Shown here: positions 1-64,000 of the stretch, piece by piece
Layout: every line of letters starts with the position of its first letter
Numbering within the stretch: the stretch's first letter is position 1
DNA from: an uncultured Bacteroidales bacterium
Lineage (GTDB): Bacteria; Bacteroidota; Bacteroidia; Bacteroidales; WCHB1-69
NCBI GenBank assembly: GCA_900317715.1
Contig: ONHS01000007.1
Location: 1 to 64,000 of the forward strand
Direction: 5' to 3'
Length of the DNA stretch: 64,000 bases
Program-made: the position numbers and the translations under genes
Notes under the pieces: generated by a model
What the model was told of the DNA's origin: nothing
The model's input: the letters and a program-made list of their open reading frames with translations, nothing else
Database searches by the model: none

Positions 1-67
1 GGAAGAAGGTTATTCAAGTATTTCTTTCAGTTGCGACATACTTTGACTGTTTTCAACTTATTTCACG

Positions 68-133
68 AAAAAAAATTGAGAGGCGTTGGGCACCGCACTC
101 CATGCGCTGTGCAGCCCTACGCCTCTTAATTTT
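68..133 (-). terminator. Rho-independent terminator downstream of the first lipoprotein gene
   Basis: On the minus strand a long hairpin has outer arms AATTAAGAGGCGT and ACGCCTCTCAATT, an inner GGGC/GCCC stem, and a run of eight T after the right arm. It lies about 40 bases past the stop of the gene that ends at 173. The T run is on the minus strand, which fits that gene. Confidence 0.7.
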
Positions 134-172
134 GCCGTTGCCCGTCGCCCGTTTTGGGGAACGGGACAAGGA

Positions 173-901
173 TTAGTTCTGACTTGCACGCACTGCACGC
201 ACAGAGAACCCGTAGTAGCGGCCGTAGTCGCCACACAGGTTCTGGATGGCCGAACTGAAGCCGAAGGACCACGCGGAGTCCGGGTGTTCCGTGTCCAACG
301 AACTCGACCAGTAGAAGCTGTATTTACCGTCGAAGTAGATATCCCTACCGAGGCGGTAACCTGGGGTGGGCAGGAAGATACTCTTGCCATTGGGAGCAGT
401 CAGCAGGCGGCCATTAACTCCATTGCGGGTGATCCAAGTGCTGGTAGTGTTGTCCATCAGCTCTTGCCACTCGTCTTTCGTCGGCGTGCGGGCACCTCCG
501 CCAATATTAACCGTGGCGGCGTCGTCGGAAGCCTCCAAGGTGGTCAGGTTGTCCGTGTAGCCGTCTATACCGTATTCGGGATCGTTGCAATATTTGTTCA
601 TGTCTCCATTTCGACTGCTGTATCTGTAGGTTTCCCATTCAAAGTTCATCTTCGGATTGGTCTCGCCCCAGGCGTAGTAGTTGCCGGAGCCTTCGGGTCT
701 TACGGCGCCCACGTTGCGGTCGGCCCACAGCAGGCCACTCGGCAACCCGAGGTCCACCCAGGTCACAGATGTGGTAACGGTTCCGTCGCCATCAGTGCTG
801 TTGTTGTCTACGACATATGGTAGGGGTGTTTCTTTTCCACAAGAGCACAGTCCAGCCACCAGCAGAGTGGCTGTCAAAAGGAATAAAAATGTTCTTTTCA
901 T
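173..901 (-). CDS. FISUMP/DUF1566-like lipoprotein
   Basis: Predicted exported lipoprotein of 242 residues, probably surface or periplasmic; its molecular role is unknown. The frame is open upstream to 1063, but I start at 901 because the protein then begins with a classical lipoprotein signal (MKRTFLFLL, hydrophobic core, lipobox LCSC at about residues 18-21). The mature part opens with VDLGLPSGLLWADRNVGA and YYAWGE, the typical start of the Bacteroidota form of the FISUMP fold, and has the closing pattern FYWSSS...GFSVRAV. The gene has its own -7 box at 1002-1009 and a hairpin terminator at 68-133, so it is probably monocistronic. The same fold is repeated five times in the giant protein at 47.5-53.1 kb. 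Family assignment is confident, function is not. Confidence 0.85.
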   Translation of the reverse strand: MKRTFLFLLTATLLVAGLCSCGKETPLPYVVDNNSTDGDGTVTTSVTWVDLGLPSGLLWADRNVGAVRPEGSGNYYAWGETNPKMNFEWETYRYSSRNGDMNKYCNDPEYGIDGYTDNLTTLEASDDAATVNIGGGARTPTKDEWQELMDNTTSTWITRNGVNGRLLTAPNGKSIFLPTPGYRLGRDIYFDGKYSFYWSSSLDTEHPDSAWSFGFSSAIQNLCGDYGRYYGFSVRAVRASQN

Positions 902-1001
902 CGCAATTAAATTTAGGGGACCTCTGGTTTCACTTTTTTTCCATGACATCTCCTCATACCCTGCAAGGTCCTTTAGACAAAATATGGGAAAAACGCCGCA
1001 G

Positions 1002-1009
1002 CAAATATA
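1002..1009 (-). promoter_or_regulatory. Bacteroidota -7 box (TATATTTG)
   Basis: The minus strand reads TATATTTG, matching the Bacteroidota -7 consensus TAnnTTTG. It lies about 100 bases upstream of the lipoprotein start at 901. I see no clear -33 TTTG at the usual distance. Confidence 0.5.
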
Positions 1010-1390
1010 CACATTTTTCTGACACCTGCGACACTTTTTTGTTCTACGTAAAATAATAATCAATACATTATATCATCAACCACTCTAATTCGCAGCACTT
1101 TTCGACAGCGAGTTCTTCTATGAATGGAACTTTGATATTGTACAATTATTACTGTCGCGTTTGTTTCTGTTAAAGGAATTTGGAGTAAGTGCTTCGCGTG
1201 CTTTCAGCACGCCCTGCAGCGCACGATTTCAAATCGAAAAGTTAGAAGTTTGCCATAGACATCTGTGAATCGATACATTACACGAAAAAATCAAAACATA
1301 TCGCATCAGTAGTAATTTTTGATTTTAGCTTTACGAGATTAATATCTCAAGTCATAAATCTCACGTCACACGTCAAAACAAAAACATCGG
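1010..1390. other. Gene-free AT-rich spacer
   Basis: No open frame with coding character on either strand. The only structure is a perfect small hairpin around 1197-1213 (GCGTGCTTTCAGCACGC) and a few TCACACGTCA heptads just before 1380, next to the end of the following gene. It separates two minus-strand lipoprotein genes. Confidence 0.5.
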
Positions 1391-2008
1391 CTATTTTCTC
1401 TTCTCCAGTCTCGGAAGTATCTCTTTTTCAAAGATATCGCGTCTCACAATGCGGTAATGCGGGTGATACGCGGCGTTGTAAGCGCGACTGTGATGCATTG
1501 CCTGGTTGTCTTGTGCTGCTTCTGTCAACGCCGGCTCGTCCTCATCAAACCCCTCAACGGCTATCTTGTTCTCACGAATGGTGCGGACGATCTCCGACCA
1601 CTCCGTAACCCATTCTGTCTGAGGTTCTTGAAACTCGTTAGCACTTCTAACGAACACATCCAGCAACGCTTCCGCGGAAACCAAGCTGTCGGCAACGGCA
1701 GAGAGAAACACCCGCACGAAACGACCTTCGCGGCCCGTCGATTCGTAATAGAGCAGACAGGAGACATCATTCTCCGACAGTTCCGAATAGAGATAGTGTC
1801 GCACCATCGCGGTGTCCGTAATCAGATGTCCCGGCCCAAAATGGTCCTGGTAGAAACTCTTGTAAATATCCTGCAGTCGGGCCTCCGGATAGGAGTCCAT
1901 CAAGTGTTCAATGGCCGCTTGGAGCGTCTGCAGTTGATCCTTCTGACGGCAGGACGCAAGCAGCAACACCGCGCCAAATAATATGATAATCAGGGGGTTG
2001 GTTCTCAT
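1391..2008 (-). CDS. Conserved hypothetical lipoprotein
   Basis: A 205-residue exported lipoprotein. I chose the ATG at 2008, not the frame's upstream limit, because it gives a signal peptide MRTNPLIIILFGAVLLLASC with lipobox LASC. The mature part is acidic-helical and carries the phrase IYKSFYQDHFGPGHL near residue 50, which I associate with an uncharacterised Bacteroidota lipoprotein group; the C-terminus is YHPHYRIVRRDIFEKEILPRL. It lies 31 bases downstream of the HipA-like gene on the same strand and may be read through from it, but nothing in its sequence suggests a toxin-antitoxin role. Confidence 0.75.
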   Translation of the reverse strand: MRTNPLIIILFGAVLLLASCRQKDQLQTLQAAIEHLMDSYPEARLQDIYKSFYQDHFGPGHLITDTAMVRHYLYSELSENDVSCLLYYESTGREGRFVRVFLSAVADSLVSAEALLDVFVRSANEFQEPQTEWVTEWSEIVRTIRENKIAVEGFDEDEPALTEAAQDNQAMHHSRAYNAAYHPHYRIVRRDIFEKEILPRLEKRK

Positions 2009-2039
2009 TTTATAAAAGTTTTTAATTTTGCAATAGTAT

Positions 2040-3164
2040 TTATGATTCTTTGATTTTGCACAAAAGCAAGTCGCCACAGTTGGATTTAACCTCTTCATAA
2101 ATCTCTCTGCAACGCTGTTCCGTCATTTTGTTTTTCGTGCCCACTTCTATCATATCTTTCAAAGTGGGGTTTCCCGTTCCGTTGACAGAAGTGGCATGCT
2201 CTCCATTATAGCCCTCCGTACAAAGCGTCAAATCATACGCGGGAGCGAGATGCCAAGAATAATGTCCAATTCCAGTTTCCGTAACCATAAAACGGAAGTT
2301 CTTGCAATGGTCATCCTTGTTGTCAGTCAAGTAGTTAAAAACCATCCGTCGGAATAATTCTTCCACTTCTTTGGCACTTTGAGTGAGAAAGCCTGTCAGC
2401 GCAAGCAGATTGGCGTAATCAAGATAAGGCATGGTCAACGACAGACAAAGCAATCCACCTGCAGTTGCCGTATGGATACGCTCACCGTTCAGTGCAATAT
2501 CGAAACGCCGTGTCGTAAAATACCGACCATTTGTCAGCTTATAATCAGGAATATTGATACCACATTGTCTGGCCACCTCATTGTAATGAAGCTCTTGCTG
2601 CCCGATGTCAACGGGATCGTAATAGTGGCGGAACTTGATGAGCCAATGACCTTCACTATCGCTAAAAATGGCTTTGGGACGGGCGCCGCCGCTGTTTCCG
2701 CTTCTGTAAAGAAGCAACCCTGCATCATCATCCTGTTGTTCTTTCAACACCTGCAATGCTTTCTCTTGAAGGACATCAAAATCAAGTGCTTCAGAATCTT
2801 TAATTAGCTTTTTTTCAGGATGATACGTTAACGCGCCCATACCGCCACAGCCCACGATACTCAATCTGTCAAGGGCAGAAAGGTCCGCGTCATTGATACC
2901 TTCGCGTAACAACGCCTTATGGAGCAGGTAGCGACCGTAACCATCGGGAAGACTGTCTTCGAAGATGCCAAAATCACCATGAAAAGGCTGATGCTTTGCA
3001 ATAAACAAGCCCGTTTTCAAAGGGAGTTCCAATGGCGATATACTAAACCCGTCAGACAACCACAGGCGGTCGTATTCAAAGGCGCATAGGCGGTCGTCGG
3101 GAGTGAGAGACAACGTTCCGACAACCCTGTCGTGATATTTCACAGTTAATATATCTGTTTTCAT
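2040..3164 (-). CDS. hipA: HipA-like serine/threonine kinase (toxin)
   Basis: HipA-family protein kinase, 374 residues. In the family, the kinase phosphorylates a translation factor such as a tRNA synthetase and causes growth arrest. Residues 1-110 hold the N-terminal couple_hipA region (PLELPLKTGLF, DSLPDGYGRYL). The kinase part shows the glycine loop SGNSGGARPKAIF (154-167), ATP lysine in WLIKFRH (177), the catalytic loop NKDDHCKNF (D285) and the metal-binding APAYDL (D311), so the active site looks intact. The start overlaps the stop of the upstream HTH gene by 4 bases (ATGA), the usual coupling of antitoxin and toxin. It is single-chain, not split. Confidence 0.9.
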   Translation of the reverse strand: MKTDILTVKYHDRVVGTLSLTPDDRLCAFEYDRLWLSDGFSISPLELPLKTGLFIAKHQPFHGDFGIFEDSLPDGYGRYLLHKALLREGINDADLSALDRLSIVGCGGMGALTYHPEKKLIKDSEALDFDVLQEKALQVLKEQQDDDAGLLLYRSGNSGGARPKAIFSDSEGHWLIKFRHYYDPVDIGQQELHYNEVARQCGINIPDYKLTNGRYFTTRRFDIALNGERIHTATAGGLLCLSLTMPYLDYANLLALTGFLTQSAKEVEELFRRMVFNYLTDNKDDHCKNFRFMVTETGIGHYSWHLAPAYDLTLCTEGYNGEHATSVNGTGNPTLKDMIEVGTKNKMTEQRCREIYEEVKSNCGDLLLCKIKES

Positions 3165-3505
3165 TTCTTATAAGCTTTTGTTTTACCGGAATTTTTGCGA
3201 ATTTGGGTTAGTTCTTCCATGGTTGAGTATTTTGGAGTGGCGAACAGGCCTTTAATTTCAGAAGCGTAGCCCAACGCCGTTGCCAATCCTATCAGGTTTT
3301 TCAGCGAAATAAGCCCTTTCTGCTCAAACCGCACCACGTTGCTCACAGCAACACCCGCACGTTCAGCCACCTCTTCGCGCGTCAACCCTTTCTCCACCCT
3401 GCGATGACGAAAATCATTGGCAATTTGTCTGCCAACATGATCAGCATCCTCATGCAAATAATCCTCAAGAACTGATAACATATTATCCATATCCTCATAC
3501 ACCAT
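3161..3505 (-). CDS. hipB: HipB-like XRE antitoxin
   Basis: A 114-residue XRE/Cro helix-turn-helix protein, the expected DNA-binding antitoxin and autorepressor of the HipA gene it overlaps by 4 bases. The HTH lies at about residues 30-75 (RHRRVEKGLTREEVAERAGVAVSN, broken here by family helices 2 and 3), followed by a LIGLATALGYASEIKGLF helix. The basic tail ends KTKAYKK. A second ATG five codons downstream (MDNML) is an equally possible start. It is longer at the N-terminus than typical HipB (about 75-90 residues). Confidence 0.85.
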   Translation of the reverse strand: MVYEDMDNMLSVLEDYLHEDADHVGRQIANDFRHRRVEKGLTREEVAERAGVAVSNVVRFEQKGLISLKNLIGLATALGYASEIKGLFATPKYSTMEELTQIRKNSGKTKAYKK

Positions 3506-3533
3506 AGAAAAACAACTAAAATATTATCAGCTG

Positions 3534-3541
3534 CAAAGATA
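3534..3541 (-). promoter_or_regulatory. -7 box of the hipBA-like operon (TATCTTTG)
   Basis: The minus strand reads TATCTTTG, a TAnnTTTG match, 29 bases upstream of the HipB-like start. It lies next to a weak ATATTATCAGC / GATAAT-like arrangement that could serve as an autoregulatory operator. Confidence 0.45.
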
Positions 3542-3552
3542 CATTTTTTTGA

Positions 3553-3819
3553 TTATCTCGGCCAAAAAAACCACACCAGCAAAACTATTTGTGCCACCAG
3601 AATGGCAGGCACTCCGTAGCGGAACTTCTTGTGTTGGGTTTTATGGCGCCATACGCGCATGCCTAACCACGCACCAACGCTTCCGCCCACCGCCGCCATT
3701 CCCAACAGCACACTTTCGGGAATCCGCCACCGCGAGCGTTTCGCCTTCCATTTGTCGATGCCGTAGAGGAGGAAGGTAAGAACGTTGACAATCAGAATAA
3801 AAGATAGTATCACTCGCAT
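3553..3819 (-). CDS. DUF1294 family membrane protein
   Basis: Small inner-membrane protein of 88 residues with two or three hydrophobic segments: about 1-19, a GMAAVGGSVGAWLGM segment, and a C-terminal VPAILVAQIVLLVWFF. The DUF1294 signature is clear: YGIDKWKAKRSRWRIPE, then GGSVGAWLGM, then RHKTQHKKF. Function is unknown. Its start overlaps the end of the AbiEii-like gene by 10 bases, so it is probably co-transcribed with the AbiE pair although it has no known link to such systems. Confidence 0.85.
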   Translation of the reverse strand: MRVILSFILIVNVLTFLLYGIDKWKAKRSRWRIPESVLLGMAAVGGSVGAWLGMRVWRHKTQHKKFRYGVPAILVAQIVLLVWFFWPR

Positions 3820-5045
3820 TTCCTTATCTTTTTTCCCTGATTATCAATATAATAAAAACTCTTGCCATCTAAAGAGACAAGGGCAACTCCATCCCGAAAA
3901 ACGGACGCCTGCTCGTAAACAATCGGTATCACAATTTCTCCCTGCCTGTTTATGTATCCACTTTTACCTTGAAGATCAACGATTGCTAATCCTTCAGCAA
4001 AAGTCGTAATATCATCGTATTTTGGTTCTATGACAAATTTCCCAGTCTTGTCAATCAGACCCCATTTCCCATCAATTTCAACGGGGGCATTCCCATTGCT
4101 AAATGGGTATGCATCATCAAATACAGCATTGATAATCAAATTCTTATCTTTGTCAACATAGCCATATTTCTTACCTATTTCGACTTCTGCGAGTCCTTCG
4201 CTTAAATATGCCTTAGTGCCATTAAACTCAATCTCATTTGCATATAGAAATCCGTCATCACTAATCTTTTCCTCCACAAACTCCCTGAAATTCAATATTT
4301 GTGCACTTCGGACTGGATTGAACAGCAGATGTTCGAAATCTTTCTGCTTCTGCGACAGACTGGTGTTCTCCAACTTGTCCAACAACGCCTTCCTTAAATC
4401 GGCAGCATTCTCTATGCCATTCCGTTGTTTCAAGAAATCAAAATCAGGAGCGATTTGCTGCCACAAAAAGATCGTGTCGTAAAAATCACGTCCTTTGGCT
4501 CTTGCCAACAATGCCAGAAGCTTCATGGCCAACAATGTTTCCTTCGAAGGCACCGTGACCGGAAAGAAAAAACCGCAGCGATTGACCAAAGCCGTTTGAG
4601 GGATATAGTCCACCCCCTGATCTTGTGCCTCAATCTTCATTAGAAACCGTTCCTCGCGATGACCTGTAAGATTCATTTCAAAGAGTAGTTCTGGGAAAAA
4701 GATGTTGCGACGATACGCCGTTAGTTTGGGATTTTCCTTGTCCCGAAGTTCCACTTTTAGTCCCTGAAGACGAAGATATTCCGCCAAAGAATCCGTCATG
4801 CTGATGAATTCCTCGGAGGTCAAACCTTTGCAGTCGAAGTCCAAATCCTCCGAAAAACGATCAATTCCATATACAAGACGGAGATTCGTTCCCCCGATAA
4901 ACACCAACTTTGGTGCAAAAGGGGACTGCATCAGATGCTCTAACGCCAAAAGTTCCACATATTCTTTGAGAACATGCTTGTGAAATGCAGCATTCGCCGC
5001 TATTTGTTGAGGATAGAATGATAATAGTGAGGATAAATCAATCAT
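3810..5045 (-). CDS. AbiEii-like nucleotidyltransferase toxin with C-terminal WG repeats
   Basis: 411 residues. Residues 1-260 are an AbiEii/AbiGii nucleotidyltransferase. They carry the strand-loop motif FIGGTNLRLVYGIDR (49-63) with SEDLDFD (65-71), a K/R-rich MKLLALLARAKGRDFYD helix and the helical tail. In the AbiE family this is the toxin of a type IV-class pair, a nucleotidyltransferase that blocks growth during phage infection. Residues about 280-408 are unlike the family: four WG (KWG) beta repeats (KYGYVDKDKNLII, KWGLIDKTGKFVI, KSGYINRQGEIVI, SFYYIDNQGKKI), normally found in surface or ligand-binding proteins. There is no signal peptide, so the WG part should be cytoplasmic. It overlaps the upstream AbiEi-like gene by 8 bases. 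Confidence 0.85.
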   Translation of the reverse strand: MIDLSSLLSFYPQQIAANAAFHKHVLKEYVELLALEHLMQSPFAPKLVFIGGTNLRLVYGIDRFSEDLDFDCKGLTSEEFISMTDSLAEYLRLQGLKVELRDKENPKLTAYRRNIFFPELLFEMNLTGHREERFLMKIEAQDQGVDYIPQTALVNRCGFFFPVTVPSKETLLAMKLLALLARAKGRDFYDTIFLWQQIAPDFDFLKQRNGIENAADLRKALLDKLENTSLSQKQKDFEHLLFNPVRSAQILNFREFVEEKISDDGFLYANEIEFNGTKAYLSEGLAEVEIGKKYGYVDKDKNLIINAVFDDAYPFSNGNAPVEIDGKWGLIDKTGKFVIEPKYDDITTFAEGLAIVDLQGKSGYINRQGEIVIPIVYEQASVFRDGVALVSLDGKSFYYIDNQGKKIRKCE

Positions 5046-5658
5046 TTCGGTATGTTTTTAACAGTAGATTCACTCTATATTGTAACGCCTTAACGGCACT
5101 TTGCTCGGAATACGCCAGCAATCGGTCTCGGTCCAACTCTTCCTGCATCCACCATTCATCCAAACGGAGTTCCATCAATGCTTCCTCTGTGTTGTATTGC
5201 GGGTAAAGATACAGCAGGTCGAGGATGGCCTTTTCGGGAAATGCGAGCAGGTAGCTGCCATGCGGCGACAGGATCATGGGCTTGTAACCGAAAAACAGGG
5301 CAGGTTTCACCGTTTGATAGCTGAACTCGCCAAAGTCGTTGCTGTACGAGGCTGGACGATTAGAAGTGACGCTCGTAACGGTCGTTACCGCTTCGGGAAT
5401 AATGCCATAGAAAGACAATGCGGTGTGTAAACTAATATACGACGGGGTGTAAATCCGCTGCGCCAAATATCTTGTGGCTTCAGAGTTGCCTTTGAGATCG
5501 CTGAAAGCATACCAATCTTGCCTCAACCTCGACAAATAGCCTTTTTTCACCCAACGGAAAAGGTTATTTCTGTCGAAATCAGGCATCCAAGCACGAATTT
5601 GGTAGATATTGAAACATCCTACCGTATGCCATTGCTCTCTGAATTCCAAATAGGTCAT
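5038..5658 (-). CDS. AbiEi-like antitoxin/transcriptional regulator
   Basis: 206-residue partner of the downstream nucleotidyltransferase toxin. Residues 10-60 form the winged helix-turn-helix typical of AbiEi (FNIYQIRAWMPDFDR, then LFRWVKKGYLSRLRQDWYAF). The rest is the AbiEi C-terminal fold (YISLHTALSFYGIIPEA and FPEKAILDLLYLYPQYN). In the family it represses its own promoter and neutralises the toxin. It is the first gene of the pair, and its stop overlaps the toxin start by 8 bases. A -7 box lies at 5682-5689, 24 bases upstream. Confidence 0.88.
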   Translation of the reverse strand: MTYLEFREQWHTVGCFNIYQIRAWMPDFDRNNLFRWVKKGYLSRLRQDWYAFSDLKGNSEATRYLAQRIYTPSYISLHTALSFYGIIPEAVTTVTSVTSNRPASYSNDFGEFSYQTVKPALFFGYKPMILSPHGSYLLAFPEKAILDLLYLYPQYNTEEALMELRLDEWWMQEELDRDRLLAYSEQSAVKALQYRVNLLLKTYRND

Positions 5659-5681
5659 ATTATTTTATTCAAAAGACGCTG

Positions 5682-5689
5682 CAAAAATA
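5682..5689 (-). promoter_or_regulatory. -7 box of the AbiE operon (TATTTTTG)
   Basis: The minus strand reads TATTTTTG, 24 bases before the AbiEi-like start codon. This is the commonest form of the -7 element in this window. Confidence 0.5.
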
Positions 5690-5718
5690 CAACTTTTCTT
5701 GAATAAAACAAGGTAATC

Positions 5719-5856
5719 TTATAACTGTGCCAAAATTTCCGGCATAAACAATATCAAACCGACAATGACCGAAGTGATGGAAACGAGAACGGAGGCAACG
5801 GCGATAGCATAGGCAACCGCTTGGCGAAAGAGATCCTTACCCCCGCAAATCCACAA
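5719..5856 (-). CDS. Possible 45-residue hydrophobic peptide (TTG start)
   Basis: Directly after the ligase gene, in another frame, the minus strand encodes KDLFRQAVAYAIAVASVLV and then SITSVIVGLILFMPEILAQL before a TAA. This is a clean single transmembrane helix without internal stops. No ATG or GTG opens the frame; the only candidate is a TTG at 5854-5856 that overlaps the last 20 bases of the ligase gene. It could be a translationally coupled small membrane protein or the tail of a lost gene. I do not recognise it. Confidence 0.3.
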   Translation of the reverse strand: MWICGGKDLFRQAVAYAIAVASVLVSITSVIVGLILFMPEILAQL

Positions 5857-7168
5857 ACTTCACGGGTTTACGGGCGCTGGGCGGGAAGTTGATGCGCTGG
5901 ACCTCTTCGACGGAGCTGATGACGACCGTCGGGGCGACGCGGACGTGCGCACGGAAACGGTTCTTCAGCTCGTTGACGATCTCCTCGGGGTGGTTCTTGA
6001 ACCGCACGTTCTCCTCGACGGCCTCGACATTCAACCCCACCTTCACGACCACCTCGTCGGTGCCCTGCTGTGAATCCTGCACATAGATGACGTAATTCTG
6101 CACGAACGGCGTGTTGTTCAGCACGTCCATGAGCGCGGGCGGATAGAGGGTGGTGCCCTTCAGCTTGATCATATTGTTCTTGCGGCCCACCAACGGAGTG
6201 AGTCGGTAACTATTTCTGCCACAACGACATTGCTCGGTAATCTTCGCACACATATCGCCCGTGCGGAAGCGCAGCAGCGGCATGCCCTCCACACCGAGAG
6301 TTGTCACCACCACTTCGCCGGTCTCGCCGTCGGCAACGGGTAGATTGTTCTCACCGATGATCTCCACGATGATGAGCTCAGGATGCACGTGACCGCCAAT
6401 GCCGTACTCGCACTCGCTGAAGGTCGCGCCCATCTCGGTGGAGGAGTAGGTGGCGTAGAGTTCCACATTCCATTTCGACTTGATCTGCTCGCCTAGGAGG
6501 TTGAGCGAGAAATCCTGGTTGCGCAGACTCTCGCCGATGCCGATAATCTTGCGGACACTGGAGTTCTGGTAGTCAATACCATGATCCTCAGCGTATTGAA
6601 TCAGTCGCGGAATAAACGACGGCACGCACATGATGCTGTCGGGCTTGATGCGCTGGATGGTGTCCCACTGCAGTTCGGGGATGCCGTTGCCCACACGGAT
6701 GACGGAGGCGCCAAGCTCCCTCAGACCGAGGAAATAGGCCAATCCTGCCATAAAACGCTTGTCGAGGGTGACCATCAGCTGGAGGATGTTACCCGGCTGT
6801 AAACCAGCACATTCGAAGCTTTTCTTTTCATTGTAGGCCAACCGTTGCAGATCCTTTTCGGTACAGCAGAAAGTCACGGGATCGCTCAGCGTGCCGCTCG
6901 TGGTGATGTAGTCGATGACCATTTCCTTCGGCACGCAGAGAAAGTCTTCATTGAAAAGTTGGAGGTCCTTCTTTTCCGTGAAGGGGATATTCACAAGATC
7001 CTCGATGGTGCGGATTTTCTCCACCTTGATGCCATAACGCTCGAACATGCGCTGGTAGAAGCGCGAATTTTGCTGCAAATAGGCCAGCGCGTCGCGCATT
7101 TTTGCCTCCTGGAAGGATTTTATCTCCTCCGCCGAAGCAAATTCTATGTCATTTTTGCTGATATTCAT
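5837..7168 (-). CDS. PaaK-like (phenylacetate-CoA ligase family) adenylate-forming enzyme
   Basis: 443-residue ANL-superfamily ligase that activates an aryl or other carboxylic acid with ATP, forming an acyl-AMP and then a CoA or carrier thioester. Visible motifs are the phosphate-binding TTSGTLSDPVTF (about residue 90), YSSTEMGATF (about 240), LRFRTGDMC with a CRCGR cysteine pair (about 300), and the C-terminal lid (LVGRKNNMIKLKG, ARKPVKFVDLRG). Length is normal for PaaK. It has its own -7 box at 7218-7225. It points the same way as the polyketide-like cluster, from which a plus-strand gene and 2 kb separate it. Aryl-polyene clusters need such a ligase, so it could supply the starter unit; that link is inference only. 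Confidence 0.85.
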   Translation of the reverse strand: MNISKNDIEFASAEEIKSFQEAKMRDALAYLQQNSRFYQRMFERYGIKVEKIRTIEDLVNIPFTEKKDLQLFNEDFLCVPKEMVIDYITTSGTLSDPVTFCCTEKDLQRLAYNEKKSFECAGLQPGNILQLMVTLDKRFMAGLAYFLGLRELGASVIRVGNGIPELQWDTIQRIKPDSIMCVPSFIPRLIQYAEDHGIDYQNSSVRKIIGIGESLRNQDFSLNLLGEQIKSKWNVELYATYSSTEMGATFSECEYGIGGHVHPELIIVEIIGENNLPVADGETGEVVVTTLGVEGMPLLRFRTGDMCAKITEQCRCGRNSYRLTPLVGRKNNMIKLKGTTLYPPALMDVLNNTPFVQNYVIYVQDSQQGTDEVVVKVGLNVEAVEENVRFKNHPEEIVNELKNRFRAHVRVAPTVVISSVEEVQRINFPPSARKPVKFVDLRG

Positions 7169-7217
7169 TACCTTGTCTTTCTGTTAGACGGCTTATGCCC
7201 TATTAAAAAAGAGACGG

Positions 7218-7225
7218 CAAAAATA
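7218..7225 (-). promoter_or_regulatory. -7 box of the PaaK-like gene (TATTTTTG)
   Basis: The minus strand reads TATTTTTG 50 bases upstream of the ligase start codon. Confidence 0.5.
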
Positions 7226-7274
7226 CGATTTTTCAGGCAATAGGCAATAGGCACAGCAACTGCGTCAAAATTTT

Positions 7275-7390
7275 ACTTAGACATAGTCTTAAACATAGAC
7301 TTAGACATAGACTTAGACATAGACTTAGACTCCGGGACTGACAGGCCACCTACTAACTACTAACTACTAACTGCTAACCGCTAACTACTA
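7275..7390. repeat. Two low-complexity tandem tracts (TAGACA/TAGACT and CTACTAA)
   Basis: From about 7275 to 7330 a 12-base unit ATAGACTTAGAC repeats about four times with small changes. From about 7347 to 7390 the heptad CTACTAA/CTGCTAA repeats, the reverse complement of the TTAGTAG/TTAGCAG tracts found at 14.83, 29.82 and 44.06 kb. They fill the spacer between the divergent ligase and sigma-like genes; the rest of that 337-base spacer shows nothing else. Confidence 0.75.
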
Positions 7391-7505
7391 TTGTCTGTTG
7401 GCTGTCAATCAACAAATTCTGGTTCGATGTGCCTTGTACAATAATTCCGGCGTTCCTGCGTTATGCACAAAATCATCAAAACAGTATAATCATAAAAACA
7501 GAAAG

Positions 7506-8591
7506 ATGTACAATATCATGCAAACGACAGGCGACATTATGCCGACAACAAACAATTTCAAAGAACTTTCCATGGAGGGTTTCGTCACCATCATCCTTGA
7601 CGGGGGTGAACGCGCAGACGAGGCCATGTACTATCTACTGCAACACATTCTATACCAGCCGTTAAGGAGGCGTTACGAGAGGGCACAGCATCTGTTGCTT
7701 GACGGTTTCGACGACATCCTCGACGACTTCTTCTTCCACCTGCGCGACGGGAGCGCGATCTGTAGTGGGCCAGACAAAGCCGGTGAGGGGACTGGCGGCG
7801 ACGCTGGGAATGCCCATCCCGCCTCGGACAATCAACTTTCCTACCCTTCGCTGCGTCGCATCCGCAACCGGCAGGCGTTCGTGCAGTGGATGCTCCGCAC
7901 CTTCCGCAACTACCTCAACGTGCGTATCGACAAGGAAAGTCCGTTTGTCCGCTCCGGAATCCCCGCCGACAGCTTGTCGGCCAGCGGTCCCAGCCACCCC
8001 TACGACAACTCCACCGACAACGCCCCCGGCGATCCCTACAGTCGCTCCTCCTTTAATTCCGCAGACTTCTATGCCTCATCTTCCATCCTGACCGACGAGC
8101 AGAAACTCTCGACCGCCTCCAACCTCCTCGCCTACGCCCATCAGGTGCTGTCCCCGCGCGAAGGTTTCATCCTGCTCCGGTCGCTGCTCACCATGCTGGA
8201 CAAGCGGCAGTCGCTGCCCAACGAAGAGATGGCCGAGGCCCTTGGGATGACCAATGTCACCTACCGCGTGACCGTCCACCGCATGAAGGAACGTCTCGCG
8301 CAATTCCGCGCCCGTCTGCTCCAAGGCGAGCCCCTCCGTCTCGACGAAGCACACCGTCAGATGGCGCAGCGCATCAACGAGGACTTCCTCCATCTCTACC
8401 CCACCCTGTCATACTACTACACCCAATCCATCGGCACTTTGGACCCCGGCCATGCCGACGCCGTCAACCGTCTCCGCCAAGCCCACCTCGCCGCCACCGG
8501 CGACCTGCTGCACGAGCCTGCCGTCTCTTACGAAGCACGGTATTCCAAAGCGGCGGTATGGAATTTGGTGGAACGGGTTATCGGAGAGTGA
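7506..8591 (+). CDS. Sigma-70-like regulator with large central insertion
   Basis: 361 residues from the ATG at 7506; the frame is open back to 7398, and further ATGs at 7521 (MQTTG) and 7542 (MPTTN) are also possible. An N-terminal helical part (GGERADEAMYYLLQHILYQPLRRRY, read as two helices) and DDILDDFFFHLRD...IRNRQAFVQWMLRTFRNYLN resemble sigma region 2. After a Ser/Pro/Asp-rich stretch of about 70 residues comes a region-4-like HTH (LSPREGFILLRSLLT, NEEMAEALGMTNVTYRVTVHRMKERL). A further C-terminal region of about 90 residues is not part of standard ECF factors. It is GC-rich, stands alone and diverges from the ligase gene. It could be a sigma factor or only an HTH regulator with the same ancestry. 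Confidence 0.6.
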   Translation: MYNIMQTTGDIMPTTNNFKELSMEGFVTIILDGGERADEAMYYLLQHILYQPLRRRYERAQHLLLDGFDDILDDFFFHLRDGSAICSGPDKAGEGTGGDAGNAHPASDNQLSYPSLRRIRNRQAFVQWMLRTFRNYLNVRIDKESPFVRSGIPADSLSASGPSHPYDNSTDNAPGDPYSRSSFNSADFYASSSILTDEQKLSTASNLLAYAHQVLSPREGFILLRSLLTMLDKRQSLPNEEMAEALGMTNVTYRVTVHRMKERLAQFRARLLQGEPLRLDEAHRQMAQRINEDFLHLYPTLSYYYTQSIGTLDPGHADAVNRLRQAHLAATGDLLHEPAVSYEARYSKAAVWNLVERVIGE

Positions 8592-8697
8592 GATGGCTAT
8601 TGGCTATTGGCTTTTAGCTATTGGCTGTTTTTTTTTATGTCGCCATTCGTTTTTCTGGATTTCAATCATTGAAGTTCGTTCGTCTTTTTTCTCATAA

Positions 8698-8782
8698 GTA
8701 TGGAAAAAGGCAAAATGTTACATGTCCGAAAACTTTTTTCGAAAAAAATTTTTCCGTTGTAACATTTCCGGTTTTTCCATAC
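8698..8782. repeat. Large imperfect inverted repeat (25-base arms)
   Basis: The left arm 8698-8722 begins GTATGGAAAAAGG and ends ATGTTACA. The right arm 8758-8782 begins TGTAACAT and ends TTTTTCCATAC. The arms match at all but about four central positions around a 35-base AT-rich loop that itself contains TTTTTCGAAAAA. It lies between the sigma-like gene and a small ORF that starts 28 bases later. It could be an operator, a hairpin leader or a small non-autonomous mobile element. Confidence 0.7.
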
Positions 8783-8810
8783 ATATAGAGTGAACAAAAA
8801 AAGGACGCGT

Positions 8811-8945
8811 ATGACATACATCATCCATAACCGTATCATCTGGATTGTTTACGACGAGCACAACCTCCACGAGCAATTCAGGCGTATGTTCTTCCCCAGC
8901 TGGAGGAAGGAGCATCGGGAGCCCGTGACGGTGATAAGGCTATAA
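8811..8945 (+). CDS. Possible 44-residue small protein
   Basis: An ATG 28 bases past a long inverted repeat opens an uninterrupted 44-codon frame (MTYIIHNRIIWIVYDEHNL through to REPVTVIRL). The amino-acid composition looks like real protein, with aromatic and charged residues alternating, but I do not recognise it. It may instead be a surviving piece of a larger lost gene, since a clear gene remnant follows at 8990. Confidence 0.35.
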   Translation: MTYIIHNRIIWIVYDEHNLHEQFRRMFFPSWRKEHREPVTVIRL

Positions 8946-8989
8946 ACAGAGAATACGACTATGAACACTGGAGCAAAAAACTATTAGAT

Positions 8990-9055
8990 ATGAAAGAAAA
9001 ACTCAGTCCACAGTACAACGACGCCGTCAGACAAATCAAGACGGCCATTTTGCAG
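8990..9055 (+). pseudogene. Remnant of a DUF1016 (PDDEXK, YhcG-like) nuclease gene
   Basis: The first 22 codons (MKEKLSPQYNDAVRQIKTAI and LQ) match the usual start of Bacteroidota DUF1016-N proteins, which are predicted PDDEXK nucleases of about 350 residues. After ILQ the similarity stops and the frame runs into a hairpin and then across the 3' end of the oppositely oriented M14 gene. The rest of the nuclease is absent, so I read this as a deletion remnant. The small ORF at 8811 may be part of the same debris. Confidence 0.5.
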
Positions 9056-9105
9056 ATTGGCCCAATTTGGCAGACGCATCTGCCCAAACAGAAAAAGCGG
9101 TCCCG

Positions 9106-12100
9106 CTACCGCTTCACAAACCTCACCACCCCTACTCCACCATCACCCAAGGTCACTCGCAGGAAATACTCCCCCGGCTTCAATGCGGTGACGTTCACGC
9201 GGGTTAATGCGTCGCTATGTGAACGGAGAACAACCTTGCCTTGGGTATCGTAAACATCTATGCCCGTGATGGTTGCGCCTTCGCTTTCCAGCATCAGATA
9301 ATCGTTGGCGGGGTTTGGATAGACTTTGAGGGCGGGGATGTCCATGTGTTCAGTTAGCGCGTTGGTAGTGGTGTCAATGACGAACACTGTGACTGAACTG
9401 CGCGGGCTGATGCACCACAACGTGTCGTCCTGATAGACCTCCTCCAAATAGTAAGTGGTTGTGTCATAAAGTTCCGGGGTCGTGAAGTAGGATCCCGTCG
9501 CGATGTGCAGGGTAGCAGTGTCAGAGTCGTACCAGCGCACTTCCTGCTCGGCGAGCGCGACAATGGTGGTCTGCATTCCCGGTAGGATGTACTGGTCAAA
9601 GGCTAGCGGGGCAAGCACCTGCGGCTGCAAGGCGACATCGCAGCGCACTTTCGTGCCTGGCTTGGTCGTCACGGTGAACGTGGCGGTCTGATAACAGGGT
9701 GCGGAGACCTCCACAGTATAGGTCCCCGCCATAATCGGCCGGTGATAGGCGCCGAGCGGCAGATGCGAGAAAACTTCGGAATGGAACTTGTCGTGGTTGA
9801 GGACCTTGACCATCGCCTCCACGGGCTCGTGCGTGACCGCATCGGTGATTACGCCCCAGAAGCCGTAGTCGCACTCCATCACGTAGCTCAGCAGCGCATC
9901 CTTGGTGTTCGTCCAAAACGACTGCAACTTCACCGGATCCGTGACCACATGCGTAAGACTGGTCTCGATGGTCACCTCGCGACAACGCTGGTAGTAGGTC
10001 ATATAGTCCTGACGGCTGCCGGAAACGGGGTACCAGTCGCCGCCGTCAATGACCACCCGACCGCCGCTGCCGTACATGAACGAGGTGTCCTGCGCGTGGC
10101 ATAACGACGCGTAGTTCTGGCAGATATAGCGGAACCAGTCGGCATCGGCATGGGGTCGCTGACTCGTGGTCCACGAATCCCATGGATAATTGAGCAGTTC
10201 CGCCCCGCAATGGAAATTGACCGACATGACAAAATGCTTTGGCGTAACATAGTCGATAATTGCCTGTGTCTCAGGCTGTATATTGGCCATCGTGCCCAAT
10301 CCCGGCAGATGCGGATAGTTACGATTCAGCTGCACATCATTGTAGTTGTGGTAGGTCGAATACCCGCCGCTTGACGAAATCATATCATTGCTTAGATGAT
10401 ACGTGCCGTCAGGGTTTTCCAGCGGACAGATGTACAAATCCACATTGTCCAAAATCCGCATCACAGCAGAATCGGTTGTGGCGTTGTTCAGAATATAGTC
10501 GGCGAGATGGAGCATCAGGAAATAGCCCACCACCTCTGTGCCGTGCATGGTCGAGGAATAGAGAAACGCCGGTTTGGTTGTTTCCTGACCCAACGTGTTG
10601 CTGATATGGATGGCGAAGATGGAGTGCGGCAGATCTGGATGCGGTGTGGTGTCCAAAATGGTGTCAATCCGACACAAATGAGGGAAAGAATCCTGAAAAT
10701 GCTGCAACAGCTGCAAATAGACATCATAACTGGGGTACCTGTTCCAGTCGAACATCGCCTCCAAAGTGGTAGCGATATGGCTGCTATCCACCCTCTCGCC
10801 ACGGGTTGGGTGAAGTGCCTCCTCGGGGATATACTCCCTTTCTGAGAACCTGCTTTGCAACATTGAGGAAATACTGTCCAGGTTAGCCGTGATCTTAGAC
10901 GTAGCGTTCAAAGCATCCGCTACAGGTCCAACCGTGACACAGACCGTATCTGACAAAATGGATTCATCGTTAGAGCTGCAATTATATGTAATTGTGTAGC
11001 AATGATTTCCGGGAGCGACAGATGTATCCGTATAGGTGGAATCTGCAATGTCAGAGGCAACCAGCACTCCGTCACGATAGACGTTGACGGTATGACCAGT
11101 GGTCACATTGCCGTGTATGGAAATATCATCCAAACAAAAAATGTATTGATTGAAGGAGATGCAATGGACGGCAACATATTTCGCTTGCGGCGGAACCAGA
11201 AAGGAATACTCCGTCCATGTGGTCGTCGGGGTAATCGGATCGCAGTGGAGCGGGATGAAGCTGGCGGCACTGCTATCGGTCAGCGAATAGGCCACAACAA
11301 ACTGTTCGTCAGCAAATTGCGAAGAAAAACTGCGGGCATAGAAGGAGAAGGTGAACGCTTCAGAAAAATGCAGTTCAGGACTTACCATCCAGTCGTCATT
11401 ATGGATTGTGTAATGGAACGGACAGCCGAAGAATCTGTGGCCGGAATGGGCCTGCATATTGTTATTACCCGTGCCGTAAATTAGCTCGTCATCCAGCACG
11501 ATGTAGGCCATCGTCGCACCTTCGTTTAGGAAATTCAGCGAGGAAAAAGTGGAAGTCGGCTCACCATCCCCGTCGATGTAACGCCAACCCACGTCTCCTG
11601 ATGGATTGATTTCGCCATAATCATAAGATTCCACATCATCGAAAATCGTAACCGTCTGAGAAGTGTAAGTTCCATTCCACGAAAGTGTTACATCGTTCCC
11701 CGTCACCTGCGCCGTCAGGCCTTCGGGGGCATCGCATGGCGAGCTCAGCGGACTCAGCAGGATGCCAGCGGGCATAGTCAGGTCGTCCATCCACACGCAG
11801 TCGGAGCCCTTTTTCGCATTCGTATTCTTGCGATAACAGAACTTCAGCACGTGGTAACCTGCGGACACATGGCATTGATATTCAGCCCAATCCGCGTAGC
11901 CTGTCAGCGTGTCCATCGCTTGACCGTCAAGGTAGAAATAGAACACTCCACCGCCGGGTGCGGAGAAAATCTTGCGAAAGTAGGAAACCGTTCCGCTATC
12001 TGTCAAATATATAGACAATTGCAAAACAGATTCAATATTGTCCTGATAATAGTTCCCGCTTCTGACGCAGTATCTGCCGCTATGGGCACCCTCGCTGGTC

Positions 12101-12255
12101 ACCTCCCACAGCGAACGGGTTCCCACGCGTTCCCATTGCAACGTGGAAAAGTCTCCGGTTTCCCAGTCTTCCACCATCTGCGGGGAATTTTGGGCTTGCA
12201 ACGACAATACACCGAGGATTACGGCCAATAAAGAAAACAGTAGCGGTCTCATCAT
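9106..12255 (-). CDS. Secreted M14 zinc carboxypeptidase with T9SS sorting domain
   Basis: About 1049 residues. I start at the ATG at 12255, 5 bases after the upstream hydrolase gene, because it gives a signal peptide (MMRPLLFSLLAVILGVLSLQ then AQ). Residues about 30-165 and 200-385 look like jelly-roll/cleaved-adhesin domains (each ends in a DDIxxxG or DDLTMP motif). The M14 domain spans about 500-790: zinc ligands in TMHGTEVVGYF (H571, E574) and VNFHCGAELLNYPW (H682), substrate-binding LNRNYPH, catalytic Glu in TIETSLTH (E764). A carboxypeptidase-regulatory-like beta sandwich follows (FWGVITDAVTHEPVEAMV), then a type A T9SS domain (YPNPANDYLML...GEYFLRV). It should cleave peptides at the cell surface. 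Operon placement behind the pigment-like genes is by position only. Confidence 0.9.
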   Translation of the reverse strand: MMRPLLFSLLAVILGVLSLQAQNSPQMVEDWETGDFSTLQWERVGTRSLWEVTSEGAHSGRYCVRSGNYYQDNIESVLQLSIYLTDSGTVSYFRKIFSAPGGGVFYFYLDGQAMDTLTGYADWAEYQCHVSAGYHVLKFCYRKNTNAKKGSDCVWMDDLTMPAGILLSPLSSPCDAPEGLTAQVTGNDVTLSWNGTYTSQTVTIFDDVESYDYGEINPSGDVGWRYIDGDGEPTSTFSSLNFLNEGATMAYIVLDDELIYGTGNNNMQAHSGHRFFGCPFHYTIHNDDWMVSPELHFSEAFTFSFYARSFSSQFADEQFVVAYSLTDSSAASFIPLHCDPITPTTTWTEYSFLVPPQAKYVAVHCISFNQYIFCLDDISIHGNVTTGHTVNVYRDGVLVASDIADSTYTDTSVAPGNHCYTITYNCSSNDESILSDTVCVTVGPVADALNATSKITANLDSISSMLQSRFSEREYIPEEALHPTRGERVDSSHIATTLEAMFDWNRYPSYDVYLQLLQHFQDSFPHLCRIDTILDTTPHPDLPHSIFAIHISNTLGQETTKPAFLYSSTMHGTEVVGYFLMLHLADYILNNATTDSAVMRILDNVDLYICPLENPDGTYHLSNDMISSSGGYSTYHNYNDVQLNRNYPHLPGLGTMANIQPETQAIIDYVTPKHFVMSVNFHCGAELLNYPWDSWTTSQRPHADADWFRYICQNYASLCHAQDTSFMYGSGGRVVIDGGDWYPVSGSRQDYMTYYQRCREVTIETSLTHVVTDPVKLQSFWTNTKDALLSYVMECDYGFWGVITDAVTHEPVEAMVKVLNHDKFHSEVFSHLPLGAYHRPIMAGTYTVEVSAPCYQTATFTVTTKPGTKVRCDVALQPQVLAPLAFDQYILPGMQTTIVALAEQEVRWYDSDTATLHIATGSYFTTPELYDTTTYYLEEVYQDDTLWCISPRSSVTVFVIDTTTNALTEHMDIPALKVYPNPANDYLMLESEGATITGIDVYDTQGKVVLRSHSDALTRVNVTALKPGEYFLRVTLGDGGVGVVRFVKR

Positions 12256-12260
12256 GGGAA

Positions 12261-13070
12261 TTATTTCGTCAATGTCCCTCTCAGCCACCGCAAAAAGGTC
12301 TCTGGCCAAGCCGACAGCTGCGCATCATCATATTTGGCCATCTTCTCGGGATTCACGCCGAAACCGTGCCCGCCCTTTTGGAGATACAGGTAATAGACAT
12401 TGGGCTTGTTCAGCGCATTCAGCGAGTCGGCCATCATCCTGGCGTTGTGCCAATCCACCGTGGGGTCGTCGTAGCAATTCAGCAGGAAGACGGGACAATG
12501 CACTTTGTCGGCGTGTAACTCCATTGACAAGGAATCCCACATCACAGGGTTGTGTTGTCTGCGCTCGCCCATGAGTCCGCGGCGCGAGCGCTTGTGCACG
12601 TACGGTTCGCGCATGGTTACCACCGGATAGATGGGAGCCACGAAATCGGGAGCGATGCTGTCGGGCAGCAGTTCCGCACCACTCAGCACTAAGTGGCCGC
12701 CGGCGGAGAAGCCCATCGCCCCGACGGTCTTGTACCCCTTCGATTTAACGGTTTTTAACGCTCCTTCCAGCGCTTCGAGCTGACCCGGGTATTGCGTGCA
12801 ACAACTCCGGCGGATGTGTGTAAACCACGACCACCAGCCAGACACAGGATATTCGAGCACGTAGGCGGCATAGCCGTTCTGGTTCAGCCACTGCGCCACC
12901 TCGCTACCCTCACCGCGCCTTGCCAACCAGTAGTAACTGCCGCCCGGGCATACGATCACGGCGGTGTCAGCTTTCCCTTTCTCGGGTAAAAATTCGGTAA
13001 GCTTCTGTGCGGAAACGTTGGTAAACAACATCATCGCACAAAACACAAACATCAAACATTTAAAATTCAT
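12261..13070 (-). CDS. Secreted alpha/beta hydrolase (BD-FAE/acetylxylan-esterase-like)
   Basis: 269 residues with an N-terminal signal peptide (MNFKCLMFVFCAMMLFTNVS then AQ). The alpha/beta hydrolase features are the oxyanion strand VIVCPGGSYYWLA (about 38-50), the nucleophile elbow GFSAGG (about 125), an acid in the NCYDDPTVDW loop and the catalytic histidine in GGHGFG. Enzymes of this shape deacetylate or de-esterify polysaccharides or small esters; the true substrate is unknown. It ends 5 bases before the M14 gene start and is very likely co-transcribed with it. Confidence 0.85.
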   Translation of the reverse strand: MNFKCLMFVFCAMMLFTNVSAQKLTEFLPEKGKADTAVIVCPGGSYYWLARRGEGSEVAQWLNQNGYAAYVLEYPVSGWWSWFTHIRRSCCTQYPGQLEALEGALKTVKSKGYKTVGAMGFSAGGHLVLSGAELLPDSIAPDFVAPIYPVVTMREPYVHKRSRRGLMGERRQHNPVMWDSLSMELHADKVHCPVFLLNCYDDPTVDWHNARMMADSLNALNKPNVYYLYLQKGGHGFGVNPEKMAKYDDAQLSAWPETFLRWLRGTLTK

Positions 13071-13260
13071 AATTCACAATTCATAATTATATCGCCGTCA
13101 CACATCATTCATCGTTTTTCATCGCATTATTCATCGAATCATCATATCATCACACGTCATACGTCATTCATCGTTTTTCATCGTTTCATTCATCGTATCA
13201 TCCCATCATCCCATCATCACATCATCGTATCATCGTATCATCACACGTCACACGTCAACT
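13071..13260 (-). repeat. ATCATCG/TGACGTG tandem tract running into the oxidoreductase gene end
   Basis: Read on the minus strand, the tract starts inside the last codons of the FAD oxidoreductase gene (TTGACGTGTGACGTGTGA encodes its Leu-Thr-Cys-Asp-Val-stop). It continues as GATGATACGATGATACG repeats for about 170 bases. No gene lies in it. Confidence 0.8.
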
Positions 13261-14746
13261 TCCTCACGATCCCGTCCTTCTCCCCCATCACTGCCTCGGC
13301 GGTCATCACCGCGGTGAGGGGGACGCCGCAACAGCCGTGGAGATAGACATTTTGGCCGGTCATGAAGAAGTTTTCGGCTTTGGTGCGGAGGGGAAGGTAG
13401 CCGGCGTATGGGTTGCGACTGTCCTTGAGCAGACCGTAGAGCGACCCGTCCGGTTCGTTAAAATAGTCGCGGACGGTGAGCGGGGTGGCGTCATAAAGAT
13501 GTTCCACACAATCGCGGAAACCCGGTCTGACCTTCTCCATCTTGTTCAATATCAGCTCTGTATGTTTGCTTTTCAATTCTTCATAATCCGAACCTCTTTT
13601 GCCCACAGTGGTATTGGCCCACTTCTCGCACATTGAAAATGGAGAAAATACAATCACCTGCACAGCGCGGGCAAACGGTCCTTGGTTCTCCTCGCACGGC
13701 GTGAAAAAGACGAAATTCTGTGGCCAATTCTCTTCTTCGTACTTTCCAAACTGCCAAACCTTATCGTAACTGTCCCAACAATAGCACGGATGGTTTATGT
13801 ACGGGAACGTGCCCTCTTTCAGCACCGCATAGACGCAGTAGGCCGAATAATTGTTCGGCGCGGACATCAACCACGTTCTGGAAGCCTTCGTAAACAACTG
13901 ATCACCTGTAACTTTCAGCAATGATTGCGGATGGATGGAGGAAACGACACAATCGGTGGCGAACGTCCTGCCGTCGGCGGTGGTCAGCGATAGCACCCGA
14001 CCGTTCTCCATCTGCATGGCGGTCACTTCGGCACAGGGGAGCACTTCGCCACCCAGTTCGCGAATCTTCGATACCAGTGTTTCTGCCAACTGTTCGGCAG
14101 GTCCTTCGAACCGCGAATGCGCTTTGATATACAGGTAGTTAATCAACGAAAACACGTAAGCAGGAGTATATCCAGCCTCGCCACCCGCCAACGGGCTCAG
14201 ATAAGCCAACAGACTGCGCAGTTTCGGATTCTGGACGTGGTCCGCAATGAAATCCTTCGACGACTGGTAGAAAACTTCGTCGCTGCTCGGCGAAGAGTCG
14301 CTGCCCGGACGCAAGAAAAAGAAATCCACCTGATCAGCCAACGCAAAGAGGTGATCCACATAACGTTGGATGTTCTCTTTCTCCTCAGGGAAAAGCTGCT
14401 GGAAATACTTCGTGAACGGTTCAATGCCCTGCGGAATCCGATACGTCATGCCATCTTCCAAACAGACCACCTCGTCGCCACAGTCTATATCCACCTGACG
14501 GAAATGCAGTTGGTCGAGGATGCCGAGGTAACGGCAGATGCGGTTGAGCGAGCCGCCCGGCTGCAAACCGCCCACCACGTGCATACCCGCGTCGAACGAC
14601 ACCCCGTTACGGGTGAACGACTGCAGTCCGCCTCCCACGTGCGCACTCCGCTCCAGGACAGTCACCTTGTAACCCTCCTTGGCCAAAAGCGCACCCGTGA
14701 ACAACCCGCCGATGCCGCCGCCGATGATATGAACGTGTTTTTTCAT
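13241..14746 (-). CDS. CrtI/CrtISO-like FAD-dependent oxidoreductase
   Basis: 501 residues from the ATG at 14746; the frame runs upstream but only this start puts the Rossmann motif at the N-terminus (HIIGGGIGGLFTGALLAKEG, residues 4-23, with the FAD glutamate at ER in VTVLER). A conserved FDAGMHVVGG, a mid-protein VVSSIHPQSLL, and a C-terminal FMTGQNVYLHGCCGVPLTAV fit the phytoene desaturase/carotene isomerase/retinol saturase family. In aryl-polyene and flexirubin-type loci such enzymes occur and probably act on the polyene chain. Its last five codons lie in a TGACGTG heptad repeat. It is the last core member of the cluster in transcription order. Confidence 0.85.
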   Translation of the reverse strand: MKKHVHIIGGGIGGLFTGALLAKEGYKVTVLERSAHVGGGLQSFTRNGVSFDAGMHVVGGLQPGGSLNRICRYLGILDQLHFRQVDIDCGDEVVCLEDGMTYRIPQGIEPFTKYFQQLFPEEKENIQRYVDHLFALADQVDFFFLRPGSDSSPSSDEVFYQSSKDFIADHVQNPKLRSLLAYLSPLAGGEAGYTPAYVFSLINYLYIKAHSRFEGPAEQLAETLVSKIRELGGEVLPCAEVTAMQMENGRVLSLTTADGRTFATDCVVSSIHPQSLLKVTGDQLFTKASRTWLMSAPNNYSAYCVYAVLKEGTFPYINHPCYCWDSYDKVWQFGKYEEENWPQNFVFFTPCEENQGPFARAVQVIVFSPFSMCEKWANTTVGKRGSDYEELKSKHTELILNKMEKVRPGFRDCVEHLYDATPLTVRDYFNEPDGSLYGLLKDSRNPYAGYLPLRTKAENFFMTGQNVYLHGCCGVPLTAVMTAEAVMGEKDGIVRKLTCDV

Positions 14747-14831
14747 TCTTTGATGTTTGACGTATGACGTTTGATTAGGTAAATGATGATCGTTATTACC
14801 CTCCAACCGTGTAACCTTTAACTACTAACTA

Positions 14832-17800
14832 CTAACTACTAACTGCTAACTTGTACCGTTCCTGATACTTCTTAAAATACCGCCAATACTCCTCTGTTTC
14901 CAAACGCGTGCAAATTTCCGCATAGTGTTCCTGGTAATAGTGGCGCATCTGCCTGGTTACCAGGCGGTCACGTTCACTGTCGGTGTCTGCTCCCACACTG
15001 TCATACGGGCGGACGCGCTCGGCTATTTCCAGATAGAGGTCGCCGCCGCGGAACAACAGTTCCTCCTTGGGCAGAACGTGTCCCATTCCGTGTATGAAAA
15101 TCGGGAGGATGTCGGCGTCTAACTCGCGTGCCAGCGCAAACGCCCCCTTGTGGAAGCGCAAAATCTCGCATTTTGGCGACCGCGTACCCTCTGGGAACAC
15201 GCAGATGGAGTAACCGCGCTCGTAAAGTTCGCGCAAACGCGGCAGATTCGTCTCCATACCATCGCTCACAGGATAGTATTCCGCCTTGCGAATCACCAAC
15301 CCATAAAACGGATTGTGCCACACCCAATCGTTAGTCAAAAAAACGATTTTCGGGGTAACCGACAGCAGACACAGCAAATCCAAATGGCTTTGGTGGTTCG
15401 AAACAATCACCGCCGGCTTCTCGAACGTTTCCCCTGTCAAATTGTTCATATCAAATTGAATATGAGGCAGATGATGAACACAAAAGGCGGCCATACGCTG
15501 CAAGAACGTATGATACTTCAACTTCTTCTCTTCCGTATTTTTCCCAAACATAAAATAGATGGCCGTATAAGGAATCAAGAAGAGGAAGAGCAGCAGGAAA
15601 CAGAATCCGCATAACAACGTATATGCAAAACGTTTGAGGGTTACAGGAGTCTCGCGCAACTGTCCGTTTTTCTTCGTCAGCCAATCGAAAAGGACAGGCG
15701 GCAGGAAGGAGGCCATCAACACCACCGTAACCATACCGATAATCGTAACCAAAGCCAACGACTGCAGGGCAGGGTGTTTCGCGACAATCAGACAGCCGAT
15801 GCCCGCGAACATGATGAGCGCTGAAATCACCACACTGTGCTTGTAAGAGGCCAACCGCGGCTTGCCCGTCGTGTATTCGTACAGCAGCCCTTCCGTAATG
15901 AAAATCGTGTAGTCGTCGCCTTGACCGAAAATGAACGTAGCCAAGATGATATTGACGATATTAAACTGAATGCCAGTCAGATGCATCAGTCCCAAAATCC
16001 AAATCCAGCCCACTGCCAACGGCAGGAAGGCAAGCAACGCCAGCTCAATTCGGCGGAAGGAGAAGAGCAGGAAAACAAAAACGACTATACCGCATACCCA
16101 ACCGATGTAATTGAAGGAATCGCGAAGCATATTCACCAACTGACGACCGAGGTCACTTCCCGAAAAAACAAACATTGATGGGTTCACACCATCAACCTTT
16201 TGATGAACGACTTCAGGCTGTTCCGTATCCACATAATTGACAATCCGATATCCATTTTCAATCGGGTAAATATACCTTAAAGTAAAAGGTTTAATAACAT
16301 CATTAAAATCTTCAATATCAGAAATTTCGCATTTACTAGAAATCAAATCAAAGAAGGATTGGAAAGCCTCTAACGAGAAGCCTTGGGCCACCGCTTCGCG
16401 CTCAAATTCATGCAGGATATGACGATGGGATTCTTCCTGCCAAAAGGCATTCCAACGGGCGGCAGCTTCCTTTTGACGTTGCTGCGAAGGTAGCATCTCC
16501 CCCACTCCGCTCACCGATGTCACCGCGTCGCAACGCTTCAGCAAAGACACCAACGAGTCGTTGCGATTCACCGCCTCCTGCAAGGTCTTCCCTTCCGCCA
16601 CCGCGTACATCATACCCGAAGCCTGCACTTGCGACAGAATCTCCAAATTCTCGCGCTGGGTCGGAGTCATGTAATTGATGTTCGAGAGGTCGCTGTCGAA
16701 GGATGTCTTCTTTGAAAAATAGCCAAGAATGATCGTGATTATCAATCCTATAAGGAGAATCCACGGACGGGCTTTGCTACGCGAAAGGTGCACTCCCGTC
16801 CACTTCCCAAACAGCAGATGTTCGGACGGCGCGGGACGTTTGCGCATAAACTGCGGCAGGAAAATCAGCACAAAGAGGATCGTCCCGACGAGCATCAAAG
16901 AGGCAAAAAGCCCGAGGTCCTGCATCGCGCGGGCATCGAGCCACAAAAGGCAGAAGAAAGCCGCCACAGTGGTAAGATTGCCAATAAACAGCGGCAAAAC
17001 CATCTCGCGGAGCGCCTCGCGACGGTCGCCGACTTCCTTGTATTCGTCGAGGAAGTGCAACGGATAATTCGCCACGATGCCGATAAGGACAGAACCAATG
17101 CCCAGCACGATAATGGAGACACCACCTCGGAAAACATAAATAGCCGCCAACGAAAAAAGCGCTCCGAACAGAATGGAGCCGCCCACCCAAAGGATGTCGG
17201 AAACACGCCGATAATGCAGCAACAGGATCAACAAAATCAGCACGACGGCAATGACCACCGCCAAGATGGAATCGTGCTTGATTTGCGTGGCATTGGTGGC
17301 CGCAATCAAGGGTGCGCCCACCGCCACAATCTCCACTTCTGGCATCTCTTTCTGGACATCCAAAGCTTTCTGTTCCAAATATTTAGAGAGCTTACCGTTA
17401 TTAAAACTTTCATTGGAGCCATAGGGACTGTCGAAGGTGACGAGACCGTGTTTCCCGTCAGCGGTAAAGAGGTATCCATCCACCACTTGGAAGGCATCGT
17501 TGAGCTTCAACGAGTTCAGACGCTGTAAGGTCGGGGTGAAGAGCTGCAGCGGATCCATGGGCAGCGTATGCATGATGGTACCCGCGACTGGGAACATCAG
17601 CAGCTGTTTGTCCTGTGCCAAACGACCCTGCACCATTCCCGGCGTTTGCAGAAGGGAATCCACGCGAGCGTAGTCCTCTTTTGTAAGCAGATACGGCAGA
17701 TGGGCATACACCGCATCCATGAGGTCGAAGACCTGCGTTTCGTCAACCGTAACACTCAGATTTTCAACCATGTCGCTTTCGGATAGGATGTCACCATATC

Positions 17801-18074
17801 TGGACATGGCTTCCTGAATGGTCTCTGTATCAACGGAATCGTTTTGGGGAGAAAAGACCACTGCAATTCGGCTCTGCGCGGCAAACTGCTGATAGACCTC
17901 CTGATATTTCTGGTTTTCCGCGCCAGAAGGGAGAAATCGCGCAATATCCTCCTCGTAGCGTACGCGCGACGCGAGGAACGCGAAGACAACAGTGAGCACC
18001 AACGCCATAGCGAGGGTCAGCCCGCGTCGCTTCTCCAAGAAGTCATATATTCGCAAAAAGAATCCAGTCATCAA
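14832..18074 (-). CDS. MMPL/RND exporter fused to a lysophospholipid-type acyltransferase
   Basis: 1080 residues. Residues 1-800 are an MMPL/RND-like transporter: a TM at 20-36, a periplasmic loop, a TM block at 270-410, a second loop 460-640, and a TM block at 655-800 containing FGQGDDYTIF (717-726), the usual acidic motif. After two more hydrophobic segments (815-845) residues 850-1060 form a PlsC-type acyltransferase with NHQSHLD (HX4D, 893-899) and FPEGTRS (960-966). Aryl-polyene clusters encode an MMPL exporter and acyltransferases as parts of the outer-membrane export route; here two are one chain. The final residues KLAVSS and the stop are encoded by a TTAGCAG/TTAGTAG heptad tract. A second ATG one codon in is possible. 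Confidence 0.9.
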   Translation of the reverse strand: MMTGFFLRIYDFLEKRRGLTLAMALVLTVVFAFLASRVRYEEDIARFLPSGAENQKYQEVYQQFAAQSRIAVVFSPQNDSVDTETIQEAMSRYGDILSESDMVENLSVTVDETQVFDLMDAVYAHLPYLLTKEDYARVDSLLQTPGMVQGRLAQDKQLLMFPVAGTIMHTLPMDPLQLFTPTLQRLNSLKLNDAFQVVDGYLFTADGKHGLVTFDSPYGSNESFNNGKLSKYLEQKALDVQKEMPEVEIVAVGAPLIAATNATQIKHDSILAVVIAVVLILLILLLHYRRVSDILWVGGSILFGALFSLAAIYVFRGGVSIIVLGIGSVLIGIVANYPLHFLDEYKEVGDRREALREMVLPLFIGNLTTVAAFFCLLWLDARAMQDLGLFASLMLVGTILFVLIFLPQFMRKRPAPSEHLLFGKWTGVHLSRSKARPWILLIGLIITIILGYFSKKTSFDSDLSNINYMTPTQRENLEILSQVQASGMMYAVAEGKTLQEAVNRNDSLVSLLKRCDAVTSVSGVGEMLPSQQRQKEAAARWNAFWQEESHRHILHEFEREAVAQGFSLEAFQSFFDLISSKCEISDIEDFNDVIKPFTLRYIYPIENGYRIVNYVDTEQPEVVHQKVDGVNPSMFVFSGSDLGRQLVNMLRDSFNYIGWVCGIVVFVFLLFSFRRIELALLAFLPLAVGWIWILGLMHLTGIQFNIVNIILATFIFGQGDDYTIFITEGLLYEYTTGKPRLASYKHSVVISALIMFAGIGCLIVAKHPALQSLALVTIIGMVTVVLMASFLPPVLFDWLTKKNGQLRETPVTLKRFAYTLLCGFCFLLLFLFLIPYTAIYFMFGKNTEEKKLKYHTFLQRMAAFCVHHLPHIQFDMNNLTGETFEKPAVIVSNHQSHLDLLCLLSVTPKIVFLTNDWVWHNPFYGLVIRKAEYYPVSDGMETNLPRLRELYERGYSICVFPEGTRSPKCEILRFHKGAFALARELDADILPIFIHGMGHVLPKEELLFRGGDLYLEIAERVRPYDSVGADTDSERDRLVTRQMRHYYQEHYAEICTRLETEEYWRYFKKYQERYKLAVSS

Positions 18075-18190
18075 ACTTTCTATATCTTTATCTGCCTAGA
18101 CTGCAACACATTAAAAAAAAAGCAGCCCTTTTCTCAAAAGACTGCAAACATACATAAAATTTTTGAAAAAAGGGTTACGCGGTTAGGCGG

Positions 18191-18955
18191 TTATCGTTGT
18201 AAGGAGCGAAGCAGTTTCACGGGAAGATAATATAGCAGCGCTCCGAAAGTGAGAATGCTGTTGAGCACGCTGATGCGGAAAAAATCCCAGAACGGGCGGA
18301 AATGGCTCACGCGCTCGCCCTCAGGCGGGTAATACACGCGCACGGGCACGGAGGTCACGGGCACGCCACGCCATGCGGAGAAGACAAGTAGCTCTAATTC
18401 AGCCTCATAACGCGGCGTAATCGGCCATTTTAAGTTGATTTGCTCCAACGGGTATATTCGATAGCCACTCTGCGTGTCTTCCAAGCGAATACCTGTTTGC
18501 AAATGAAACCAGAAGTTGGAGAATTTGTTCGCAAAGGTGTTTTTGGAGGGCATATTGTCGGCGGTGAGGTTGCGAGAGCCCACCACAAGAGCATCCTTAT
18601 TCGCTAAGTGACAGTCCATTACAGAAGGAATGTCCTCGGGGAAATGCTGTCCATCGGAATCGATGGTGACAGCGTAGCGATAGCCCAATTCCAACGCCCG
18701 GCGGAAACCCTGCATCAGCGCGTAGCCCTTTCCCCTATTGGGGGAATAGTCAACCATTTCGGGCATTTCCGAAGCATCGAAAGCAGCGGATAGGGCTTGC
18801 ATCGTGGCAGGCGTGCTACCATCGTTCACCACAATGATGTTGCGCGTATAGGCACGGATGCGACGCAACACATCCACAATCGTCCGCTCGTTGTTGTACG
18901 TCGGCACGATCACGCACGCACGCTCGCCATCGAAAATCGCCGCCCAGTCCTTCAT
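18191..18955 (-). CDS. GT2 family glycosyltransferase (DPM/DPG-synthase-like)
   Basis: 254 residues, cytoplasmic or membrane-associated. It has the GT-A start VIVPTYNNERTI (15-26), nucleotide-binding VVNDGSTP, the metal motif DSDGQH (about 97-102), and ED...GYRIYP acceptor-side residues. A hydrophobic C-terminal stretch may anchor it. Such GT2 genes occur in aryl-polyene loci, where one component carries a GT2 and an acyltransferase domain. Its start overlaps the stop of the dehydratase gene by 4 bases, so the two are translationally coupled. The sugar and acceptor cannot be told from sequence. Confidence 0.85.
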   Translation of the reverse strand: MKDWAAIFDGERACVIVPTYNNERTIVDVLRRIRAYTRNIIVVNDGSTPATMQALSAAFDASEMPEMVDYSPNRGKGYALMQGFRRALELGYRYAVTIDSDGQHFPEDIPSVMDCHLANKDALVVGSRNLTADNMPSKNTFANKFSNFWFHLQTGIRLEDTQSGYRIYPLEQINLKWPITPRYEAELELLVFSAWRGVPVTSVPVRVYYPPEGERVSHFRPFWDFFRISVLNSILTFGALLYYLPVKLLRSLQR

Positions 18956-19305
18956 GATACGATCTTGAAAATGAGTGAAAACTTGGTGAAAACACGCCCC
19001 TCGGAAGCAACCGTTCCCTTGATCGTCAGGAGATTATCGTCCTCCTCCAGCTTGTCGAACACTATTTCAACTAATTCTTTAGATGGACGCAATATATCTA
19101 TGTATTTCAATACTTTAACGTCAGATAAATCCAGTTTCTTCCCACTGCGTTTTTCCGCCAATTCTCCGATAATACCAACCTGGCACACCCCCGGTGTCAC
19201 AGGATTGCCTGGAAAATGCGCTTTAAAAATCTCGCTATCGGGATTCAATTGTATACGGACCGTATTGCCCGTTTTTTCAATTATCTTATACAATTCGCAA
19301 TTCAT
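18952..19305 (-). CDS. Hot-dog 3-hydroxyacyl-ACP dehydratase (FabZ/ApeI-like)
   Basis: 117-residue single hot-dog domain. The active-site histidine sits in AHFPGNPVTPGVCQVG (about residues 29-44), the FabZ/FabA signature. The length suits a small ApeI-type subunit, not full FabZ (about 145). It should remove water from the 3-hydroxyacyl-ACP made in each elongation cycle. In E. coli-type aryl-polyene systems two different hot-dog subunits form the dehydratase; the second candidate here is at 24576-25010. It overlaps the GT2 gene by 4 bases. Confidence 0.85.
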   Translation of the reverse strand: MNCELYKIIEKTGNTVRIQLNPDSEIFKAHFPGNPVTPGVCQVGIIGELAEKRSGKKLDLSDVKVLKYIDILRPSKELVEIVFDKLEEDDNLLTIKGTVASEGRVFTKFSLIFKIVS

Positions 19306-19445
19306 AATTCATCATAATTCATCGTCATTCATCGTATCATCGTATCATCATATCATCGTATCATCATATCATCGTATCATCGCATCATCATCCGCCATTC
19401 ATCGTCATTCATCATACGTCATACGTCACACGTCATACGTCACAC
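19306..19445 (-). repeat. ATCATCG/GATGAATGAC tandem tract inside the cluster
   Basis: A run of CATCGTATCATCG-type units followed by CGTCATACGTCACACG units fills the spacer between the LolA-like and dehydratase genes. It is the same low-complexity type as at 13.1, 20.1, 25.0 and 53.4 kb. No ORF and no clear promoter box. Confidence 0.75.
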
Positions 19446-19459
19446 ATCGCAGCAGTACC

Positions 19460-20077
19460 TCAGGAATTCAATTTCATGTTGGTGAACGTAATCGTGGTCA
19501 TATCGCCGTTCGCCTCTTTCATTTCCACCTTGGTCACGGCATTGTGTTTGTCGTTGAAATAGAGGTGGATAGAGGTGAACATCTTCTTCAGTTTGGGTTG
19601 TTTCGGGGTGAGTTTGGCTACCCATTGGGTGCCTTGGGTGTACATCTCGACGGTGAAGTCGCCGCTGTTGGAGAGGGCTGTTCCCGTGACGCTGCCCATC
19701 ACAATTTGCGCGATGCCCTTGAACAATTGCCCGCTCTGTCCGTCGGCCTTCTTGGTCTTGCCATCTTGCTGAATGTAAACCTGTTGCTGTCCGTTTTCCT
19801 CCTTCACGACAAGCGCAAATTTGTTGGGTTCGGTGTATTCCCATTTGAGGTTTTTGCCTGAGAAGGACATCTTGCCTTTGGAGGTCTGCTTCTCCTTGAG
19901 CATGGTGGATTGTCGCACCTGCGTGAAGTCGCATTGGATGCTCTTCACCGCCGACGTGGCCTTGTTGATGGTTTCCACCATCTTCTTCGACTGCTCAGGG
20001 GTGGCAGGTTTGAGGGATTGGGCTGAACCTCCAAACCACAACGCTATCAACATCAATAATATCGTTAATTTTCTCAT
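19460..20077 (-). CDS. LolA-like outer-membrane lipoprotein carrier
   Basis: 205 residues from ATG at 20077, chosen because the upstream Met codons (MNMTMN) lie in the GATGAATATG repeat tract and this start gives a signal peptide (MRKLTILLMLIALWFGGSA). The mature part has the LolA half-barrel pattern: KSIQCDFTQVRQSTML, GKMSFSGKNLKWEYTEP, then FTSIHLYFNDKH. LolA carries lipoproteins through the periplasm. Versions inside aryl-polyene clusters are thought to ferry the lipid-linked pigment, working with the MMPL exporter. Context supports that second role. Confidence 0.88.
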   Translation of the reverse strand: MRKLTILLMLIALWFGGSAQSLKPATPEQSKKMVETINKATSAVKSIQCDFTQVRQSTMLKEKQTSKGKMSFSGKNLKWEYTEPNKFALVVKEENGQQQVYIQQDGKTKKADGQSGQLFKGIAQIVMGSVTGTALSNSGDFTVEMYTQGTQWVAKLTPKQPKLKKMFTSIHLYFNDKHNAVTKVEMKEANGDMTTITFTNMKLNS

Positions 20078-20131
20078 ATTCATCGTCATATTCATCGTTT
20101 TTCATCGTATCATCGTATCATCGCATCATCT

Positions 20132-20183
20132 CCTAGGGCTCGCTACGCTCACCCCAGGCTAACATAGGTCGGGCTTTCAGCCC
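20132..20183 (-). repeat. Two-hairpin intergenic repeat, copy 1
   Basis: On the minus strand a GGGCTGAAAGCCC hairpin is followed by GACCTATGTTAGCC and a second hairpin CCTGGGGTGAGC...GAGCCCTAGG. The same order and linker recur at 44121-44171, and a diverged copy lies at 22634-22695. It lies between the EamA-like and LolA-like genes and could act as a processing or attenuation site within the operon. Confidence 0.75.
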
Positions 20184-20192
20184 TCTTTGGAT

Positions 20193-20543
20193 TCACTGCG
20201 CCACAAAATAGCATCCCGCCATGATCAGCAGCACCCCGATCCAGCGGGTGGCAGGGACCGTTTCGTGGAAGATCAGCACGGCGGCGATCATCCCGAAGAC
20301 GTAGCTCAGCGATATGAGCGGATAGGCGCGGGAGAAGGGGTAGTTTTTGAGGATGTGCATCCATAACACCGCACCAGCCCCGTACGCGGCACCACAGCCA
20401 AGCCACCACCAGTTGGTCAATTGCGACACAAAGAACGAGCCTTTCCAAGCGAACGTTCCCATCTTTTGCAAGGCGAATTTCAGGAACACCTGCCCGGAAC
20501 ACAAAAGAATAGACTGGATAATGGCCAAAACGATTAGTCTCAT
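20193..20543 (-). CDS. EamA/DMT-family small membrane transporter
   Basis: 116 residues with four predicted TM helices (about 2-22, 43-62, 70-92, 96-115), the size of half an EamA protein or an SMR subunit. The N-terminal LAIIQSILLCSGQVFLKFAL and the C-terminal RWIGVLLIMAGCYFVAQ fit the EamA/DMT fold. It probably works as a dimer. Its start overlaps the chain-length-factor stop by 4 bases, which ties it to the cluster, perhaps for flipping a lipid-linked intermediate; that role is inference. Confidence 0.8.
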   Translation of the reverse strand: MRLIVLAIIQSILLCSGQVFLKFALQKMGTFAWKGSFFVSQLTNWWWLGCGAAYGAGAVLWMHILKNYPFSRAYPLISLSYVFGMIAAVLIFHETVPATRWIGVLLIMAGCYFVAQ

Positions 20544-21160
20544 AACGGTTTTTTAATGATTTCGGCACGGTCTTCCGCACCTTTCTGGTGAATAATTCTC
20601 ACGTTTTCAAGCTCATACAGCGGGTGGTCACCCGGTTCGACCGAGAGCATCCACGCCTCGGAACGGTCAGCATACTCCATCTGTCCGAAGAAGTGCGGGT
20701 GTTGATGCTGGAACTCCGTGATTTCGTCGTTGGCGCTGACCAAAGCCGTGCGCAGACGGCCCGTCCGCAGCTGCAGCCACGCATCTTGCAAAGCGCACTC
20801 AAACGAGATGGTGCGGTGCGCGTAGGTGTTGTTATAGCCGTGATTGCACGTGTGGATCGCGATGAGCGAAGCCACGGTGTTGTGCGTCGATTGCATGAAC
20901 GCCGTGGGCATATTCACCGCCTCACCCTCCTGCTCCAATCCTTTCAGCAGCTGCACAGAATGCTCCATACAGCCCATCGCGGTGCCGTTCAGGATGGCAT
21001 CAGGCTGATCTGTACCGCTGATTTCCATCGCTTTCAACGCCGTCACGAGGGCACGTTTCTGCAATTTTCCCATCCTGCGCGCCTTCATGGGCGGCAAGTA
21101 GCGGTTATACTCCTCCGCCGGCACATCTTTCACGATAGCCGTCACATACACCTTATTCAT
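20540..21160 (-). CDS. Beta-ketoacyl synthase chain-length factor (KS-beta)
   Basis: 206 residues, a half-length ketoacyl-synthase-fold protein of the KS_2/CLF type. Recognisable are PPMKARRMGKLQKRALVTAL, ILNGTAMGCMEHS and FMQSTHNTVASLIAIH, the last standing where true KS proteins have the active Cys; no nucleophilic Cys is present there. In aryl-polyene synthesis this subunit (ApeC type) pairs with an active KS (ApeO type) to set chain length. Its start lies 8 bases inside the 3' end of the adjacent KS gene, as expected for a KS:CLF pair. Confidence 0.85.
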   Translation of the reverse strand: MNKVYVTAIVKDVPAEEYNRYLPPMKARRMGKLQKRALVTALKAMEISGTDQPDAILNGTAMGCMEHSVQLLKGLEQEGEAVNMPTAFMQSTHNTVASLIAIHTCNHGYNNTYAHRTISFECALQDAWLQLRTGRLRTALVSANDEITEFQHQHPHFFGQMEYADRSEAWMLSVEPGDHPLYELENVRIIHQKGAEDRAEIIKKPL

Positions 21161-22328
21161 AGCGCGATAGAATTATGGACGAATCATTGCCGCCGAACCC
21201 GAAAGCGTTGCACATCACGTGGCGAAGTTCCCCACGCGGACACTCGCTTCCCGAAACTGGCGTAATGCATTGTTCGTCAGCAGTTTCAAATTCAGTTTGA
21301 GTGGGCAAAAACCCGTTGCGCATCGCCAAGAGGCAGAAAACCGCCTCTATAGAGCCCGACGCACTGGTAGTATGCCCCGTATAGGATTTGGTGGATGATA
21401 CCGGCGGCACATTCCCGCCAAACACCCGACGCAGTGCGGCACTCTCCGACGCATCGTTGTTCGGGGTGCCCGTACCATGCGCGTTCACGTAGCTGATGTC
21501 GGACGAGGTCAATCCTGCTTCCGCAAGCGCTTGCGTCATAGCCAAGTAGGCACCTTCGCCATTTTCCGACGAGGCTGTCTGGTGGAAAGCATCGCAACCG
21601 TTCCCCACTCCGCTGAGCACGCCGAGAATCTCCGCTCCACGCTTCAGAGCAGGACTTTCGCGTTCCAGTACAAGGTAGGCAGCCCCTTCACCGAGGTTCA
21701 ATCCTGAGCGAGTTTTGTCGAACGGACGACAACGCTGGGTGTCCAAGATCATCAGCGACTTAAAGCCGTTGAGATGGAACAGCGACAACGCCTCCGCACC
21801 GCCCGCCACCACAATGTCGCGTTCGCCAGATTCAATCAGCAACTTGCCCATAATCAGCGCATTCATCGCGGAAGAGCAAGCCGTGGAGGAGGTCATCGTG
21901 TAGTCGAAACAGTCGAAGTAGTCGACAATTTCGTTGGTGGAAGCACCGCAATCGTGGATGTCACGACCCGTGGTCTGCGGTTCAGGGAAGTAATGTTCTG
22001 TAACGTCCATACCGCCGACCGTCGTGCCGGAGATGAGCGCCAACCCGCTCTGCTGCAGCAGTTTCGACTGCTCCAGCGCCTCCTTCAACGCCAGTACACC
22101 CAACAGATGGGTGCGCGAATATACGCCCGCAGGCAACGCCAAACGCTCCAGCAATTCCTCGCCGCTCATCGGCACTTCCCCAACGGGAAACTCCCGATGC
22201 TCTGTGGGCAGGTAGCGTACGGTACGCACGCCCGATTCGCCTCGCAGCAGGGCAGCACAGTTCGCCTCCGCCCCGATTCCGAGCGCGGAAACCACCCCCA
22301 TGCCGGTTATGACCACCCGATCACGCAT
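21153..22328 (-). CDS. Beta-ketoacyl-ACP synthase (KAS II type, KS-alpha)
   Basis: 391-residue condensing enzyme that extends an acyl-ACP with malonyl-ACP. Full catalytic triad visible: Cys in TSSTACSSAMNAL, His in YVNAHGTGTPNND, His in STKSYTGHTTSASG. The N-terminus VVITGMGVVSALG and C-terminus NAFGFGGNDSSIIL are canonical. It starts 1 base inside the upstream ACP stop and its 3' end overlaps the chain-length factor, so ACP-KS-CLF form a tight unit. Corresponds best to ApeO-type KS. Confidence 0.93.
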   Translation of the reverse strand: MRDRVVITGMGVVSALGIGAEANCAALLRGESGVRTVRYLPTEHREFPVGEVPMSGEELLERLALPAGVYSRTHLLGVLALKEALEQSKLLQQSGLALISGTTVGGMDVTEHYFPEPQTTGRDIHDCGASTNEIVDYFDCFDYTMTSSTACSSAMNALIMGKLLIESGERDIVVAGGAEALSLFHLNGFKSLMILDTQRCRPFDKTRSGLNLGEGAAYLVLERESPALKRGAEILGVLSGVGNGCDAFHQTASSENGEGAYLAMTQALAEAGLTSSDISYVNAHGTGTPNNDASESAALRRVFGGNVPPVSSTKSYTGHTTSASGSIEAVFCLLAMRNGFLPTQTEFETADEQCITPVSGSECPRGELRHVMCNAFGFGGNDSSIILSRYE

Positions 22329-22585
22329 TATTTCGTGCGGTTTGCAGCCACATAATCAGCCATCGTGCGCATAGAGGCGAAAATCTCCTTACCCTGTTTC
22401 GGGTCGGAAATCTTGATGCCGTAGTTGCGTTCCAACAGCACGATCAGCTCCAACACGTCGATGGAGTCCAGGCCGAGACCTGCATCGCCAAACAACGGTG
22501 CATTGTCATTGATATCGGCAGGCGTCATCTCTTCGAGGTTCAACGCCTCAATCATTTTGGTTTTTAATTCTTCGATCAATTCCAT
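22328..22585 (-). CDS. Acyl carrier protein 1
   Basis: 85-residue ACP. The phosphopantetheine attachment site is GLDSIDVLELIVLLE with Ser in LDSID (about residue 41). It overlaps the KS start by one base and is presumably its partner. This cluster carries a second ACP at 25947-26189. Confidence 0.92.
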   Translation of the reverse strand: MELIEELKTKMIEALNLEEMTPADINDNAPLFGDAGLGLDSIDVLELIVLLERNYGIKISDPKQGKEIFASMRTMADYVAANRTK

Positions 22586-22633
22586 ATTATCGTTATTTTT
22601 GTCATTATCATCGTATCATCGTCGTTATCCGTT

Positions 22634-22695
22634 CCAGGGGTTTCGCTGCGCTCACCCCTGGCTACCAAGCTCTTGCCCCTAACGGGGCTGCTCAA
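22634..22695 (-). repeat. Two-hairpin intergenic repeat, diverged copy 2
   Basis: The minus strand reads an AGCCCCGTTAGGGGC hairpin, a short linker with TTGGTAGCC, and a hairpin CCAGGGGTGAGC...ACCCCTGG. Order and core (GGGGTGAGCGCAGCGA) agree with the copies at 20132 and 44121. It sits between the half-size KS-like gene and ACP 1. Confidence 0.7.
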
Positions 22696-22699
22696 GGAA

Positions 22700-23290
22700 T
22701 TATGTTTTAAAAATGTTTGGGCTTGACACATTCATAATTCTTAATTCCAATTCCGCCTCGTACTCCGTCTCCGACACGGCCTCCACCCATCCTGTCAGCA
22801 CGCTGGTGGTCTCGCCGTCCATAAATGCGCGGTCAATCGCTTGGTTCATGGCCTCCTGCGATTTTTCGGGCAGGAGGATGAAGCTGCTTTCGCCGTGGTA
22901 TTTGTTGCGGATGGCGATTTCGCCGGTGACGATGTTGGGCAGCGTATAGACAAACACCGACGGCGAGGGGTAGAATTCCTCCGTATTGGCGATCGTGCGC
23001 TGGAACGTGCGGTCGGCGTTCAGCGAGGAGTTGCGGTTGAAGAGGATCACGGCACGGTCGGCACGCGGCACGAAGCGCTCCCCTCCCTCTTCATTCAACA
23101 AAATCTCCGATGCGATGAAGCCCACCTTGCACAACACGTCCATCTTGAAGAATTTCGGGTAGTCCATATTGAACTTGCGGTACAGCATCGTCAAGAACGA
23201 ATCGCCCGCGACGGCCTCCGCCACGCGCTTCCCGTTCACATCCAAGAACTTCGGAGTCAGTTTGACTGTATGTTTTACCTTCGTGTTCAT
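22700..23290 (-). CDS. Half-size ketosynthase-fold protein of unknown function
   Basis: 196 residues. The phrases MDVLCKVGFIASEILLN, AVILFNRNSSLNADRTFQ and PSVFVYTLPNIVTGEIAIRN place it in the thiolase/ketosynthase fold: the FNR.SSL and YTLPN..TGEIAIRN strands correspond to KS segments around the active site, but there is a Tyr-Thr-Leu-Pro where a Cys nucleophile would be. So it is probably non-catalytic, either a second chain-length or scaffold subunit. It lies between the two KS genes. Similar orphan genes occur in Bacteroidota pigment-type loci; its exact job is open. Confidence 0.7.
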   Translation of the reverse strand: MNTKVKHTVKLTPKFLDVNGKRVAEAVAGDSFLTMLYRKFNMDYPKFFKMDVLCKVGFIASEILLNEEGGERFVPRADRAVILFNRNSSLNADRTFQRTIANTEEFYPSPSVFVYTLPNIVTGEIAIRNKYHGESSFILLPEKSQEAMNQAIDRAFMDGETTSVLTGWVEAVSETEYEAELELRIMNVSSPNIFKT

Positions 23291-23299
23291 TTATTTTTC

Positions 23300-23427
23300 A
23301 AACTTTGAACTTTGAACTTTGACTTTGAACTTTGACTTTGAACTTTGACTTTGAACTATAAACCGTATACCCTAAACCCTAAACTCTAAACCCTAAACTC
23401 TAACCCCTAACCTCAATAACCCATAAC
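23300..23427. repeat. TTTGAAC and CCCTAAA heptad tract
   Basis: TTTGAACTTTGACTT units (7 bases) run from about 23300 to 23360, then change to CCCTAAACTCTAAA units up to the end of the KS gene at 23428. The plus strand resembles telomere-like CCCTAAA but is degenerate. It fills the spacer inside the cluster. Confidence 0.8.
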
Positions 23428-24579
23428 CTATAACCCATAACCATTAAAAGAAGCAGCCGCGTTGCACCCTCCAAAACCGGACAACAATTTCACGAACGCA
23501 CGCTTCTGTGTGTCAATGGGTTCCGATGTAACCAGCACGGGCTGAGTGACGCCCAGCTCGTCGAAGCCGCGGGTGGCGGGCACTTTGCCATCCTCCAAAG
23601 CGCGCATCGTGAGCAGGGTTTCCAAGATGCCGGCGGCCCCGAGCGTGTGCCCGTAGTAGCCCTTCATGGCATTCACGGGGACTGCGTTCAGACCCGCGCG
23701 GTTGATGGCGATGGATTCCATCTCATCGTTGTACATCGTGGAAGTTCCATGCACGTTCAGACAGGCTAAATCATTGGCGGTCAGACCGCTATCGTTGAGT
23801 ACGGAGCAGAGTGCGCGGTAGCTACCCTCGCCCGTGCGCGACGGTCCGGAGATATGGTTCGCGTCGTTACGCACCGCACCCGCCAGCATCCGCCAACCGT
23901 CGGCGGAGTCGTCCGCCACCGTATAGACCACCGCGGCGGCGGCCTCTCCGAGGTTCAGCCCACGACGATTCGCGCTGAACGGTCGGCACTGCTCGTCCGA
24001 CAACGCCTTCAGCGACTGGAAGCCCGCCACGATGAACGGCGACAACACATCCGCGCCAATCACCACGGCAGCGTCGTATTGTCCCGACATCAAACAACGA
24101 TACGCCTCAATCTGTGCGCACAATCCTGATATACAAGCATTTGACACTGTAATCGGCATATTCGGATTTCCGAAAAAGTTCGCCATCCTCTGAGCCGTAT
24201 GCGCAGGCGTAACACGCTCTAAATCAAGATTCTCATCTGCCAGCAACTCCACATTGCCTTTGGTTGAGGAGAGAATGAAGATCACTCGCTCAGATTTCGG
24301 ATCTATTCCGCTCTGTTTCACCGATTTAACAGCAGAAAGCAGAGCTATTTTCTCGAATTTAGTACGAAATGAGGCGACAACATTTGCACTCAGTTCGCGT
24401 GCCAATTCGGCCTCCAATATCTCATCGGGAATCAGCGACACAAAGCAGGGGAACGGCAGATTCCACAACGATTCGTAACGGCGCAGCTCAGAACGTCCAT
24501 TCATTACAGACTGGAAATTCTCCTCCACCGTGAAACCGAGCGGACTAATGATACTCTCCCCTATCTTCTTCACTATCAT
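23428..24579 (-). CDS. Beta-ketoacyl-ACP synthase 2 (ApeR-like)
   Basis: 383-residue KAS-type condensing enzyme. Catalytic residues: Cys in TVSNACISGLCAQ, His in NVHGTSTMYNDEME, His in MKGYYGHTLGAAG. The N-terminus (SIISPLGFTVEENF) lacks the usual VVITG motif but aligns. In E. coli-type aryl-polyene clusters a second, homodimeric KS (ApeR) probably starts or assists chain growth; this is the best candidate. Its start overlaps the stop of the dehydratase-like gene by 4 bases. Confidence 0.9.
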   Translation of the reverse strand: MIVKKIGESIISPLGFTVEENFQSVMNGRSELRRYESLWNLPFPCFVSLIPDEILEAELARELSANVVASFRTKFEKIALLSAVKSVKQSGIDPKSERVIFILSSTKGNVELLADENLDLERVTPAHTAQRMANFFGNPNMPITVSNACISGLCAQIEAYRCLMSGQYDAAVVIGADVLSPFIVAGFQSLKALSDEQCRPFSANRRGLNLGEAAAAVVYTVADDSADGWRMLAGAVRNDANHISGPSRTGEGSYRALCSVLNDSGLTANDLACLNVHGTSTMYNDEMESIAINRAGLNAVPVNAMKGYYGHTLGAAGILETLLTMRALEDGKVPATRGFDELGVTQPVLVTSEPIDTQKRAFVKLLSGFGGCNAAASFNGYGL

Positions 24580-25010
24580 GACTCTACCCTTTCTCCTGAT
24601 ACGGTTATTTTCAATTCCGCCGACGCAATCAGTCGATTCTCCACAAACGACTCGGCGGACACTAATTTCATATCAAAAACATCTTCCAGCACGGTCATGC
24701 GAGTAACCAAGGTCTCCCCCACTTTCGGCACCTCATCAATGTGCATTTTCTTAATGGAGCCTATGTACCCCACTCTCACGCCTTTCGCGCCCTTCAAGCA
24801 TTTGTCCACATAGCCCAGCTGTGCCGCACACGTCTGCGCCATATTCTCGATGATCGCATACGCCTTCAGCGCACCATCTTCCACGAAAATATTATCCTGA
24901 CGAATAACCAGCGCCGTCTCCGCCGACTTTTCATCAGCAGAAACCAGCCGGTCCACCATCACCATGGGTGGTTGTTGCGGCAGAAGTGCCCGTATATCAA
25001 CCTCTTGCAT
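24576..25010 (-). CDS. Hot-dog dehydratase, ApeP-like
   Basis: 144 residues from the ATG at 25010 (MQEVDIRALLPQQPPMVMVD). Earlier in-frame Met codons up to 25067 lie in a GATGAATG repeat tract and are unlikely starts. LPQQPPMVMVDRLV, then AYAIIENMAQTCAAQLGY, and IGSIKKMHIDEVPKVGE fit the ApeP/FabZ-like hot-dog group; the usual HFPG histidine is replaced, as in ApeP-type subunits that pair with ApeI. It should act with the 18952 gene product as a two-subunit dehydratase. Overlaps the KS gene by 4 bases. Confidence 0.8.
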   Translation of the reverse strand: MQEVDIRALLPQQPPMVMVDRLVSADEKSAETALVIRQDNIFVEDGALKAYAIIENMAQTCAAQLGYVDKCLKGAKGVRVGYIGSIKKMHIDEVPKVGETLVTRMTVLEDVFDMKLVSAESFVENRLIASAELKITVSGERVES

Positions 25011-25054
25011 ATTCATCGTCCATTCATCGTTATTCATCGTGCATTCATCGCCCT

Positions 25055-25936
25055 TCATTCGTCCCAAAATTCGTAATAGTTAAACCACTGCTCCGGATAC
25101 TCCCGCAGCACCTCCTCCAGATGTCCCACATACTGGCGGACGTAAGCGTTTATACGGTCATTCCTGGTCTCGCCCTCTTTCTGTAACCTGTTGACATACA
25201 CCTTATAGCGTTTTGCCGAGGCTTTCATCACGTTCACGGTGAGCACGGGCAGGTCGCGTTGCGCCGCGAGGGCGAAGGGTCCCATCGGGAAGCGGGCGGG
25301 TGCAGCCAAGAAGTCGCATGTCACCGTGCGCTGCTTGCCCACCAGACGGTCGCTCGGGAAGCTGACGCTCTCTCCGTTGTCAAGCGCATCATTGATCAGG
25401 AAAAGGTGCGACAAATCATTCTTCACAGGGATGATGCGGATGTTGGTATTCTCGAAAAGCCGCTGGCGATTCTCCACAATGGCCTCAGCCTCTTCACCGA
25501 AAGCGAGCGCGTTGAAGCGTTTCTTCGTCGCCACCAACGTATAACCAGCCAGCTCATAGCAGCCGACATGCGCACTGAGAATCATGAAACCGGGATCCTG
25601 CTCGGCCAATTCCTGATAAAGGTGATAATTTTCCACTTCCACATCGAACTTTCCGCCGCTGAACATATAGAAGCGGTCGAGGATGACTTGTGAAAAGCGA
25701 CAAAAATTGTGATAAACGCCAAAAAAAGCTTTCAAAGGACGACGACCCAGTCTCTTCGTATAATAGTGATACATAGGCTTATAGCCCTTTGAAAACGCAA
25801 AATAGAAAGGTATCACGAAAACGGCCACAAAACCGTAAATCAGTCGCAGGGGTACATGTCGTACGATATGCACGAGGCTCCTGTGCATCCACGAGGTTCC
25901 GTCGGTTCCGCCTTGCCAAGCCCGTTCCTGCGCCAT
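25055..25936 (-). CDS. LpxL/HtrB-like lysophospholipid acyltransferase
   Basis: 293 residues from the ATG at 25936 (MAQERAWQGGTDGTSWMHRS), which begins 10 bases after the ACP stop and matches the usual 'W.G...G...' opening of these proteins; the longer frame overlaps the ACP gene. One N-terminal TM (VPLRLIYGFVAVFVIPFYF). The HX4D-like motif is SAHVGCYELAGY with H and E, then DRLVGKQ and GPFALAAQRDLPVLTV. It should transfer the polyene or fatty acyl chain to a lipid, as proposed for ApeD-type enzymes. Part of the cluster's first transcribed genes. Confidence 0.88.
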   Translation of the reverse strand: MAQERAWQGGTDGTSWMHRSLVHIVRHVPLRLIYGFVAVFVIPFYFAFSKGYKPMYHYYTKRLGRRPLKAFFGVYHNFCRFSQVILDRFYMFSGGKFDVEVENYHLYQELAEQDPGFMILSAHVGCYELAGYTLVATKKRFNALAFGEEAEAIVENRQRLFENTNIRIIPVKNDLSHLFLINDALDNGESVSFPSDRLVGKQRTVTCDFLAAPARFPMGPFALAAQRDLPVLTVNVMKASAKRYKVYVNRLQKEGETRNDRINAYVRQYVGHLEEVLREYPEQWFNYYEFWDE

Positions 25937-25946
25937 GCGAGAGGTT

Positions 25947-26189
25947 TTAGGCCACCTTGGAGGCAATGTAATCGTAGAACTGGCCCAATGTCTTCACCGT
26001 CTTCATCTCCTCCGGCTTGATCTTGAAGCCGAATTGCTTCTCCACAATGACCACGATATCCACAAAATCGAGGCTGTCGAGGCCCAGATGCTCCTTCAAC
26101 AGAGCCTCAGGTTTCAGTTTTTCCTCGTCAATTTCCAGTTCGTCAATCAAAAAAGCATTCACTTTTTCTTCAATTTCACTTCTATCCAT
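25947..26189 (-). CDS. Acyl carrier protein 2, first gene of the cluster
   Basis: 80 residues from the ATG at 26189 (MDRSEIEEKVNAFLIDELEI), with the carrier site GLDSLDFVDIVVIVEKQFG (Ser about 39). The frame extends to 26252 but the extra residues are not ACP-like. A -7 box at 26240-26247 lies 51 bases upstream, so this gene leads the pigment-like operon that runs down to at least 13.2 kb. Confidence 0.92.
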   Translation of the reverse strand: MDRSEIEEKVNAFLIDELEIDEEKLKPEALLKEHLGLDSLDFVDIVVIVEKQFGFKIKPEEMKTVKTLGQFYDYIASKVA

Positions 26190-26239
26190 ATTGATTTGCA
26201 AACAGTTACCAAAAGTATTACTATTTAAAATATCGGCGG

Positions 26240-26247
26240 CAAAAATA
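26240..26247 (-). promoter_or_regulatory. -7 box of the polyketide-like cluster (TATTTTTG)
   Basis: The minus strand reads TATTTTTG upstream of ACP 2. No other convincing box is seen between the cluster genes, so this is the likely main promoter. Confidence 0.5.
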
Positions 26248-26307
26248 CGCAAAATTATCGAAACATCCGATTGTTTTTTTGAAACCTGAAACTTGAAACC
26301 TGAAACT

Positions 26308-26341
26308 AAAAAAGCCCCTCACCATTCGGCAAGGGGCTTTT
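26308..26341 (-). terminator. Rho-independent terminator of the beta-helix lipoprotein gene
   Basis: AAAGCCCCT and AGGGGCTTT arms (26311-26319 and 26332-26340) enclose a 12-base loop, with T-rich flanks on both strands. It lies 23 bases past the stop at 26364 and separates that gene from the cluster promoter. Confidence 0.85.
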
Positions 26342-26363
26342 ATTGTCTTAAAGAAGGCTGTTA

Positions 26364-27824
26364 TTATCTTTTCGCCAGTTTCTTGTTTCCGGGCCAAGAG
26401 GTAAGAACCTGTTCCTTGTTGCGCTCGTAGATATTGCCCTCGTCGCAGTTGGAGAAACTAAGACCGGAAGCCGTCACATGGTAGTTGGAGAAGGCGTATT
26501 GATCGGTATCCCAATCCACCGGGATGGCGATGCTCATGCCGTAGCCATTGCTGCCGCTGAAAATCACGTTGCTCAAAGCAAGGCGGGTATCCTCATTCGT
26601 GGTTAAAGCAGCATCATCTGAATGCATGCCTGCATTCTGGATGTTGCAGTAGGTCAGGTTGCAGCCGCCGTTGGTCTGACGGGTGGAAGCGATTTCGATG
26701 CCGTCCCAATAGCCGGGCTCGTTGTTAAGAGCGCGGAAAACGACGGGTTGGGAAGCAGTGCCGTTGACCTGCAGCAAAGCGTTGGCGTTCACCGAAACGC
26801 TCTGTTCGTATGCCATAACAAACACCACACCAGCATTCACCTTCGCAATGGCGTTGCCATCCACATGAAGACCGGTCGGCAAATAATAAGGGATACCTTG
26901 ATTGGAATATGTGGCCGTGACATTGGCCTCGTCGAGCCAGTAGTCGTCAATCATGATCATGTTAAACGTCTGGTTGTAGTTCGGGGAGGTATTGTAGGTG
27001 TTGCCGGTGCCGAGGCAATTGACTTTCTCATGGGTGTTCAACACCAAGGGATAGCCCGAGACATGCTGAAGGGTATTGTTCTCGAAAGCGGTGAAAACAC
27101 CTTCGTAACCGAGGACTGCCCCGTTACTTTGGGAGTAGTTGATGTTGCAGTGCTTCATGGAGAGTTTGCCGCTCACATACAGCACCTGGTCGCCGCTGCC
27201 GCCATTGATGAAATTGACATACTCGAACTGGTTGTCATTACGTTTGGATGTGATTTCCACGCGATTCCAGGCGCCTGGGTTCGGGTTGTTGGTCGGACCC
27301 GTGAGGGTGATGGGATTGTCAGCGGTGCCCACCATGCGCAGACCGGCATTCTCCTCCACGATGATACTGCCGTCCGTACCTGTAAACATAATGGTCACTC
27401 CGGGTTCAATGGTCAACAAGGCGTTGCCTTCCACCCAGAAAGTACCGTCGATGATGTAATCAACACCACCCGAATGGTTGGTCCAAGTGGCGTTTGAGGA
27501 GATTGCGCCGGAGATTTCCACCGCGCCTTCCGTGCCACCACCGCCGGGGGTGTCGCTGAACGTGGCGATGAACTCGGCGTTGCCGCTCACCACAACTTTG
27601 CGGGGATTCTCGGTGTTGCCGTCGTTCCAACAGTTGAAATAATAACCCTGTGCGGGAACGGCGGAGATGGTGGCCGTCTCGCCGTCCTTGTAGCTGCCGC
27701 TACCCGTGACGGTACCCCAATCTGGATTGTTGGACTTCACCGTGATGGTGAAACTTTTCTTACAACCTGTCATGGTCAGCACGACCAGAAGAGCCAAAGC
27801 AGAAATCTTAATCAATCTTTTCAT
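26364..27824 (-). CDS. Lipoprotein with bacterial repeat and right-handed beta-helix domains
   Basis: 486 residues. Signal peptide and lipobox LTMTGC (residues 16-21). Residues about 25-92 form a bacterial Ig-like repeat (SGSYKDGETATISAVPAQGY, F.CWNDG, VSGNAEFIATF). Residues 100-470 have the strand-turn periodicity of a parallel beta-helix, with GNALLTIEPGVTIMF and a second copy VDGNAIAKVNAGVVFVM. Probably a surface lipoprotein that binds or cleaves carbohydrate; no catalytic residues can be identified. Own promoter (27878-27885) and terminator, so a single-gene unit. Confidence 0.85.
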   Translation of the reverse strand: MKRLIKISALALLVVLTMTGCKKSFTITVKSNNPDWGTVTGSGSYKDGETATISAVPAQGYYFNCWNDGNTENPRKVVVSGNAEFIATFSDTPGGGGTEGAVEISGAISSNATWTNHSGGVDYIIDGTFWVEGNALLTIEPGVTIMFTGTDGSIIVEENAGLRMVGTADNPITLTGPTNNPNPGAWNRVEITSKRNDNQFEYVNFINGGSGDQVLYVSGKLSMKHCNINYSQSNGAVLGYEGVFTAFENNTLQHVSGYPLVLNTHEKVNCLGTGNTYNTSPNYNQTFNMIMIDDYWLDEANVTATYSNQGIPYYLPTGLHVDGNAIAKVNAGVVFVMAYEQSVSVNANALLQVNGTASQPVVFRALNNEPGYWDGIEIASTRQTNGGCNLTYCNIQNAGMHSDDAALTTNEDTRLALSNVIFSGSNGYGMSIAIPVDWDTDQYAFSNYHVTASGLSFSNCDEGNIYERNKEQVLTSWPGNKKLAKR

Positions 27825-27877
27825 TGCTGAAATTTGTTTATGAATAATTAATGAATTTGTCCAAAAAATAGCGGCGG

Positions 27878-27885
27878 CAAAAATA
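27878..27885 (-). promoter_or_regulatory. -7 box of the beta-helix lipoprotein gene (TATTTTTG)
   Basis: The minus strand reads TATTTTTG about 54 bases upstream of the start codon. It lies in a divergent promoter region shared with the PHP gene. Confidence 0.5.
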
Positions 27886-27923
27886 CAATTTTTGGAAAAT
27901 GAAAGAGTCGTTTGTAAAATTTG

Positions 27924-27931
27924 TATCTTTG
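27924..27931 (+). promoter_or_regulatory. -7 box of the PHP-DRTGG-ATPase genes (TATCTTTG)
   Basis: TATCTTTG lies 20 bases before the ATG at 27952, giving a very short leader. Confidence 0.5.
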
Positions 27932-27951
27932 CCCGCTAAAACTGAGAATGG

Positions 27952-28695
27952 ATGAACATCTATAAGGCTGATTTACACACCCATACGCTTTTTTCTCCGT
28001 GCGGTGACTTGGACATGACCCCGGAGAACATCATCTCCATTGCGCTGGAGAAGGGGCTCGACGTGATCGCCATCACCGACCACAACGCCACGCGCCACTG
28101 CCGATTGGCGGAGCACTACTCGCACAACCGCGACATCTTCGTGCTGTGCGGCGCGGAGGTGACCACCAAGGAGGAAGCCCACTGTCTGGCTTACTTTGGC
28201 GACCACGAGTCGCTCGACAAGTTCCAAGCGTACCTTGACGAGCACCTGCCCGACATCCCCAACGACCCTGAGTTTTTCGGCGACCAAGTGCAGATTGACG
28301 AGGAGATGAACATCATCTATGAGGAGCCGAAATTGCTCACCTCGGCTATCGACCAGAACGTCAACCAGATAGCTGACAAAGTACACGAACTCGGCGGACT
28401 TTTTGTCCCCGCGCACGTTGACAAGATGAAAAACAGCCTCATCGCGCAGTTGGGTTTCATCCCGTTCGACTTGGAATACGATGCGGTGGAACTTTCCAAG
28501 CACGGCGACAAAGACGAAATCCTGAAAGTCCACAAATATCTGAAGAACAAGATGTTCACCAGAAGCTCCGACGCCCACCAGCCCGATGTCATCGGCACCG
28601 CCCCCTGCTACCTGAAAATGGAAACCCGCAGCTTCGACGAAATCCGCAAGGCATTCCACGGCGAGGACGGACGGGAAGTGCTGCTGTCGGTTTGA
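27952..28695 (+). CDS. PHP-domain phosphoesterase
   Basis: 247 residues. Metal-binding PHP motifs: DLHTHTLFSPCGD (7-19), AITDHNATRH (about 40-49), GAEVTTKEEAH, FVPAHVDK, and SSDAHQPDVIG near the C-terminus. PHP enzymes hydrolyse phosphoesters such as histidinol phosphate or nucleotides; this branch (with SPCG after the first motif) is the one found beside DRTGG and ATPase genes in [FeFe]-hydrogenase and electron-bifurcation loci of anaerobes. The two partner genes follow at 28936 and 29274; no hydrogenase gene lies in the window. Confidence 0.88.
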   Translation: MNIYKADLHTHTLFSPCGDLDMTPENIISIALEKGLDVIAITDHNATRHCRLAEHYSHNRDIFVLCGAEVTTKEEAHCLAYFGDHESLDKFQAYLDEHLPDIPNDPEFFGDQVQIDEEMNIIYEEPKLLTSAIDQNVNQIADKVHELGGLFVPAHVDKMKNSLIAQLGFIPFDLEYDAVELSKHGDKDEILKVHKYLKNKMFTRSSDAHQPDVIGTAPCYLKMETRSFDEIRKAFHGEDGREVLLSV

Positions 28696-28925
28696 TGACG
28701 TGTGACGTGTGACGTATGACGTGTGACGTGTGATTTGTGAGGAAGAGATGATGAGATGAGAAGATGCCCCTCGCCCCCTTGAACTTTGAACTTTGAACCT
28801 TGAACTTTGAACCTTCTAACCTTTAACCTTTAACCTCTAAACCCTAAACCCTAAACCTTAAACTCTAAACCCTAAACTCTCAACCCTAAACCCTAAACTT
28901 GAAACCTAAAACTTGAAACTAAAAC
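28693..28925 (+). repeat. Heptad tract evolving from TGACGTG through TTTGAAC to CCCTAAA
   Basis: Directly at the PHP stop codon (TGA) the sequence continues as TGACGTG units to about 28740. After a short unique part, TTGAACT units (28775-28815) change to TAACCTT, then CCCTAAA and CTCTAAA, and last GAAACYT just before the DRTGG gene. All unit types have a 7-base period. The 240-base spacer holds nothing else. Confidence 0.85.
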
Positions 28926-28935
28926 CAAATACAAT

Positions 28936-29271
28936 ATGACCGTAAAAGAATTAAAAGAAAAAATGAATCTCACCGTGTTCTGTGGTGAGGACAACATGGA
29001 CACCGAAATTAAAGGCGGCTATGTATCTGATTTATTGAGTGATGTGATGGGATTCGCGCAGGAAGGACACGTTTGGGTGACCCTGCAGACGCATAAGAAC
29101 GTCATCGCCATCGCCTCCCTGAAGGAACTGGCGTGCGTCATCCTTGTGAAGGGCAACAAACCCGACGACGACATGCTGGAACAAGCCAAAGAGGAGGACA
29201 TCCCCGTGTTGGGCACCACCGAACAGACCTTTGAGGTGGCCGGACAAATCTACAAGTACTTAACCGCTTAG
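28936..29271 (+). CDS. DRTGG-domain protein
   Basis: 111-residue single DRTGG-type domain (GGYVSDLLSDVMGFAQEGHV and VILVKGNKPDDDMLEQAKEE). The fold is a small alpha/beta ligand-binding domain of unknown function, related to the regulatory domain in Pta and CBS proteins. It lies 2 bases before the ATPase gene and 240 bases after the PHP gene, the same trio seen beside NADP-reducing or bifurcating hydrogenases. A regulatory role in redox metabolism is likely but unproven. Confidence 0.82.
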   Translation: MTVKELKEKMNLTVFCGEDNMDTEIKGGYVSDLLSDVMGFAQEGHVWVTLQTHKNVIAIASLKELACVILVKGNKPDDDMLEQAKEEDIPVLGTTEQTFEVAGQIYKYLTA

Positions 29272-29273
29272 TT

Positions 29274-29819
29274 ATGAAAGACTTGTCGATGCACATCATG
29301 GACATTCTGCAGAATTCCACACGTGCAAAAGCCAACAACATCACCCTCGAGGTACTGGAGAACTACGATGCGGACACGCTGACGCTGATTTTCAAGGACG
29401 ACGGCTGCGGCATGAGCGCGGAAACCGTGGAGAAGGTCACCAACCCCTTCTTCACGACGCGCACCACGCGCAAGGTGGGACTGGGACTGCCGTTGCTGAA
29501 GCAGAACACCGAGATGACCGGTGGCTCGATGAAGATCGATAGCGAAGTCGGCGTGGGCACGACCGTCACCGCTGTCTTCGGCCTCACCCATCTCGACCGT
29601 CCGCCTATGGGCGACCTCGCCGGCACCATGGTACTCACCATCGCCGCACATCCCGAAATCCACTTCGTGCTGCACTTCCAGCGAGTCAAGGACGGCAAAG
29701 AGGAGACCGACTACGTGCTTGACACCGACGAACTCTACGAAGCCCTCGACGGAGTGTCGCTGCAAGAGCCCGAGGTGATGGCGTATATCAAAGAGATGGT
29801 AGAAGAGAACATCAAATAG
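29274..29819 (+). CDS. GHKL ATPase (anti-sigma/histidine-kinase-like)
   Basis: 181 residues. GHKL motifs: N box in HIMDILQNSTRAKAN (7-21), G1 DDGCGMSAE, and G2 TTRKVGLGLPLLKQ. It has no histidine-phosphotransfer or transmembrane part, so it is a free-standing kinase-like ATPase. The C-terminal 60 residues (HFVLHFQRVKDGKEETDY...) are a conserved extension of this group. Together with the PHP and DRTGG genes it makes the hydrogenase-associated trio. The stop codon TAG is the first base triplet of a TAGTTAG heptad tract. Confidence 0.85.
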   Translation: MKDLSMHIMDILQNSTRAKANNITLEVLENYDADTLTLIFKDDGCGMSAETVEKVTNPFFTTRTTRKVGLGLPLLKQNTEMTGGSMKIDSEVGVGTTVTAVFGLTHLDRPPMGDLAGTMVLTIAAHPEIHFVLHFQRVKDGKEETDYVLDTDELYEALDGVSLQEPEVMAYIKEMVEENIK

Positions 29820-29849
29820 TTAGCAGTTAGAAGTTAGTAGTTAGCAGTT
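29817..29849 (+). repeat. TAGTTAG/CAGTTAG heptad tract
   Basis: The tract TAGTTAGCAGTTAGAAGTTAGTAGTTAGCAGTT begins with the stop codon of the ATPase gene and runs into the terminator. The same unit lies at 14.83 and 44.06 kb; also as its complement at 7.35 kb. Confidence 0.8.
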
Positions 29850-29883
29850 GGGAGTGATTGTTTTTTTTCACTCCCTTTTTTTT
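29850..29883 (+). terminator. Rho-independent terminator after the ATPase gene
   Basis: GGGAGTG (29850-29856) and CACTCCC (29869-29875) form a perfect stem with a T-rich loop, followed by eight T. Confidence 0.9.
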
Positions 29884-29998
29884 ACGCGTAGTCATCAACA
29901 CAAAGCAACCAACACAAAGTAACCAACACGTAGTCACCAACACGTAGTCATCAACACAAAGTAACCAACACGTAGTTATCACACGAAGTTATCAACAT
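29884..29998. repeat. 14-base tandem repeat CAACACGTAGTCAT/CAACACAAAGTAAC
   Basis: About eight units of 14 bases, each half being AACAC plus GTAGTCA or AAAGTAA, fill the space between the terminator and the next promoter. The units vary but keep the 14-base (2 x 7) register. No ORF. Confidence 0.8.
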
Positions 29999-30033
29999 TT
30001 ACTCAACAACATGATTCTTTGACAAATAAAATG

Positions 30034-30041
30034 TATTTTTG
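30034..30041 (+). promoter_or_regulatory. -7 box of the T9SS protein gene (TATTTTTG)
   Basis: TATTTTTG, 45 bases before the ATG at 30086. Confidence 0.5.
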
Positions 30042-30085
30042 CAGGTTGAAATTTTAACGATTAATTCTTAATAAAAACGTATAAT

Positions 30086-31795
30086 ATGAAAAAAGCATTT
30101 TTACTTTTGTTCTGCAGTTTGTTCGCGATTTTCAGTCTGAACGCGCAAACTGTTGTCCTCGAAGAGGATTTTTCCCTTGTCGGAGCAGACTCCAACCACT
30201 CCGTCTATAACAATCTGGACCAATACACCCAAATCCCGGGTTGGACTGGTAACTGGGTATATACCAGCACTGAGAAGTTGAGGGTGGGCAAATCTTCCGC
30301 AGGTGGTTTCCTGATGACCCCCGCGCTCAACCTTTCCGGCAACAACGGCAGCTTTACCGTAACTTTCGATGTTAAAGCTTGGTCTGCCTCCAACGAGTGC
30401 ACCAATATGTACGTGTTGGTCGTCAATGGAACGGACAGCGTGGTGGAAACCGTGAATGGATTGAGCACCAGCCAGTTCCAAACTATCACTTTGCCATTCA
30501 CGGGCGGTGCAAACGGAACTAAGATCAAATTCAAGAGCTACCAAGAAACCAAAGCCCGTTTCTTCATCGACAATATTGTGATCACCTCCGTTGAAAGTGG
30601 TCCCGACACCATCGCTCCCCACATCTCCAGCGTGAATCCTTCCAGCAACCTCCTGGCCGTCGCTTTCAACGAGGCTCTGGATCCCACTTCCGCACAAAAC
30701 GCCAACAACTATGCGTTGGACAACAACATCTCCATCACTTCCGCCACGATGAGCGGAAACACGGTTTCTCTGGCCGTTTCTCCCGCCTTGGTGGAAGGCA
30801 ATTCTTACACCCTTGTGGTGAGCAATGTGGCTGACGTCGCCGGCAATGTCATGACGGCTCCTGAATCCATCACCTTCACCTACGGCGTGTCCCCGGATTT
30901 CCAAATGGCCAACATCGCTCAATTACGCACCAAACTGGATTGCTCAGACAATACCGTCAACATAGCCGACAATGTGGAGTACAAACTTACCGGCGAAGTG
31001 ATTGTCACCGCAGTGGCCGCCCACAACAACCAGAAAGTGATTCAAGATGCTTCTGGCGCCGTTCTGGTTTACGATCCCAGCGGTGTCCTCGGTTCTCTTG
31101 AAGTCGGCGACAAGGTGAAAGGTCTTTATGGCACCCTCACCAATTACTACGGATTCCTGGAATTCAAACCCACGCAAGCGTACGAGACATTGGTTTCTGT
31201 CTATCAAGATGTCGAACCCTTGACCATCACGCTGGGTCAGCTCAACGACCAAAGCTTCATGATCCAGCACCAAGCCGAGCTGATCAAACTGAATGACGTA
31301 ACCTTCACCAGTCCAGGAACTTTTGCCGTCCTCAACACTTACGAAATCACCCAAAGCGGCACCACGGCAACAGCTGTTTACCCCTATTTCCAAGATGCAA
31401 ACATCATCGGAACGGACATCCCTACTGGCAACGTCAGCATCACAGGATTCAATTTTGCCACCGGCAAGATCGGAAGCAACTACTATGATTTCCGTTACTA
31501 CATCGTGCCGCGCAGCACCAACGACTTCAGCACGGGCATTATCAACTACGTGAATGAGAACGACGTGACCGTGGCTCCGAACCCCGCTGTTGACCAAATC
31601 AGAATCTCTGTCAGCAACGATCAATTCCAGGTTTCTCATTGCTACATCATTGACATCAACGGCAATGTGGTGGCTTCCCAAAATGTGGAAGACAACGCAT
31701 TCAGCGTGAATGTCAACCAACTCGCCTCAGGTTTCTATTTCCTGCGCCTGACCGACGGCAAGAGCAACGTGACAACGAAGTTTGTGAAGAAGTAA
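30086..31795 (+). CDS. T9SS-exported multidomain surface protein
   Basis: 569 residues with signal peptide (MKKAFLLLFCSLFAIFSLNA). Residues 22-170 are a cleaved-adhesin/jelly-roll domain (EEDFS at the start, FFIDNIVITSVE at the end). Residues 175-267 are an SbsA-type Ig-like domain (IAPHISSVNPSSNLLAVAFN, then VADVAGN). Residues 275-485 resemble a DUF5689/OB-like domain (VEYKLTGEVIVTA, VIQDASGAVLVYDP, GLYGTLTNYYG). The last 80 residues are a type A sorting domain (VAPNPAVDQIRISV, GFYFLRLTDGKS, KFVKK). Probably cell-surface or secreted; no enzyme signature seen. Single-gene unit with own promoter. Confidence 0.88.
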   Translation: MKKAFLLLFCSLFAIFSLNAQTVVLEEDFSLVGADSNHSVYNNLDQYTQIPGWTGNWVYTSTEKLRVGKSSAGGFLMTPALNLSGNNGSFTVTFDVKAWSASNECTNMYVLVVNGTDSVVETVNGLSTSQFQTITLPFTGGANGTKIKFKSYQETKARFFIDNIVITSVESGPDTIAPHISSVNPSSNLLAVAFNEALDPTSAQNANNYALDNNISITSATMSGNTVSLAVSPALVEGNSYTLVVSNVADVAGNVMTAPESITFTYGVSPDFQMANIAQLRTKLDCSDNTVNIADNVEYKLTGEVIVTAVAAHNNQKVIQDASGAVLVYDPSGVLGSLEVGDKVKGLYGTLTNYYGFLEFKPTQAYETLVSVYQDVEPLTITLGQLNDQSFMIQHQAELIKLNDVTFTSPGTFAVLNTYEITQSGTTATAVYPYFQDANIIGTDIPTGNVSITGFNFATGKIGSNYYDFRYYIVPRSTNDFSTGIINYVNENDVTVAPNPAVDQIRISVSNDQFQVSHCYIIDINGNVVASQNVEDNAFSVNVNQLASGFYFLRLTDGKSNVTTKFVKK

Positions 31796-31796
31796 G

Positions 31797-31940
31797 ACGT
31801 GTGACGTATGACGTATGACGTATGACGTGTGACGTGTGACGTGTGACGTGTGACTTATGATTTATGATTTATGATGTTTGATATATAACGTAGATCGTAA
31901 GACTTGAAACTTGAAACCTGAAACCTGAAACTTGAAACAA
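31797..31940 (+). repeat. TGACGTR heptad tract, then TGATTTA and GAAACYT heptads
   Basis: Beginning 2 bases past the stop at 31795, GACGTGTGACGTATGACG units run to about 31855, then TTATGAT units, then GAAACTTGAAACCT units. It ends at the terminator at 31944. Confidence 0.85.
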
Positions 31941-31943
31941 AAG

Positions 31944-31979
31944 AAAACGGCGGGCATTTTTCAATGCTCGCCGTTTTTT
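31944..31979. terminator. Bidirectional terminator between convergent T9SS and clpB genes
   Basis: AAAACGGCGGGCAT and ATGCTCGCCGTTTT arms with one G-T mismatch and a 6-base loop, A-rich on the left and T-rich on the right, so it can work for both strands. Confidence 0.85.
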
Positions 31980-32014
31980 CATCGGCCTTCATCGACCTTC
32001 ATCGGCCTTCATCG

Positions 32015-34612
32015 TCACTTCTTATAGAATACGAACTTCCCGTCTTCCACAGAATCCACCATGATGGTGTCGCCGGGTGCGAGTTCGTCGGAGAGGATCA
32101 GCTTCGAGAGCTCGTTCATGATCTGCTTTTGGATAACCCGTTTCAGCGGTCTTGCGCCGAACATCGGGTCGTAGCCCAAATCGGCCAAGAGTTTCATCGC
32201 GTAGTCGCTGAACTCGATATTCAGATTCTTTTGCTCCAACAGCTTGCGCAAATTGTTGAGTTGCAAGTTGATAATGTCCTTGATTTCGCGTTTCGACAGC
32301 GGCTGGAACATCACGATTTCATCGATACGGTTCAGGAACTCGGGTTTTAACGTCTTCTTCAACAGCTCGTTCAATTCCGCTTTCGTTTTACGGAAGATTT
32401 CCTCCTCAGACTGTCCATTCGGGTTGGAGTAGTTCTCTTGGATGATGTTCGAACCAAGGTTGGAGGTCATGATGATGATGGTGTTCTTGAAGTCTGCCAC
32501 CCTACCCTTGTTGTCGGTAAGCCGTCCGTCATCCAACACTTGCAATAGCACGTTGAAGACATCCGGATGGGCTTTCTCGATTTCGTCGAACAAGATCACG
32601 GAGTACGGTTTCCGACGCACCTTTTCGGTGAGTTGACCGCCTTCATCGTAGCCCACATATCCGGGAGGCGAACCGATGAGTCGGGAGACAGAGTAGGATT
32701 CCTGGAATTCGCTCATGTCGAACCGCGTCATAGCCTCCTCCGTATTGAACAGATACTCAGCTAAAGCTTTGGCCAACTCGGTCTTACCTACGCCCGTGGT
32801 GCCCATGAAGATGAACGATCCCAAAGGTCTGCGCGCATCTTGCAGGCCCGCACGGCTCCGACGGATAGCATCGGAGACAGCCTCGATAGCCTCGTCCTGA
32901 CCGATGACCCGTTTGTGCAGTTCCTCCTCCAAATGCAGCAGTTTCGATTTCTCGCTCTGCATCATCTTGTTGACAGGGATGCCGGTCCAACGCGCCACCA
33001 CTTCGGCGATGTCGTCAGCGGTGACCTTCTCGTCAATCAAAGCATTGTCGCCCTGCAATTCTTCCAATTCGCCCTGCAACTTCACGATCTTATCCTCATC
33101 ACTCTTGATGAGTCCGTAACGCAGTTCGGCCACACGACCGTAGTTACCCTGACGCTCCTGTTCAGCAGCCTCGAGCTTGTAGGCCTCGATTTCATCCTTG
33201 CAGTGCTGGATTTGGTCCATAATCTCCTTTTCGCTGCGCCATTTTGTCGAAAGAGCGTTGCATTTTTCTTGCAATTCGGCAATTGTTTTGCTCAATTGCG
33301 CCACTTTTGCCTCGTCCTTTTCGATTTTCAACGCCTCGCGCTCGATTTCCAACTGGGAGATACGGTGTTGGACATCGTCTAACTCCTCAGGCACGGAGTT
33401 GATTTCGAGTTTCAGCTTGGCAGCAGCTTCGTCGATTAAGTCGATGGCTTTGTCGGGGAGGAAACGGTCGCCGATGTAACGTTGCGACAGTTCCACAGCC
33501 GCGATGATGGCCTCGTCCATGATCTTCACCTGATGGTGGTTCTCATAGCGTTCCTTCAAGCCACGAAGAATGGAGATAGCACTATATTTGTCTGGTTCTT
33601 CGATTTTTACGGGTTGGAAACGACGCTCCAAAGCCTTGTCTTTCTCAAAGTACTTCTGGTACTCATCGAGGGTCGTTGCGCCGATGGAGCGCAGTTCACC
33701 ACGCGCCAAAGCGGGTTTCAGGATGTTGGCGGCATCCATAGCTCCTTCGCCCGATGCGCCTGCCCCCACGAGGGTGTGGATCTCATCAATGAAGAGGATG
33801 ATTTCGCCGTTAGACTCGATCACCTCGTTGACGACGCTCTTCAGACGTTCCTCGAACTCGCCTTTGTACTTGGCGCCGGCGATGAGGGCACCCATGTCGA
33901 GGGAGAACAACTTCTTGGTTTTCAAGTTTTCCGGAACATCACCGCTGACCAAACGTTGGGCCAAGCCCTCCGCGATAGCCGTCTTACCGACACCGGCCTC
34001 ACCGATCAAAATCGGGTTGTTCTTCGTACGGCGTGAAAGAATCTGCAGCACACGTCTTATCTCTTCATCACGACCGATCACAGGGTCGAGTTTGCCTTTG
34101 CGGGCCATTTCGTTGAGATTCTTGGCGTATTTGTTCAACGCATTCAACGTTTCCTCTGAGTTTTCGCCGGTTACCTTCTTTCCGTTATGGAGTTCGGCGA
34201 TAGCCGCTTTCAGGCTCTTTTCGGTGATGCCCGCGTCCTTCAGCATCTGCGCCGCCTGACCGCCGGCCATGAAGATACCGTAGAGCAGATGCTCCAAGGC
34301 CATGTACTCGTCGCCGGAAGCGTCGCAGAACATGGCGGCCTTCTGCATGGCGGTCTGGGTGGTGCCGCCGAGGTAGATTTCGTTGCCGCTGCTCTTGGGC
34401 AGACGGTTGATTTCGCGCTCCACGGCCTGTTTGAGCGTTTGAGGGTTACACGATTGTTTCTTCAGCAAAAAGGGGATCACGTTGTCATCCGTGTCAAGCA
34501 TAGCTTTGAGGATGTGCAGGGTGTCCACCTGCTGGTTTTGATTGCGCGCCGCCAACATCTGGGCATTGCCAATCACTTCTTGGGTTTTGATTGTTAAATT
34601 ATTCGGATTCAT
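32015..34612 (-). CDS. clpB: ATP-dependent disaggregase ClpB
   Basis: 865-residue Hsp100 chaperone that pulls proteins out of aggregates with DnaK. Order: Clp N domain (1-150; [16 protein letters not shown]), AAA-1 with Walker [10 protein letters not shown] (about 205-213) and Walker [11 protein letters not shown], the ClpB middle coiled coil (about 400-530), AAA-2 with Walker [10 protein letters not shown] (about 605) and [15 protein letters not shown], and the C-terminal D2-small domain. No IGF/L ClpP-binding loop is expected in ClpB. Length is normal. Promoter at 34732-34739; I saw no CIRCE element. Chromosomal housekeeping gene. Confidence 0.97.
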
Positions 34613-34639
34613 ATTTTTTTCGGTTTAAGGGTTATTGAA

Positions 34640-34720
34640 ATTTAAGATTGACGTATGACGTAAGACTTATGACGTATGACTTTGAGGTATTCACACGTCA
34701 TGCGTCCAACGTCATACGTC
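34640..34720. repeat. Inverted pair of TGACGTR heptad tracts
   Basis: TGACGTATGACGTAAGAC-type units on the left are answered by GTCATGCGTCCAACGTCATACGTC units on the right, so the region can fold into a long imperfect hairpin. It lies between the divergently read tract of prmC and the clpB leader. About 50 further bases up to 34825 are CAAGTTCTAAGTTCC-like heptads. Confidence 0.75.
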
Positions 34721-34731
34721 TAACATCAATG

Positions 34732-34739
34732 CAAAGATA
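34732..34739 (-). promoter_or_regulatory. -7 box of clpB (TATCTTTG)
   Basis: The minus strand reads TATCTTTG about 120 bases upstream of the clpB start; the leader between them contains the heptad hairpin at 34640-34720. Confidence 0.45.
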
Positions 34740-34825
34740 TTGCCAATTGGAAACAACTGACAAAATGGCAGAACAGCAAGTTTCAAGTGTCAACTTGGAA
34801 CCTGGAACTTAGAACTTGGAACAAA

Positions 34826-35680
34826 TTATAGTCTTGCGGCGGATATCATGCGGGGTTGGCCGTTGATGTCACGGAATGATTGTACTGCCAAGAACCCGAA
34901 CGATTGGAGCATTTCGGCAAGTTCTTCGTGGAAATCGTGGTAGGTCTCCACGTATAGGCGTCCGCCGGGGGCGAGTGTGCGCTGCGCAAGGCGGGCGAGG
35001 GCGCGGTAACACCACAGTTTGTCGTCGTCGGGGACGAACAGCGCGGTTTCCGGCTCGTAATCGGTCACGTTTTTGTGCAGGGTTGCGCGGTCGGAAGCGG
35101 GAATGTAGGGCGGATTGCTGACGATGACATCGAAGCGCGTCTCCCCGAAGGGCAAATGCTCCACATCGGCCATGTCATGACGGGCGAAGGTCACCCCTAC
35201 CCCGTTGCATTCGGCGTTCTCGCGGGCCACCGCCAAGGCATCCTCGGAGATGTCAGTAGCGAAAACCTCTACGTCGGGCAGCATTTTAGCCAAAGAAATT
35301 GCAATGCAGCCGCTGCCCGTGCCGACATCCCAAATCCTGACCTTTTGACCCTCGTACTGTTGTACCACCCGCTGCACCAACTCTTCCGTCTCGGGGCGCG
35401 GAATCAACACCGCCGGCGAAACCTTGAACGACAGTCCGTAAAACTCCGTCTCGCCCAGCACGTACTGCAGCGGACAGCCTTCGGCGAGCCGTTCCATGTC
35501 GCGTCGGATAGCTGGCATCAGCGTTTCATCCACGGGTTCATTCCCGCGCAACGCCAGCTCGTAGCGCTCCATCCTCATCCGCGCACACACATACCACGAA
35601 GCCACCGCAGCCGCTTCACGAGGGTCGTAGAGCGGCTGCAAAGATTGGGTGATATCGTTAGTTAATTGCTTAATCGTCAT
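34826..35680 (-). CDS. prmC: PrmC, release-factor glutamine methyltransferase
   Basis: 284 residues. Methylates the GGQ glutamine of RF1/RF2 with SAM. N-terminal helical domain (1-90) with CPLQYVLGETEFYGLSF, then the SAM fold: IPRPETEELV, VWDVGTGSGCIAI (written IWDVGTGSGCIAI, about 112-124), and the catalytic NPPYIP (about 185). Normal length. Transcribed towards clpB; the spacer carries repeats instead of a classical terminator. Confidence 0.95.
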   Translation of the reverse strand: MTIKQLTNDITQSLQPLYDPREAAAVASWYVCARMRMERYELALRGNEPVDETLMPAIRRDMERLAEGCPLQYVLGETEFYGLSFKVSPAVLIPRPETEELVQRVVQQYEGQKVRIWDVGTGSGCIAISLAKMLPDVEVFATDISEDALAVARENAECNGVGVTFARHDMADVEHLPFGETRFDVIVSNPPYIPASDRATLHKNVTDYEPETALFVPDDDKLWCYRALARLAQRTLAPGGRLYVETYHDFHEELAEMLQSFGFLAVQSFRDINGQPRMISAARL

Positions 35681-35696
35681 TGTGTTGGGATAGTTT

Positions 35697-35850
35697 TGTG
35701 ACGTGTGACATGTGACTTATGATTTATGATTTGTGACTTGTGATTTATGATAGTCTCCAACATCCAACATCAAACATCAAACATCATACATCAAACATCA
35801 TACATCATACATCATACATCATACATCATACGTCATACGTCTAACGTCTA
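35697..35850 (-). repeat. TGACGTATGATGTATGATG heptad tract after the DoxX-like gene
   Basis: On the minus strand the tract begins at the stop of the gene ending at 35848 (GTAAGACGTTAGACG) and passes through TGACGTA, TGATGTA and TGATGTT units for about 150 bases; near 35700-35760 the units are inverted TGTGACT/TGATTTA. It fills the space up to the prmC start. Confidence 0.85.
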
Positions 35851-37023
35851 ACGTCTTACTTCCTCCGGAAAGTCTCTCCACGCCCATTTCTCCTTCACCA
35901 CGCCTTTGTTGATGACCATGATGCCGGGGTTGGAGCGCATGGCGTCGCGGACCATGAAGGGACCGTGGACGGGATCGATCGGGTTGTAATAGACAGGGAA
36001 CTCAATGCCGTATTTCTTCACAAATTCGGCAATTTCCTCTTCCGAAGAGTTGGTGATGGCCACGAAGTCAACACCGTTTTCTTCGCAGGCTTTGGCGAGC
36101 GTCATGGCTTTCTGCATACCCTTCTCCTTCGCCTCGCTCAAATCGTGTACGTATAATATATAGGTATCGCTCTCTTTGTCGGTGGCGAAGTAATCGGGCG
36201 CGTGGTCGGCACCGCTCTCGTCCAGCATGTTGAAACCATCAATCTTGGCTTTCACCTCTTCCTTGATGATTTTGTCCTCGCGATCCACATACTCATTGTT
36301 CTCGTAAAATGAATCATCTTGCGTCATCAGCTCGTCTTGCGTGAGTCTGACCTCCTCGCCAGTGGCATTGTTCTTATAAATGAACACAACCTCCTTTTGC
36401 GCGGGTTGCGCCACGAACACAGAGACATCCTTGCCCTTCTTCCAGTCACTCTTGCCGATGAACGGAAGATGATGGATAACGTAGAGCTGGAAGCAGACCG
36501 AGATGACAGCAAACAACACGACGCAGAGCCACTGCCCGAGCTCTGTCAGTCGGCAATCCTTGATCTTCTTGCGGTTGAAGAATACGATCAAGGTCGGTAT
36601 GATAAAGCCCACGTTCTTGAGGAAAGTGGCCTTGTTGGACATCTCAATCACATCGCCGAAGCAGCCGCAATCCTTCACCACTCCGAAATAGTGGATGCCA
36701 TTGACCTCCATGTATTCCGCAATCGCCAACCAAAGGGTCAGGAAGAAGAAGAAAGTCATGAACAGAAGGTAGCCCCAAGCTGCCCACTGCACTTTCACGC
36801 GCAGGAGCAACATGCAGCCCAGCACGAACTCGCACATGATGGCCACCACCGCCGCAAACAAGGCCAGTGGATGGAGGAAGCCTATGTGGAAGGAGACGAA
36901 GTAGTCGTTCATCGTCACCCCGAAGCCCACCGGGTCTATTGCTTTTGTAAAACTGGAAAAGATAAACAAGCACCCCAAAAGGATGCGGATAATTTTCAGC
37001 CAGATAGGTTCTTTTTTTGCCAT
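35848..37023 (-). CDS. DoxX-like membrane protein with thioredoxin-like C-terminus (BT_3928 family)
   Basis: 391 residues from the ATG at 37023 (MAKKEPIWLKIIRILLG); the upstream extension is encoded by the repeat tract and is not protein-like. Residues 10-190 hold five or six TM helices of DoxX type, with CGCFGDV (a CxCFG motif shared with MauE/DoxX-like proteins) around residue 120. The soluble C-terminal half (about 200-391) looks thioredoxin-like (FVAITNSSEEEIAEFVKKYG, SNPGIMVINKGVV) without a CxxC pair. In Bacteroidota this family sits beside DUF1599 genes, as here. Role probably redox-related, unproven. Confidence 0.82.
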   Translation of the reverse strand: MAKKEPIWLKIIRILLGCLFIFSSFTKAIDPVGFGVTMNDYFVSFHIGFLHPLALFAAVVAIMCEFVLGCMLLLRVKVQWAAWGYLLFMTFFFFLTLWLAIAEYMEVNGIHYFGVVKDCGCFGDVIEMSNKATFLKNVGFIIPTLIVFFNRKKIKDCRLTELGQWLCVVLFAVISVCFQLYVIHHLPFIGKSDWKKGKDVSVFVAQPAQKEVVFIYKNNATGEEVRLTQDELMTQDDSFYENNEYVDREDKIIKEEVKAKIDGFNMLDESGADHAPDYFATDKESDTYILYVHDLSEAKEKGMQKAMTLAKACEENGVDFVAITNSSEEEIAEFVKKYGIEFPVYYNPIDPVHGPFMVRDAMRSNPGIMVINKGVVKEKWAWRDFPEEVRR

Positions 37024-37024
37024 A

Positions 37025-37107
37025 ATAATCTTGACGTTTGACGTTTGACGTATGACGCATGACACATGACGTATGACATCCAACGTCACACGTCATAAGT
37101 CATACGT
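37025..37107. repeat. TGACGTR heptad tract with inverted halves
   Basis: On the minus strand the stop codon TAG of the DUF1599 gene opens TAGACGTATGACTTATGACG, followed after GTTGGATG by the opposite orientation (TCATACGTCATGTGTCATG). The two halves can pair as an imperfect hairpin, a possible terminator or attenuator in the spacer before the DoxX-like gene. Confidence 0.75.
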
Positions 37108-37665
37108 CTAAATTTCTTTCTCAACAACAAGTCGAATCAAACAAAACATTGAATAGTTGATCATATCGTAATAGTTCGCGTCGAGGCCTTCGGAGACGAG
37201 GGTGTTGCCATGGTGGTCTTCGATGGACTTGGTGCGGAATATCTTCATGAGGATGATGTCGGCGATGGAACTGATGCGCATCTGTCGCCATGCCTCGCCG
37301 TAGTCGTGGTTCTTGTTCATCATCAGGTCTTTGGCCGCGTGGATGTACTTGTCGTAGAGTTCGGTCACGGTCTTCACGTCCATATCGACCTCCTCCTGCG
37401 AGTTGGCCACGCCCACTTCCAGCTGGATGAGGGCCATCACGCAGTAGTTGACAATGCCCACGAATTCGGGGATGATACCCTCGGCCACCTTCGCCTCTCC
37501 CTTCTCCTGGATGCTGCGGATACGGTTGGCCTTGATGTAAATCTGGTCGGTGAGCGACGGCAAACGCAAGATGCGCCACGCCGTGCCGTAATCAATCGCC
37601 TTCTTGCAGAAAATATCCCGGCAATAGGCAATCACCTCGTCATATTGTTTGGAAGTATCAGCCAT
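37108..37665 (-). CDS. DUF1599 protein
   Basis: 185 residues, all-helical, composed of two similar halves: AIDYGTAWRILRLPSLTDQI...IKANRIRSIQE and HDYGEAWRQMRISSIADIIL...IFRTKSIED. The internal duplication and the D-Y-G-x-A-W-R repeats are the DUF1599 signature; the fold is reminiscent of MazG-like nucleotide-binding helices, but the function is unknown. Its start codon shares one base with the stop of the C25 protease gene. Confidence 0.9.
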   Translation of the reverse strand: MADTSKQYDEVIAYCRDIFCKKAIDYGTAWRILRLPSLTDQIYIKANRIRSIQEKGEAKVAEGIIPEFVGIVNYCVMALIQLEVGVANSQEEVDMDVKTVTELYDKYIHAAKDLMMNKNHDYGEAWRQMRISSIADIILMKIFRTKSIEDHHGNTLVSEGLDANYYDMINYSMFCLIRLVVEKEI

Positions 37666-40600
37666 TATTTCTTGATCACTTTGAAATTACGTGTTTGATT
37701 GTTGCCAAAGGTCACCTGCAAAAGGTAAATGCCCGTCGGTACATCGTTCATACTCACCTCATAGCGGAAATCGCCATTGGCATTCATCGTCTTCACCATC
37801 CGACCGTTAATGTCTAAGAGGGCAACCTTTCCAATAGGCTCTTCGCTTTCCACGTTCACCCACTGGGTGGCCGGGTTCGGATAGACGGAAGTGCGGATTT
37901 CCGTATAGGCATGCACGCTCACGTCGTCATTCACATCCTCAATCACAGCGACACTGTTGCAAGGCAGGACAACGTCATCCACATATGCACAGTCCTGACC
38001 GCCAGTAGTACTGTAATCTTTCTCGTAAGAAAAAACGATGGTATGATTGCCAGCAGGAACATCAACGGCAACCTGAGTCCAATCATCATCACCAGAAGCT
38101 TCATCTTTCTTAACATTATCTATGTAAAGATAGAAGAAATCATAACCCTGCTCGCTACTCACCTTTCGATAATAGGAAAGAGTGGCGGTTTCCGGCGTAG
38201 AAACAGAGATTTGCATGCGGGATCTCTGACTGTTAGGAAGATTTCGAGCGGAACGAGCGGAGAAATCACCGGAATGTGCCGCTTGTGAGGTCGCTATCCA
38301 CGAATAATTATTCATCGTCCAGTCTAAATGCGTGAAATCACCGCTTTCAAAATTGTCGAACGGAACACCCACCAAGATGGTGATCGTGTCTATTTTATGC
38401 TCATTCCCGTATGTGGTGTGATAATACAAGTTCACCTTTGAACGTTCAGGAACCGTATCGGCAATCTCCACTTGGAAGGTTCTGACAGAGGTTTGGTTGG
38501 GAGCAAGGCCAGAAATGGAAGAGGGATCTGTAACCACCTTAACACCAGAATAATTACAGGTCAAATCCACATTGCCATTAGCCACAGCGACATGACCTAC
38601 ATTCCGGTTATTGAACTCAAAGGTAACTTCATCTCCAGATGCGAAAGTACTGACCTGAACATCATCCACCTTCGCGGAATAATCCGTCATTCTCACGTCG
38701 GGCAATACCACTCTGACATTCACATCACGCGTGATAGTGGTATTATTCCAATGAACATTCAACACGAAGGGCAATGTCGCATAGTCCTTAGACGGGGGCA
38801 TCACGAAAGAGAATGCGTTGTTACGGTTCTCTACGCTCTCCACGCTAATCGCTCCCACAAAGACAGAATCCTGCAACATGGTGAGGGGCTCGTTAGGGGT
38901 CAAAGTGGCATAGACACCCGATGCGGCCGTGACACCCACATTGGAAAGACTGAGGTTGAAATACACGGTGTTGCCCGCTTGGAAGTTGGTGTTTTCCGCT
39001 ACAGACACTGACACTGGCACAACATACGGACCATCCGGCGAAATCATGGTCACATTCATGAAGAATGGCACTCTGTTCTGAGCCAACACAACGAGCTCGC
39101 ATTGTCCCACATTCATACCTTGCGGAAGGCTTAAGGTCGCATTGCCGTCTGCATCGGCGAAAGTAGCCGCCAAATACTCATTATTCTGAGTCAAAGCCAC
39201 ATACGCGTATGGAGGCAACAAAGAGACCGCGTAGGTCGAATCCCCCACACGAATCACCTGACTGGCCTCTACATCCATCGTTTCAGGAATGCCGAGGAAG
39301 ATTCTCACGGAGGGATCGCCGAAGCAGTGATAAATCTCCCAATAATACTTTTTCAGACTGGAAGAGGTGGCCTGCACCGTCATGTTACCGGCCGTCATCA
39401 TGCCGCTGATCGTGGAAACCCAAGCGTTGTAATTCTCATTATGCTGGTGGAACAGTTTGTCGTAAGCCCCAAGAGCGCTGGCTGAATAAGTGGGATTGGC
39501 GGTGATGTTGCTGCGATAACCGACAGCCCAGTAGAAGTCCTCGCCCCAGTAGCTATTGTTGGAAGCGCCGATATAGCCCATAGCGCCCTTCTTCTCCGCA
39601 CGCAAAAGCGCTTCGCCGAAACACTCGGAGGTCTTGAAATTACCGGATTGACAGCAGTTACCAATCATCAATCCGTATTTGTCGGTATTTTGGAGTTGCG
39701 CCACCTGCGAAACCGTGAAGGAAGGATCTGCCCAGCTGGTCTCGCTGCCGTGCGCCGTATAGTTCACCAAACCGGCACCTGCACTCACTTCTGAACGGAT
39801 TTGTGCGGCCTGTGAGGAACAATTATACATGTGAGCCATCACATTGGTGTAATTGTGCTCAGGATTGTCGGTTTTGACATAATTGTTTTTGATGTAATTG
39901 ACCTGACCATCGGCGTGGACAGGACCATAGTTTTGGTCGGTACCTGCAATCAACACAGCATTGCCAAGATAGGAGGGATCCGGCATTGAATATTGCTCAT
40001 ACATCATGATCTTCTCGATCTGATTGGAGAGTTGCTGGTTGTTCGTGGCGGAAAGTCTGCCATAATAACAGTCGGGGATGTAGTCACTGTTATCAGCCGT
40101 GGCGTAATAGAGGTCGGTAATGTGGTTTTCGCCCGATACCTCTGTCGAAAATGCGGGAAGTTGCTCCCGGTCACCCAAGAAAAGCAAATAGGTCGGGGCA
40201 GGATTATCGGCCGTCGCGTTGTTGAAATGCGAACGGATGTAGCTTTGAATGGAAGTCGTGGTGGTGCCCACTTGAGGATTGTTGGTGAAGACCAGTTCCA
40301 CAAGATAGCCCAATCGCTTTTTCCAAGCCACGAATGCAGCCAAATCATCATTGTTCTCGAACATAGAGTTACCGATAATCAAATATTTGATCGGAACGCC
40401 GGAGAACTCACTGCGAGTTGCCTGCATCTTATTTATAACCAGATTTTTATCCAAACCGAAGAGAGGTGATGCATGTTGTTGTAAAGCGTAGGTCTGCGCC
40501 ATATCCGCATTGGCGAAAGTAAATTCCACATCAATACGGGTATAGATTCTAACGATTTGGCTAACAGGATTATACTGTATCGGCGCCACATGGACCGTGG

Positions 40601-41072
40601 CCAAGGCAGCACTTCTCTGCACACCCGCTTTTTCCACGCTCACCAGCGGCAGAGCGTAGAATGCGTTGGTGTTATAAATATCTCTGTTATAGACAAAATC
40701 CGGATTGGGTTGACTCTTGGCAGCGGAAATCTGCACGGGGAAAAGGGGATGGTGGATGCCCAACGCACTGGCGTTGTAATCCACATATTCCGCATTCACC
40801 ACATTAATAATGACAGAGTCGCATACAGGGATTTCCAACATGCGGGCAAACTGCGGCAGTTGCGGCGCACCCGGCACGTAGGAAGAACCGTAATCAGGCA
40901 ACGTCACCAACGTGAAATCGCCCTCTGGGATAGAAATATCCTGCACTTCAAGCTCACCAGGAGTGAAAGTGACGGATACTTTCTGATAATTGTTCTGATT
41001 CAATCTGTAACCTTGGCCAAAAACCACTTGTGCTAAACAAATGATAGCCATCAAGAAAGACAATCTTTTCAT
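37665..41072 (-). CDS. Gingipain-family C25 cysteine protease with T9SS sorting domain
   Basis: 1135 residues from ATG at 41072, which gives a clean signal peptide (MKRLSFLMAIICLAQVVF then GQ). An N-terminal propeptide-like part (about 25-215) precedes the C25 caspase-like domain (about 225-600), with catalytic His in NYTAHGSETSW (H441) and Cys in GNCCQSGNF (C474); the 33-residue His-Cys spacing equals that of RgpB. After it come Ig-like and CARDB-like beta domains (620-900), a MAM/jelly-roll domain (FDNFESGDFTHLDW..., 915-1040) and a type A T9SS domain (VYPNPATQWVNVESEE, GIYLLQVTFGNN, KVIKK). It should be a surface protease supplying peptides. Own divergent promoter with the agmatinase. Confidence 0.92.
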   Translation of the reverse strand: MKRLSFLMAIICLAQVVFGQGYRLNQNNYQKVSVTFTPGELEVQDISIPEGDFTLVTLPDYGSSYVPGAPQLPQFARMLEIPVCDSVIINVVNAEYVDYNASALGIHHPLFPVQISAAKSQPNPDFVYNRDIYNTNAFYALPLVSVEKAGVQRSAALATVHVAPIQYNPVSQIVRIYTRIDVEFTFANADMAQTYALQQHASPLFGLDKNLVINKMQATRSEFSGVPIKYLIIGNSMFENNDDLAAFVAWKKRLGYLVELVFTNNPQVGTTTTSIQSYIRSHFNNATADNPAPTYLLFLGDREQLPAFSTEVSGENHITDLYYATADNSDYIPDCYYGRLSATNNQQLSNQIEKIMMYEQYSMPDPSYLGNAVLIAGTDQNYGPVHADGQVNYIKNNYVKTDNPEHNYTNVMAHMYNCSSQAAQIRSEVSAGAGLVNYTAHGSETSWADPSFTVSQVAQLQNTDKYGLMIGNCCQSGNFKTSECFGEALLRAEKKGAMGYIGASNNSYWGEDFYWAVGYRSNITANPTYSASALGAYDKLFHQHNENYNAWVSTISGMMTAGNMTVQATSSSLKKYYWEIYHCFGDPSVRIFLGIPETMDVEASQVIRVGDSTYAVSLLPPYAYVALTQNNEYLAATFADADGNATLSLPQGMNVGQCELVVLAQNRVPFFMNVTMISPDGPYVVPVSVSVAENTNFQAGNTVYFNLSLSNVGVTAASGVYATLTPNEPLTMLQDSVFVGAISVESVENRNNAFSFVMPPSKDYATLPFVLNVHWNNTTITRDVNVRVVLPDVRMTDYSAKVDDVQVSTFASGDEVTFEFNNRNVGHVAVANGNVDLTCNYSGVKVVTDPSSISGLAPNQTSVRTFQVEIADTVPERSKVNLYYHTTYGNEHKIDTITILVGVPFDNFESGDFTHLDWTMNNYSWIATSQAAHSGDFSARSARNLPNSQRSRMQISVSTPETATLSYYRKVSSEQGYDFFYLYIDNVKKDEASGDDDWTQVAVDVPAGNHTIVFSYEKDYSTTGGQDCAYVDDVVLPCNSVAVIEDVNDDVSVHAYTEIRTSVYPNPATQWVNVESEEPIGKVALLDINGRMVKTMNANGDFRYEVSMNDVPTGIYLLQVTFGNNQTRNFKVIKK

Positions 41073-41111
41073 ACAATATCTTTTAGAAAATTTACTCAAA
41101 AAAATAACCCG

Positions 41112-41119
41112 CAAAAATA
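41112..41119 (-). promoter_or_regulatory. -7 box of the C25 protease gene (TATTTTTG)
   Basis: The minus strand reads TATTTTTG 40 bases before the start at 41072. Confidence 0.5.
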
Positions 41120-41152
41120 CATTTTATTTTCATTCCTCATTGAAGTAAATGC

Positions 41153-41160
41153 TATTTTTG
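41153..41160 (+). promoter_or_regulatory. -7 box of the agmatinase gene (TATTTTTG)
   Basis: TATTTTTG, 35 bases before the ATG at 41195. With the box at 41112-41119 it forms a compact divergent promoter pair. Confidence 0.5.
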
Positions 41161-41194
41161 CCGCGCCGTATGAGCCTTAGAAAAATTTTTGACT

Positions 41195-42055
41195 ATGATA
41201 AAGAAAATGCCTCATTTTTTAGATATGGACGACGAGCGTTACTACGAACTTGAAAATGCCCGTTACGTGATGCTGGGGGTCCCTTACGACGGGACCAGCA
41301 CTTTTGTGAAAGGTGCGGACAAAGGCCCGCAAGCCATACTAGACGCTTCTGACAGTTTGGAGCTGTATGACATTCAGTATCAGTATGAAGCGTGGTTAGC
41401 CGGCATCCACACCGACCACCACGACTACGATTTTCGCACGCCGGAAGCCATGGTCAAGTCGGTCTATAACCGTGTGAAATTCTATCTTGAAAGCGGGAAA
41501 CGCATCGTCTTAACCGGCGGAGAGCATTCGGTTTCCGTGGGCGCCATCCAGGCGATGTCGGAGGCGCACGACAACCTCTCCGTCCTGCAAATCGACGCAC
41601 ACGCCGACCTCCGCGACAGCTACCACGATTCGCCATACAACCACGCCTGTGTCATGCGCCGCGCACAGGAGTACGCCAGCGTGGTGCAAGTCGGCATCCG
41701 CAACGTCTGCAGGGACGAGCTGCCCAACGTGGTCCCCGAGAACATTTTCTACGCGCATCTCATTCACAATCAAGAAGATTGGATGGAGAAAGCCTTGCAA
41801 AGACTCACTGACAACGTCTATATCACCGTCGATTTGGACGGCTTCGACCCGTCGATATTGCCTGCCACTGGAACCCCGCTGCCCGGCGGTCTGCAATGGT
41901 ACCCCACCCTCAAATTCCTCGAAATGGTCTTCCGCAACCGCAACGTGGTCGGTTTCGATGTCGTGGAACTCTGCCCGCAACCCGACAACAAGGTGTCGGA
42001 CGTGATGGCCGCCACGTTGATCTACAAAATGATTACCCTTTGGGAGATGTTGTAG
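41195..42055 (+). CDS. speB: Agmatinase
   Basis: 286-residue ureohydrolase that converts agmatine to putrescine and urea. Manganese ligands: GGEHSVS (about 110-116), IDAHADLRD, and VDLDGFDPSILPATGTP. Substrate loop VGIRN. ATG at 41195 (MIKKMPHFLD) is chosen over a TTG 6 bases upstream; ATG at 41207 is also possible. The stop codon TAG lies in a degenerate REP-like element (42052-42079). An agmatinase reading for Bacteroidota is usual; formimidoylglutamase or guanidinobutyrase cannot be fully excluded. Confidence 0.92.
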   Translation: MIKKMPHFLDMDDERYYELENARYVMLGVPYDGTSTFVKGADKGPQAILDASDSLELYDIQYQYEAWLAGIHTDHHDYDFRTPEAMVKSVYNRVKFYLESGKRIVLTGGEHSVSVGAIQAMSEAHDNLSVLQIDAHADLRDSYHDSPYNHACVMRRAQEYASVVQVGIRNVCRDELPNVVPENIFYAHLIHNQEDWMEKALQRLTDNVYITVDLDGFDPSILPATGTPLPGGLQWYPTLKFLEMVFRNRNVVGFDVVELCPQPDNKVSDVMAATLIYKMITLWEML

Positions 42056-42079
42056 GAACGATGCGCGACCCGTCTCTAC
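42052..42079. repeat. Degenerate REP-like hairpin overlapping the agmatinase stop
   Basis: GTAGGAACGATG...CCCGTCTCTAC has the outline of the GTAGAGACG...CGTCTCTAC element found around the RAYT gene. The TAG stop of the agmatinase is bases 42053-42055 of it. Confidence 0.55.
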
Positions 42080-42109
42080 AGAAAAAAACGCACGTATTCA
42101 TTAAATATG

Positions 42110-42117
42110 TACATTTG
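42110..42117 (+). promoter_or_regulatory. -7 box of the porin gene (TACATTTG)
   Basis: TACATTTG, 34 bases before the ATG at 42151. Confidence 0.5.
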
Positions 42118-42150
42118 CAGGTTTTAAAATAGAATGGCGAAAACCTTTTA

Positions 42151-44058
42151 ATGCGTTATAGATCAATAACATATATCATCTTGTTAGTACTCTGTGTTTT
42201 CACGGCAGGGAGTGCATTGGCGCAAGACACGGCCAAAACGAGAACGTCGTCCACCATCGACTCCGCCATGGCCATCTCGCCCGACTACCTGCACACCCGA
42301 TACGCGCCATTCCCCACCATCAACTTCCAACCCATTGTTTACCAGGAGATTGACACCTCCATGGTCCATATCTCCGAATATGACCCGCTCGTGAAGGTGC
42401 AGAACCTTTACCAGTCGCTGGGCATCAACGGTCAGGCGCACAGATCCATGGTTTTCGACATCGACCATTCCTTGGGATTCACCATGATCACGACGCCCTA
42501 CCCTCTCTATTTCAAGAAGATGCAGGATTTGAAGCTTTACGACATGGCCACTTCCTACACAGACATCAACTTCACTTGGGGTTGGCGGCGAGAGCTCGTC
42601 TTTAGCGCCACCCACGCGCAACGCATCCGACAGGTGGACTTTGTGGTCAACATCGACGCCTGCAGTAATCCCGGATATTTCATCCACCAAAACGTCAACC
42701 GACTGAACGTCAACGCGCTCGTCAAATATGAGACCCCCAACAAAATTTACGGACTTTTGGCCGCATACAACCTCAACCACGGCAAATTCGCTGAAAACGG
42801 CGGTCTTGAGAGCTGCTCCGACTTCACCGACCGCGACCCGCGTGACTCTGCCCTCACTTACGACCTGACCAGTTTCGCGGTGATGTTCAGCAATGCGCAG
42901 ACCCTCATCAACACCCACACCGCACAGCTCACCAACTACGTGAATATCAAGAACAAGAAGGGTAATTACTTCGGCACCATCAGCCATACGCTAGACATTG
43001 ACAACCTGAAGAGTGTATTCACAGATCACGACCTCAACAATCTTTTCTACCTCAACCGATACTACATCAACCCCGACACCACCAACGACTCCATCCAATA
43101 TTTCCTGATAGCCAACACGTTGCAATGGTCAAACTACAGTCCGACGGACACGCTCGGCGACAAAGCCTACTTTTTCAGGATTTCAGGAGGTTTGCGGCAT
43201 GAATTCGTAAACGCCCAAAGTCCTTATTACATTGGCAATTCGCTTGCTCTTTTCGCGCGCACCTACATCCGGATGTTTAAGGTCTGGGACATTTACGGCA
43301 ACATCTCCTACTCGTTTTTCGGGTACAACGGCTACGATGCCATGGCGAAGGCGGGATTCCGTTTCAACATCAACAAGAAGCAACGCCACCAGCTGGGACT
43401 CGAAGCCACTTTCATGCGTTACGCGCCCGACTATATCTTCTCCCACTACTATGGCAACAACAACGCATGGTTGAAGACTTGGAAAAAGCAGAATGTTTTC
43501 AAGGCCAGTGCTTATTGGACGATTCTCGACTATTCATTGCGCTTCAACTTCATCAATGCCGGCAAATATGTCTTTTTGAACAGCAGTTTTGAGCCGATGC
43601 AGCTTGAGAAGCCCTTCCAAGTCTTGGAGTTGCTTCTATACGCGCCTATACGAACGAAGCACTTCTCTTTGGATGCAGAATTGGCCCTGCAACATTCGAC
43701 CAACAAAGCGATTACCGTGCCGCTGTTCGCCGGCAAGCTCAGTGCGGCTTACCGTACCGGCATCTTCAATAAGAAATTGCATTTCCAAGTGGGTGTTGAC
43801 CTCTTCTACAACACGAAATACTACGCCGACGGATACAACCCCATCCTCCATCAGTTCTACACCCAAGAGTACATCAGCACCGGCCACTATCTGTATCTCA
43901 ACGCACATGTTGCCTTCCGCGTGAAGCGCATAACGTTCTTCGTACGCGGCGGCAACCTCCTCGCCGGAATCCTCAGCTTCCACTACATCACCACCCCCGG
44001 CTACCCGATGCAAGGACAAAGCGTGCAGGCGGGAATAAACTGGAAATTCTATGATTAG
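42151..44058 (+). CDS. Putative outer-membrane porin (Porin_10-like)
   Basis: 635 residues with a signal peptide (MRYRSITYIILLVLCVFTAG SALA cut before QDT). The mature protein has alternating hydrophobic/aromatic strands through to a C-terminal aromatic (NWKFYD), as in outer-membrane beta-barrels. The segments YDPLVKVQNLYQSLGINGQAH (split by motif limit) and ...SLGFTMITTPYPLY are typical of the Bacteroidota 'putative porin' family. The transported substrate is unknown. The stop TAG overlaps the start of a TTAGTTAGCAG heptad tract. Confidence 0.82.
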   Translation: MRYRSITYIILLVLCVFTAGSALAQDTAKTRTSSTIDSAMAISPDYLHTRYAPFPTINFQPIVYQEIDTSMVHISEYDPLVKVQNLYQSLGINGQAHRSMVFDIDHSLGFTMITTPYPLYFKKMQDLKLYDMATSYTDINFTWGWRRELVFSATHAQRIRQVDFVVNIDACSNPGYFIHQNVNRLNVNALVKYETPNKIYGLLAAYNLNHGKFAENGGLESCSDFTDRDPRDSALTYDLTSFAVMFSNAQTLINTHTAQLTNYVNIKNKKGNYFGTISHTLDIDNLKSVFTDHDLNNLFYLNRYYINPDTTNDSIQYFLIANTLQWSNYSPTDTLGDKAYFFRISGGLRHEFVNAQSPYYIGNSLALFARTYIRMFKVWDIYGNISYSFFGYNGYDAMAKAGFRFNINKKQRHQLGLEATFMRYAPDYIFSHYYGNNNAWLKTWKKQNVFKASAYWTILDYSLRFNFINAGKYVFLNSSFEPMQLEKPFQVLELLLYAPIRTKHFSLDAELALQHSTNKAITVPLFAGKLSAAYRTGIFNKKLHFQVGVDLFYNTKYYADGYNPILHQFYTQEYISTGHYLYLNAHVAFRVKRITFFVRGGNLLAGILSFHYITTPGYPMQGQSVQAGINWKFYD

Positions 44059-44105
44059 TTAGCAGTTAGTAGTTAGCAGTTAGTAGTTAGCAGTTAGCAG
44101 TTGGA
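44056..44105 (+). repeat. TTAGTAG/TTAGCAG heptad tract
   Basis: TAGTTAGCAGTTAGTAG units run for seven or so copies from the porin stop codon to 44105. Same unit as at 14.83 and 29.82 kb. Confidence 0.85.
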
Positions 44106-44120
44106 GCGACTTCCATAAAA

Positions 44121-44171
44121 GGCTGTAAGCCTGACCTATATCAACCTAGGGTGAACAGAGTGAGCCCTAGG
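44121..44171 (+). repeat. Two-hairpin intergenic repeat, copy 3
   Basis: GGCTGTAAGCC hairpin, linker TGACCTATATCAA, then hairpin CCTAGGGTGAAC...GAGCCCTAGG. Same organisation and linker as the minus-strand copy at 20132-20183. It contains the upstream Met codon (44151) of the fumarase frame, which argues against that start. Confidence 0.75.
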
Positions 44172-44195
44172 ATATACAGAATCAATAGTAACAAT

Positions 44196-45566
44196 ATGGA
44201 ATATAGAATAGAAAAAGACACATTAGGCGAAATGCGCGTCGAGGCCGACAAGCTCTGGGGCGCGCAGACGCAACGGGCGATGGAAAACTTCCAAATCGGC
44301 AAGAAACACATCCCCATCGAAATCATCTACGGCATCGCGACGGCCAAGAAAGCGGCGGCCTGCGCCAACTTCGACTGCGGCGTGCTACCCGAGGAGAAAC
44401 GCGACCTCATCGTGCGCGTGGTCGATGAGATTACCTCCGGACAGTGGGACGACCAGTTCCCCTTGCACATCTGGCAGACTGGATCGGGTACGCAGACCAA
44501 CATGAACGTCAACGAGGTGATTGCGCACCGTGCACAGCTGTTGCACGGCGGCCAGCTCACCGACTACCCGCTATTCCTCTCGCCCAATGACGACGTCAAC
44601 AAGTCGCAGTCCACCAACGACATCTTCCCCACGGGCATGCGCATCGCCACGGCCATCAGCATCATCACCCGCACGCTGCCCGCGTTGGAGCGCATGATGG
44701 TCACTTACAGAGAAAAAGTCGCGGAATACGCCGACATCAAGAAGATCGGGCGCACCCACCTGATGGACGCCACCCCGCTCACTTTGGGCGACGAGCTGTC
44801 GGGACATCTCTCGCAGTTGGAGCACGGCTACGAGGTTATCCAACAGAGTCTCAAGCACTTGATGGAGTTGCCCATCGGCGGCACCGCCGTCGGCAACGGC
44901 ATCAACACGCCGGAAGGCTACGACAAAATCGCCTTACAATACATTAACAAATTCACGGGTTACGAATTCACGAACTGTCCGAACAAGTTCGAGGCGATGG
45001 CTACCCACGACTCGCTGTGCGAGATGTCGGGCGCGTTCAAGCGTTTGGCTGTCTCTTTGATGAAGATCGCCAACGACTTCCGCCTGCTCAATTCGGGTCC
45101 GCGCTGCGGTTTGGGCGAGGTGATATTGCCCGCCAACGAGCCCGGCTCCTCCATCATGCCCGGCAAGGTGAACCCCACGCAGTGCGAGGCGTTGTCGCAG
45201 GTCTGCTGCCAGGTCATCGGCAACGACGTGGCCATCACCACCGGCGCCATGCAGGGACACTTGCAGCTCAACGTCTTCATGCCGCTCATCGGCCGCAACC
45301 TGCTGCAGTCGTCACGTTTGTTGGCGGATGTCATCAACTCCTTCAACGACCACTGTCTGAAGGGCATCGTGCCGAACCGCGAGCGCATAGCCATGCACCT
45401 GCAGAACTCGCTGATGCTGGTCACGAAGCTGAACCCGCACATCGGCTACTACAACTCCGCAAAGATCGCGCAGCACGCCCACGAGCACGGGCTCACCTTG
45501 CGGGAATCCGCGCTGGAATTGGGATTGGTGAGCGCGGTGGATTTTGATGAATGGATGAAGTTGTAG
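44196..45566 (+). CDS. fumC: Class II fumarate hydratase
   Basis: 456 residues from ATG at 44196 (MEYRIEKDTLGEMRVEADKL). Converts fumarate and malate in the (reductive) TCA branch. Motifs: GSGTQTNMNVNEV (about 99-111), KSQSTND, GGTAVGNGINT, and the lyase signature GSSIMPGKVNPTQ with the active Ser (about 315-327). The full length and signature exclude aspartase (no aspA-type C-terminus) fairly well. The TAG stop falls inside a REP-like hairpin (45563-45590). Confidence 0.94.
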   Translation: MEYRIEKDTLGEMRVEADKLWGAQTQRAMENFQIGKKHIPIEIIYGIATAKKAAACANFDCGVLPEEKRDLIVRVVDEITSGQWDDQFPLHIWQTGSGTQTNMNVNEVIAHRAQLLHGGQLTDYPLFLSPNDDVNKSQSTNDIFPTGMRIATAISIITRTLPALERMMVTYREKVAEYADIKKIGRTHLMDATPLTLGDELSGHLSQLEHGYEVIQQSLKHLMELPIGGTAVGNGINTPEGYDKIALQYINKFTGYEFTNCPNKFEAMATHDSLCEMSGAFKRLAVSLMKIANDFRLLNSGPRCGLGEVILPANEPGSSIMPGKVNPTQCEALSQVCCQVIGNDVAITTGAMQGHLQLNVFMPLIGRNLLQSSRLLADVINSFNDHCLKGIVPNRERIAMHLQNSLMLVTKLNPHIGYYNSAKIAQHAHEHGLTLRESALELGLVSAVDFDEWMKL

Positions 45567-45590
45567 AGACGTGCCATGGCGCGTCTCTAC
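45563..45590. repeat. REP-like hairpin providing the fumC stop codon
   Basis: GTAGAGACGTGCCATGGCGC then GTCTCTAC, a 28-base near-perfect palindrome. fumC ends TTG TAG, where the TAG is bases 2-4 of the element. It is also a potential fumC terminator. Confidence 0.8.
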
Positions 45591-45599
45591 AGGGGACAC

Positions 45600-45687
45600 G
45601 AAACATTGCCTTCTGCGGGGGAACGCAACGATTCCCCACGTTGTAGAGACGTTTCATGAAACGTCTCTACAAATTTTGCGTCTCTAC
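45600..45687. repeat. Composite REP element (GGGGAA hairpin plus GTAGAGACG hairpin)
   Basis: A GGGGAACGCAACGATTCCCC hairpin is followed by ACGTT, the palindrome at 45643-45670 (GTAGAGACGTTTCATGAAAC then GTCTCTAC) and an extra half (AAATTTTGCGTCTCTAC). The two-hairpin order is repeated at 46240-46312 and 47047-47135. Confidence 0.8.
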
Positions 45688-45710
45688 GTGTTGTATAAAG
45701 AAATAATTTC

Positions 45711-45718
45711 TATTTTTG
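45711..45718 (+). promoter_or_regulatory. -7 box of hicB (TATTTTTG)
   Basis: TATTTTTG, 25 bases before the hicB ATG, with a TTG at 45691-45693 at a plausible -33 distance. Confidence 0.5.
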
Positions 45719-45742
45719 CAAAGATAATTAGAATCGAAAAGA

Positions 45743-45958
45743 ATGGAATATACAATCATCATTCAAAAAAACGCAAACGGCTGGTACACTGGACAATGCG
45801 AACAGATACCTGAAGCCATTTCTCAAGGCGAAACCCTTGAGGAACTAAAAGAGAACATGGCAGACGCCATAAAGATGGTCATTGATTATAAAAAAGAAGA
45901 AACCAGAAAACAATATATTGGCAAGCGGATTTTCCGCCGTCGCATCGCTGTATTATGA
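45743..45958 (+). CDS. hicB: HicB-family antitoxin
   Basis: 71-residue HicB fold: IIIQKNANGWYTGQCEQIPEA... then SQGETLEELKENMADAIKMV. HicB binds and blocks the HicA mRNA interferase and often represses the operon; this short form lacks an obvious C-terminal HTH or ribbon-helix-helix. It is intact, overlaps the hicA remnant by 4 bases (ATGA), and has its own -7 box. hicB precedes hicA here. With a broken toxin it may now be free to drift. Confidence 0.85.
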   Translation: MEYTIIIQKNANGWYTGQCEQIPEAISQGETLEELKENMADAIKMVIDYKKEETRKQYIGKRIFRRRIAVL

Positions 45959-46149
45959 AACGACAATTACTCATACAACATCTAACCGCTCACAATTGCG
46001 TGCTCCTCCGGGAAGGGAAAAAACATAGTTTATAAAAAAACACATCTAACGGAAAATCGACCTCTGTCCCACGGCATCCTGACATTCAGGAGATTACCGT
46101 CAAAGAGATTTGCAAGCAGTTGGGAATACCACAATCTCGAATCAACTAA
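45955..46149 (+). pseudogene. hicA: hicA mRNA-interferase toxin with in-frame nonsense codon
   Basis: The frame reads MKRQLLIQHLTAHNCVLLRE, GKKHSL, then TAA at 46033-46035, then without any frame change KNTSNGKSTSVPRHPDIQEI and TVKEICKQLGIPQSRIN before the true stop at 46147. Both halves are plain HicA: the dsRBD-like fold with GKKHS and SVPRH. The stop stands where HicA proteins have Tyr (HSIY/HSLY), so a single change of a Tyr codon (TAT/TAC) to TAA explains it. Catalytic HicA histidine (in the GKKHS region) is retained on the upstream piece. I call it a recent pseudogene, unless TAA is a sequencing error or is read through. Confidence 0.85.
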
Positions 46150-46159
46150 TATTATTTTT

Positions 46160-46225
46160 AACCCCAATTATTCACCAAACCCCAAAGAACACCAAAAAGA
46201 GAAATTGAAATTATAACATATTGAC
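46160..46225. repeat. 65-bp direct repeat, left copy
   Basis: AACCCCAATTATTCACCAAA, then CCCCAAAGAACACCAAAAAG and AGAAATTGAAATTATAACAT, then ATTGAC. The right copy at 47212-47276 matches at about 60 of 65 positions. The pair brackets the RAYT gene and two REP elements. Confidence 0.85.
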
Positions 46226-46239
46226 GGAAATGTTGAAAC

Positions 46240-46312
46240 GCAAAACATTGCCATCCGCGGGGAATGCAACGGTTTTCCCACGGTGTAGAGACGCAAAATT
46301 TTGCGTCTCTAC
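46240..46312. repeat. Composite REP element upstream of the RAYT gene
   Basis: GGGGAATGCAACGGTTTTCC hairpin, then ACGGT and the palindrome GTAGAGACGCAAAATTTTGC plus GTCTCTAC at 46285-46312. The flanking text (AACATTGCC..CCGCGGGGAA) matches the copy at 45600. Confidence 0.85.
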
Positions 46313-46406
46313 GCAGGGGTAAACCGAACCATTTTACCTCCATTGTTGAAACAATAACCCGTTAAATAACGGCGATTTTGCCACCAAAACCTTAAAAACA
46401 AAAATA

Positions 46407-47000
46407 ATGACAAACGAATTATTCAAGAACCGATATCGCATACCGTCCGCACGCGCACCCTGGCACGATTACACGCACGGAACCTATTTCGTGACCATCT
46501 GCACAAAAACAAGAGAACATTCCTTTGGGGAAATCATTAACGATGGCACTGGAAATCCCATAATGAGGATGTCGGCGATTGGCGAAAATGCCGATGTTTG
46601 TTGGCAAGAAATCCCATCGCATTTCCCGCACGTCCAAACGTTGTCGCGGGTGATCATGCCCAACCACATTCACGGGATTTTGACCATCAATCCCATTTCA
46701 GAGACGCAAAATTTTGCGTCTCTACAACATGGGCAATCGCAACGGGATAGGGAAATACGACAAACTGACAACGTCATTATGCCAAACAACCGATTTGGTC
46801 CCCAATCGAAAAATCTCGCATCGGTGATACGCGGGTTCAGAATCGGTGTCACCAAATTCGCACGGCAAAACCGATTCCCGTTTGAATGGCAACCCCGATA
46901 CTACGAGCACCTCATCCGAAACATGGACGAGTTGTATTTTATCACGGATTACATTGAAAACAATGTGGCCAAATGGGAGGAGGACGGATTCTACGGATGA
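46407..47000 (+). CDS. REP-associated tyrosine transposase (RAYT, Y1/TnpA-REP family)
   Basis: 197-residue single-strand transposase of the IS200/IS605-related RAYT group. HUH motif in VIMPNHIHGIL (about 79-89), opening YFVTICTK, catalytic Tyr in the helix QPRYYEHLIRN (about 163-173), and the ending FITDYIENNVAKWEED. RAYTs cut and move REP hairpins and usually exist as domesticated single copies. REP-like elements occur upstream, downstream and, strikingly, inside the gene (46701-46725, encoding ETQNFASL). The start ATG at 46407 follows AAAATA. Full length, apparently intact. Confidence 0.92.
   Translation: MTNELFKNRYRIPSARAPWHDYTHGTYFVTICTKTREHSFGEIINDGTGNPIMRMSAIGENADVCWQEIPSHFPHVQTLSRVIMPNHIHGILTINPISETQNFASLQHGQSQRDREIRQTDNVIMPNNRFGPQSKNLASVIRGFRIGVTKFARQNRFPFEWQPRYYEHLIRNMDELYFITDYIENNVAKWEEDGFYG
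46701..46725. repeat. REP palindrome inside the RAYT coding sequence
   Basis: GAGACGCAAAATTTTGCGTC then TCTAC is identical to bases 4-28 of the REP at 46285-46312, but is translated in frame as part of the transposase. Confidence 0.9.
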
Positions 47001-47008
47001 CGTACGTG

Positions 47009-47035
47009 AATATTGCGGTCGGCAAACGCAATATT
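47009..47035 (+). terminator. Hairpin just after the RAYT gene
   Basis: AATATTGCG (47009-47017) and CGCAATATT (47027-47035) form a perfect 9-bp stem followed by TTAAT, 8 bases past the stop. It could be a weak terminator. Confidence 0.5.
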
Positions 47036-47046
47036 TTAATCCGCCC

Positions 47047-47135
47047 GAGGGAACCGCAACGGAACACCCACGGTGTAGAGACGCATAATTATGCGTCTCC
47101 ATGATTATGCGTCTCCAATATTTTTGCGTCTCTAC
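47047..47135. repeat. Composite/degenerate REP cluster downstream of the RAYT gene
   Basis: GGAACCGCAACGGAACACCC, then GTAGAGACGCATAATTATGC plus GTCTCC, then two further half units ending GCGTCTCC and GCGTCTCTAC. A stacked array of one full and two partial palindromes. Confidence 0.75.
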
Positions 47136-47211
47136 AAATTGCGCAATACCATAATTTTCCATAATATGATCACGACCCAATAATTTTCGTATCTTCGCAC
47201 CCTGAAATATC

Positions 47212-47276
47212 AACCCCAATTTTTCACCAACCCCAAAGAACATCAAAAAGAAGAATTGAAATTATAACATATTGAC
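47212..47276. repeat. 65-bp direct repeat, right copy
   Basis: AACCCCAATTTTTCACCAAC, then CCCAAAGAACATCAAAAAGA, then AGAATTGAAATTATAACATA, TTGAC. See the left copy at 46160-46225. Just after it (47278-47300) is AAAGCG-TTTT-CGCTTT followed by TCTTTT, a small terminator-like hairpin. Confidence 0.85.
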
Positions 47277-47300
47277 ATAAAGCGTTTTCGCTTTTCTTTT

Positions 47301-47445
47301 GGTACCTGAAATCTGGACAATTTCAGAAAATACCACAAAAAGAAAGCCAAAATGCTCGCGAGTAATCGTGGGCTTTCTTTGTTTGTGGTATAGGTACGTC
47401 CAGAACCTCAGGTACGAATAAAAGAAGTTCACGATTCTTTTTATG
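47301..47445. ncRNA. Candidate structured RNA or cruciform (nested long hairpin)
   Basis: Outer arms GTACCTGA (47302-47309) and TCAGGTAC (47408-47415), then CTGGAC (47313-47318) and GTCCAG (47398-47403), then a 19-20 base inner stem ATACCACA..AAGAAAGCC (47330-47348) with GGCTTTCTT..TGTGGTAT (47371-47391). A separate AATAAAAGAA/TTCTTTTTAT hairpin follows at 47417-47443. The region has no ORF and lies in the 520-base gap before the giant FISUMP gene. It resembles a rod-shaped RNA with an internal bubble but I cannot assign it to a known family; a leader element or an insertion-element end is also possible. Confidence 0.45.
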
Positions 47446-47520
47446 TTTGTGAACGAAAGGCGGGAACGGTTTATAACAAACTGAATTTACCAAATTAGTA
47501 CAAACATAAAAAGAACAATT

Positions 47521-50500
47521 ATGAAAAAAATTCTATGTTTTATTGCGATTGCGATAATAGGTCTGACATATGTTGTCGCGCAACAAACCGTTACGCTGAC
47601 GTTTACGGGGCGGGGCCAGAACAACGCATATGTGCGTCTTGACCATGTGACAATTGAAAATCTTACACGCAACTGGTCGGAGACCATCTGGTTTCCCGAC
47701 ACGGTTTACACACTCACCGTCGGAACAGGTGTGGAGGAACATCTTCTGAACGGCGGAATGCAAGTGATGCCCAATCCTTTTAATGGGAAAACACAAGTCA
47801 ATGTACATTCTGTCAAAGACGAAAAGGCTGTCATTACAGTGGTCGATATTAATGGCAGGAAATGCGCCGAATATGACGGTATTATGTCCGAAGGAGACAA
47901 CTATTTTGAGATACAGCTCACGACGCCGCAAACATACATTCTCTCCGTACAGACTAAAGATGGGATGCAACGCGTGAAGATGGTGAACGCGGGGCGCGCA
48001 GCCGCCAATCGGATAGAGTCGTTAGGAGGTGGAACTCATTCTGCTATAATTAGCCTGAAGGGCACCTCCTCTCATGAATTTGAACTTGGAGATGAAATGC
48101 AATATCAAGGATATTCGCTCTATTTTGACAGTTCACTGACAAGCGCTCCCGTGACTCAAAGCCAATCCATGGATGAAGAAATCACGTTGGTGTTTGATGT
48201 GCCCAACCTCACAAATCTTAACTCATGCGAAGCGGCACTAATATTGCAGAATGAGACGGGCTTCGGCAATCGCATAACGCAAATCTATGACCATGAAGGG
48301 AACAGCTATCAAGTGGTTCAGATTGGCGACCAATGCTGGATGAAAGAGAATCTACGGACCACCACCTCGCCAAGTACGGGACTAACTATGGTGGAAAATC
48401 CAGCTGGAAACAGTACGACAGCTGAACGGCGCGCCTACTATTACAACAATCACATCAGTAACTCAGACAACGGTTATGGACTCTTGTATAACTGGAATGC
48501 TGCCATGGACACCATCGATGCGCCCATGATTCGGGGGCTTCGGAGAGGTATTTGTCCGGAAGGCTGGCATGTTCCGAAAAAGGAAGAATGGGGTATCCTA
48601 AGCAATTATGCGTATAATCACTACCACGAAACGTGGACAAGCAGCGGGGGATATACTTGTAGTGGATATGGCAAAGCTTTGGCCGCCGATCTGGATTGGC
48701 AAGCAAATAATCCTTCTTACTGCAATCTCGCTAACGATCTTACGTCAAACAATTCCAGCGGTTTTTCGGCACTTCCAGCCGGATATAACAATGGTTCAAC
48801 ATTTTATAGCAAGTATTTCACTTCGGAATTTTGGACTTCTTCTGTCGGTTTCAACAACACCAATACAGTGACTGGTTATCACTACAGTTCGTTGTCATAC
48901 AGTGGTTTGTCAACCCCTACTTCTGGCTCTTATTATGGTGAACCTGTCCGCTGTGTTCGGAACGGTGAAACCTATTTGTTACACTTTAATGCCAATGGGG
49001 GTAGCGGTGTGATGGAAGATGAGATTTTCCTTGTCGGGGTTGCCGATTACATTGCTGAATGCAGGTTCACACGCAATCAGTATGAATGCAATGGATGGAA
49101 CACCCAGCCCGACGGAAGCGGCACGGCATACACGCTTGACGAATACATCGAACTGTCCGCTGACATGACTTTGTATGCGCAATGGGGAGCTGCATACACG
49201 CTCACCTTTGACGCAAATGGGGGAACCGGAGGAATGAACCCTCAAATTTTTGTCGAGGGGCTTTCCAATCCACAAACCATCTCTCCCAATGTCTTTAACA
49301 AGGCTTTATTCCTGTTCGATCATTGGAACACGAATGCTGCAGGAACCGGGATTTCTTACGGGAATGGAGATTCCATAACCTTAACGCAGGATATGACCCT
49401 CTATGCCCAATGGAGAGCGGCTACCACGGATGCAGAGAAGGATCTCACTTCCTGTACAGTGGTCGCTGTCCAAGCGAATGAGATCCAAAATGGTTCACGC
49501 ATCACGGCCGTGAAAGACCACCAGAACAACAGCTATCAAGTGGTGCAAATCGGGAGCCAGTGTTGGCTGAAGGAGAACATGCGGGCCACCACATCGCCAA
49601 GTACAGGCTCGAATATCGTGGAGTTGCCGTACAGCACTTACACCTACTCCGGCAAAAAGGCATACTACTATCACGATGACACCACAAGTGCAGGCAATGG
49701 CTACGGGCTTTACTACAACTGGAACGCCGCCCTTGACACTTTCAATACAGCATACGGTGAGTTGTCCTCCTCCCAAGATCCCTCCACTTACGTAAACTTA
49801 TGCGTGGACGGCTACCGGCGGGGCATTTGTCCTGAAGGCTGGCACGTGCCCTCCTACGGAGAGTATAATCAACTTATCTATTATGTAGCCATTGAACTTG
49901 ATATGGATAGAAATCAGATTGGCAGTTTTGATGTCGCCGAAGTATTGTCTGCCCCTGTCGATTGGGATTATTATTCCACATCCAGTATGATTACTAATGC
50001 TACAGGCTTTTCCTGGCTTCCCACAAGCGACCCAAGAGGATACTGGGGGGCTTTTTGGACATCTACCCAAGGTATTACCAATAATCAAAGTAATTCATGT
50101 GCGTGGATAGCTTACAATAATTTTTCTTATAGTAGTGCTTGGTATGGCTATTTTCATGGGAGTCAACCCGTGCGATGCGTCCGAGACTATTCTATTGTTC
50201 AGAATCTTAATGACGGGCAACCCTGTGTGGATGCGACCACAGTGATGGACTATGACAGCAATGTTTACAACACCGTTCAGATTGGCAGCCAATGCTGGCT
50301 GAAAGAGAATCTTCGATCCACGCACTATGCAGACGGTTCCCCCATTCTCAATGTGGACACCATCCCTTACGACTATAGCAGTTGGGAAACTTCCTATTCA
50401 AAGAGCGGATACTATCATCGCTCCCCCAATTTCAGCGAGGACACCATTGGTTTGAGCTATTTGTGGAATACGGCCATCCGTTCTTCCGGTGTGCCGAATT

Positions 50501-53076
50501 CGAATGTGCCTATACAAGGTGTTTGTCCGCAAGGCTGGCATTTGCCTAATGTGAGCGAGTGGCAGCAATTGGACAGTTATCTTCGTAGGCAGTGTGCTTA
50601 TACCAACAATGGATACCTTGACCTCACCTCCACCGATTTTGCTGCCGTCTTGACTCCGAGTTACCATTATAATAGCGAGAACACCTCGTCTTTGAACACA
50701 TGTTTTTGGGCTTCAAACATGGTGTCAGGCAGATGTTATTACTACGGCGATGAGTTACTTTACTTCACAAAAGGTGCTATATCTAATCAATTCAACTATG
50801 TCCGTTGCATTCAAGGGGATGGAATTGATTTGGCCATGGTCGCAACCGCACCCGTTGACAGTGTGGACTACACCTCCGCCATTTGCGGTGGCAACGTGTT
50901 GTCGGACGGCGGGGCAACGGTAACTTCCCGTGGCCTATGTTGGAGTACTTCGCCCAACCCAACTGTGGCGGATAGCAATGTGATTCTTGGAACGGGAACA
51001 GGTTCTTTCACCAGCCATCTGACAGGGCTGACGGCCAACACATTGTATTATATAAGGGCTTTTGCCACCAACGCGGCCGGCACTGCATACGGAGATGAGT
51101 TGACGTTTGTCACCACTTCCGGTGTTCCTTGTCCTGGAGCGGCCACTGTCACCGACATAGAGGGTAATGTCTATAACACCGTACAAATCGGTGAACAATG
51201 CTGGATGAAGGAGAATTTGCGGACCCGGCATTATGCGAACGGAAGTGCCATCCCATTAGCAGCAGGGAGTGTTAGTTCAACAATGGCAGCCTATTGCTTC
51301 TATCCCAATGATGATTCAACAAGGGTTGATATGTATGGCCTTTTATACAATTGGAAAGCCGTTATGGAGAACAGCAACTCCTCTAACTCAAATCCGAGTG
51401 GCATCCAAGGAGTATGTCCGACGGGGTGGCATGTGCCGAGCGAATCCGAGTGGTCACAGCTCTTAAGCTATGTGAGTAGCCAAAGCGAGTATATCTGTGG
51501 CGGTGACTCTACACAGATTGCCAAGGCATTGGCTTCCAAATATGGATGGGGTAACTATACTTGTGATTCTGAACAATACAGTTGCTGTGAGGTGAGAGAG
51601 AACAGCAATTTGAATAATGCCACAGGCTTTTCTGCACTTCCGGCACGTTCAACTTCCTCTAACTACTATGATGGTGGGAATTTTTGGAGTTGCACAGAGA
51701 ATTCCAGCTACTATTCCTATCCCTATAGTATTCAATTGAGGAATTATTACTCTTATGTATCTGTAGAGATCAGCAGCAAAGGTTATGGATTTTCCCTCCG
51801 CTGCCTCCGTGACAATGGAGCCCCTCATGTTTCAACTACGCCTGTCAACAATATCATAGATACAAGTGCTCTGTCGGGCGGGATTGTGGTATCGGAAGGT
51901 TTGTCTGCGGTAACCGCACGTGGTGTCTGTTGGAGCACCCACCCGCACCCAACCATTGCCGACAGCCACACTAATGACGGTGTGGGGGCAGGCAGTTTCA
52001 CAAGCACATTGAGCAACCTCACCGACCACACCATTTATTATGTTAGAGCATACGCCATTAATAATGAAGGAGTGGGCTATGGTGAAGAACTCTCGTTCAC
52101 CACATTAGGGCTTTACGCAGTCAGCACCGGCGTTTCAAACCCCACGCAAACATCCGCTATCTTGACTGGTGAGATTGTCAATCCGCTCAACACGCCTATA
52201 GTATCCAAAGGCTTTGATTGGAAGTTAACCAACGGAGGGGCCTACACCACAGTAACGGTCACGGGAGACACCTTGACATACGCACTTTCAGGATTAACGT
52301 CCAACACTTCTTACACATACCGTGCATTTGTCACAACATCTACAGAAACCCGATACAGTGAGGAATGGGAATTTTACACCATCCCCGAAGGCGATGCGCT
52401 TCCATGTCCAGGAACACCCACTGTGACCGACATTGACGGGAACGTCTATAATACGGTACAGATTGGCAACCAGTGTTGGATGAAAGAGAACCTGCGTACC
52501 GCACGCTACAGCGACGGCACCAGCATCCCTTTGGGCAGCGATTCGAGCACCACTACAGGTTACCGATACGATTATACCAATTCTGCTATTCCATTCGAAC
52601 AGCGGGGCTACCTTTACAATTGGAAGGCGGTGATGCGCAACTCAATTAGTAGTGAAACTAATCCGAGCGGAGTGCAAGGTATTTGTCCCACGGGCTGGCA
52701 TGTGCCGAGCGATGCAGAATGGGCACAACTCACGGATTATGTAGGCAGCCAAAATGCATATAGGTGCGGCGGCAGTTCTTATTATATTGCCAAGGCATTG
52801 GCATCCAATACGGGTTGGACTACGTATAGCGGAACCTGTGCGGTAGGCAACAATCAGAGCACCAACAACGCCACCAGTTTCGGTGCGTTGCCAGCGGGCA
52901 ACTACAACAACAACTTTGGCTACTACTTCAGCGGCGACTACGCCCCCTTCTGGAGTGCTACGGAGGCTTCCAGTGGTACCGCTTGGAACCGCTACCTGAA
53001 CTACAATGGCGTCAGCGTGTCCCGCTACGGTATCATCAAGAGCTTCGGTTATTCCGTCCGCTGCCTCCGCGACTAG
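47521..53076 (+). CDS. Giant FISUMP-repeat surface protein
   Basis: 1851 residues with signal peptide (MKKILCFIAIAIIGLTYVVA). Residues about 80-160 look like a type A T9SS sorting domain (MQVMPNPFNGKTQVNV, VVDINGRKCAEYDG, PQTYILSVQTKDG) but near the N-terminus. Five FISUMP domains follow, each starting with (Y)VVQIG or NTVQIG plus QCWMKENLR and containing GICPEGWHVP or similar and ending VRCVR: about 260-480, 670-890, 915-1098, 1218-1431, 1642-1851. Between domains 1 and 2 are two Listeria-Bacteroides (InlB B) repeats (FNANGGSG..., FDANGGTG..., about 484-632), and between 3-4 and 4-5 fibronectin/Ig-like domains (GLCWSTSPNPT, GVCWSTHPHPT). No C-terminal sorting domain. Probably an adhesin or surface binding protein; how it reaches the surface is unclear. 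Confidence 0.88.
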   Translation: MKKILCFIAIAIIGLTYVVAQQTVTLTFTGRGQNNAYVRLDHVTIENLTRNWSETIWFPDTVYTLTVGTGVEEHLLNGGMQVMPNPFNGKTQVNVHSVKDEKAVITVVDINGRKCAEYDGIMSEGDNYFEIQLTTPQTYILSVQTKDGMQRVKMVNAGRAAANRIESLGGGTHSAIISLKGTSSHEFELGDEMQYQGYSLYFDSSLTSAPVTQSQSMDEEITLVFDVPNLTNLNSCEAALILQNETGFGNRITQIYDHEGNSYQVVQIGDQCWMKENLRTTTSPSTGLTMVENPAGNSTTAERRAYYYNNHISNSDNGYGLLYNWNAAMDTIDAPMIRGLRRGICPEGWHVPKKEEWGILSNYAYNHYHETWTSSGGYTCSGYGKALAADLDWQANNPSYCNLANDLTSNNSSGFSALPAGYNNGSTFYSKYFTSEFWTSSVGFNNTNTVTGYHYSSLSYSGLSTPTSGSYYGEPVRCVRNGETYLLHFNANGGSGVMEDEIFLVGVADYIAECRFTRNQYECNGWNTQPDGSGTAYTLDEYIELSADMTLYAQWGAAYTLTFDANGGTGGMNPQIFVEGLSNPQTISPNVFNKALFLFDHWNTNAAGTGISYGNGDSITLTQDMTLYAQWRAATTDAEKDLTSCTVVAVQANEIQNGSRITAVKDHQNNSYQVVQIGSQCWLKENMRATTSPSTGSNIVELPYSTYTYSGKKAYYYHDDTTSAGNGYGLYYNWNAALDTFNTAYGELSSSQDPSTYVNLCVDGYRRGICPEGWHVPSYGEYNQLIYYVAIELDMDRNQIGSFDVAEVLSAPVDWDYYSTSSMITNATGFSWLPTSDPRGYWGAFWTSTQGITNNQSNSCAWIAYNNFSYSSAWYGYFHGSQPVRCVRDYSIVQNLNDGQPCVDATTVMDYDSNVYNTVQIGSQCWLKENLRSTHYADGSPILNVDTIPYDYSSWETSYSKSGYYHRSPNFSEDTIGLSYLWNTAIRSSGVPNSNVPIQGVCPQGWHLPNVSEWQQLDSYLRRQCAYTNNGYLDLTSTDFAAVLTPSYHYNSENTSSLNTCFWASNMVSGRCYYYGDELLYFTKGAISNQFNYVRCIQGDGIDLAMVATAPVDSVDYTSAICGGNVLSDGGATVTSRGLCWSTSPNPTVADSNVILGTGTGSFTSHLTGLTANTLYYIRAFATNAAGTAYGDELTFVTTSGVPCPGAATVTDIEGNVYNTVQIGEQCWMKENLRTRHYANGSAIPLAAGSVSSTMAAYCFYPNDDSTRVDMYGLLYNWKAVMENSNSSNSNPSGIQGVCPTGWHVPSESEWSQLLSYVSSQSEYICGGDSTQIAKALASKYGWGNYTCDSEQYSCCEVRENSNLNNATGFSALPARSTSSNYYDGGNFWSCTENSSYYSYPYSIQLRNYYSYVSVEISSKGYGFSLRCLRDNGAPHVSTTPVNNIIDTSALSGGIVVSEGLSAVTARGVCWSTHPHPTIADSHTNDGVGAGSFTSTLSNLTDHTIYYVRAYAINNEGVGYGEELSFTTLGLYAVSTGVSNPTQTSAILTGEIVNPLNTPIVSKGFDWKLTNGGAYTTVTVTGDTLTYALSGLTSNTSYTYRAFVTTSTETRYSEEWEFYTIPEGDALPCPGTPTVTDIDGNVYNTVQIGNQCWMKENLRTARYSDGTSIPLGSDSSTTTGYRYDYTNSAIPFEQRGYLYNWKAVMRNSISSETNPSGVQGICPTGWHVPSDAEWAQLTDYVGSQNAYRCGGSSYYIAKALASNTGWTTYSGTCAVGNNQSTNNATSFGALPAGNYNNNFGYYFSGDYAPFWSATEASSGTAWNRYLNYNGVSVSRYGIIKSFGYSVRCLRD

Positions 53077-53166
53077 TCAATTCAGAATTCAGAATTAAAA
53101 ATCAAGAATTTAGGATACGATCCCCATCATTCTGCATTCTTAATTCTACATTCTGCATTAACCAAA

Positions 53167-53199
53167 GGGCGTGGCCAGTGCGGTCGCGCCCGTTTTTTT
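53167..53199 (+). terminator. Rho-independent terminator after the giant FISUMP gene
   Basis: GGGCGTGGCC and GGTCGCGCCC pair with two G-T wobbles around AGTGC, followed by seven T. The 90 bases before it are GAATTCAGAATT-type short repeats. Confidence 0.85.
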
Positions 53200-53224
53200 C
53201 ATAGAATAACGGTCAACCGACATT

Positions 53225-53308
53225 GTAGAGACGCGCCATGGCACGTCTCTACAGGGACGCGAAAAATATATTATAACGACGTAGAGGCGAACAATCATTC
53301 GCCCCTAC
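53225..53308. repeat. Two more REP-like palindromes
   Basis: GTAGAGACGCGCCATGGCAC plus GTCTCTAC at 53225-53252, and a variant GTAGAGGCGAACAATCATTC plus GCCCCTAC at 53281-53308. They are 6 kb from the RAYT gene. Confidence 0.8.
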
Positions 53309-53319
53309 AATTTTTCATC

Positions 53320-53446
53320 ATCCCTTCATTGCATCATCCCATCATCGTATCCTCTCATCATCCCATCATCCCATCATCCTCTCATCCTTTCATCGTATCC
53401 TCTCATCATCTCATCATCTCATCATCGCCCCTTCATCGCCTCCTCC
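53320..53446 (-). repeat. CATCATCC/CTCATCAT tandem tract
   Basis: About 120 bases of CATCATC, CATCCCATC and CTCATCATC units between the REP elements and the 3' end of tgt. Same low-complexity class as at 13.1 and 19.3 kb. Confidence 0.8.
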
Positions 53447-54638
<1,192 letters not shown>

Positions 54639-54663
54639 CTATTAACCTAAACCGATTCATAAA

Positions 54664-55797
54664 ATGCAAATTACAACAGTAGCATTGGCTGTGTTGATAC
54701 TATTTGGTGTTGTAACTCTCATTCAGTTAGTCTATTACTACATCATATACGGCCGTTTTGCCTTCTTTCGGAAAAAGAATCCGCTCGGGTTCCGCGACAT
54801 TCCCGTATCCGTGGTGGTCGTGGTGCGTGACGATGCTTCCCAACTCTTGCAGACCCTACCCTATCTTCTTGAGCAACAGTACTCTTTCTTCGAAATCGTG
54901 GTGGTAAACGACCGTTCCCGCGACGAACATTCCCTGCTGGCCATTCAAGAATACAAGGAGCGCTATCCGAATATCAAAATCGTGGATTTGAGCACGGCGG
55001 TTTCCACCAGTCGCGGCAAAAAAATGGCCATTTCGATGGGTATCAAGTGTGCCACCTACGACCATATCCTGCTCACCTCGCCGAACTGCAAGCCCGCCTC
55101 CAAGCTGTGGCTGTCGCAAATGGCGCAGAATTTCCAATTCCAACACAAGATCGTGCTGGGTTACAATACGTTCGACAAGAAAAAAGGACCGTACAGTCAC
55201 TTCCTTCACTACGACAACCTCATCAATGCCGTGCAGTATTTTTCGCACGCGTTGCTGCACACCACCTACCGCGGCGACCTCAACAACGTGGCTTTCGTGC
55301 GCCCGCTCTTCTACCAGCAGAAGGGCTTTATCGCCTACAACCACCTGCTCTACGGCGAGGAGGACATCTTCATCCATCGTGCTTCCAACAAGAACAACAC
55401 CACCATCGAGTTCTCCCCCGACGCCGCCACGATCCGCCAACACACGCCCCAATACCGCTATTGGCGGCTGCATAAAGTGAGCCTATTCTTCACCAGAAAA
55501 TACAACTCCTTCAAAAACAGATGTTTGTTAAGCCTTTATGAACTCACCAACCTGCTGTTCTACGTCTGTCTCACCCTCTCCATATTGGCATCTCTGCATC
55601 AACCTATCGCCCTCTACATCACGTTGGGCATCGCCTTGGTACGCATCATCAGCCTATACGTTGTCATGGGCGTTTCCGCAAAAAAACTGCAGGAAAAACA
55701 AATAATTCCGTATTTTCTGTTCTACGATATACTATTTTCACTGCTGAATCCGTTATATTGGTTATCAGCTAAATTAAACCACAAAAAAATAGCGTAA
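54664..55797 (+). CDS. Membrane GT2 glycosyltransferase
   Basis: 377 residues. An N-terminal TM helix (ITTVALAVLILFGVVTLIQL), a GT-A domain (VSVVVVVRDDASQLLQ, IVVVNDRSRDE, then TSPNCKP in place of a canonical DxD), and two or three C-terminal TM helices (about 300-365). The catalytic metal motif is weak, so activity is uncertain. It may add sugar to a lipid or envelope polymer. The next gene, an ECF sigma factor, starts on its stop codon (TAATG), so the two form a unit. Confidence 0.82.
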   Translation: MQITTVALAVLILFGVVTLIQLVYYYIIYGRFAFFRKKNPLGFRDIPVSVVVVVRDDASQLLQTLPYLLEQQYSFFEIVVVNDRSRDEHSLLAIQEYKERYPNIKIVDLSTAVSTSRGKKMAISMGIKCATYDHILLTSPNCKPASKLWLSQMAQNFQFQHKIVLGYNTFDKKKGPYSHFLHYDNLINAVQYFSHALLHTTYRGDLNNVAFVRPLFYQQKGFIAYNHLLYGEEDIFIHRASNKNNTTIEFSPDAATIRQHTPQYRYWRLHKVSLFFTRKYNSFKNRCLLSLYELTNLLFYVCLTLSILASLHQPIALYITLGIALVRIISLYVVMGVSAKKLQEKQIIPYFLFYDILFSLLNPLYWLSAKLNHKKIA

Positions 55798-56408
55798 TGA
55801 TCACTACGACCTGTACCACCGACAAGGCCAAACGCGACTACCAGCTGCTGCGTAAAGCATTGGATCACAATGATCAACAAGCTTACGCTGAACTGATGCA
55901 TCTCTATCGGGACAGCATCTATTATATGTTGATTCGCATGGTGAAGAACAAAGACGATGCCGAGGATTTGACGTTGATGACCTTCGGCAAGGCGTTCCGT
56001 TATTTGGACAAATACACCCCACAATACGCTTTCTCTACATGGCTTTACCGCATTGCGCTGAACAACAGCATCGACTTCCTGCGCGTGAAAAACAACATGC
56101 CGCAATATTTCGAAGAGGATCTCTACACCACCAGCACCACTTCCATCATCGACCAAAGCGAGGACAATCTGCAACGAACTCCCGAAGAGGAGATCATCGA
56201 CAAACAGCGGTTGCAATTGCTGCGCGCCGCTGTATCGCAACTGCCCGACAAGTATCGGAAAGTCATTGAATTACGCTATTACGAGGATTTGCCTTACGAA
56301 GACATCGCCGAACGTCTGGGTCTCACCCTTTCCAACGTGAAAATCCAGATCATGCGCGCCAAGCAAATGCTCTCCGAATTGATGCGTCCCATGCGCAACG
56401 CGATGTAA
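55797..56408 (+). CDS. ECF-type RNA polymerase sigma factor
   Basis: 203-residue sigma-70 family member. Region 2: LMHLYRDSIYYMLIRMVKNK and DAEDLTLMTFGKAFRYLDKY with FSTWLYRIALNNSIDFLR. Region 4: LPDKYRKVIELRYYEDLPYE and DIAERLGLTLSNVKIQIMRA. Its start overlaps the glycosyltransferase stop. No anti-sigma gene adjoins, so it may be a constitutive or partner-switched factor as common for Bacteroidota sigma-70-like genes linked to tgt. Confidence 0.93.
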   Translation: MITTTCTTDKAKRDYQLLRKALDHNDQQAYAELMHLYRDSIYYMLIRMVKNKDDAEDLTLMTFGKAFRYLDKYTPQYAFSTWLYRIALNNSIDFLRVKNNMPQYFEEDLYTTSTTSIIDQSEDNLQRTPEEEIIDKQRLQLLRAAVSQLPDKYRKVIELRYYEDLPYEDIAERLGLTLSNVKIQIMRAKQMLSELMRPMRNAM

Positions 56409-56472
56409 TTTTTCCGACTTTTTTCCAAACTTCTCTCCCTGCCACAAGCCCTTATTTGCTATATTTTTCCCT

Positions 56473-56561
56473 TGTAAAAGTCTAAAAATCAGTCAAAAGA
56501 ACTTTTACACACTGTTTATATTGCGGTAAAAATAACGACAATATGCGGTAAAAATTGCGAC
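56473..56561. promoter_or_regulatory. Candidate operator region upstream of the first small HTH gene
   Basis: Inverted pair TGTAAAAGT (56473-56481) and ACTTTTACA (56501-56509), then two direct copies of GCGGTAAAAATWRCGAC at 56523-56539 and 56545-56561, spaced 22 bases (two helical turns). Such an array upstream of an HTH gene looks like a regulator binding site. The flanks are very AT-rich; I see no clear TAnnTTTG box. Confidence 0.5.
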
Positions 56562-56638
56562 TATTTAAAAAATATCGTATTAATTTATTTTTCAATTTTG
56601 CATATTCATTAACTGATTTACAAACCAGATGATGTGCA

Positions 56639-56908
56639 ATGGGTGATGATACAATAAAATTAATTTTTGATAAGGATGCCGAGCTTGAAAAAATCATCCA
56701 CTTCGGCGACCTTATCAAAGACAGATTATTTATGCAAGGGCGAAGCATCCGCTGGTTTGCATTGCAGATGAATTGCGATCGCAGCAATATGTATAAGTTA
56801 TTGGCCCGCGCACATTTAGACACCAATTTCATCCTCCGTGCCTGCAAGATTCTGAACTACGACTTCTTCAAAGAAGCGTCGGAAATACTGCGTAAGGAAG
56901 GGTTGTAA
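56639..56908 (+). CDS. Small HTH protein, paralogue A
   Basis: 89 residues. A basic helical core GRSIRWFALQMNCDRSNMYK (about 34-53) looks like an XRE/phage-type HTH, followed by ARAHLDTNFILRACKILNYD and FFKEASEIL. It belongs to a Bacteroidota family of small 'SIRWFA.QM..DRSN.YKLL' proteins with unknown targets. A close paralogue follows at 57001 (core identical at most positions). Preceded by direct-repeat operator candidates. Likely a transcription regulator of this accessory block. Confidence 0.75.
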   Translation: MGDDTIKLIFDKDAELEKIIHFGDLIKDRLFMQGRSIRWFALQMNCDRSNMYKLLARAHLDTNFILRACKILNYDFFKEASEILRKEGL

Positions 56909-56937
56909 GCGCTTTTCATTTTTTTACTACAGTTAAA

Positions 56938-57000
56938 AATTCACGTCCGTTGATAGATTTCCGATGTGTTTCGGCTCTTTATCTAAAACGGACGTGAATT
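56938..57000 (+). promoter_or_regulatory. Perfect 14-bp inverted repeat ending at the start codon of paralogue B
   Basis: AATTCACGTCCGTT (56938-56951) and AACGGACGTGAATT (56987-57000) are perfectly complementary, with inner TAGAT/ATCTA and CCGA/TCGG pairs. The right arm touches the ATG at 57001, so in mRNA the start codon would sit at the foot of a three-part hairpin. It could be an operator for the HTH proteins or a translational control element; there is no U-tract, so it is not a plain terminator. Confidence 0.75.
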
Positions 57001-57276
57001 ATGACGGATAACAATTTGATAAATATTGCGGATGAAAGTTATGACCCTTGCAATGAAATTCATTTGGGGAATATCATAAAGAAAAGATTGGAATATGACG
57101 GAAGAAGTATCAGGTGGTTCGCCGAACAAATGAACAGCGACCGCAGCAATATGTACAAATTGTTATCGCGCTCCCACTTGAGCACCGATTTCATCATCCG
57201 GGCATCCAAAATCATTGAACACGACTTCTTCAAAGACATATCAGACATGCTCCATTTAGAGGATCCTCTCACCTAA
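57001..57276 (+). CDS. Small HTH protein, paralogue B
   Basis: 91 residues, the same family as the gene at 56639: GRSIRWFAEQMNSDRSNMYK, then SRSHLSTDFIIRASKIIEHD and FFKDISDML. The N-terminus (MTDNNLINIADESYDPCNEI) differs. It follows a hairpin that ends on its start codon and lies 136 bases before the sigma-like gene. Tandem duplication of a regulator next to an accessory operon suggests that the two compete for or share operator sites. Confidence 0.75.
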   Translation: MTDNNLINIADESYDPCNEIHLGNIIKKRLEYDGRSIRWFAEQMNSDRSNMYKLLSRSHLSTDFIIRASKIIEHDFFKDISDMLHLEDPLT

Positions 57277-57354
57277 TTTTTCCCATACCAGCTTCTTGCC
57301 TCAAAAAATCAGAAGAAATTTCTTGAGACGACTTTTCACTTCGTTTTTTTTGTT

Positions 57355-57362
57355 TATTTTTG
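57355..57362 (+). promoter_or_regulatory. -7 box of the sigma/RyR/TIR/TPR/WYL operon (TATTTTTG)
   Basis: TATTTTTG, 50 bases before the ATG at 57412, with a T-rich TTTG just upstream. It is the only good box before the five tightly spaced genes. Confidence 0.55.
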
Positions 57363-57411
57363 CAGCTACAAATCTGACGGTTTGCAGTGAGAATCATGTT
57401 ATAAACCAAAT

Positions 57412-57966
57412 ATGACAGACAAAGAAATCATACAAGGGTTGATTGACCGGGACAATGACGTAACGGAGGAGTTTTTCTTCGTAAAATGCCGACCTTTGTT
57501 CCTCGACATCATCAAAAGGGTCTTCGACGATGAAGTGGATTACGATGAGTTTGTAAACGAGTTGTACCTCTATCTTATGGGAAACGATGCCGTCAAACTG
57601 CGGAATTTTGAATATCGGTGTTCTATTTATCAATGGCTGAAGATCCTCGCCATCCGTTTTTTCATCAAGAAACGAGACAATTTGAAAGAAAAAAGCGGTG
57701 ACGAAGATATTTCTGAAACATCGGAAGTCCAAATGGCTGACAATGTGGACACTTTAGCCAAATTGGATCTACTGCGTTTGTTTTCATTAATGCCCAACGA
57801 CCGATATGGCCTTGTCATCAAAAAGCTCATGGTGGACGGCTGGGAACCTGAATTCCTGGCCAACGAGATGAACATCACGGTGGACAATCTGTACAATATC
57901 AAACGGCGTGCTATGGCTCAGTTGACCCAGGTCGCCCTAAACGACATTAGAGAATATGGAAAATAA
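57412..57966 (+). CDS. Sigma-70-like factor heading the RyR/TIR operon
   Basis: 184 residues. Region-2-like part FFFVKCRPLFLDIIKRVFDD then DYDEFVNELYLYLMGNDAV and CSIYQWLKILAIRFFIKKRD; region-4-like HTH LFSLMPNDRYGLVIKKLMVD, then EPEFLANEMNITVDNLYNIK and RRAMAQL. It is more diverged than the ECF factor at 55797. The gene overlaps the next by 11 bases, and the next protein starts with an anti-sigma-like segment, so the pair may be a sigma/anti-sigma switch. Confidence 0.82.
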   Translation: MTDKEIIQGLIDRDNDVTEEFFFVKCRPLFLDIIKRVFDDEVDYDEFVNELYLYLMGNDAVKLRNFEYRCSIYQWLKILAIRFFIKKRDNLKEKSGDEDISETSEVQMADNVDTLAKLDLLRLFSLMPNDRYGLVIKKLMVDGWEPEFLANEMNITVDNLYNIKRRAMAQLTQVALNDIREYGK

Positions 57967-58900
57967 GAACCACATATCCGACGAGTTGTTGGCTGCCTAT
58001 CTGGACGGCAACACCAGCGCGGCTGAAACACGGGAAATTCTGGAGGCCCTGAGAACGAATCCGGAGTTGCGCGAGACCATTGACATAGCATTGAAAGTTG
58101 AACATGACCGAACCTTCACCTATGACGTGTTACCCATGAGGAAATTGGCTGCCAAAAGCGGGAACAACATCTGCAGCGTGCTCTGCGAAGCCTTTGTTCT
58201 GCACAAACGGGGCATTCCCTTCAACGAGCAGGAGCTTCTGGAGACGGCGCAGGACCATCGTTGGCTGACCCCGCAGGGATCTCCGCTCCACTCCATCGGG
58301 CTGCTGTTGGCCCACTATGGACTGATGGTGACGCGCAAATACGATGCCCGTATAGAGGACATCCAAAAAGTACTTGCCCTTGACAATGACGTCATCGTGG
58401 TAGTGGACAGCGGCAAACTGTATCCTGAACGGTCGGAGGAGGATGGGGAGCCCAATCACGCCTTGGTCGTGACCGAAATCAAAGAGGGTGCCCAATCGGT
58501 GGTGGTTTTCGACCCTCAGGAAAACGCCACGCTACCGATCCCCATTTCGCAATTCGAATTGGCTTGGAACGAATCGCGCCGCTATATGGTGCGGGTGCTG
58601 CAATCCATCGACGATTATGATCCGCAGCCTATCCAACTGGAAAACATACAGATCACGAACGATCTCTTGGAGCTGCGCGAAGCCATCGCCGAAAACGCGC
58701 ACGAAGTGTGGGCGGCGGCCAGAATCAAGGAGGGGTGGTCATACGGTGTGAAACGCGACGACACCCTCAAGAAGCACCCAGACCTTATCCCCTACTCTGT
58801 TTTGCCGGACAGCGAGAAAGAATACGACCGAATCATGGCGATGAACACCATCAAATTGGTCAAACGATTAGGATTTGACCTGGTGAAGAGAAAGGATTGA
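57956..58900 (+). CDS. Anti-sigma-like / papain-fold (C39-like) / RyR-domain fusion protein
   Basis: 314 residues, no signal peptide or TM. Residues 6-45 (ISDELLAAYLDGNTSAAETR, EILEALRTNPELRE) look like the N-terminal sigma-binding helix pair of zinc-less anti-sigma factors. Residues 65-215 look like a papain-fold C39/NlpC-like domain: candidate Cys in GNNICSVLCEAFVLHKRG (C73 or C77), His in NHALVVTEIK (H168), Asp in VVFDPQEN (D186). Residues 236-312 are an RyR domain: AIAENAHEVWAAARIKEGWS, YGVKRDD, HPDLIPYSVLPDSEKEYDR. RyR repeats are known from animal ryanodine receptors and scattered bacterial proteins. I infer that RyR senses a ligand and that the sigma-binding part passes on the signal. 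Confidence 0.8.
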   Translation: MENKNHISDELLAAYLDGNTSAAETREILEALRTNPELRETIDIALKVEHDRTFTYDVLPMRKLAAKSGNNICSVLCEAFVLHKRGIPFNEQELLETAQDHRWLTPQGSPLHSIGLLLAHYGLMVTRKYDARIEDIQKVLALDNDVIVVVDSGKLYPERSEEDGEPNHALVVTEIKEGAQSVVVFDPQENATLPIPISQFELAWNESRRYMVRVLQSIDDYDPQPIQLENIQITNDLLELREAIAENAHEVWAAARIKEGWSYGVKRDDTLKKHPDLIPYSVLPDSEKEYDRIMAMNTIKLVKRLGFDLVKRKD

Positions 58901-58923
58901 CAAGCATCACAATCGGAACGGAG

Positions 58924-60057
58924 ATGGAGTACCCCTTCAAATATTTCGCCTTTATCAGCTGTAGCTCAAAGGATTCCACCTGGGGCAAACGGTTGCAGAA
59001 GAAGATGGAGAGCCAGCGGATGCCGGCCACGCTCTGTCACGAGCGCGGGTGGAAGCGCACCCCCATGAACCCTGTCTTCTTCGCCCCCACCGACATCCAG
59101 CCCGGCAGTCTGTCGGAAGAGCTCCACAAACGGCTGGAGGCCTCCCGGTACCTCATCGTCATCTGCTCGCCAAACTCCGCAAAATCGGATTGGGTGAGCA
59201 TGGAAATCGAATATTTTTACCAATTGGGGCGCGGCAGCAACATCCATTTCTTTATTGTAGATGGGACGCCTCATAGCAACGACCCGCAGACCGAGTGTTT
59301 CAACCCGGTGATAGACCGTCTCGGCATCCCGGAAATTCTCGGTGCCAACATCAACGAAAAATACTTCAAACAGCCGCGGCTGAACCGCGAGCGCGCATAC
59401 GTGCAACTCTTCTCCAAACTGCTGGAGGTGGATTTCGACACCATTTGGCAGCGACACAAACGCAGAACCAAAAGGAAAGTCGCGGCATGGAGCATCGGGG
59501 GCTTAGCCATCTTGGCCGCCATCATTGCGACGATGATCGCCAGCAGACCTGCGGACGTGCGCTTGCAGGTGCACGAAGCCTCTGTACACAACGACAACCT
59601 GCCGCCCATGAGGAATGCGGTGGTCACCCTGAGCGCAGACAACATCCAGGAAATCGACACGTTGCAGGACTTTGGCGACCAAGCGCTGTTCCTAAACATT
59701 CCGCACAAGTACCTGAACAAACCCGTCCGAATCACCGTGGTTTGCGAGGATTTCCTTCCCACCGACACGACCGTCGTGCTGAGTCGCCAAGTATCGGTCA
59801 ACCTTTCCAGAGACCCGAAAAAGTATGGCGACATCCGGTTCCGTCTTTGGGACTGGGAAACGGAAAGAGTTGTCCCGGGGGTGTCGGTGGAAATTGCCGG
59901 ACAAACCGCCATATCGGACGCCAGCGGATGGGTCACCCTCTCCGTGCCCTTGGAGAAACAGCGGAAAACCTACCCCATAACCGCCTCTGTCATGTTGCAC
60001 GAGGACAGCCTCTTCATGCCCTGCGGCAACGACTACTATATGTTTATCAATGAATAA
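58924..60057 (+). CDS. Membrane-anchored TIR-domain protein with extracytoplasmic beta domains
   Basis: 377 residues from ATG at 58924 (MEYPFKYFAFISCSSKDSTW). A TTG at 58897 that overlaps the upstream stop (TTGA) is an alternative start. Residues 4-150 form a TIR fold: FAFISCSSKDSTW box 1, YLIVICSPNSAKSDW box 2-like, and a glutamate in WVSMEIEYF (E94 or E96) at the place of the NADase catalytic Glu. A single TM at about 187-207 follows a KRRTKRK stop-transfer signal, so TIR is cytoplasmic. The outer part (210-377) has two Ig/PEGA-like repeats (VRLQVHEASVHNDN; IRFRLWDWETERVVPG then SDASGWVTLSVPL). TIR enzymes in immune systems deplete NAD or make cyclic ADPR variants. It starts 24 bases after the RyR gene. 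Confidence 0.85.
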   Translation: MEYPFKYFAFISCSSKDSTWGKRLQKKMESQRMPATLCHERGWKRTPMNPVFFAPTDIQPGSLSEELHKRLEASRYLIVICSPNSAKSDWVSMEIEYFYQLGRGSNIHFFIVDGTPHSNDPQTECFNPVIDRLGIPEILGANINEKYFKQPRLNRERAYVQLFSKLLEVDFDTIWQRHKRRTKRKVAAWSIGGLAILAAIIATMIASRPADVRLQVHEASVHNDNLPPMRNAVVTLSADNIQEIDTLQDFGDQALFLNIPHKYLNKPVRITVVCEDFLPTDTTVVLSRQVSVNLSRDPKKYGDIRFRLWDWETERVVPGVSVEIAGQTAISDASGWVTLSVPLEKQRKTYPITASVMLHEDSLFMPCGNDYYMFINE

Positions 60058-60077
60058 CCCACCAAATCCGTATATCA

Positions 60078-62261
60078 ATGAAACATTTCATCACCACTTT
60101 ACTATTATTGGCTGGAATCATCCATTTTGCAGCCGCCCAAAACGTTCAAACCGGCTACGTGAAGACCCGCGGGCGGTTGGACAAGAACAATCAAGTCATT
60201 CCCGGCATTCGGCTGAGCGGCGTATCCATCGTGCTGATGGGAGGACATTCGACCGTGAGTGATGCGGACGGCAATTTCCGTTTGACGATTCCCGGGGAGA
60301 AGTTCTATCTGCAAAGTGTTCAGAAGCAGAATTATGTGCTTTCCGACCCGGAAGTGCTCAAAAAGCAATACTATTGCTCTGCCAATCCCTTAGTTATCAC
60401 CATGGACGACCCGAATGTTCAAAAATCGGATTTGCTGGCCAAGGAAAGGAAATTGCGGCGCGAACTGGAACAGCGACTGCGGGACCGCGAGGACGAAATC
60501 GAGGCCATGAACATCTCGTTGGAAGAGAAGAACAAGCAACTGTCGCAGATCAACCGTGAAAGAGACGACAATGAAAAGATTGTCAAACAGTTAGCCGAGT
60601 ACTACACTACCCTTGACTATGATCTTTTGGATGAATTCCAACGTCAGGTGAACTACCTCTTAGAGCAAGGAGATCTGGAGAAGGCGGATTCCATGCTGCG
60701 TTCCCGTGGCGATTTGAAGAACCGCATCTTGGAGGTGAGAAAGGAGCAGGAAATCGAAAGCAAGGAAGCAAAAGAGCTCAAGCAGCGGCAAGAGAAATTG
60801 GATGAGAGCAAAGCGGGCACGCAACGGAAGTTGGAAACCATTGCCGCCGACTGTTTTAACTTCTATCAGCGCTTCCTATTGGCGCACCAGAACGACTCCG
60901 CCGCCTATTATTTGGAACTGCGGGCGAACTTGGACACCACCAATGTGGAGTGGCAAATGGATGCAGGAGCATTCCTTGAGGAGTATATGGCCAACTATGA
61001 CAAGACCTTGTTTTACTATCAGCGTGCGTTGCGCCATGCCATGGCCTTGTTCGGCGAAAAGAATCTGTTAGTGGCGACCTGTTACTGCAATATGGGAGCC
61101 ACCCTCACCCTTCAGGGCAAACATGCGGAGGCCTTGTCGGTGTTAAACAAATCCTTGGAAATCAGGAAGGAACTGTTGGACGAGAACCACCCCGACATAG
61201 CCACCACCTATAACAATATCGGTGCCGTCTATGACATGCAAGGCGAATATCCCTCTGCCCTGGAATACAACCAGAAAGCGTTGAACATCAGACTGGCTGT
61301 TTTCGGTGAAACGCACCGGGACGTGGCGCGCAGCTATAACAGTCTGGGCAAAAACAACAACTACATGGGAAACTATGCCACTGCCATCGAGTGTTTCGAG
61401 AAAGCATTGGACATCAACAAACGACTCAACGAAGAGCAGAGCTCCGATGTAGCCCTGATTTACAACAACTTGGGCAGCGTCTATTTTGCGAACAAAGAAT
61501 ACGACAAAGTGCTGGAATACAACCAAAAAGCTTTGGACATCTGGTTGCAAATCTATCACGAGAACCATCCTCAAGTGGCGTTGGCTTACAGCAACATCGG
61601 GGTGGCTTACAACAAGATGGGGCAACTGGACAAAGCAGTGGAATACGACCTTAAAGCATTGAATATCAAGAAATCCATCTATGGCGCGGAGCATCCGGAT
61701 TTAGCCATCAGCTACAACAATGTCGCCACCGACTACCTTCTGATGAAGGATAATGCCAAGGCTATGGAATATTACGAGATGGCCGTGGAAATATTGAAGA
61801 ACTTCTACGGAGACAAGCATCCCGATTTGGCGACCATCTACAAAAACATGGGCAAGGCCAGCTCCAAACAGGGCGACCACAACAAAGCGATAGAATACTA
61901 CCAAAAGGCGTTGGACATCCGAAAATCCGTTTTCGGGGAGGTGCACCCCGAGGTGGCCGTCAGTTACAATAACATAGGTGCTGAATATGCGGCTGTCAAA
62001 GACTATGACAAAGCATTGAAGTCCATGCAGAAAGCCCTGAAAATCAGACGCGCCTTCTACAAGGAGAACAACTATGACATCGCCGTGGACTACGGCAACA
62101 TCGGCTTTATTTACAATGCGATGGGGAAAACCAACAAAGCGGTGAAGAACCTTCAGAAAGCCCTGTCCATCCTCAAGACCATCCCCGACATCAAGCCCTC
62201 CATCCTTGAGGCCTATCAGGCCATGATTGACGAAGTGAAGGAGGGAGCAAAAAAGAAATAG
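60078..62261 (+). CDS. Secreted coiled-coil and TPR protein
   Basis: 727 residues with signal peptide (MKHFITTLLLLAGIIHFAAA). Residues 22-115: carboxypeptidase-regulatory-like sandwich (GVSIVLMGGHSTVSDADGNF). Residues 118-275: charged coiled coil (AKERKLRRELEQRLRDREDE...). Residues 285-720: about ten kinesin-light-chain-like TPRs of 42 residues (AEALSVLNKSLEIRKELLDE, NHPDIATTYNNIGAVYDMQG). It should be periplasmic or on the outer membrane. It follows the TIR gene by 20 bases. The beta domain type matches the outer part of the TIR protein, so the two may touch across the inner membrane, e.g. as sensor input to TIR. No enzyme signature seen. Confidence 0.87.
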   Translation: MKHFITTLLLLAGIIHFAAAQNVQTGYVKTRGRLDKNNQVIPGIRLSGVSIVLMGGHSTVSDADGNFRLTIPGEKFYLQSVQKQNYVLSDPEVLKKQYYCSANPLVITMDDPNVQKSDLLAKERKLRRELEQRLRDREDEIEAMNISLEEKNKQLSQINRERDDNEKIVKQLAEYYTTLDYDLLDEFQRQVNYLLEQGDLEKADSMLRSRGDLKNRILEVRKEQEIESKEAKELKQRQEKLDESKAGTQRKLETIAADCFNFYQRFLLAHQNDSAAYYLELRANLDTTNVEWQMDAGAFLEEYMANYDKTLFYYQRALRHAMALFGEKNLLVATCYCNMGATLTLQGKHAEALSVLNKSLEIRKELLDENHPDIATTYNNIGAVYDMQGEYPSALEYNQKALNIRLAVFGETHRDVARSYNSLGKNNNYMGNYATAIECFEKALDINKRLNEEQSSDVALIYNNLGSVYFANKEYDKVLEYNQKALDIWLQIYHENHPQVALAYSNIGVAYNKMGQLDKAVEYDLKALNIKKSIYGAEHPDLAISYNNVATDYLLMKDNAKAMEYYEMAVEILKNFYGDKHPDLATIYKNMGKASSKQGDHNKAIEYYQKALDIRKSVFGEVHPEVAVSYNNIGAEYAAVKDYDKALKSMQKALKIRRAFYKENNYDIAVDYGNIGFIYNAMGKTNKAVKNLQKALSILKTIPDIKPSILEAYQAMIDEVKEGAKKK

Positions 62262-62263
62262 AT

Positions 62264-63286
62264 ATGCCTGTCAACAGAAAAGCTTTGATGAGATATAAGG
62301 TCATTGACCGGATGTTGCGGCACGGCAAGGAGGCCACGCTCGACGAGCTGGTATATGCCTGCACCGACGAGCTGCGGAAGGAGATCTCCTACGGAAGCGT
62401 CAGCCGCCGCACCGTACAACACGACCTGCAAGAGATGCGCTACTCGGAAGCGCTCGGCTATTACGCTCCTATCGTCGTGATAAACCGTAAATTCTATTGC
62501 TATGAGGACCCCGACTACACCATCACTAAAGTGCCGCTCTCTCACGACGACCTGTTGCGGCTCACTGAGGCGGTTGATCTGTTGAAGCAGATGAGTGCCT
62601 CGCAGGGATTCGACGGCGTGGAAGACGCTGTGAACCGCCTCGAAGACCATGTGGCATCCATCCGGCAGAAGGCGAATCCGGTCATCTATCTGGAAAACAA
62701 CGAACGTTTGAAAGGATTGGGGTTTATGACCACCCTGCATGAGGCTATCATAGAACGCACGGCGCTCTCGGTCACCTACCAACCGTTCCAGCTGCCGGAA
62801 GCGATGACATTCCTGTTCTCTCCATACATATTGAAAGAGTATCGCAACCGTTGGTTCGTGTTCGGGCATCGGCACGACAGCGACAACCCCGTCATCATCA
62901 ACCTGGCGTTGGACCGCATCGTAAACCTCGTTGATGCGCCGAAGGAAACGCCTTACTTATCCAACAAAGCGTTCAATCCGAAAGAATATTTCAAGGATAT
63001 TGTGGGGGTGACTCGCAACGATGGCACCCCTGAGCATGTGGTGTTCCGAATGAATGAAAAAGAGGCCCCTTACATCCGTACTAAGCCATTGCATCCAAGC
63101 CAGCAAGAAATCGGTGTGGATGAGGAAAATGGCGTGTTATTCAGCATAGACGTGATTCCTAACCGCGAACTGGAACGCGATTTGCTCGCTTTCGGAGACG
63201 GTCTCACCGTGGTTTCGCCCCCAAAACTCCGCAAACAGCTTCGCGACACCATTCGGAATTCTCTGAAACGATATAAAACACCCTAA
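62264..63286 (+). CDS. WYL-domain transcriptional regulator
   Basis: 340 residues starting 2 bases after the TPR stop. N-terminal winged HTH (MRYKVIDRMLRHGKEATLDE, YGSVSRRTVQHDLQEMRYSE), then a WYL domain (about 150-235): IIERTALSVTYQPFQ, YILKEYRNRWFVFGHRHD, LALDRIV. A C-terminal WCX-like part (about 250-340) with VVFRMNEKEAPYIRTKPLH and DVIPNRELERDLLAFG. WYL regulators often control phage-defence loci and respond to nucleotide ligands. It is likely the repressor or sensor of this operon. Its stop overlaps the convergent nuclease gene by 4 bases. Confidence 0.9.
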   Translation: MPVNRKALMRYKVIDRMLRHGKEATLDELVYACTDELRKEISYGSVSRRTVQHDLQEMRYSEALGYYAPIVVINRKFYCYEDPDYTITKVPLSHDDLLRLTEAVDLLKQMSASQGFDGVEDAVNRLEDHVASIRQKANPVIYLENNERLKGLGFMTTLHEAIIERTALSVTYQPFQLPEAMTFLFSPYILKEYRNRWFVFGHRHDSDNPVIINLALDRIVNLVDAPKETPYLSNKAFNPKEYFKDIVGVTRNDGTPEHVVFRMNEKEAPYIRTKPLHPSQQEIGVDEENGVLFSIDVIPNRELERDLLAFGDGLTVVSPPKLRKQLRDTIRNSLKRYKTP

Positions 63287-64000
63287 ATCCCAAACACTCC
63301 CTTAATCGGATAATGGTCGGAAATCAAATTCCGGCCATATTTGTTTTCATTTAAGGTCTTGAAAATCATCGGTTTGGCATTCTTGTAAAAGATGTGGTCG
63401 ATGACGATGTTGTTGGGCGCGGAACCCCAACCGTTGAAGGTGCCCTTGCTGTCGGTCACGGGCGCGTCCTTGCGGGCCTGCTTCATCACCTTCTTCAGCG
63501 GGTCGAAAATATCGCTGTTGATGTCGGAATTGAAATCGCCGGTAAGGAATATCGGAGCCTTCTTGTCCTTCACAATCTCCTTGATACGCTGGGTGATAAG
63601 CTTCACTGACTCACGGCGCGCCACCTCACCCACGTGGTCCAGATGCGTGTTGAAACAATAGACATGCTTGCCCGTCTGCTTGTCGCGGAAATAGCCCCAT
63701 GTCACAATTCTGTGACAGGCGGCATCCCACCCGCGCGAGCACACATCAGGTGTGGCACTCAGCCAGAAATCGCCGTGCTCCACGACCTCGAAACGCGCTT
63801 TGTCATAGAGGATGGCCATGTGTTCCCCTCCCTGCTTGCCGTCATCACGACCCACACCAATGTAGCCATACTTTGGCAAACTTTGGAGTAGATATTCCAA
63901 CTGTACAAAATAAGCCTCCTGCACGCACAGGAAATCAGGCTTCTCCATGTTCACCATGGTCACGGAATTAGCCTTGCGGTTGTCCCAAATGTTGTCGCCG
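63283..64000 (-). CDS. Endonuclease/exonuclease/phosphatase family protein, 5' end outside the window
   Basis: At least 238 residues visible (63283-63999), open at the right edge. The visible N-terminus GDNIWDNRKANSVTMVNMEK shows the family's opening YNIR..DG.N.WDNRK, so the true start lies beyond 64000. EEP motifs: PDFLCVQEAY with the metal Glu, FNTHLDHVGEVAR, FLTGDFNSDINS, and the final SDHYPIKGVF with catalytic His. Members cut DNA, RNA or phosphoinositides; context gives no substrate. Convergent with the WYL gene with a 4-base overlap of the 3' ends. Confidence 0.9.
   Translation of the reverse strand, partial: GDNIWDNRKANSVTMVNMEKPDFLCVQEAYFVQLEYLLQSLPKYGYIGVGRDDGKQGGEHMAILYDKARFEVVEHGDFWLSATPDVCSRGWDAACHRIVTWGYFRDKQTGKHVYCFNTHLDHVGEVARRESVKLITQRIKEIVKDKKAPIFLTGDFNSDINSDIFDPLKKVMKQARKDAPVTDSKGTFNGWGSAPNNIVIDHIFYKNAKPMIFKTLNENKYGRNLISDHYPIKGVFGI

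Follow-up and report, generated by a model that had tools for sequence, protein, structure and literature searches.

The region at positions 13241-26252 of the window, by which we mean the whole stretch of 64,000 nucleotides analysed (positions 1-64000 of contig C61 of the Bacteroidales genome G000), is in our reading the core of a flx-type aryl-polyene locus that is dispersed in this lineage, and we put the probability of this at roughly 85%. Judged by its gene families, the product would most likely be a lipid-linked aryl polyene made from tyrosine. The host genome is one bin of 3.14 Mb in 138 contigs, rated 100% complete with 1.27% contamination; in a search with the ketosynthase KS2, the nearest named records come from metagenome bins of rumen and gut, and the best of them (KS2 identity 91%) is named 'uncultured Bacteroidales bacterium'. 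All 14 genes that an initial annotation of this DNA had listed are present, in the same order and on the minus strand, most of them with Pfam or NCBIfam support, and the interval 13241-26247 indeed holds no reductase, lyase, thioesterase or methyltransferase gene. The features are as follows.

26240-26265, minus: two promoter-like TAnnTTTGC motifs (26257, 26247) before ACP1, from a motif scan
25947-26252, minus: ACP1, first acyl carrier protein (PF00550, E 1.8e-11; DSLD motif)
25055-25966, minus: LpxL-like lipid acyltransferase (PF03279, E 6.4e-12)
24576-25067, minus: ApeP-like hot-dog protein, putative dehydratase (FabZ-type NCBIfam match, E 2.7e-9, under cut-off)
23428-24579, minus: KS1, catalytically complete ketosynthase (PF00109/PF02801; top PDB match ApeO 6qsp_A)
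22700-23290, minus: half-KS, 196 aa, N-terminal thiolase half lacking the active-site Cys, from its predicted fold
22328-22585, minus: ACP2 (NF006617, 84.6 bits, cut-off 70)
21153-22328, minus: KS2, ApeO-like elongating ketosynthase (PF00109/PF02801)
20540-21160, minus: CLF, ApeC-like half-ketosynthase (PF13723, E 1e-16)
20193-20543, minus: EamA-type small membrane protein (PF00892)
19460-20095, minus: LolA2, flexirubin-type periplasmic carrier (NF053544, 174.5 bits, cut-off 125)
18952-19305, minus: ApeI-like hot-dog protein, putative dehydratase (PF22818, E 5.5e-5, under cut-off; HFPGNP motif)
18191-18955, minus: GT2 glycosyltransferase (PF00535, E 1.6e-18)
18144-18152, minus: promoter-like TATGTTTGC before the MMPL gene, from a motif scan
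14832-18074, minus: MMPL exporter fused to a PlsC-type acyltransferase (PF03176 and PF01553)
13241-14806, minus: FAD oxidoreductase, CrtI/amine-oxidase type (PF01593, E 4.4e-18)
12261-13070, minus: alpha/beta hydrolase (esterase), the cluster's next gene in relatives (PF00326)
5837-7168, minus: FlxY, 4-coumarate-CoA-ligase-type starter enzyme (NF053551, 682.8 bits, cut-off 520)

The 14 core genes mostly overlap or are tightly packed, and all of their reading frames are intact; the likely start of ACP1 is at 26189. The Cys-His-His set is visible in the sequences of both KS1 (with the cysteine within NACIS) and KS2, and a motif scan found intact serine motifs in ACP1 and ACP2 as well as the motifs of both acyltransferases. 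The KS2 profile matches ApeO 6qsp_A (E 6.8e-76) and 7f28_B. Among the hot-dog proteins, the ApeI-like one matches 6qsr_A (E 6.3e-5) and the ApeP-like one has weak PDB matches that include 6qsr_B (E 0.067); overall, the matches of both are weak.

Functions that the core lacks are encoded elsewhere in the same genome, as one of two alternatives in the initial annotation had supposed for the reductase and the starter enzymes: FlxA, FlxB, a FlxC-like ketosynthase and FlxJ are all present on other contigs. A search of the genome for short-chain reductases outside the window, which had been suggested as a check, gave a top match of 205.9 bits on contig C8 (next match, 126.7), directly 3' of an aromatic ammonia-lyase gene. 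The two genes match flexirubin equivalogs, the reductase being the ketoreductase FlxB (NF053542, 400.1 bits, cut-off 340) and the lyase the tyrosine ammonia-lyase FlxA (NF053541, 839.2 bits, cut-off 700). C8 terminates 2 bases past the FlxB stop codon, and its exact 99-base end is common to C129. On C129 there follow a FabB-like ketosynthase (KS3), whose PDB matches include ApeR-type 7f27, and FabD. A methyltransferase on C68, with a 69% match to the cluster methyltransferase of Segatella albensis, is FlxJ (NF053543, 578.1 bits, cut-off 560). C8, C129 and C68 are tied to the window contig by their common bin only, and a comparison of contig ends found no common end that would join C8 to the start of the window contig.

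The gene 6 kb downstream of the core, previously labelled a PaaK-like ligase, does encode a ligase, but the label has to be replaced by FlxY according to NF053551; a PaaK-like ligase in phenylacetate metabolism is ruled out by its 683 bits to FlxY and scores below the PaaK cut-offs. The C8 lyase can likewise be dismissed as a histidase, since the HutH model stays under its own cut-off and FlxA lies above; a separate ammonia-lyase on C77, with a higher Pfam score than the C8 lyase, is probably the histidase. A housekeeping FabG serving the cluster is superfluous because FlxB is present. The substrate-pocket stretch of the C8 lyase reads LQYNIILSHS, which we take to be HAL-like; an assayed FlxA was also reported with a HAL-like motif 1 (PMC3992019, in the part covered). 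Just after FlxY, at 2040-5045 of the window, a HipA-type kinase gene and a WG-repeat/AbiEii-type gene give the appearance of a toxin-antitoxin island that came in between FlxY and FlxA. Contig C81 of the same genome (from L160 onward) carries, besides a ketosynthase, two large frames (2446 and 2475 aa), both of which encode a pair of AMP-binding domains; by its domains it holds an NRPS/PKS-like cluster.

To place the locus among its relatives, window proteins were mapped onto 20 stretches from other relatives and onto 80 named loci, the latter drawn by KS2 profile (80 out of 563 confirmed relatives); flanks of the named loci extend no further than 10 kb or the end of the contig, and genes in them were located by tblastn. 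The order in other Bacteroidales is lyase-reductase-KS3-(FlxJ)-ACP1-LpxL-ApeP-thioesterase-KS1-half-KS-ACP2-KS2-CLF-EamA-LolA2-ApeI-GT2-MMPL-FAD, a consensus from which individual loci may lack some genes. The 80 named loci contain KS3 in 49 cases, FlxB in 42, FlxJ in 57, the thioesterase in 46, FlxA in 14, FlxY in 12, the FAD oxidoreductase in 46 and the alpha/beta hydrolase in 35, and the five nearest to the window (L076-L080) all lack FlxA, FlxB and KS3. Loci of Segatella, Hoylesella, Prevotella and Alloprevotella share the core gene order of the window; Segatella, Prevotella jejuni and Alloprevotella have FlxB, KS3, FlxJ and the thioesterase in the cluster, whereas these are displaced or lost in the window's clade (22 of 100 genomes, with KS2 identities of at least 63%, all of one genus). 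The cultured relative Segatella albensis DSM 11370 carries FlxB, KS3 and FlxJ along with the core.

Within this clade, FlxA occurs alongside KS2 in 19 of the 22 genomes and was not found in the other three, which are 87-91% complete. In four of these 19 (G028, G025, G001 and G005) both genes lie on one contig, 9.9-25.6 kb apart, and in the three that were examined (G028, G025 and G001) the core is followed by FlxY and FlxA. A nearby ketoreductase or tyrosine ammonia-lyase in relatives, just outside the window, had been named beforehand as the finding that would speak against a cluster devoid of these functions, and G028, of the same genus, has both right behind the cluster: ACP1-...-FAD-esterase-FlxY-FlxA-FlxB-KS3 in one 20-kb stretch. 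In G014 and G021 the series FAD-esterase-FlxY-FlxA-FlxB-KS3-FlxJ is on a different contig from the core. With a head position in other Bacteroidales, a tail position in G028 and a separate contig in G014 and G021, it looks as if the FlxA-FlxB-KS3 block shifted from the head of the cluster to its tail and drifted off later. Locus L073 (contig C45 of G003) has FlxA-FlxB-KS3-FlxJ in a row, 86-94% identical. In a quick tree, the cluster of the window's clade (13241-26252) groups with Prevotellaceae-type loci and that of the same-genus G015 (L052) with its own family (starred branches); this split inside one genus suggests that the cluster was horizontally replaced.

Apart from being dispersed, the locus has lost functions. 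A search of the own genome for the cluster thioesterase (4HBT) was negative at E<=1. In a control, that query strongly matched (E<=1e-25) 34 of 100 relatives; the 22 clade genomes are not among these, six of them having weak matches only, at 21-25% identity. Deletion of apeK in E. coli abolished the pigment only in part (PMC8253772, in the part covered), so loss can be tolerated; the thioesterase is a usual flx-type member but not an established requirement. This loss across the clade, together with the physical dispersal of the pathway genes, would also fit a polyene lipid without a tyrosine start, made with housekeeping FabG and another starter, with FlxA, FlxB and FlxJ as leftovers; G003 (89% complete), which keeps FlxA, FlxB, KS3 and FlxJ and in which no KS2 orthologue was found, fits as well. 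We consider this improbable, because FlxA is intact, shows 88-94% identity across the 18 closest matches listed from the genus and is kept with KS2 in nearly all clade genomes, and because FlxY scores above its cut-off near the cluster and accompanies FlxA downstream of the core in G028, G025 and G001.

The flx-type aryl-polyene reading does not extend to flexirubin itself. All flx markers tested (FlxA, FlxB, FlxJ, LolA2 and FlxY) are present at equivalog level, as in the flexirubin clusters of Chitinophaga pinensis and Flavobacterium johnsoniae, and a Flavobacterium-like flx cluster (G305) holds a KAS III gene inside, so that one might suspect a complete flexirubin pathway whose dialkylresorcinol genes lie elsewhere in the genome. 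This is very unlikely, as the KAS III families PF08541 and PF08545 are unmatched in the own genome at E 0.001 and were detected in 11 and 10 of 14 control genomes, respectively. Without a DarB-type KAS III, the organism would make no dialkylresorcinol and would therefore not be a full flexirubin producer; since this dialkylresorcinol feature was tested and not found, we file the region as a flx-type aryl-polyene locus and not as a flexirubin cluster. In G000, although rated complete, no KAS III (FabH) domain of either model, which would start fatty-acid synthesis, was thus found; this may reflect an assembly gap. That the core is a functionless, decaying remnant, as its break-up, the lost thioesterase and the repeat-filled spacers might suggest, is less credible still, given 14 of 14 intact reading frames with catalytic motifs and a KS2 that is 74-94% identical to those of 19 further members of the genus.

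The presence, family, location and motifs of the genes come from the data themselves; the activities, substrate, product and outer-membrane site given below are inferred from gene families and from work on other organisms (PMC3992019, PMC8358021 and PMC11885536, each in part), including assays of Chitinophaga pinensis FlxA and FlxY, studies of the ApeO-ApeC and ApeR ketosynthases and the link of LolA2 to flexirubin-type loci, respectively. FlxA on C8 would deaminate tyrosine to 4-coumarate, which FlxY (5837-7168) would convert to the CoA ester. Malonyl units, supplied via FabD, would then be added by the FabB/ApeR-like KS3 on C129, by the ApeO:ApeC-like KS2:CLF and probably by KS1:half-KS; FlxB would reduce every keto group, and dehydration would be the work of the ApeI/ApeP-like enzymes. 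Double bonds would accumulate because the cluster contains no enoyl reductase gene. Methylation of the ring probably falls to FlxJ on C68. Two acyltransferases, LpxL-like and PlsC-type, would attach the polyene acid to a lipid, GT2 would glycosylate the lipid-bound polyene, the MMPL protein would export it and LolA2 would carry it to the outer membrane.

A less described feature of the locus is its second ketosynthase/half-ketosynthase pair. CLF has as its top PDB matches the ApeC structures 6qsp_B (E 5.5e-5) and 7f28_A (E 0.046), and its Arg-Arg pair R28-R29, which does not vary across the 16 rows compared, agrees with an ape-type half-size CLF; a surface pair Arg30-Arg31 is described for AbApeC (PMC8358021, in the part covered). 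The half-KS has no Pfam or NCBIfam match at the thresholds used, no significant PDB match by sequence (the best, at E 0.72, being the ishigamide CLF chain) and a pairwise BLAST E of only 0.085 to CLF. Because these sequence searches gave nothing significant, its assignment required a predicted fold. The AlphaFold model (pLDDT 82.8; residues 91-120 low) has as its top Foldseek match the ishigamide CLF 6kxf_B (E 8.6e-8, TM 0.70-0.72 on the query); in VIA-align many N-terminal ketosynthase halves fit equally well, with largely tied Z of about 13-15, and ApeC 6qsp_B scores 13.6. Going by the model, the half-KS has the fold of an N-terminal ketosynthase half. In an alignment of 17 rows, of which L050 and L127 represent one genome, none of its invariant columns is a cysteine. 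A phylum-wide search found it in 27 of 296 genomes, the two weakest of which (G371, G224) match only partially, within long frames, so that we do not regard them as half-KS.

In the window, KS1, half-KS, KS2 and CLF are four separate genes. Among the 80 named loci, to which fusion counts are confined (two further fusions, in L035 and L040, stem from short stretches and were left out), KS1 and half-KS share a reading frame in 35 of the 71 loci with both, and KS2 and CLF in 42 of 79, as compared with 2 of 72 for half-KS and ACP2, 0 of 77 for KS2 and ACP2 and 0 of 71 for KS1 and KS2. On a quick LG+G4 tree of KS1 plus KS2 (85 rows: named loci with both, 13 further loci and the window), the fusion state changes at least 13 times for KS1/half-KS and at least 11 times for KS2/CLF, so fusion or splitting arose repeatedly. 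Such fusions are good evidence, short of proof, that a ketosynthase and its half-ketosynthase are partners, and we propose that the half-KS is the chain-length factor of KS1. Because both pairs are repeatedly fused in relatives, two separate condensing enzymes are suggested, and on balance we favour the view that Bacteroidota flx/aryl-polyene systems use two KS-CLF heterodimers beside the FabB-like KS3, namely KS2 with the ApeC-like CLF and KS1 with a second half-KS resembling the ishigamide CLF, as separate condensing machines with their own chain-length roles. We recognised no description of the second pair in the literature, represented mostly by titles and the openings of abstracts; five putative ketosynthases are named, unpaired, in the portion covered of PMC3992019. 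The double arrangement frames a concrete, testable question, namely what determines the chain length of aryl polyenes in Bacteroidota.

Compared with known systems, these genes make up a familiar pathway that has been split up, largely ordinary save for its dispersal and the lost release enzyme. The flx cluster has a similar complement of five KS-type genes, dehydratases, acyltransferase, glycosyltransferase and exporter (PMC3992019, in part), and the Flavobacterium-like G305 shares the core order of the window and ends in FAD-...-FlxY; unlike the flx cluster of C. pinensis and F. johnsoniae, the window organism lacks the dialkylresorcinol KAS III and the thioesterase and keeps FlxA/FlxB/KS3 and FlxJ off the cluster. 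With the proteobacterial ape clusters of Xenorhabdus doucetiae, Acinetobacter baumannii and Escherichia coli CFT073 it has in common an ApeO:ApeC-type ketosynthase with half-size CLF, an ApeR-type FabB-like ketosynthase, two ACPs, ApeI/ApeP-like dehydratases, MMPL, a LolA-like carrier and acyltransferases, but its starter would be tyrosine via FlxA/FlxY instead of 4-hydroxybenzoate, and the KS1:half-KS pair is extra. An LpxL-like acyltransferase also lies inside the Bacteroides vulgatus aryl-polyene cluster that holds BVU_1014 (PMC5850320, in the part covered). The other alternative raised at the outset, a product unlike known aryl polyenes, finds no support in the gene content, apart from the missing dialkylresorcinol half and thioesterase. 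Read from the cluster alone, a normal aryl-polyene pathway can seem novel, here because starter and reductase genes have moved off the core in one rumen clade. As aryl polyenes ranked second by number among the classes of biosynthetic gene clusters when rumen genomes were surveyed (2,800 of 14,814; PMC8241843, in part), it matters for product prediction which of them keep their starter genes elsewhere.

Several smaller observations concern the genes and spacers of the locus. In 23 of the 57 named loci that have both genes (e.g. L087, L126), one reading frame spans GT2 and the beginning of the MMPL gene, and Prevotella-type loci often have two FAD oxidoreductase genes. An M14 zinc carboxypeptidase with a type IX secretion tail, at 9106-12309 of the window, is next to the esterase (3') in G025 too. 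The TAnnTTTGC motif is presumably the Bacteroidota-type promoter consensus; a single leader promoter had been annotated for the cluster, and motifs do precede ACP1, but the further motif before the MMPL gene argues against a sole promoter, so that the core genes could possibly form two transcription units. The spacers at 19317-19437, 20090-20160, 22640-22690 and 23300-23400 are filled with short tandem repeats of the TCATCGTA, CTTTGAA and TTAACCC types. Spacer repeats also occur at L041:4800-4950, and a dispersed element with CCCCGTTAGGGG is likewise found in spacers in or near the cluster; repeats and element alike could promote the rearrangements.
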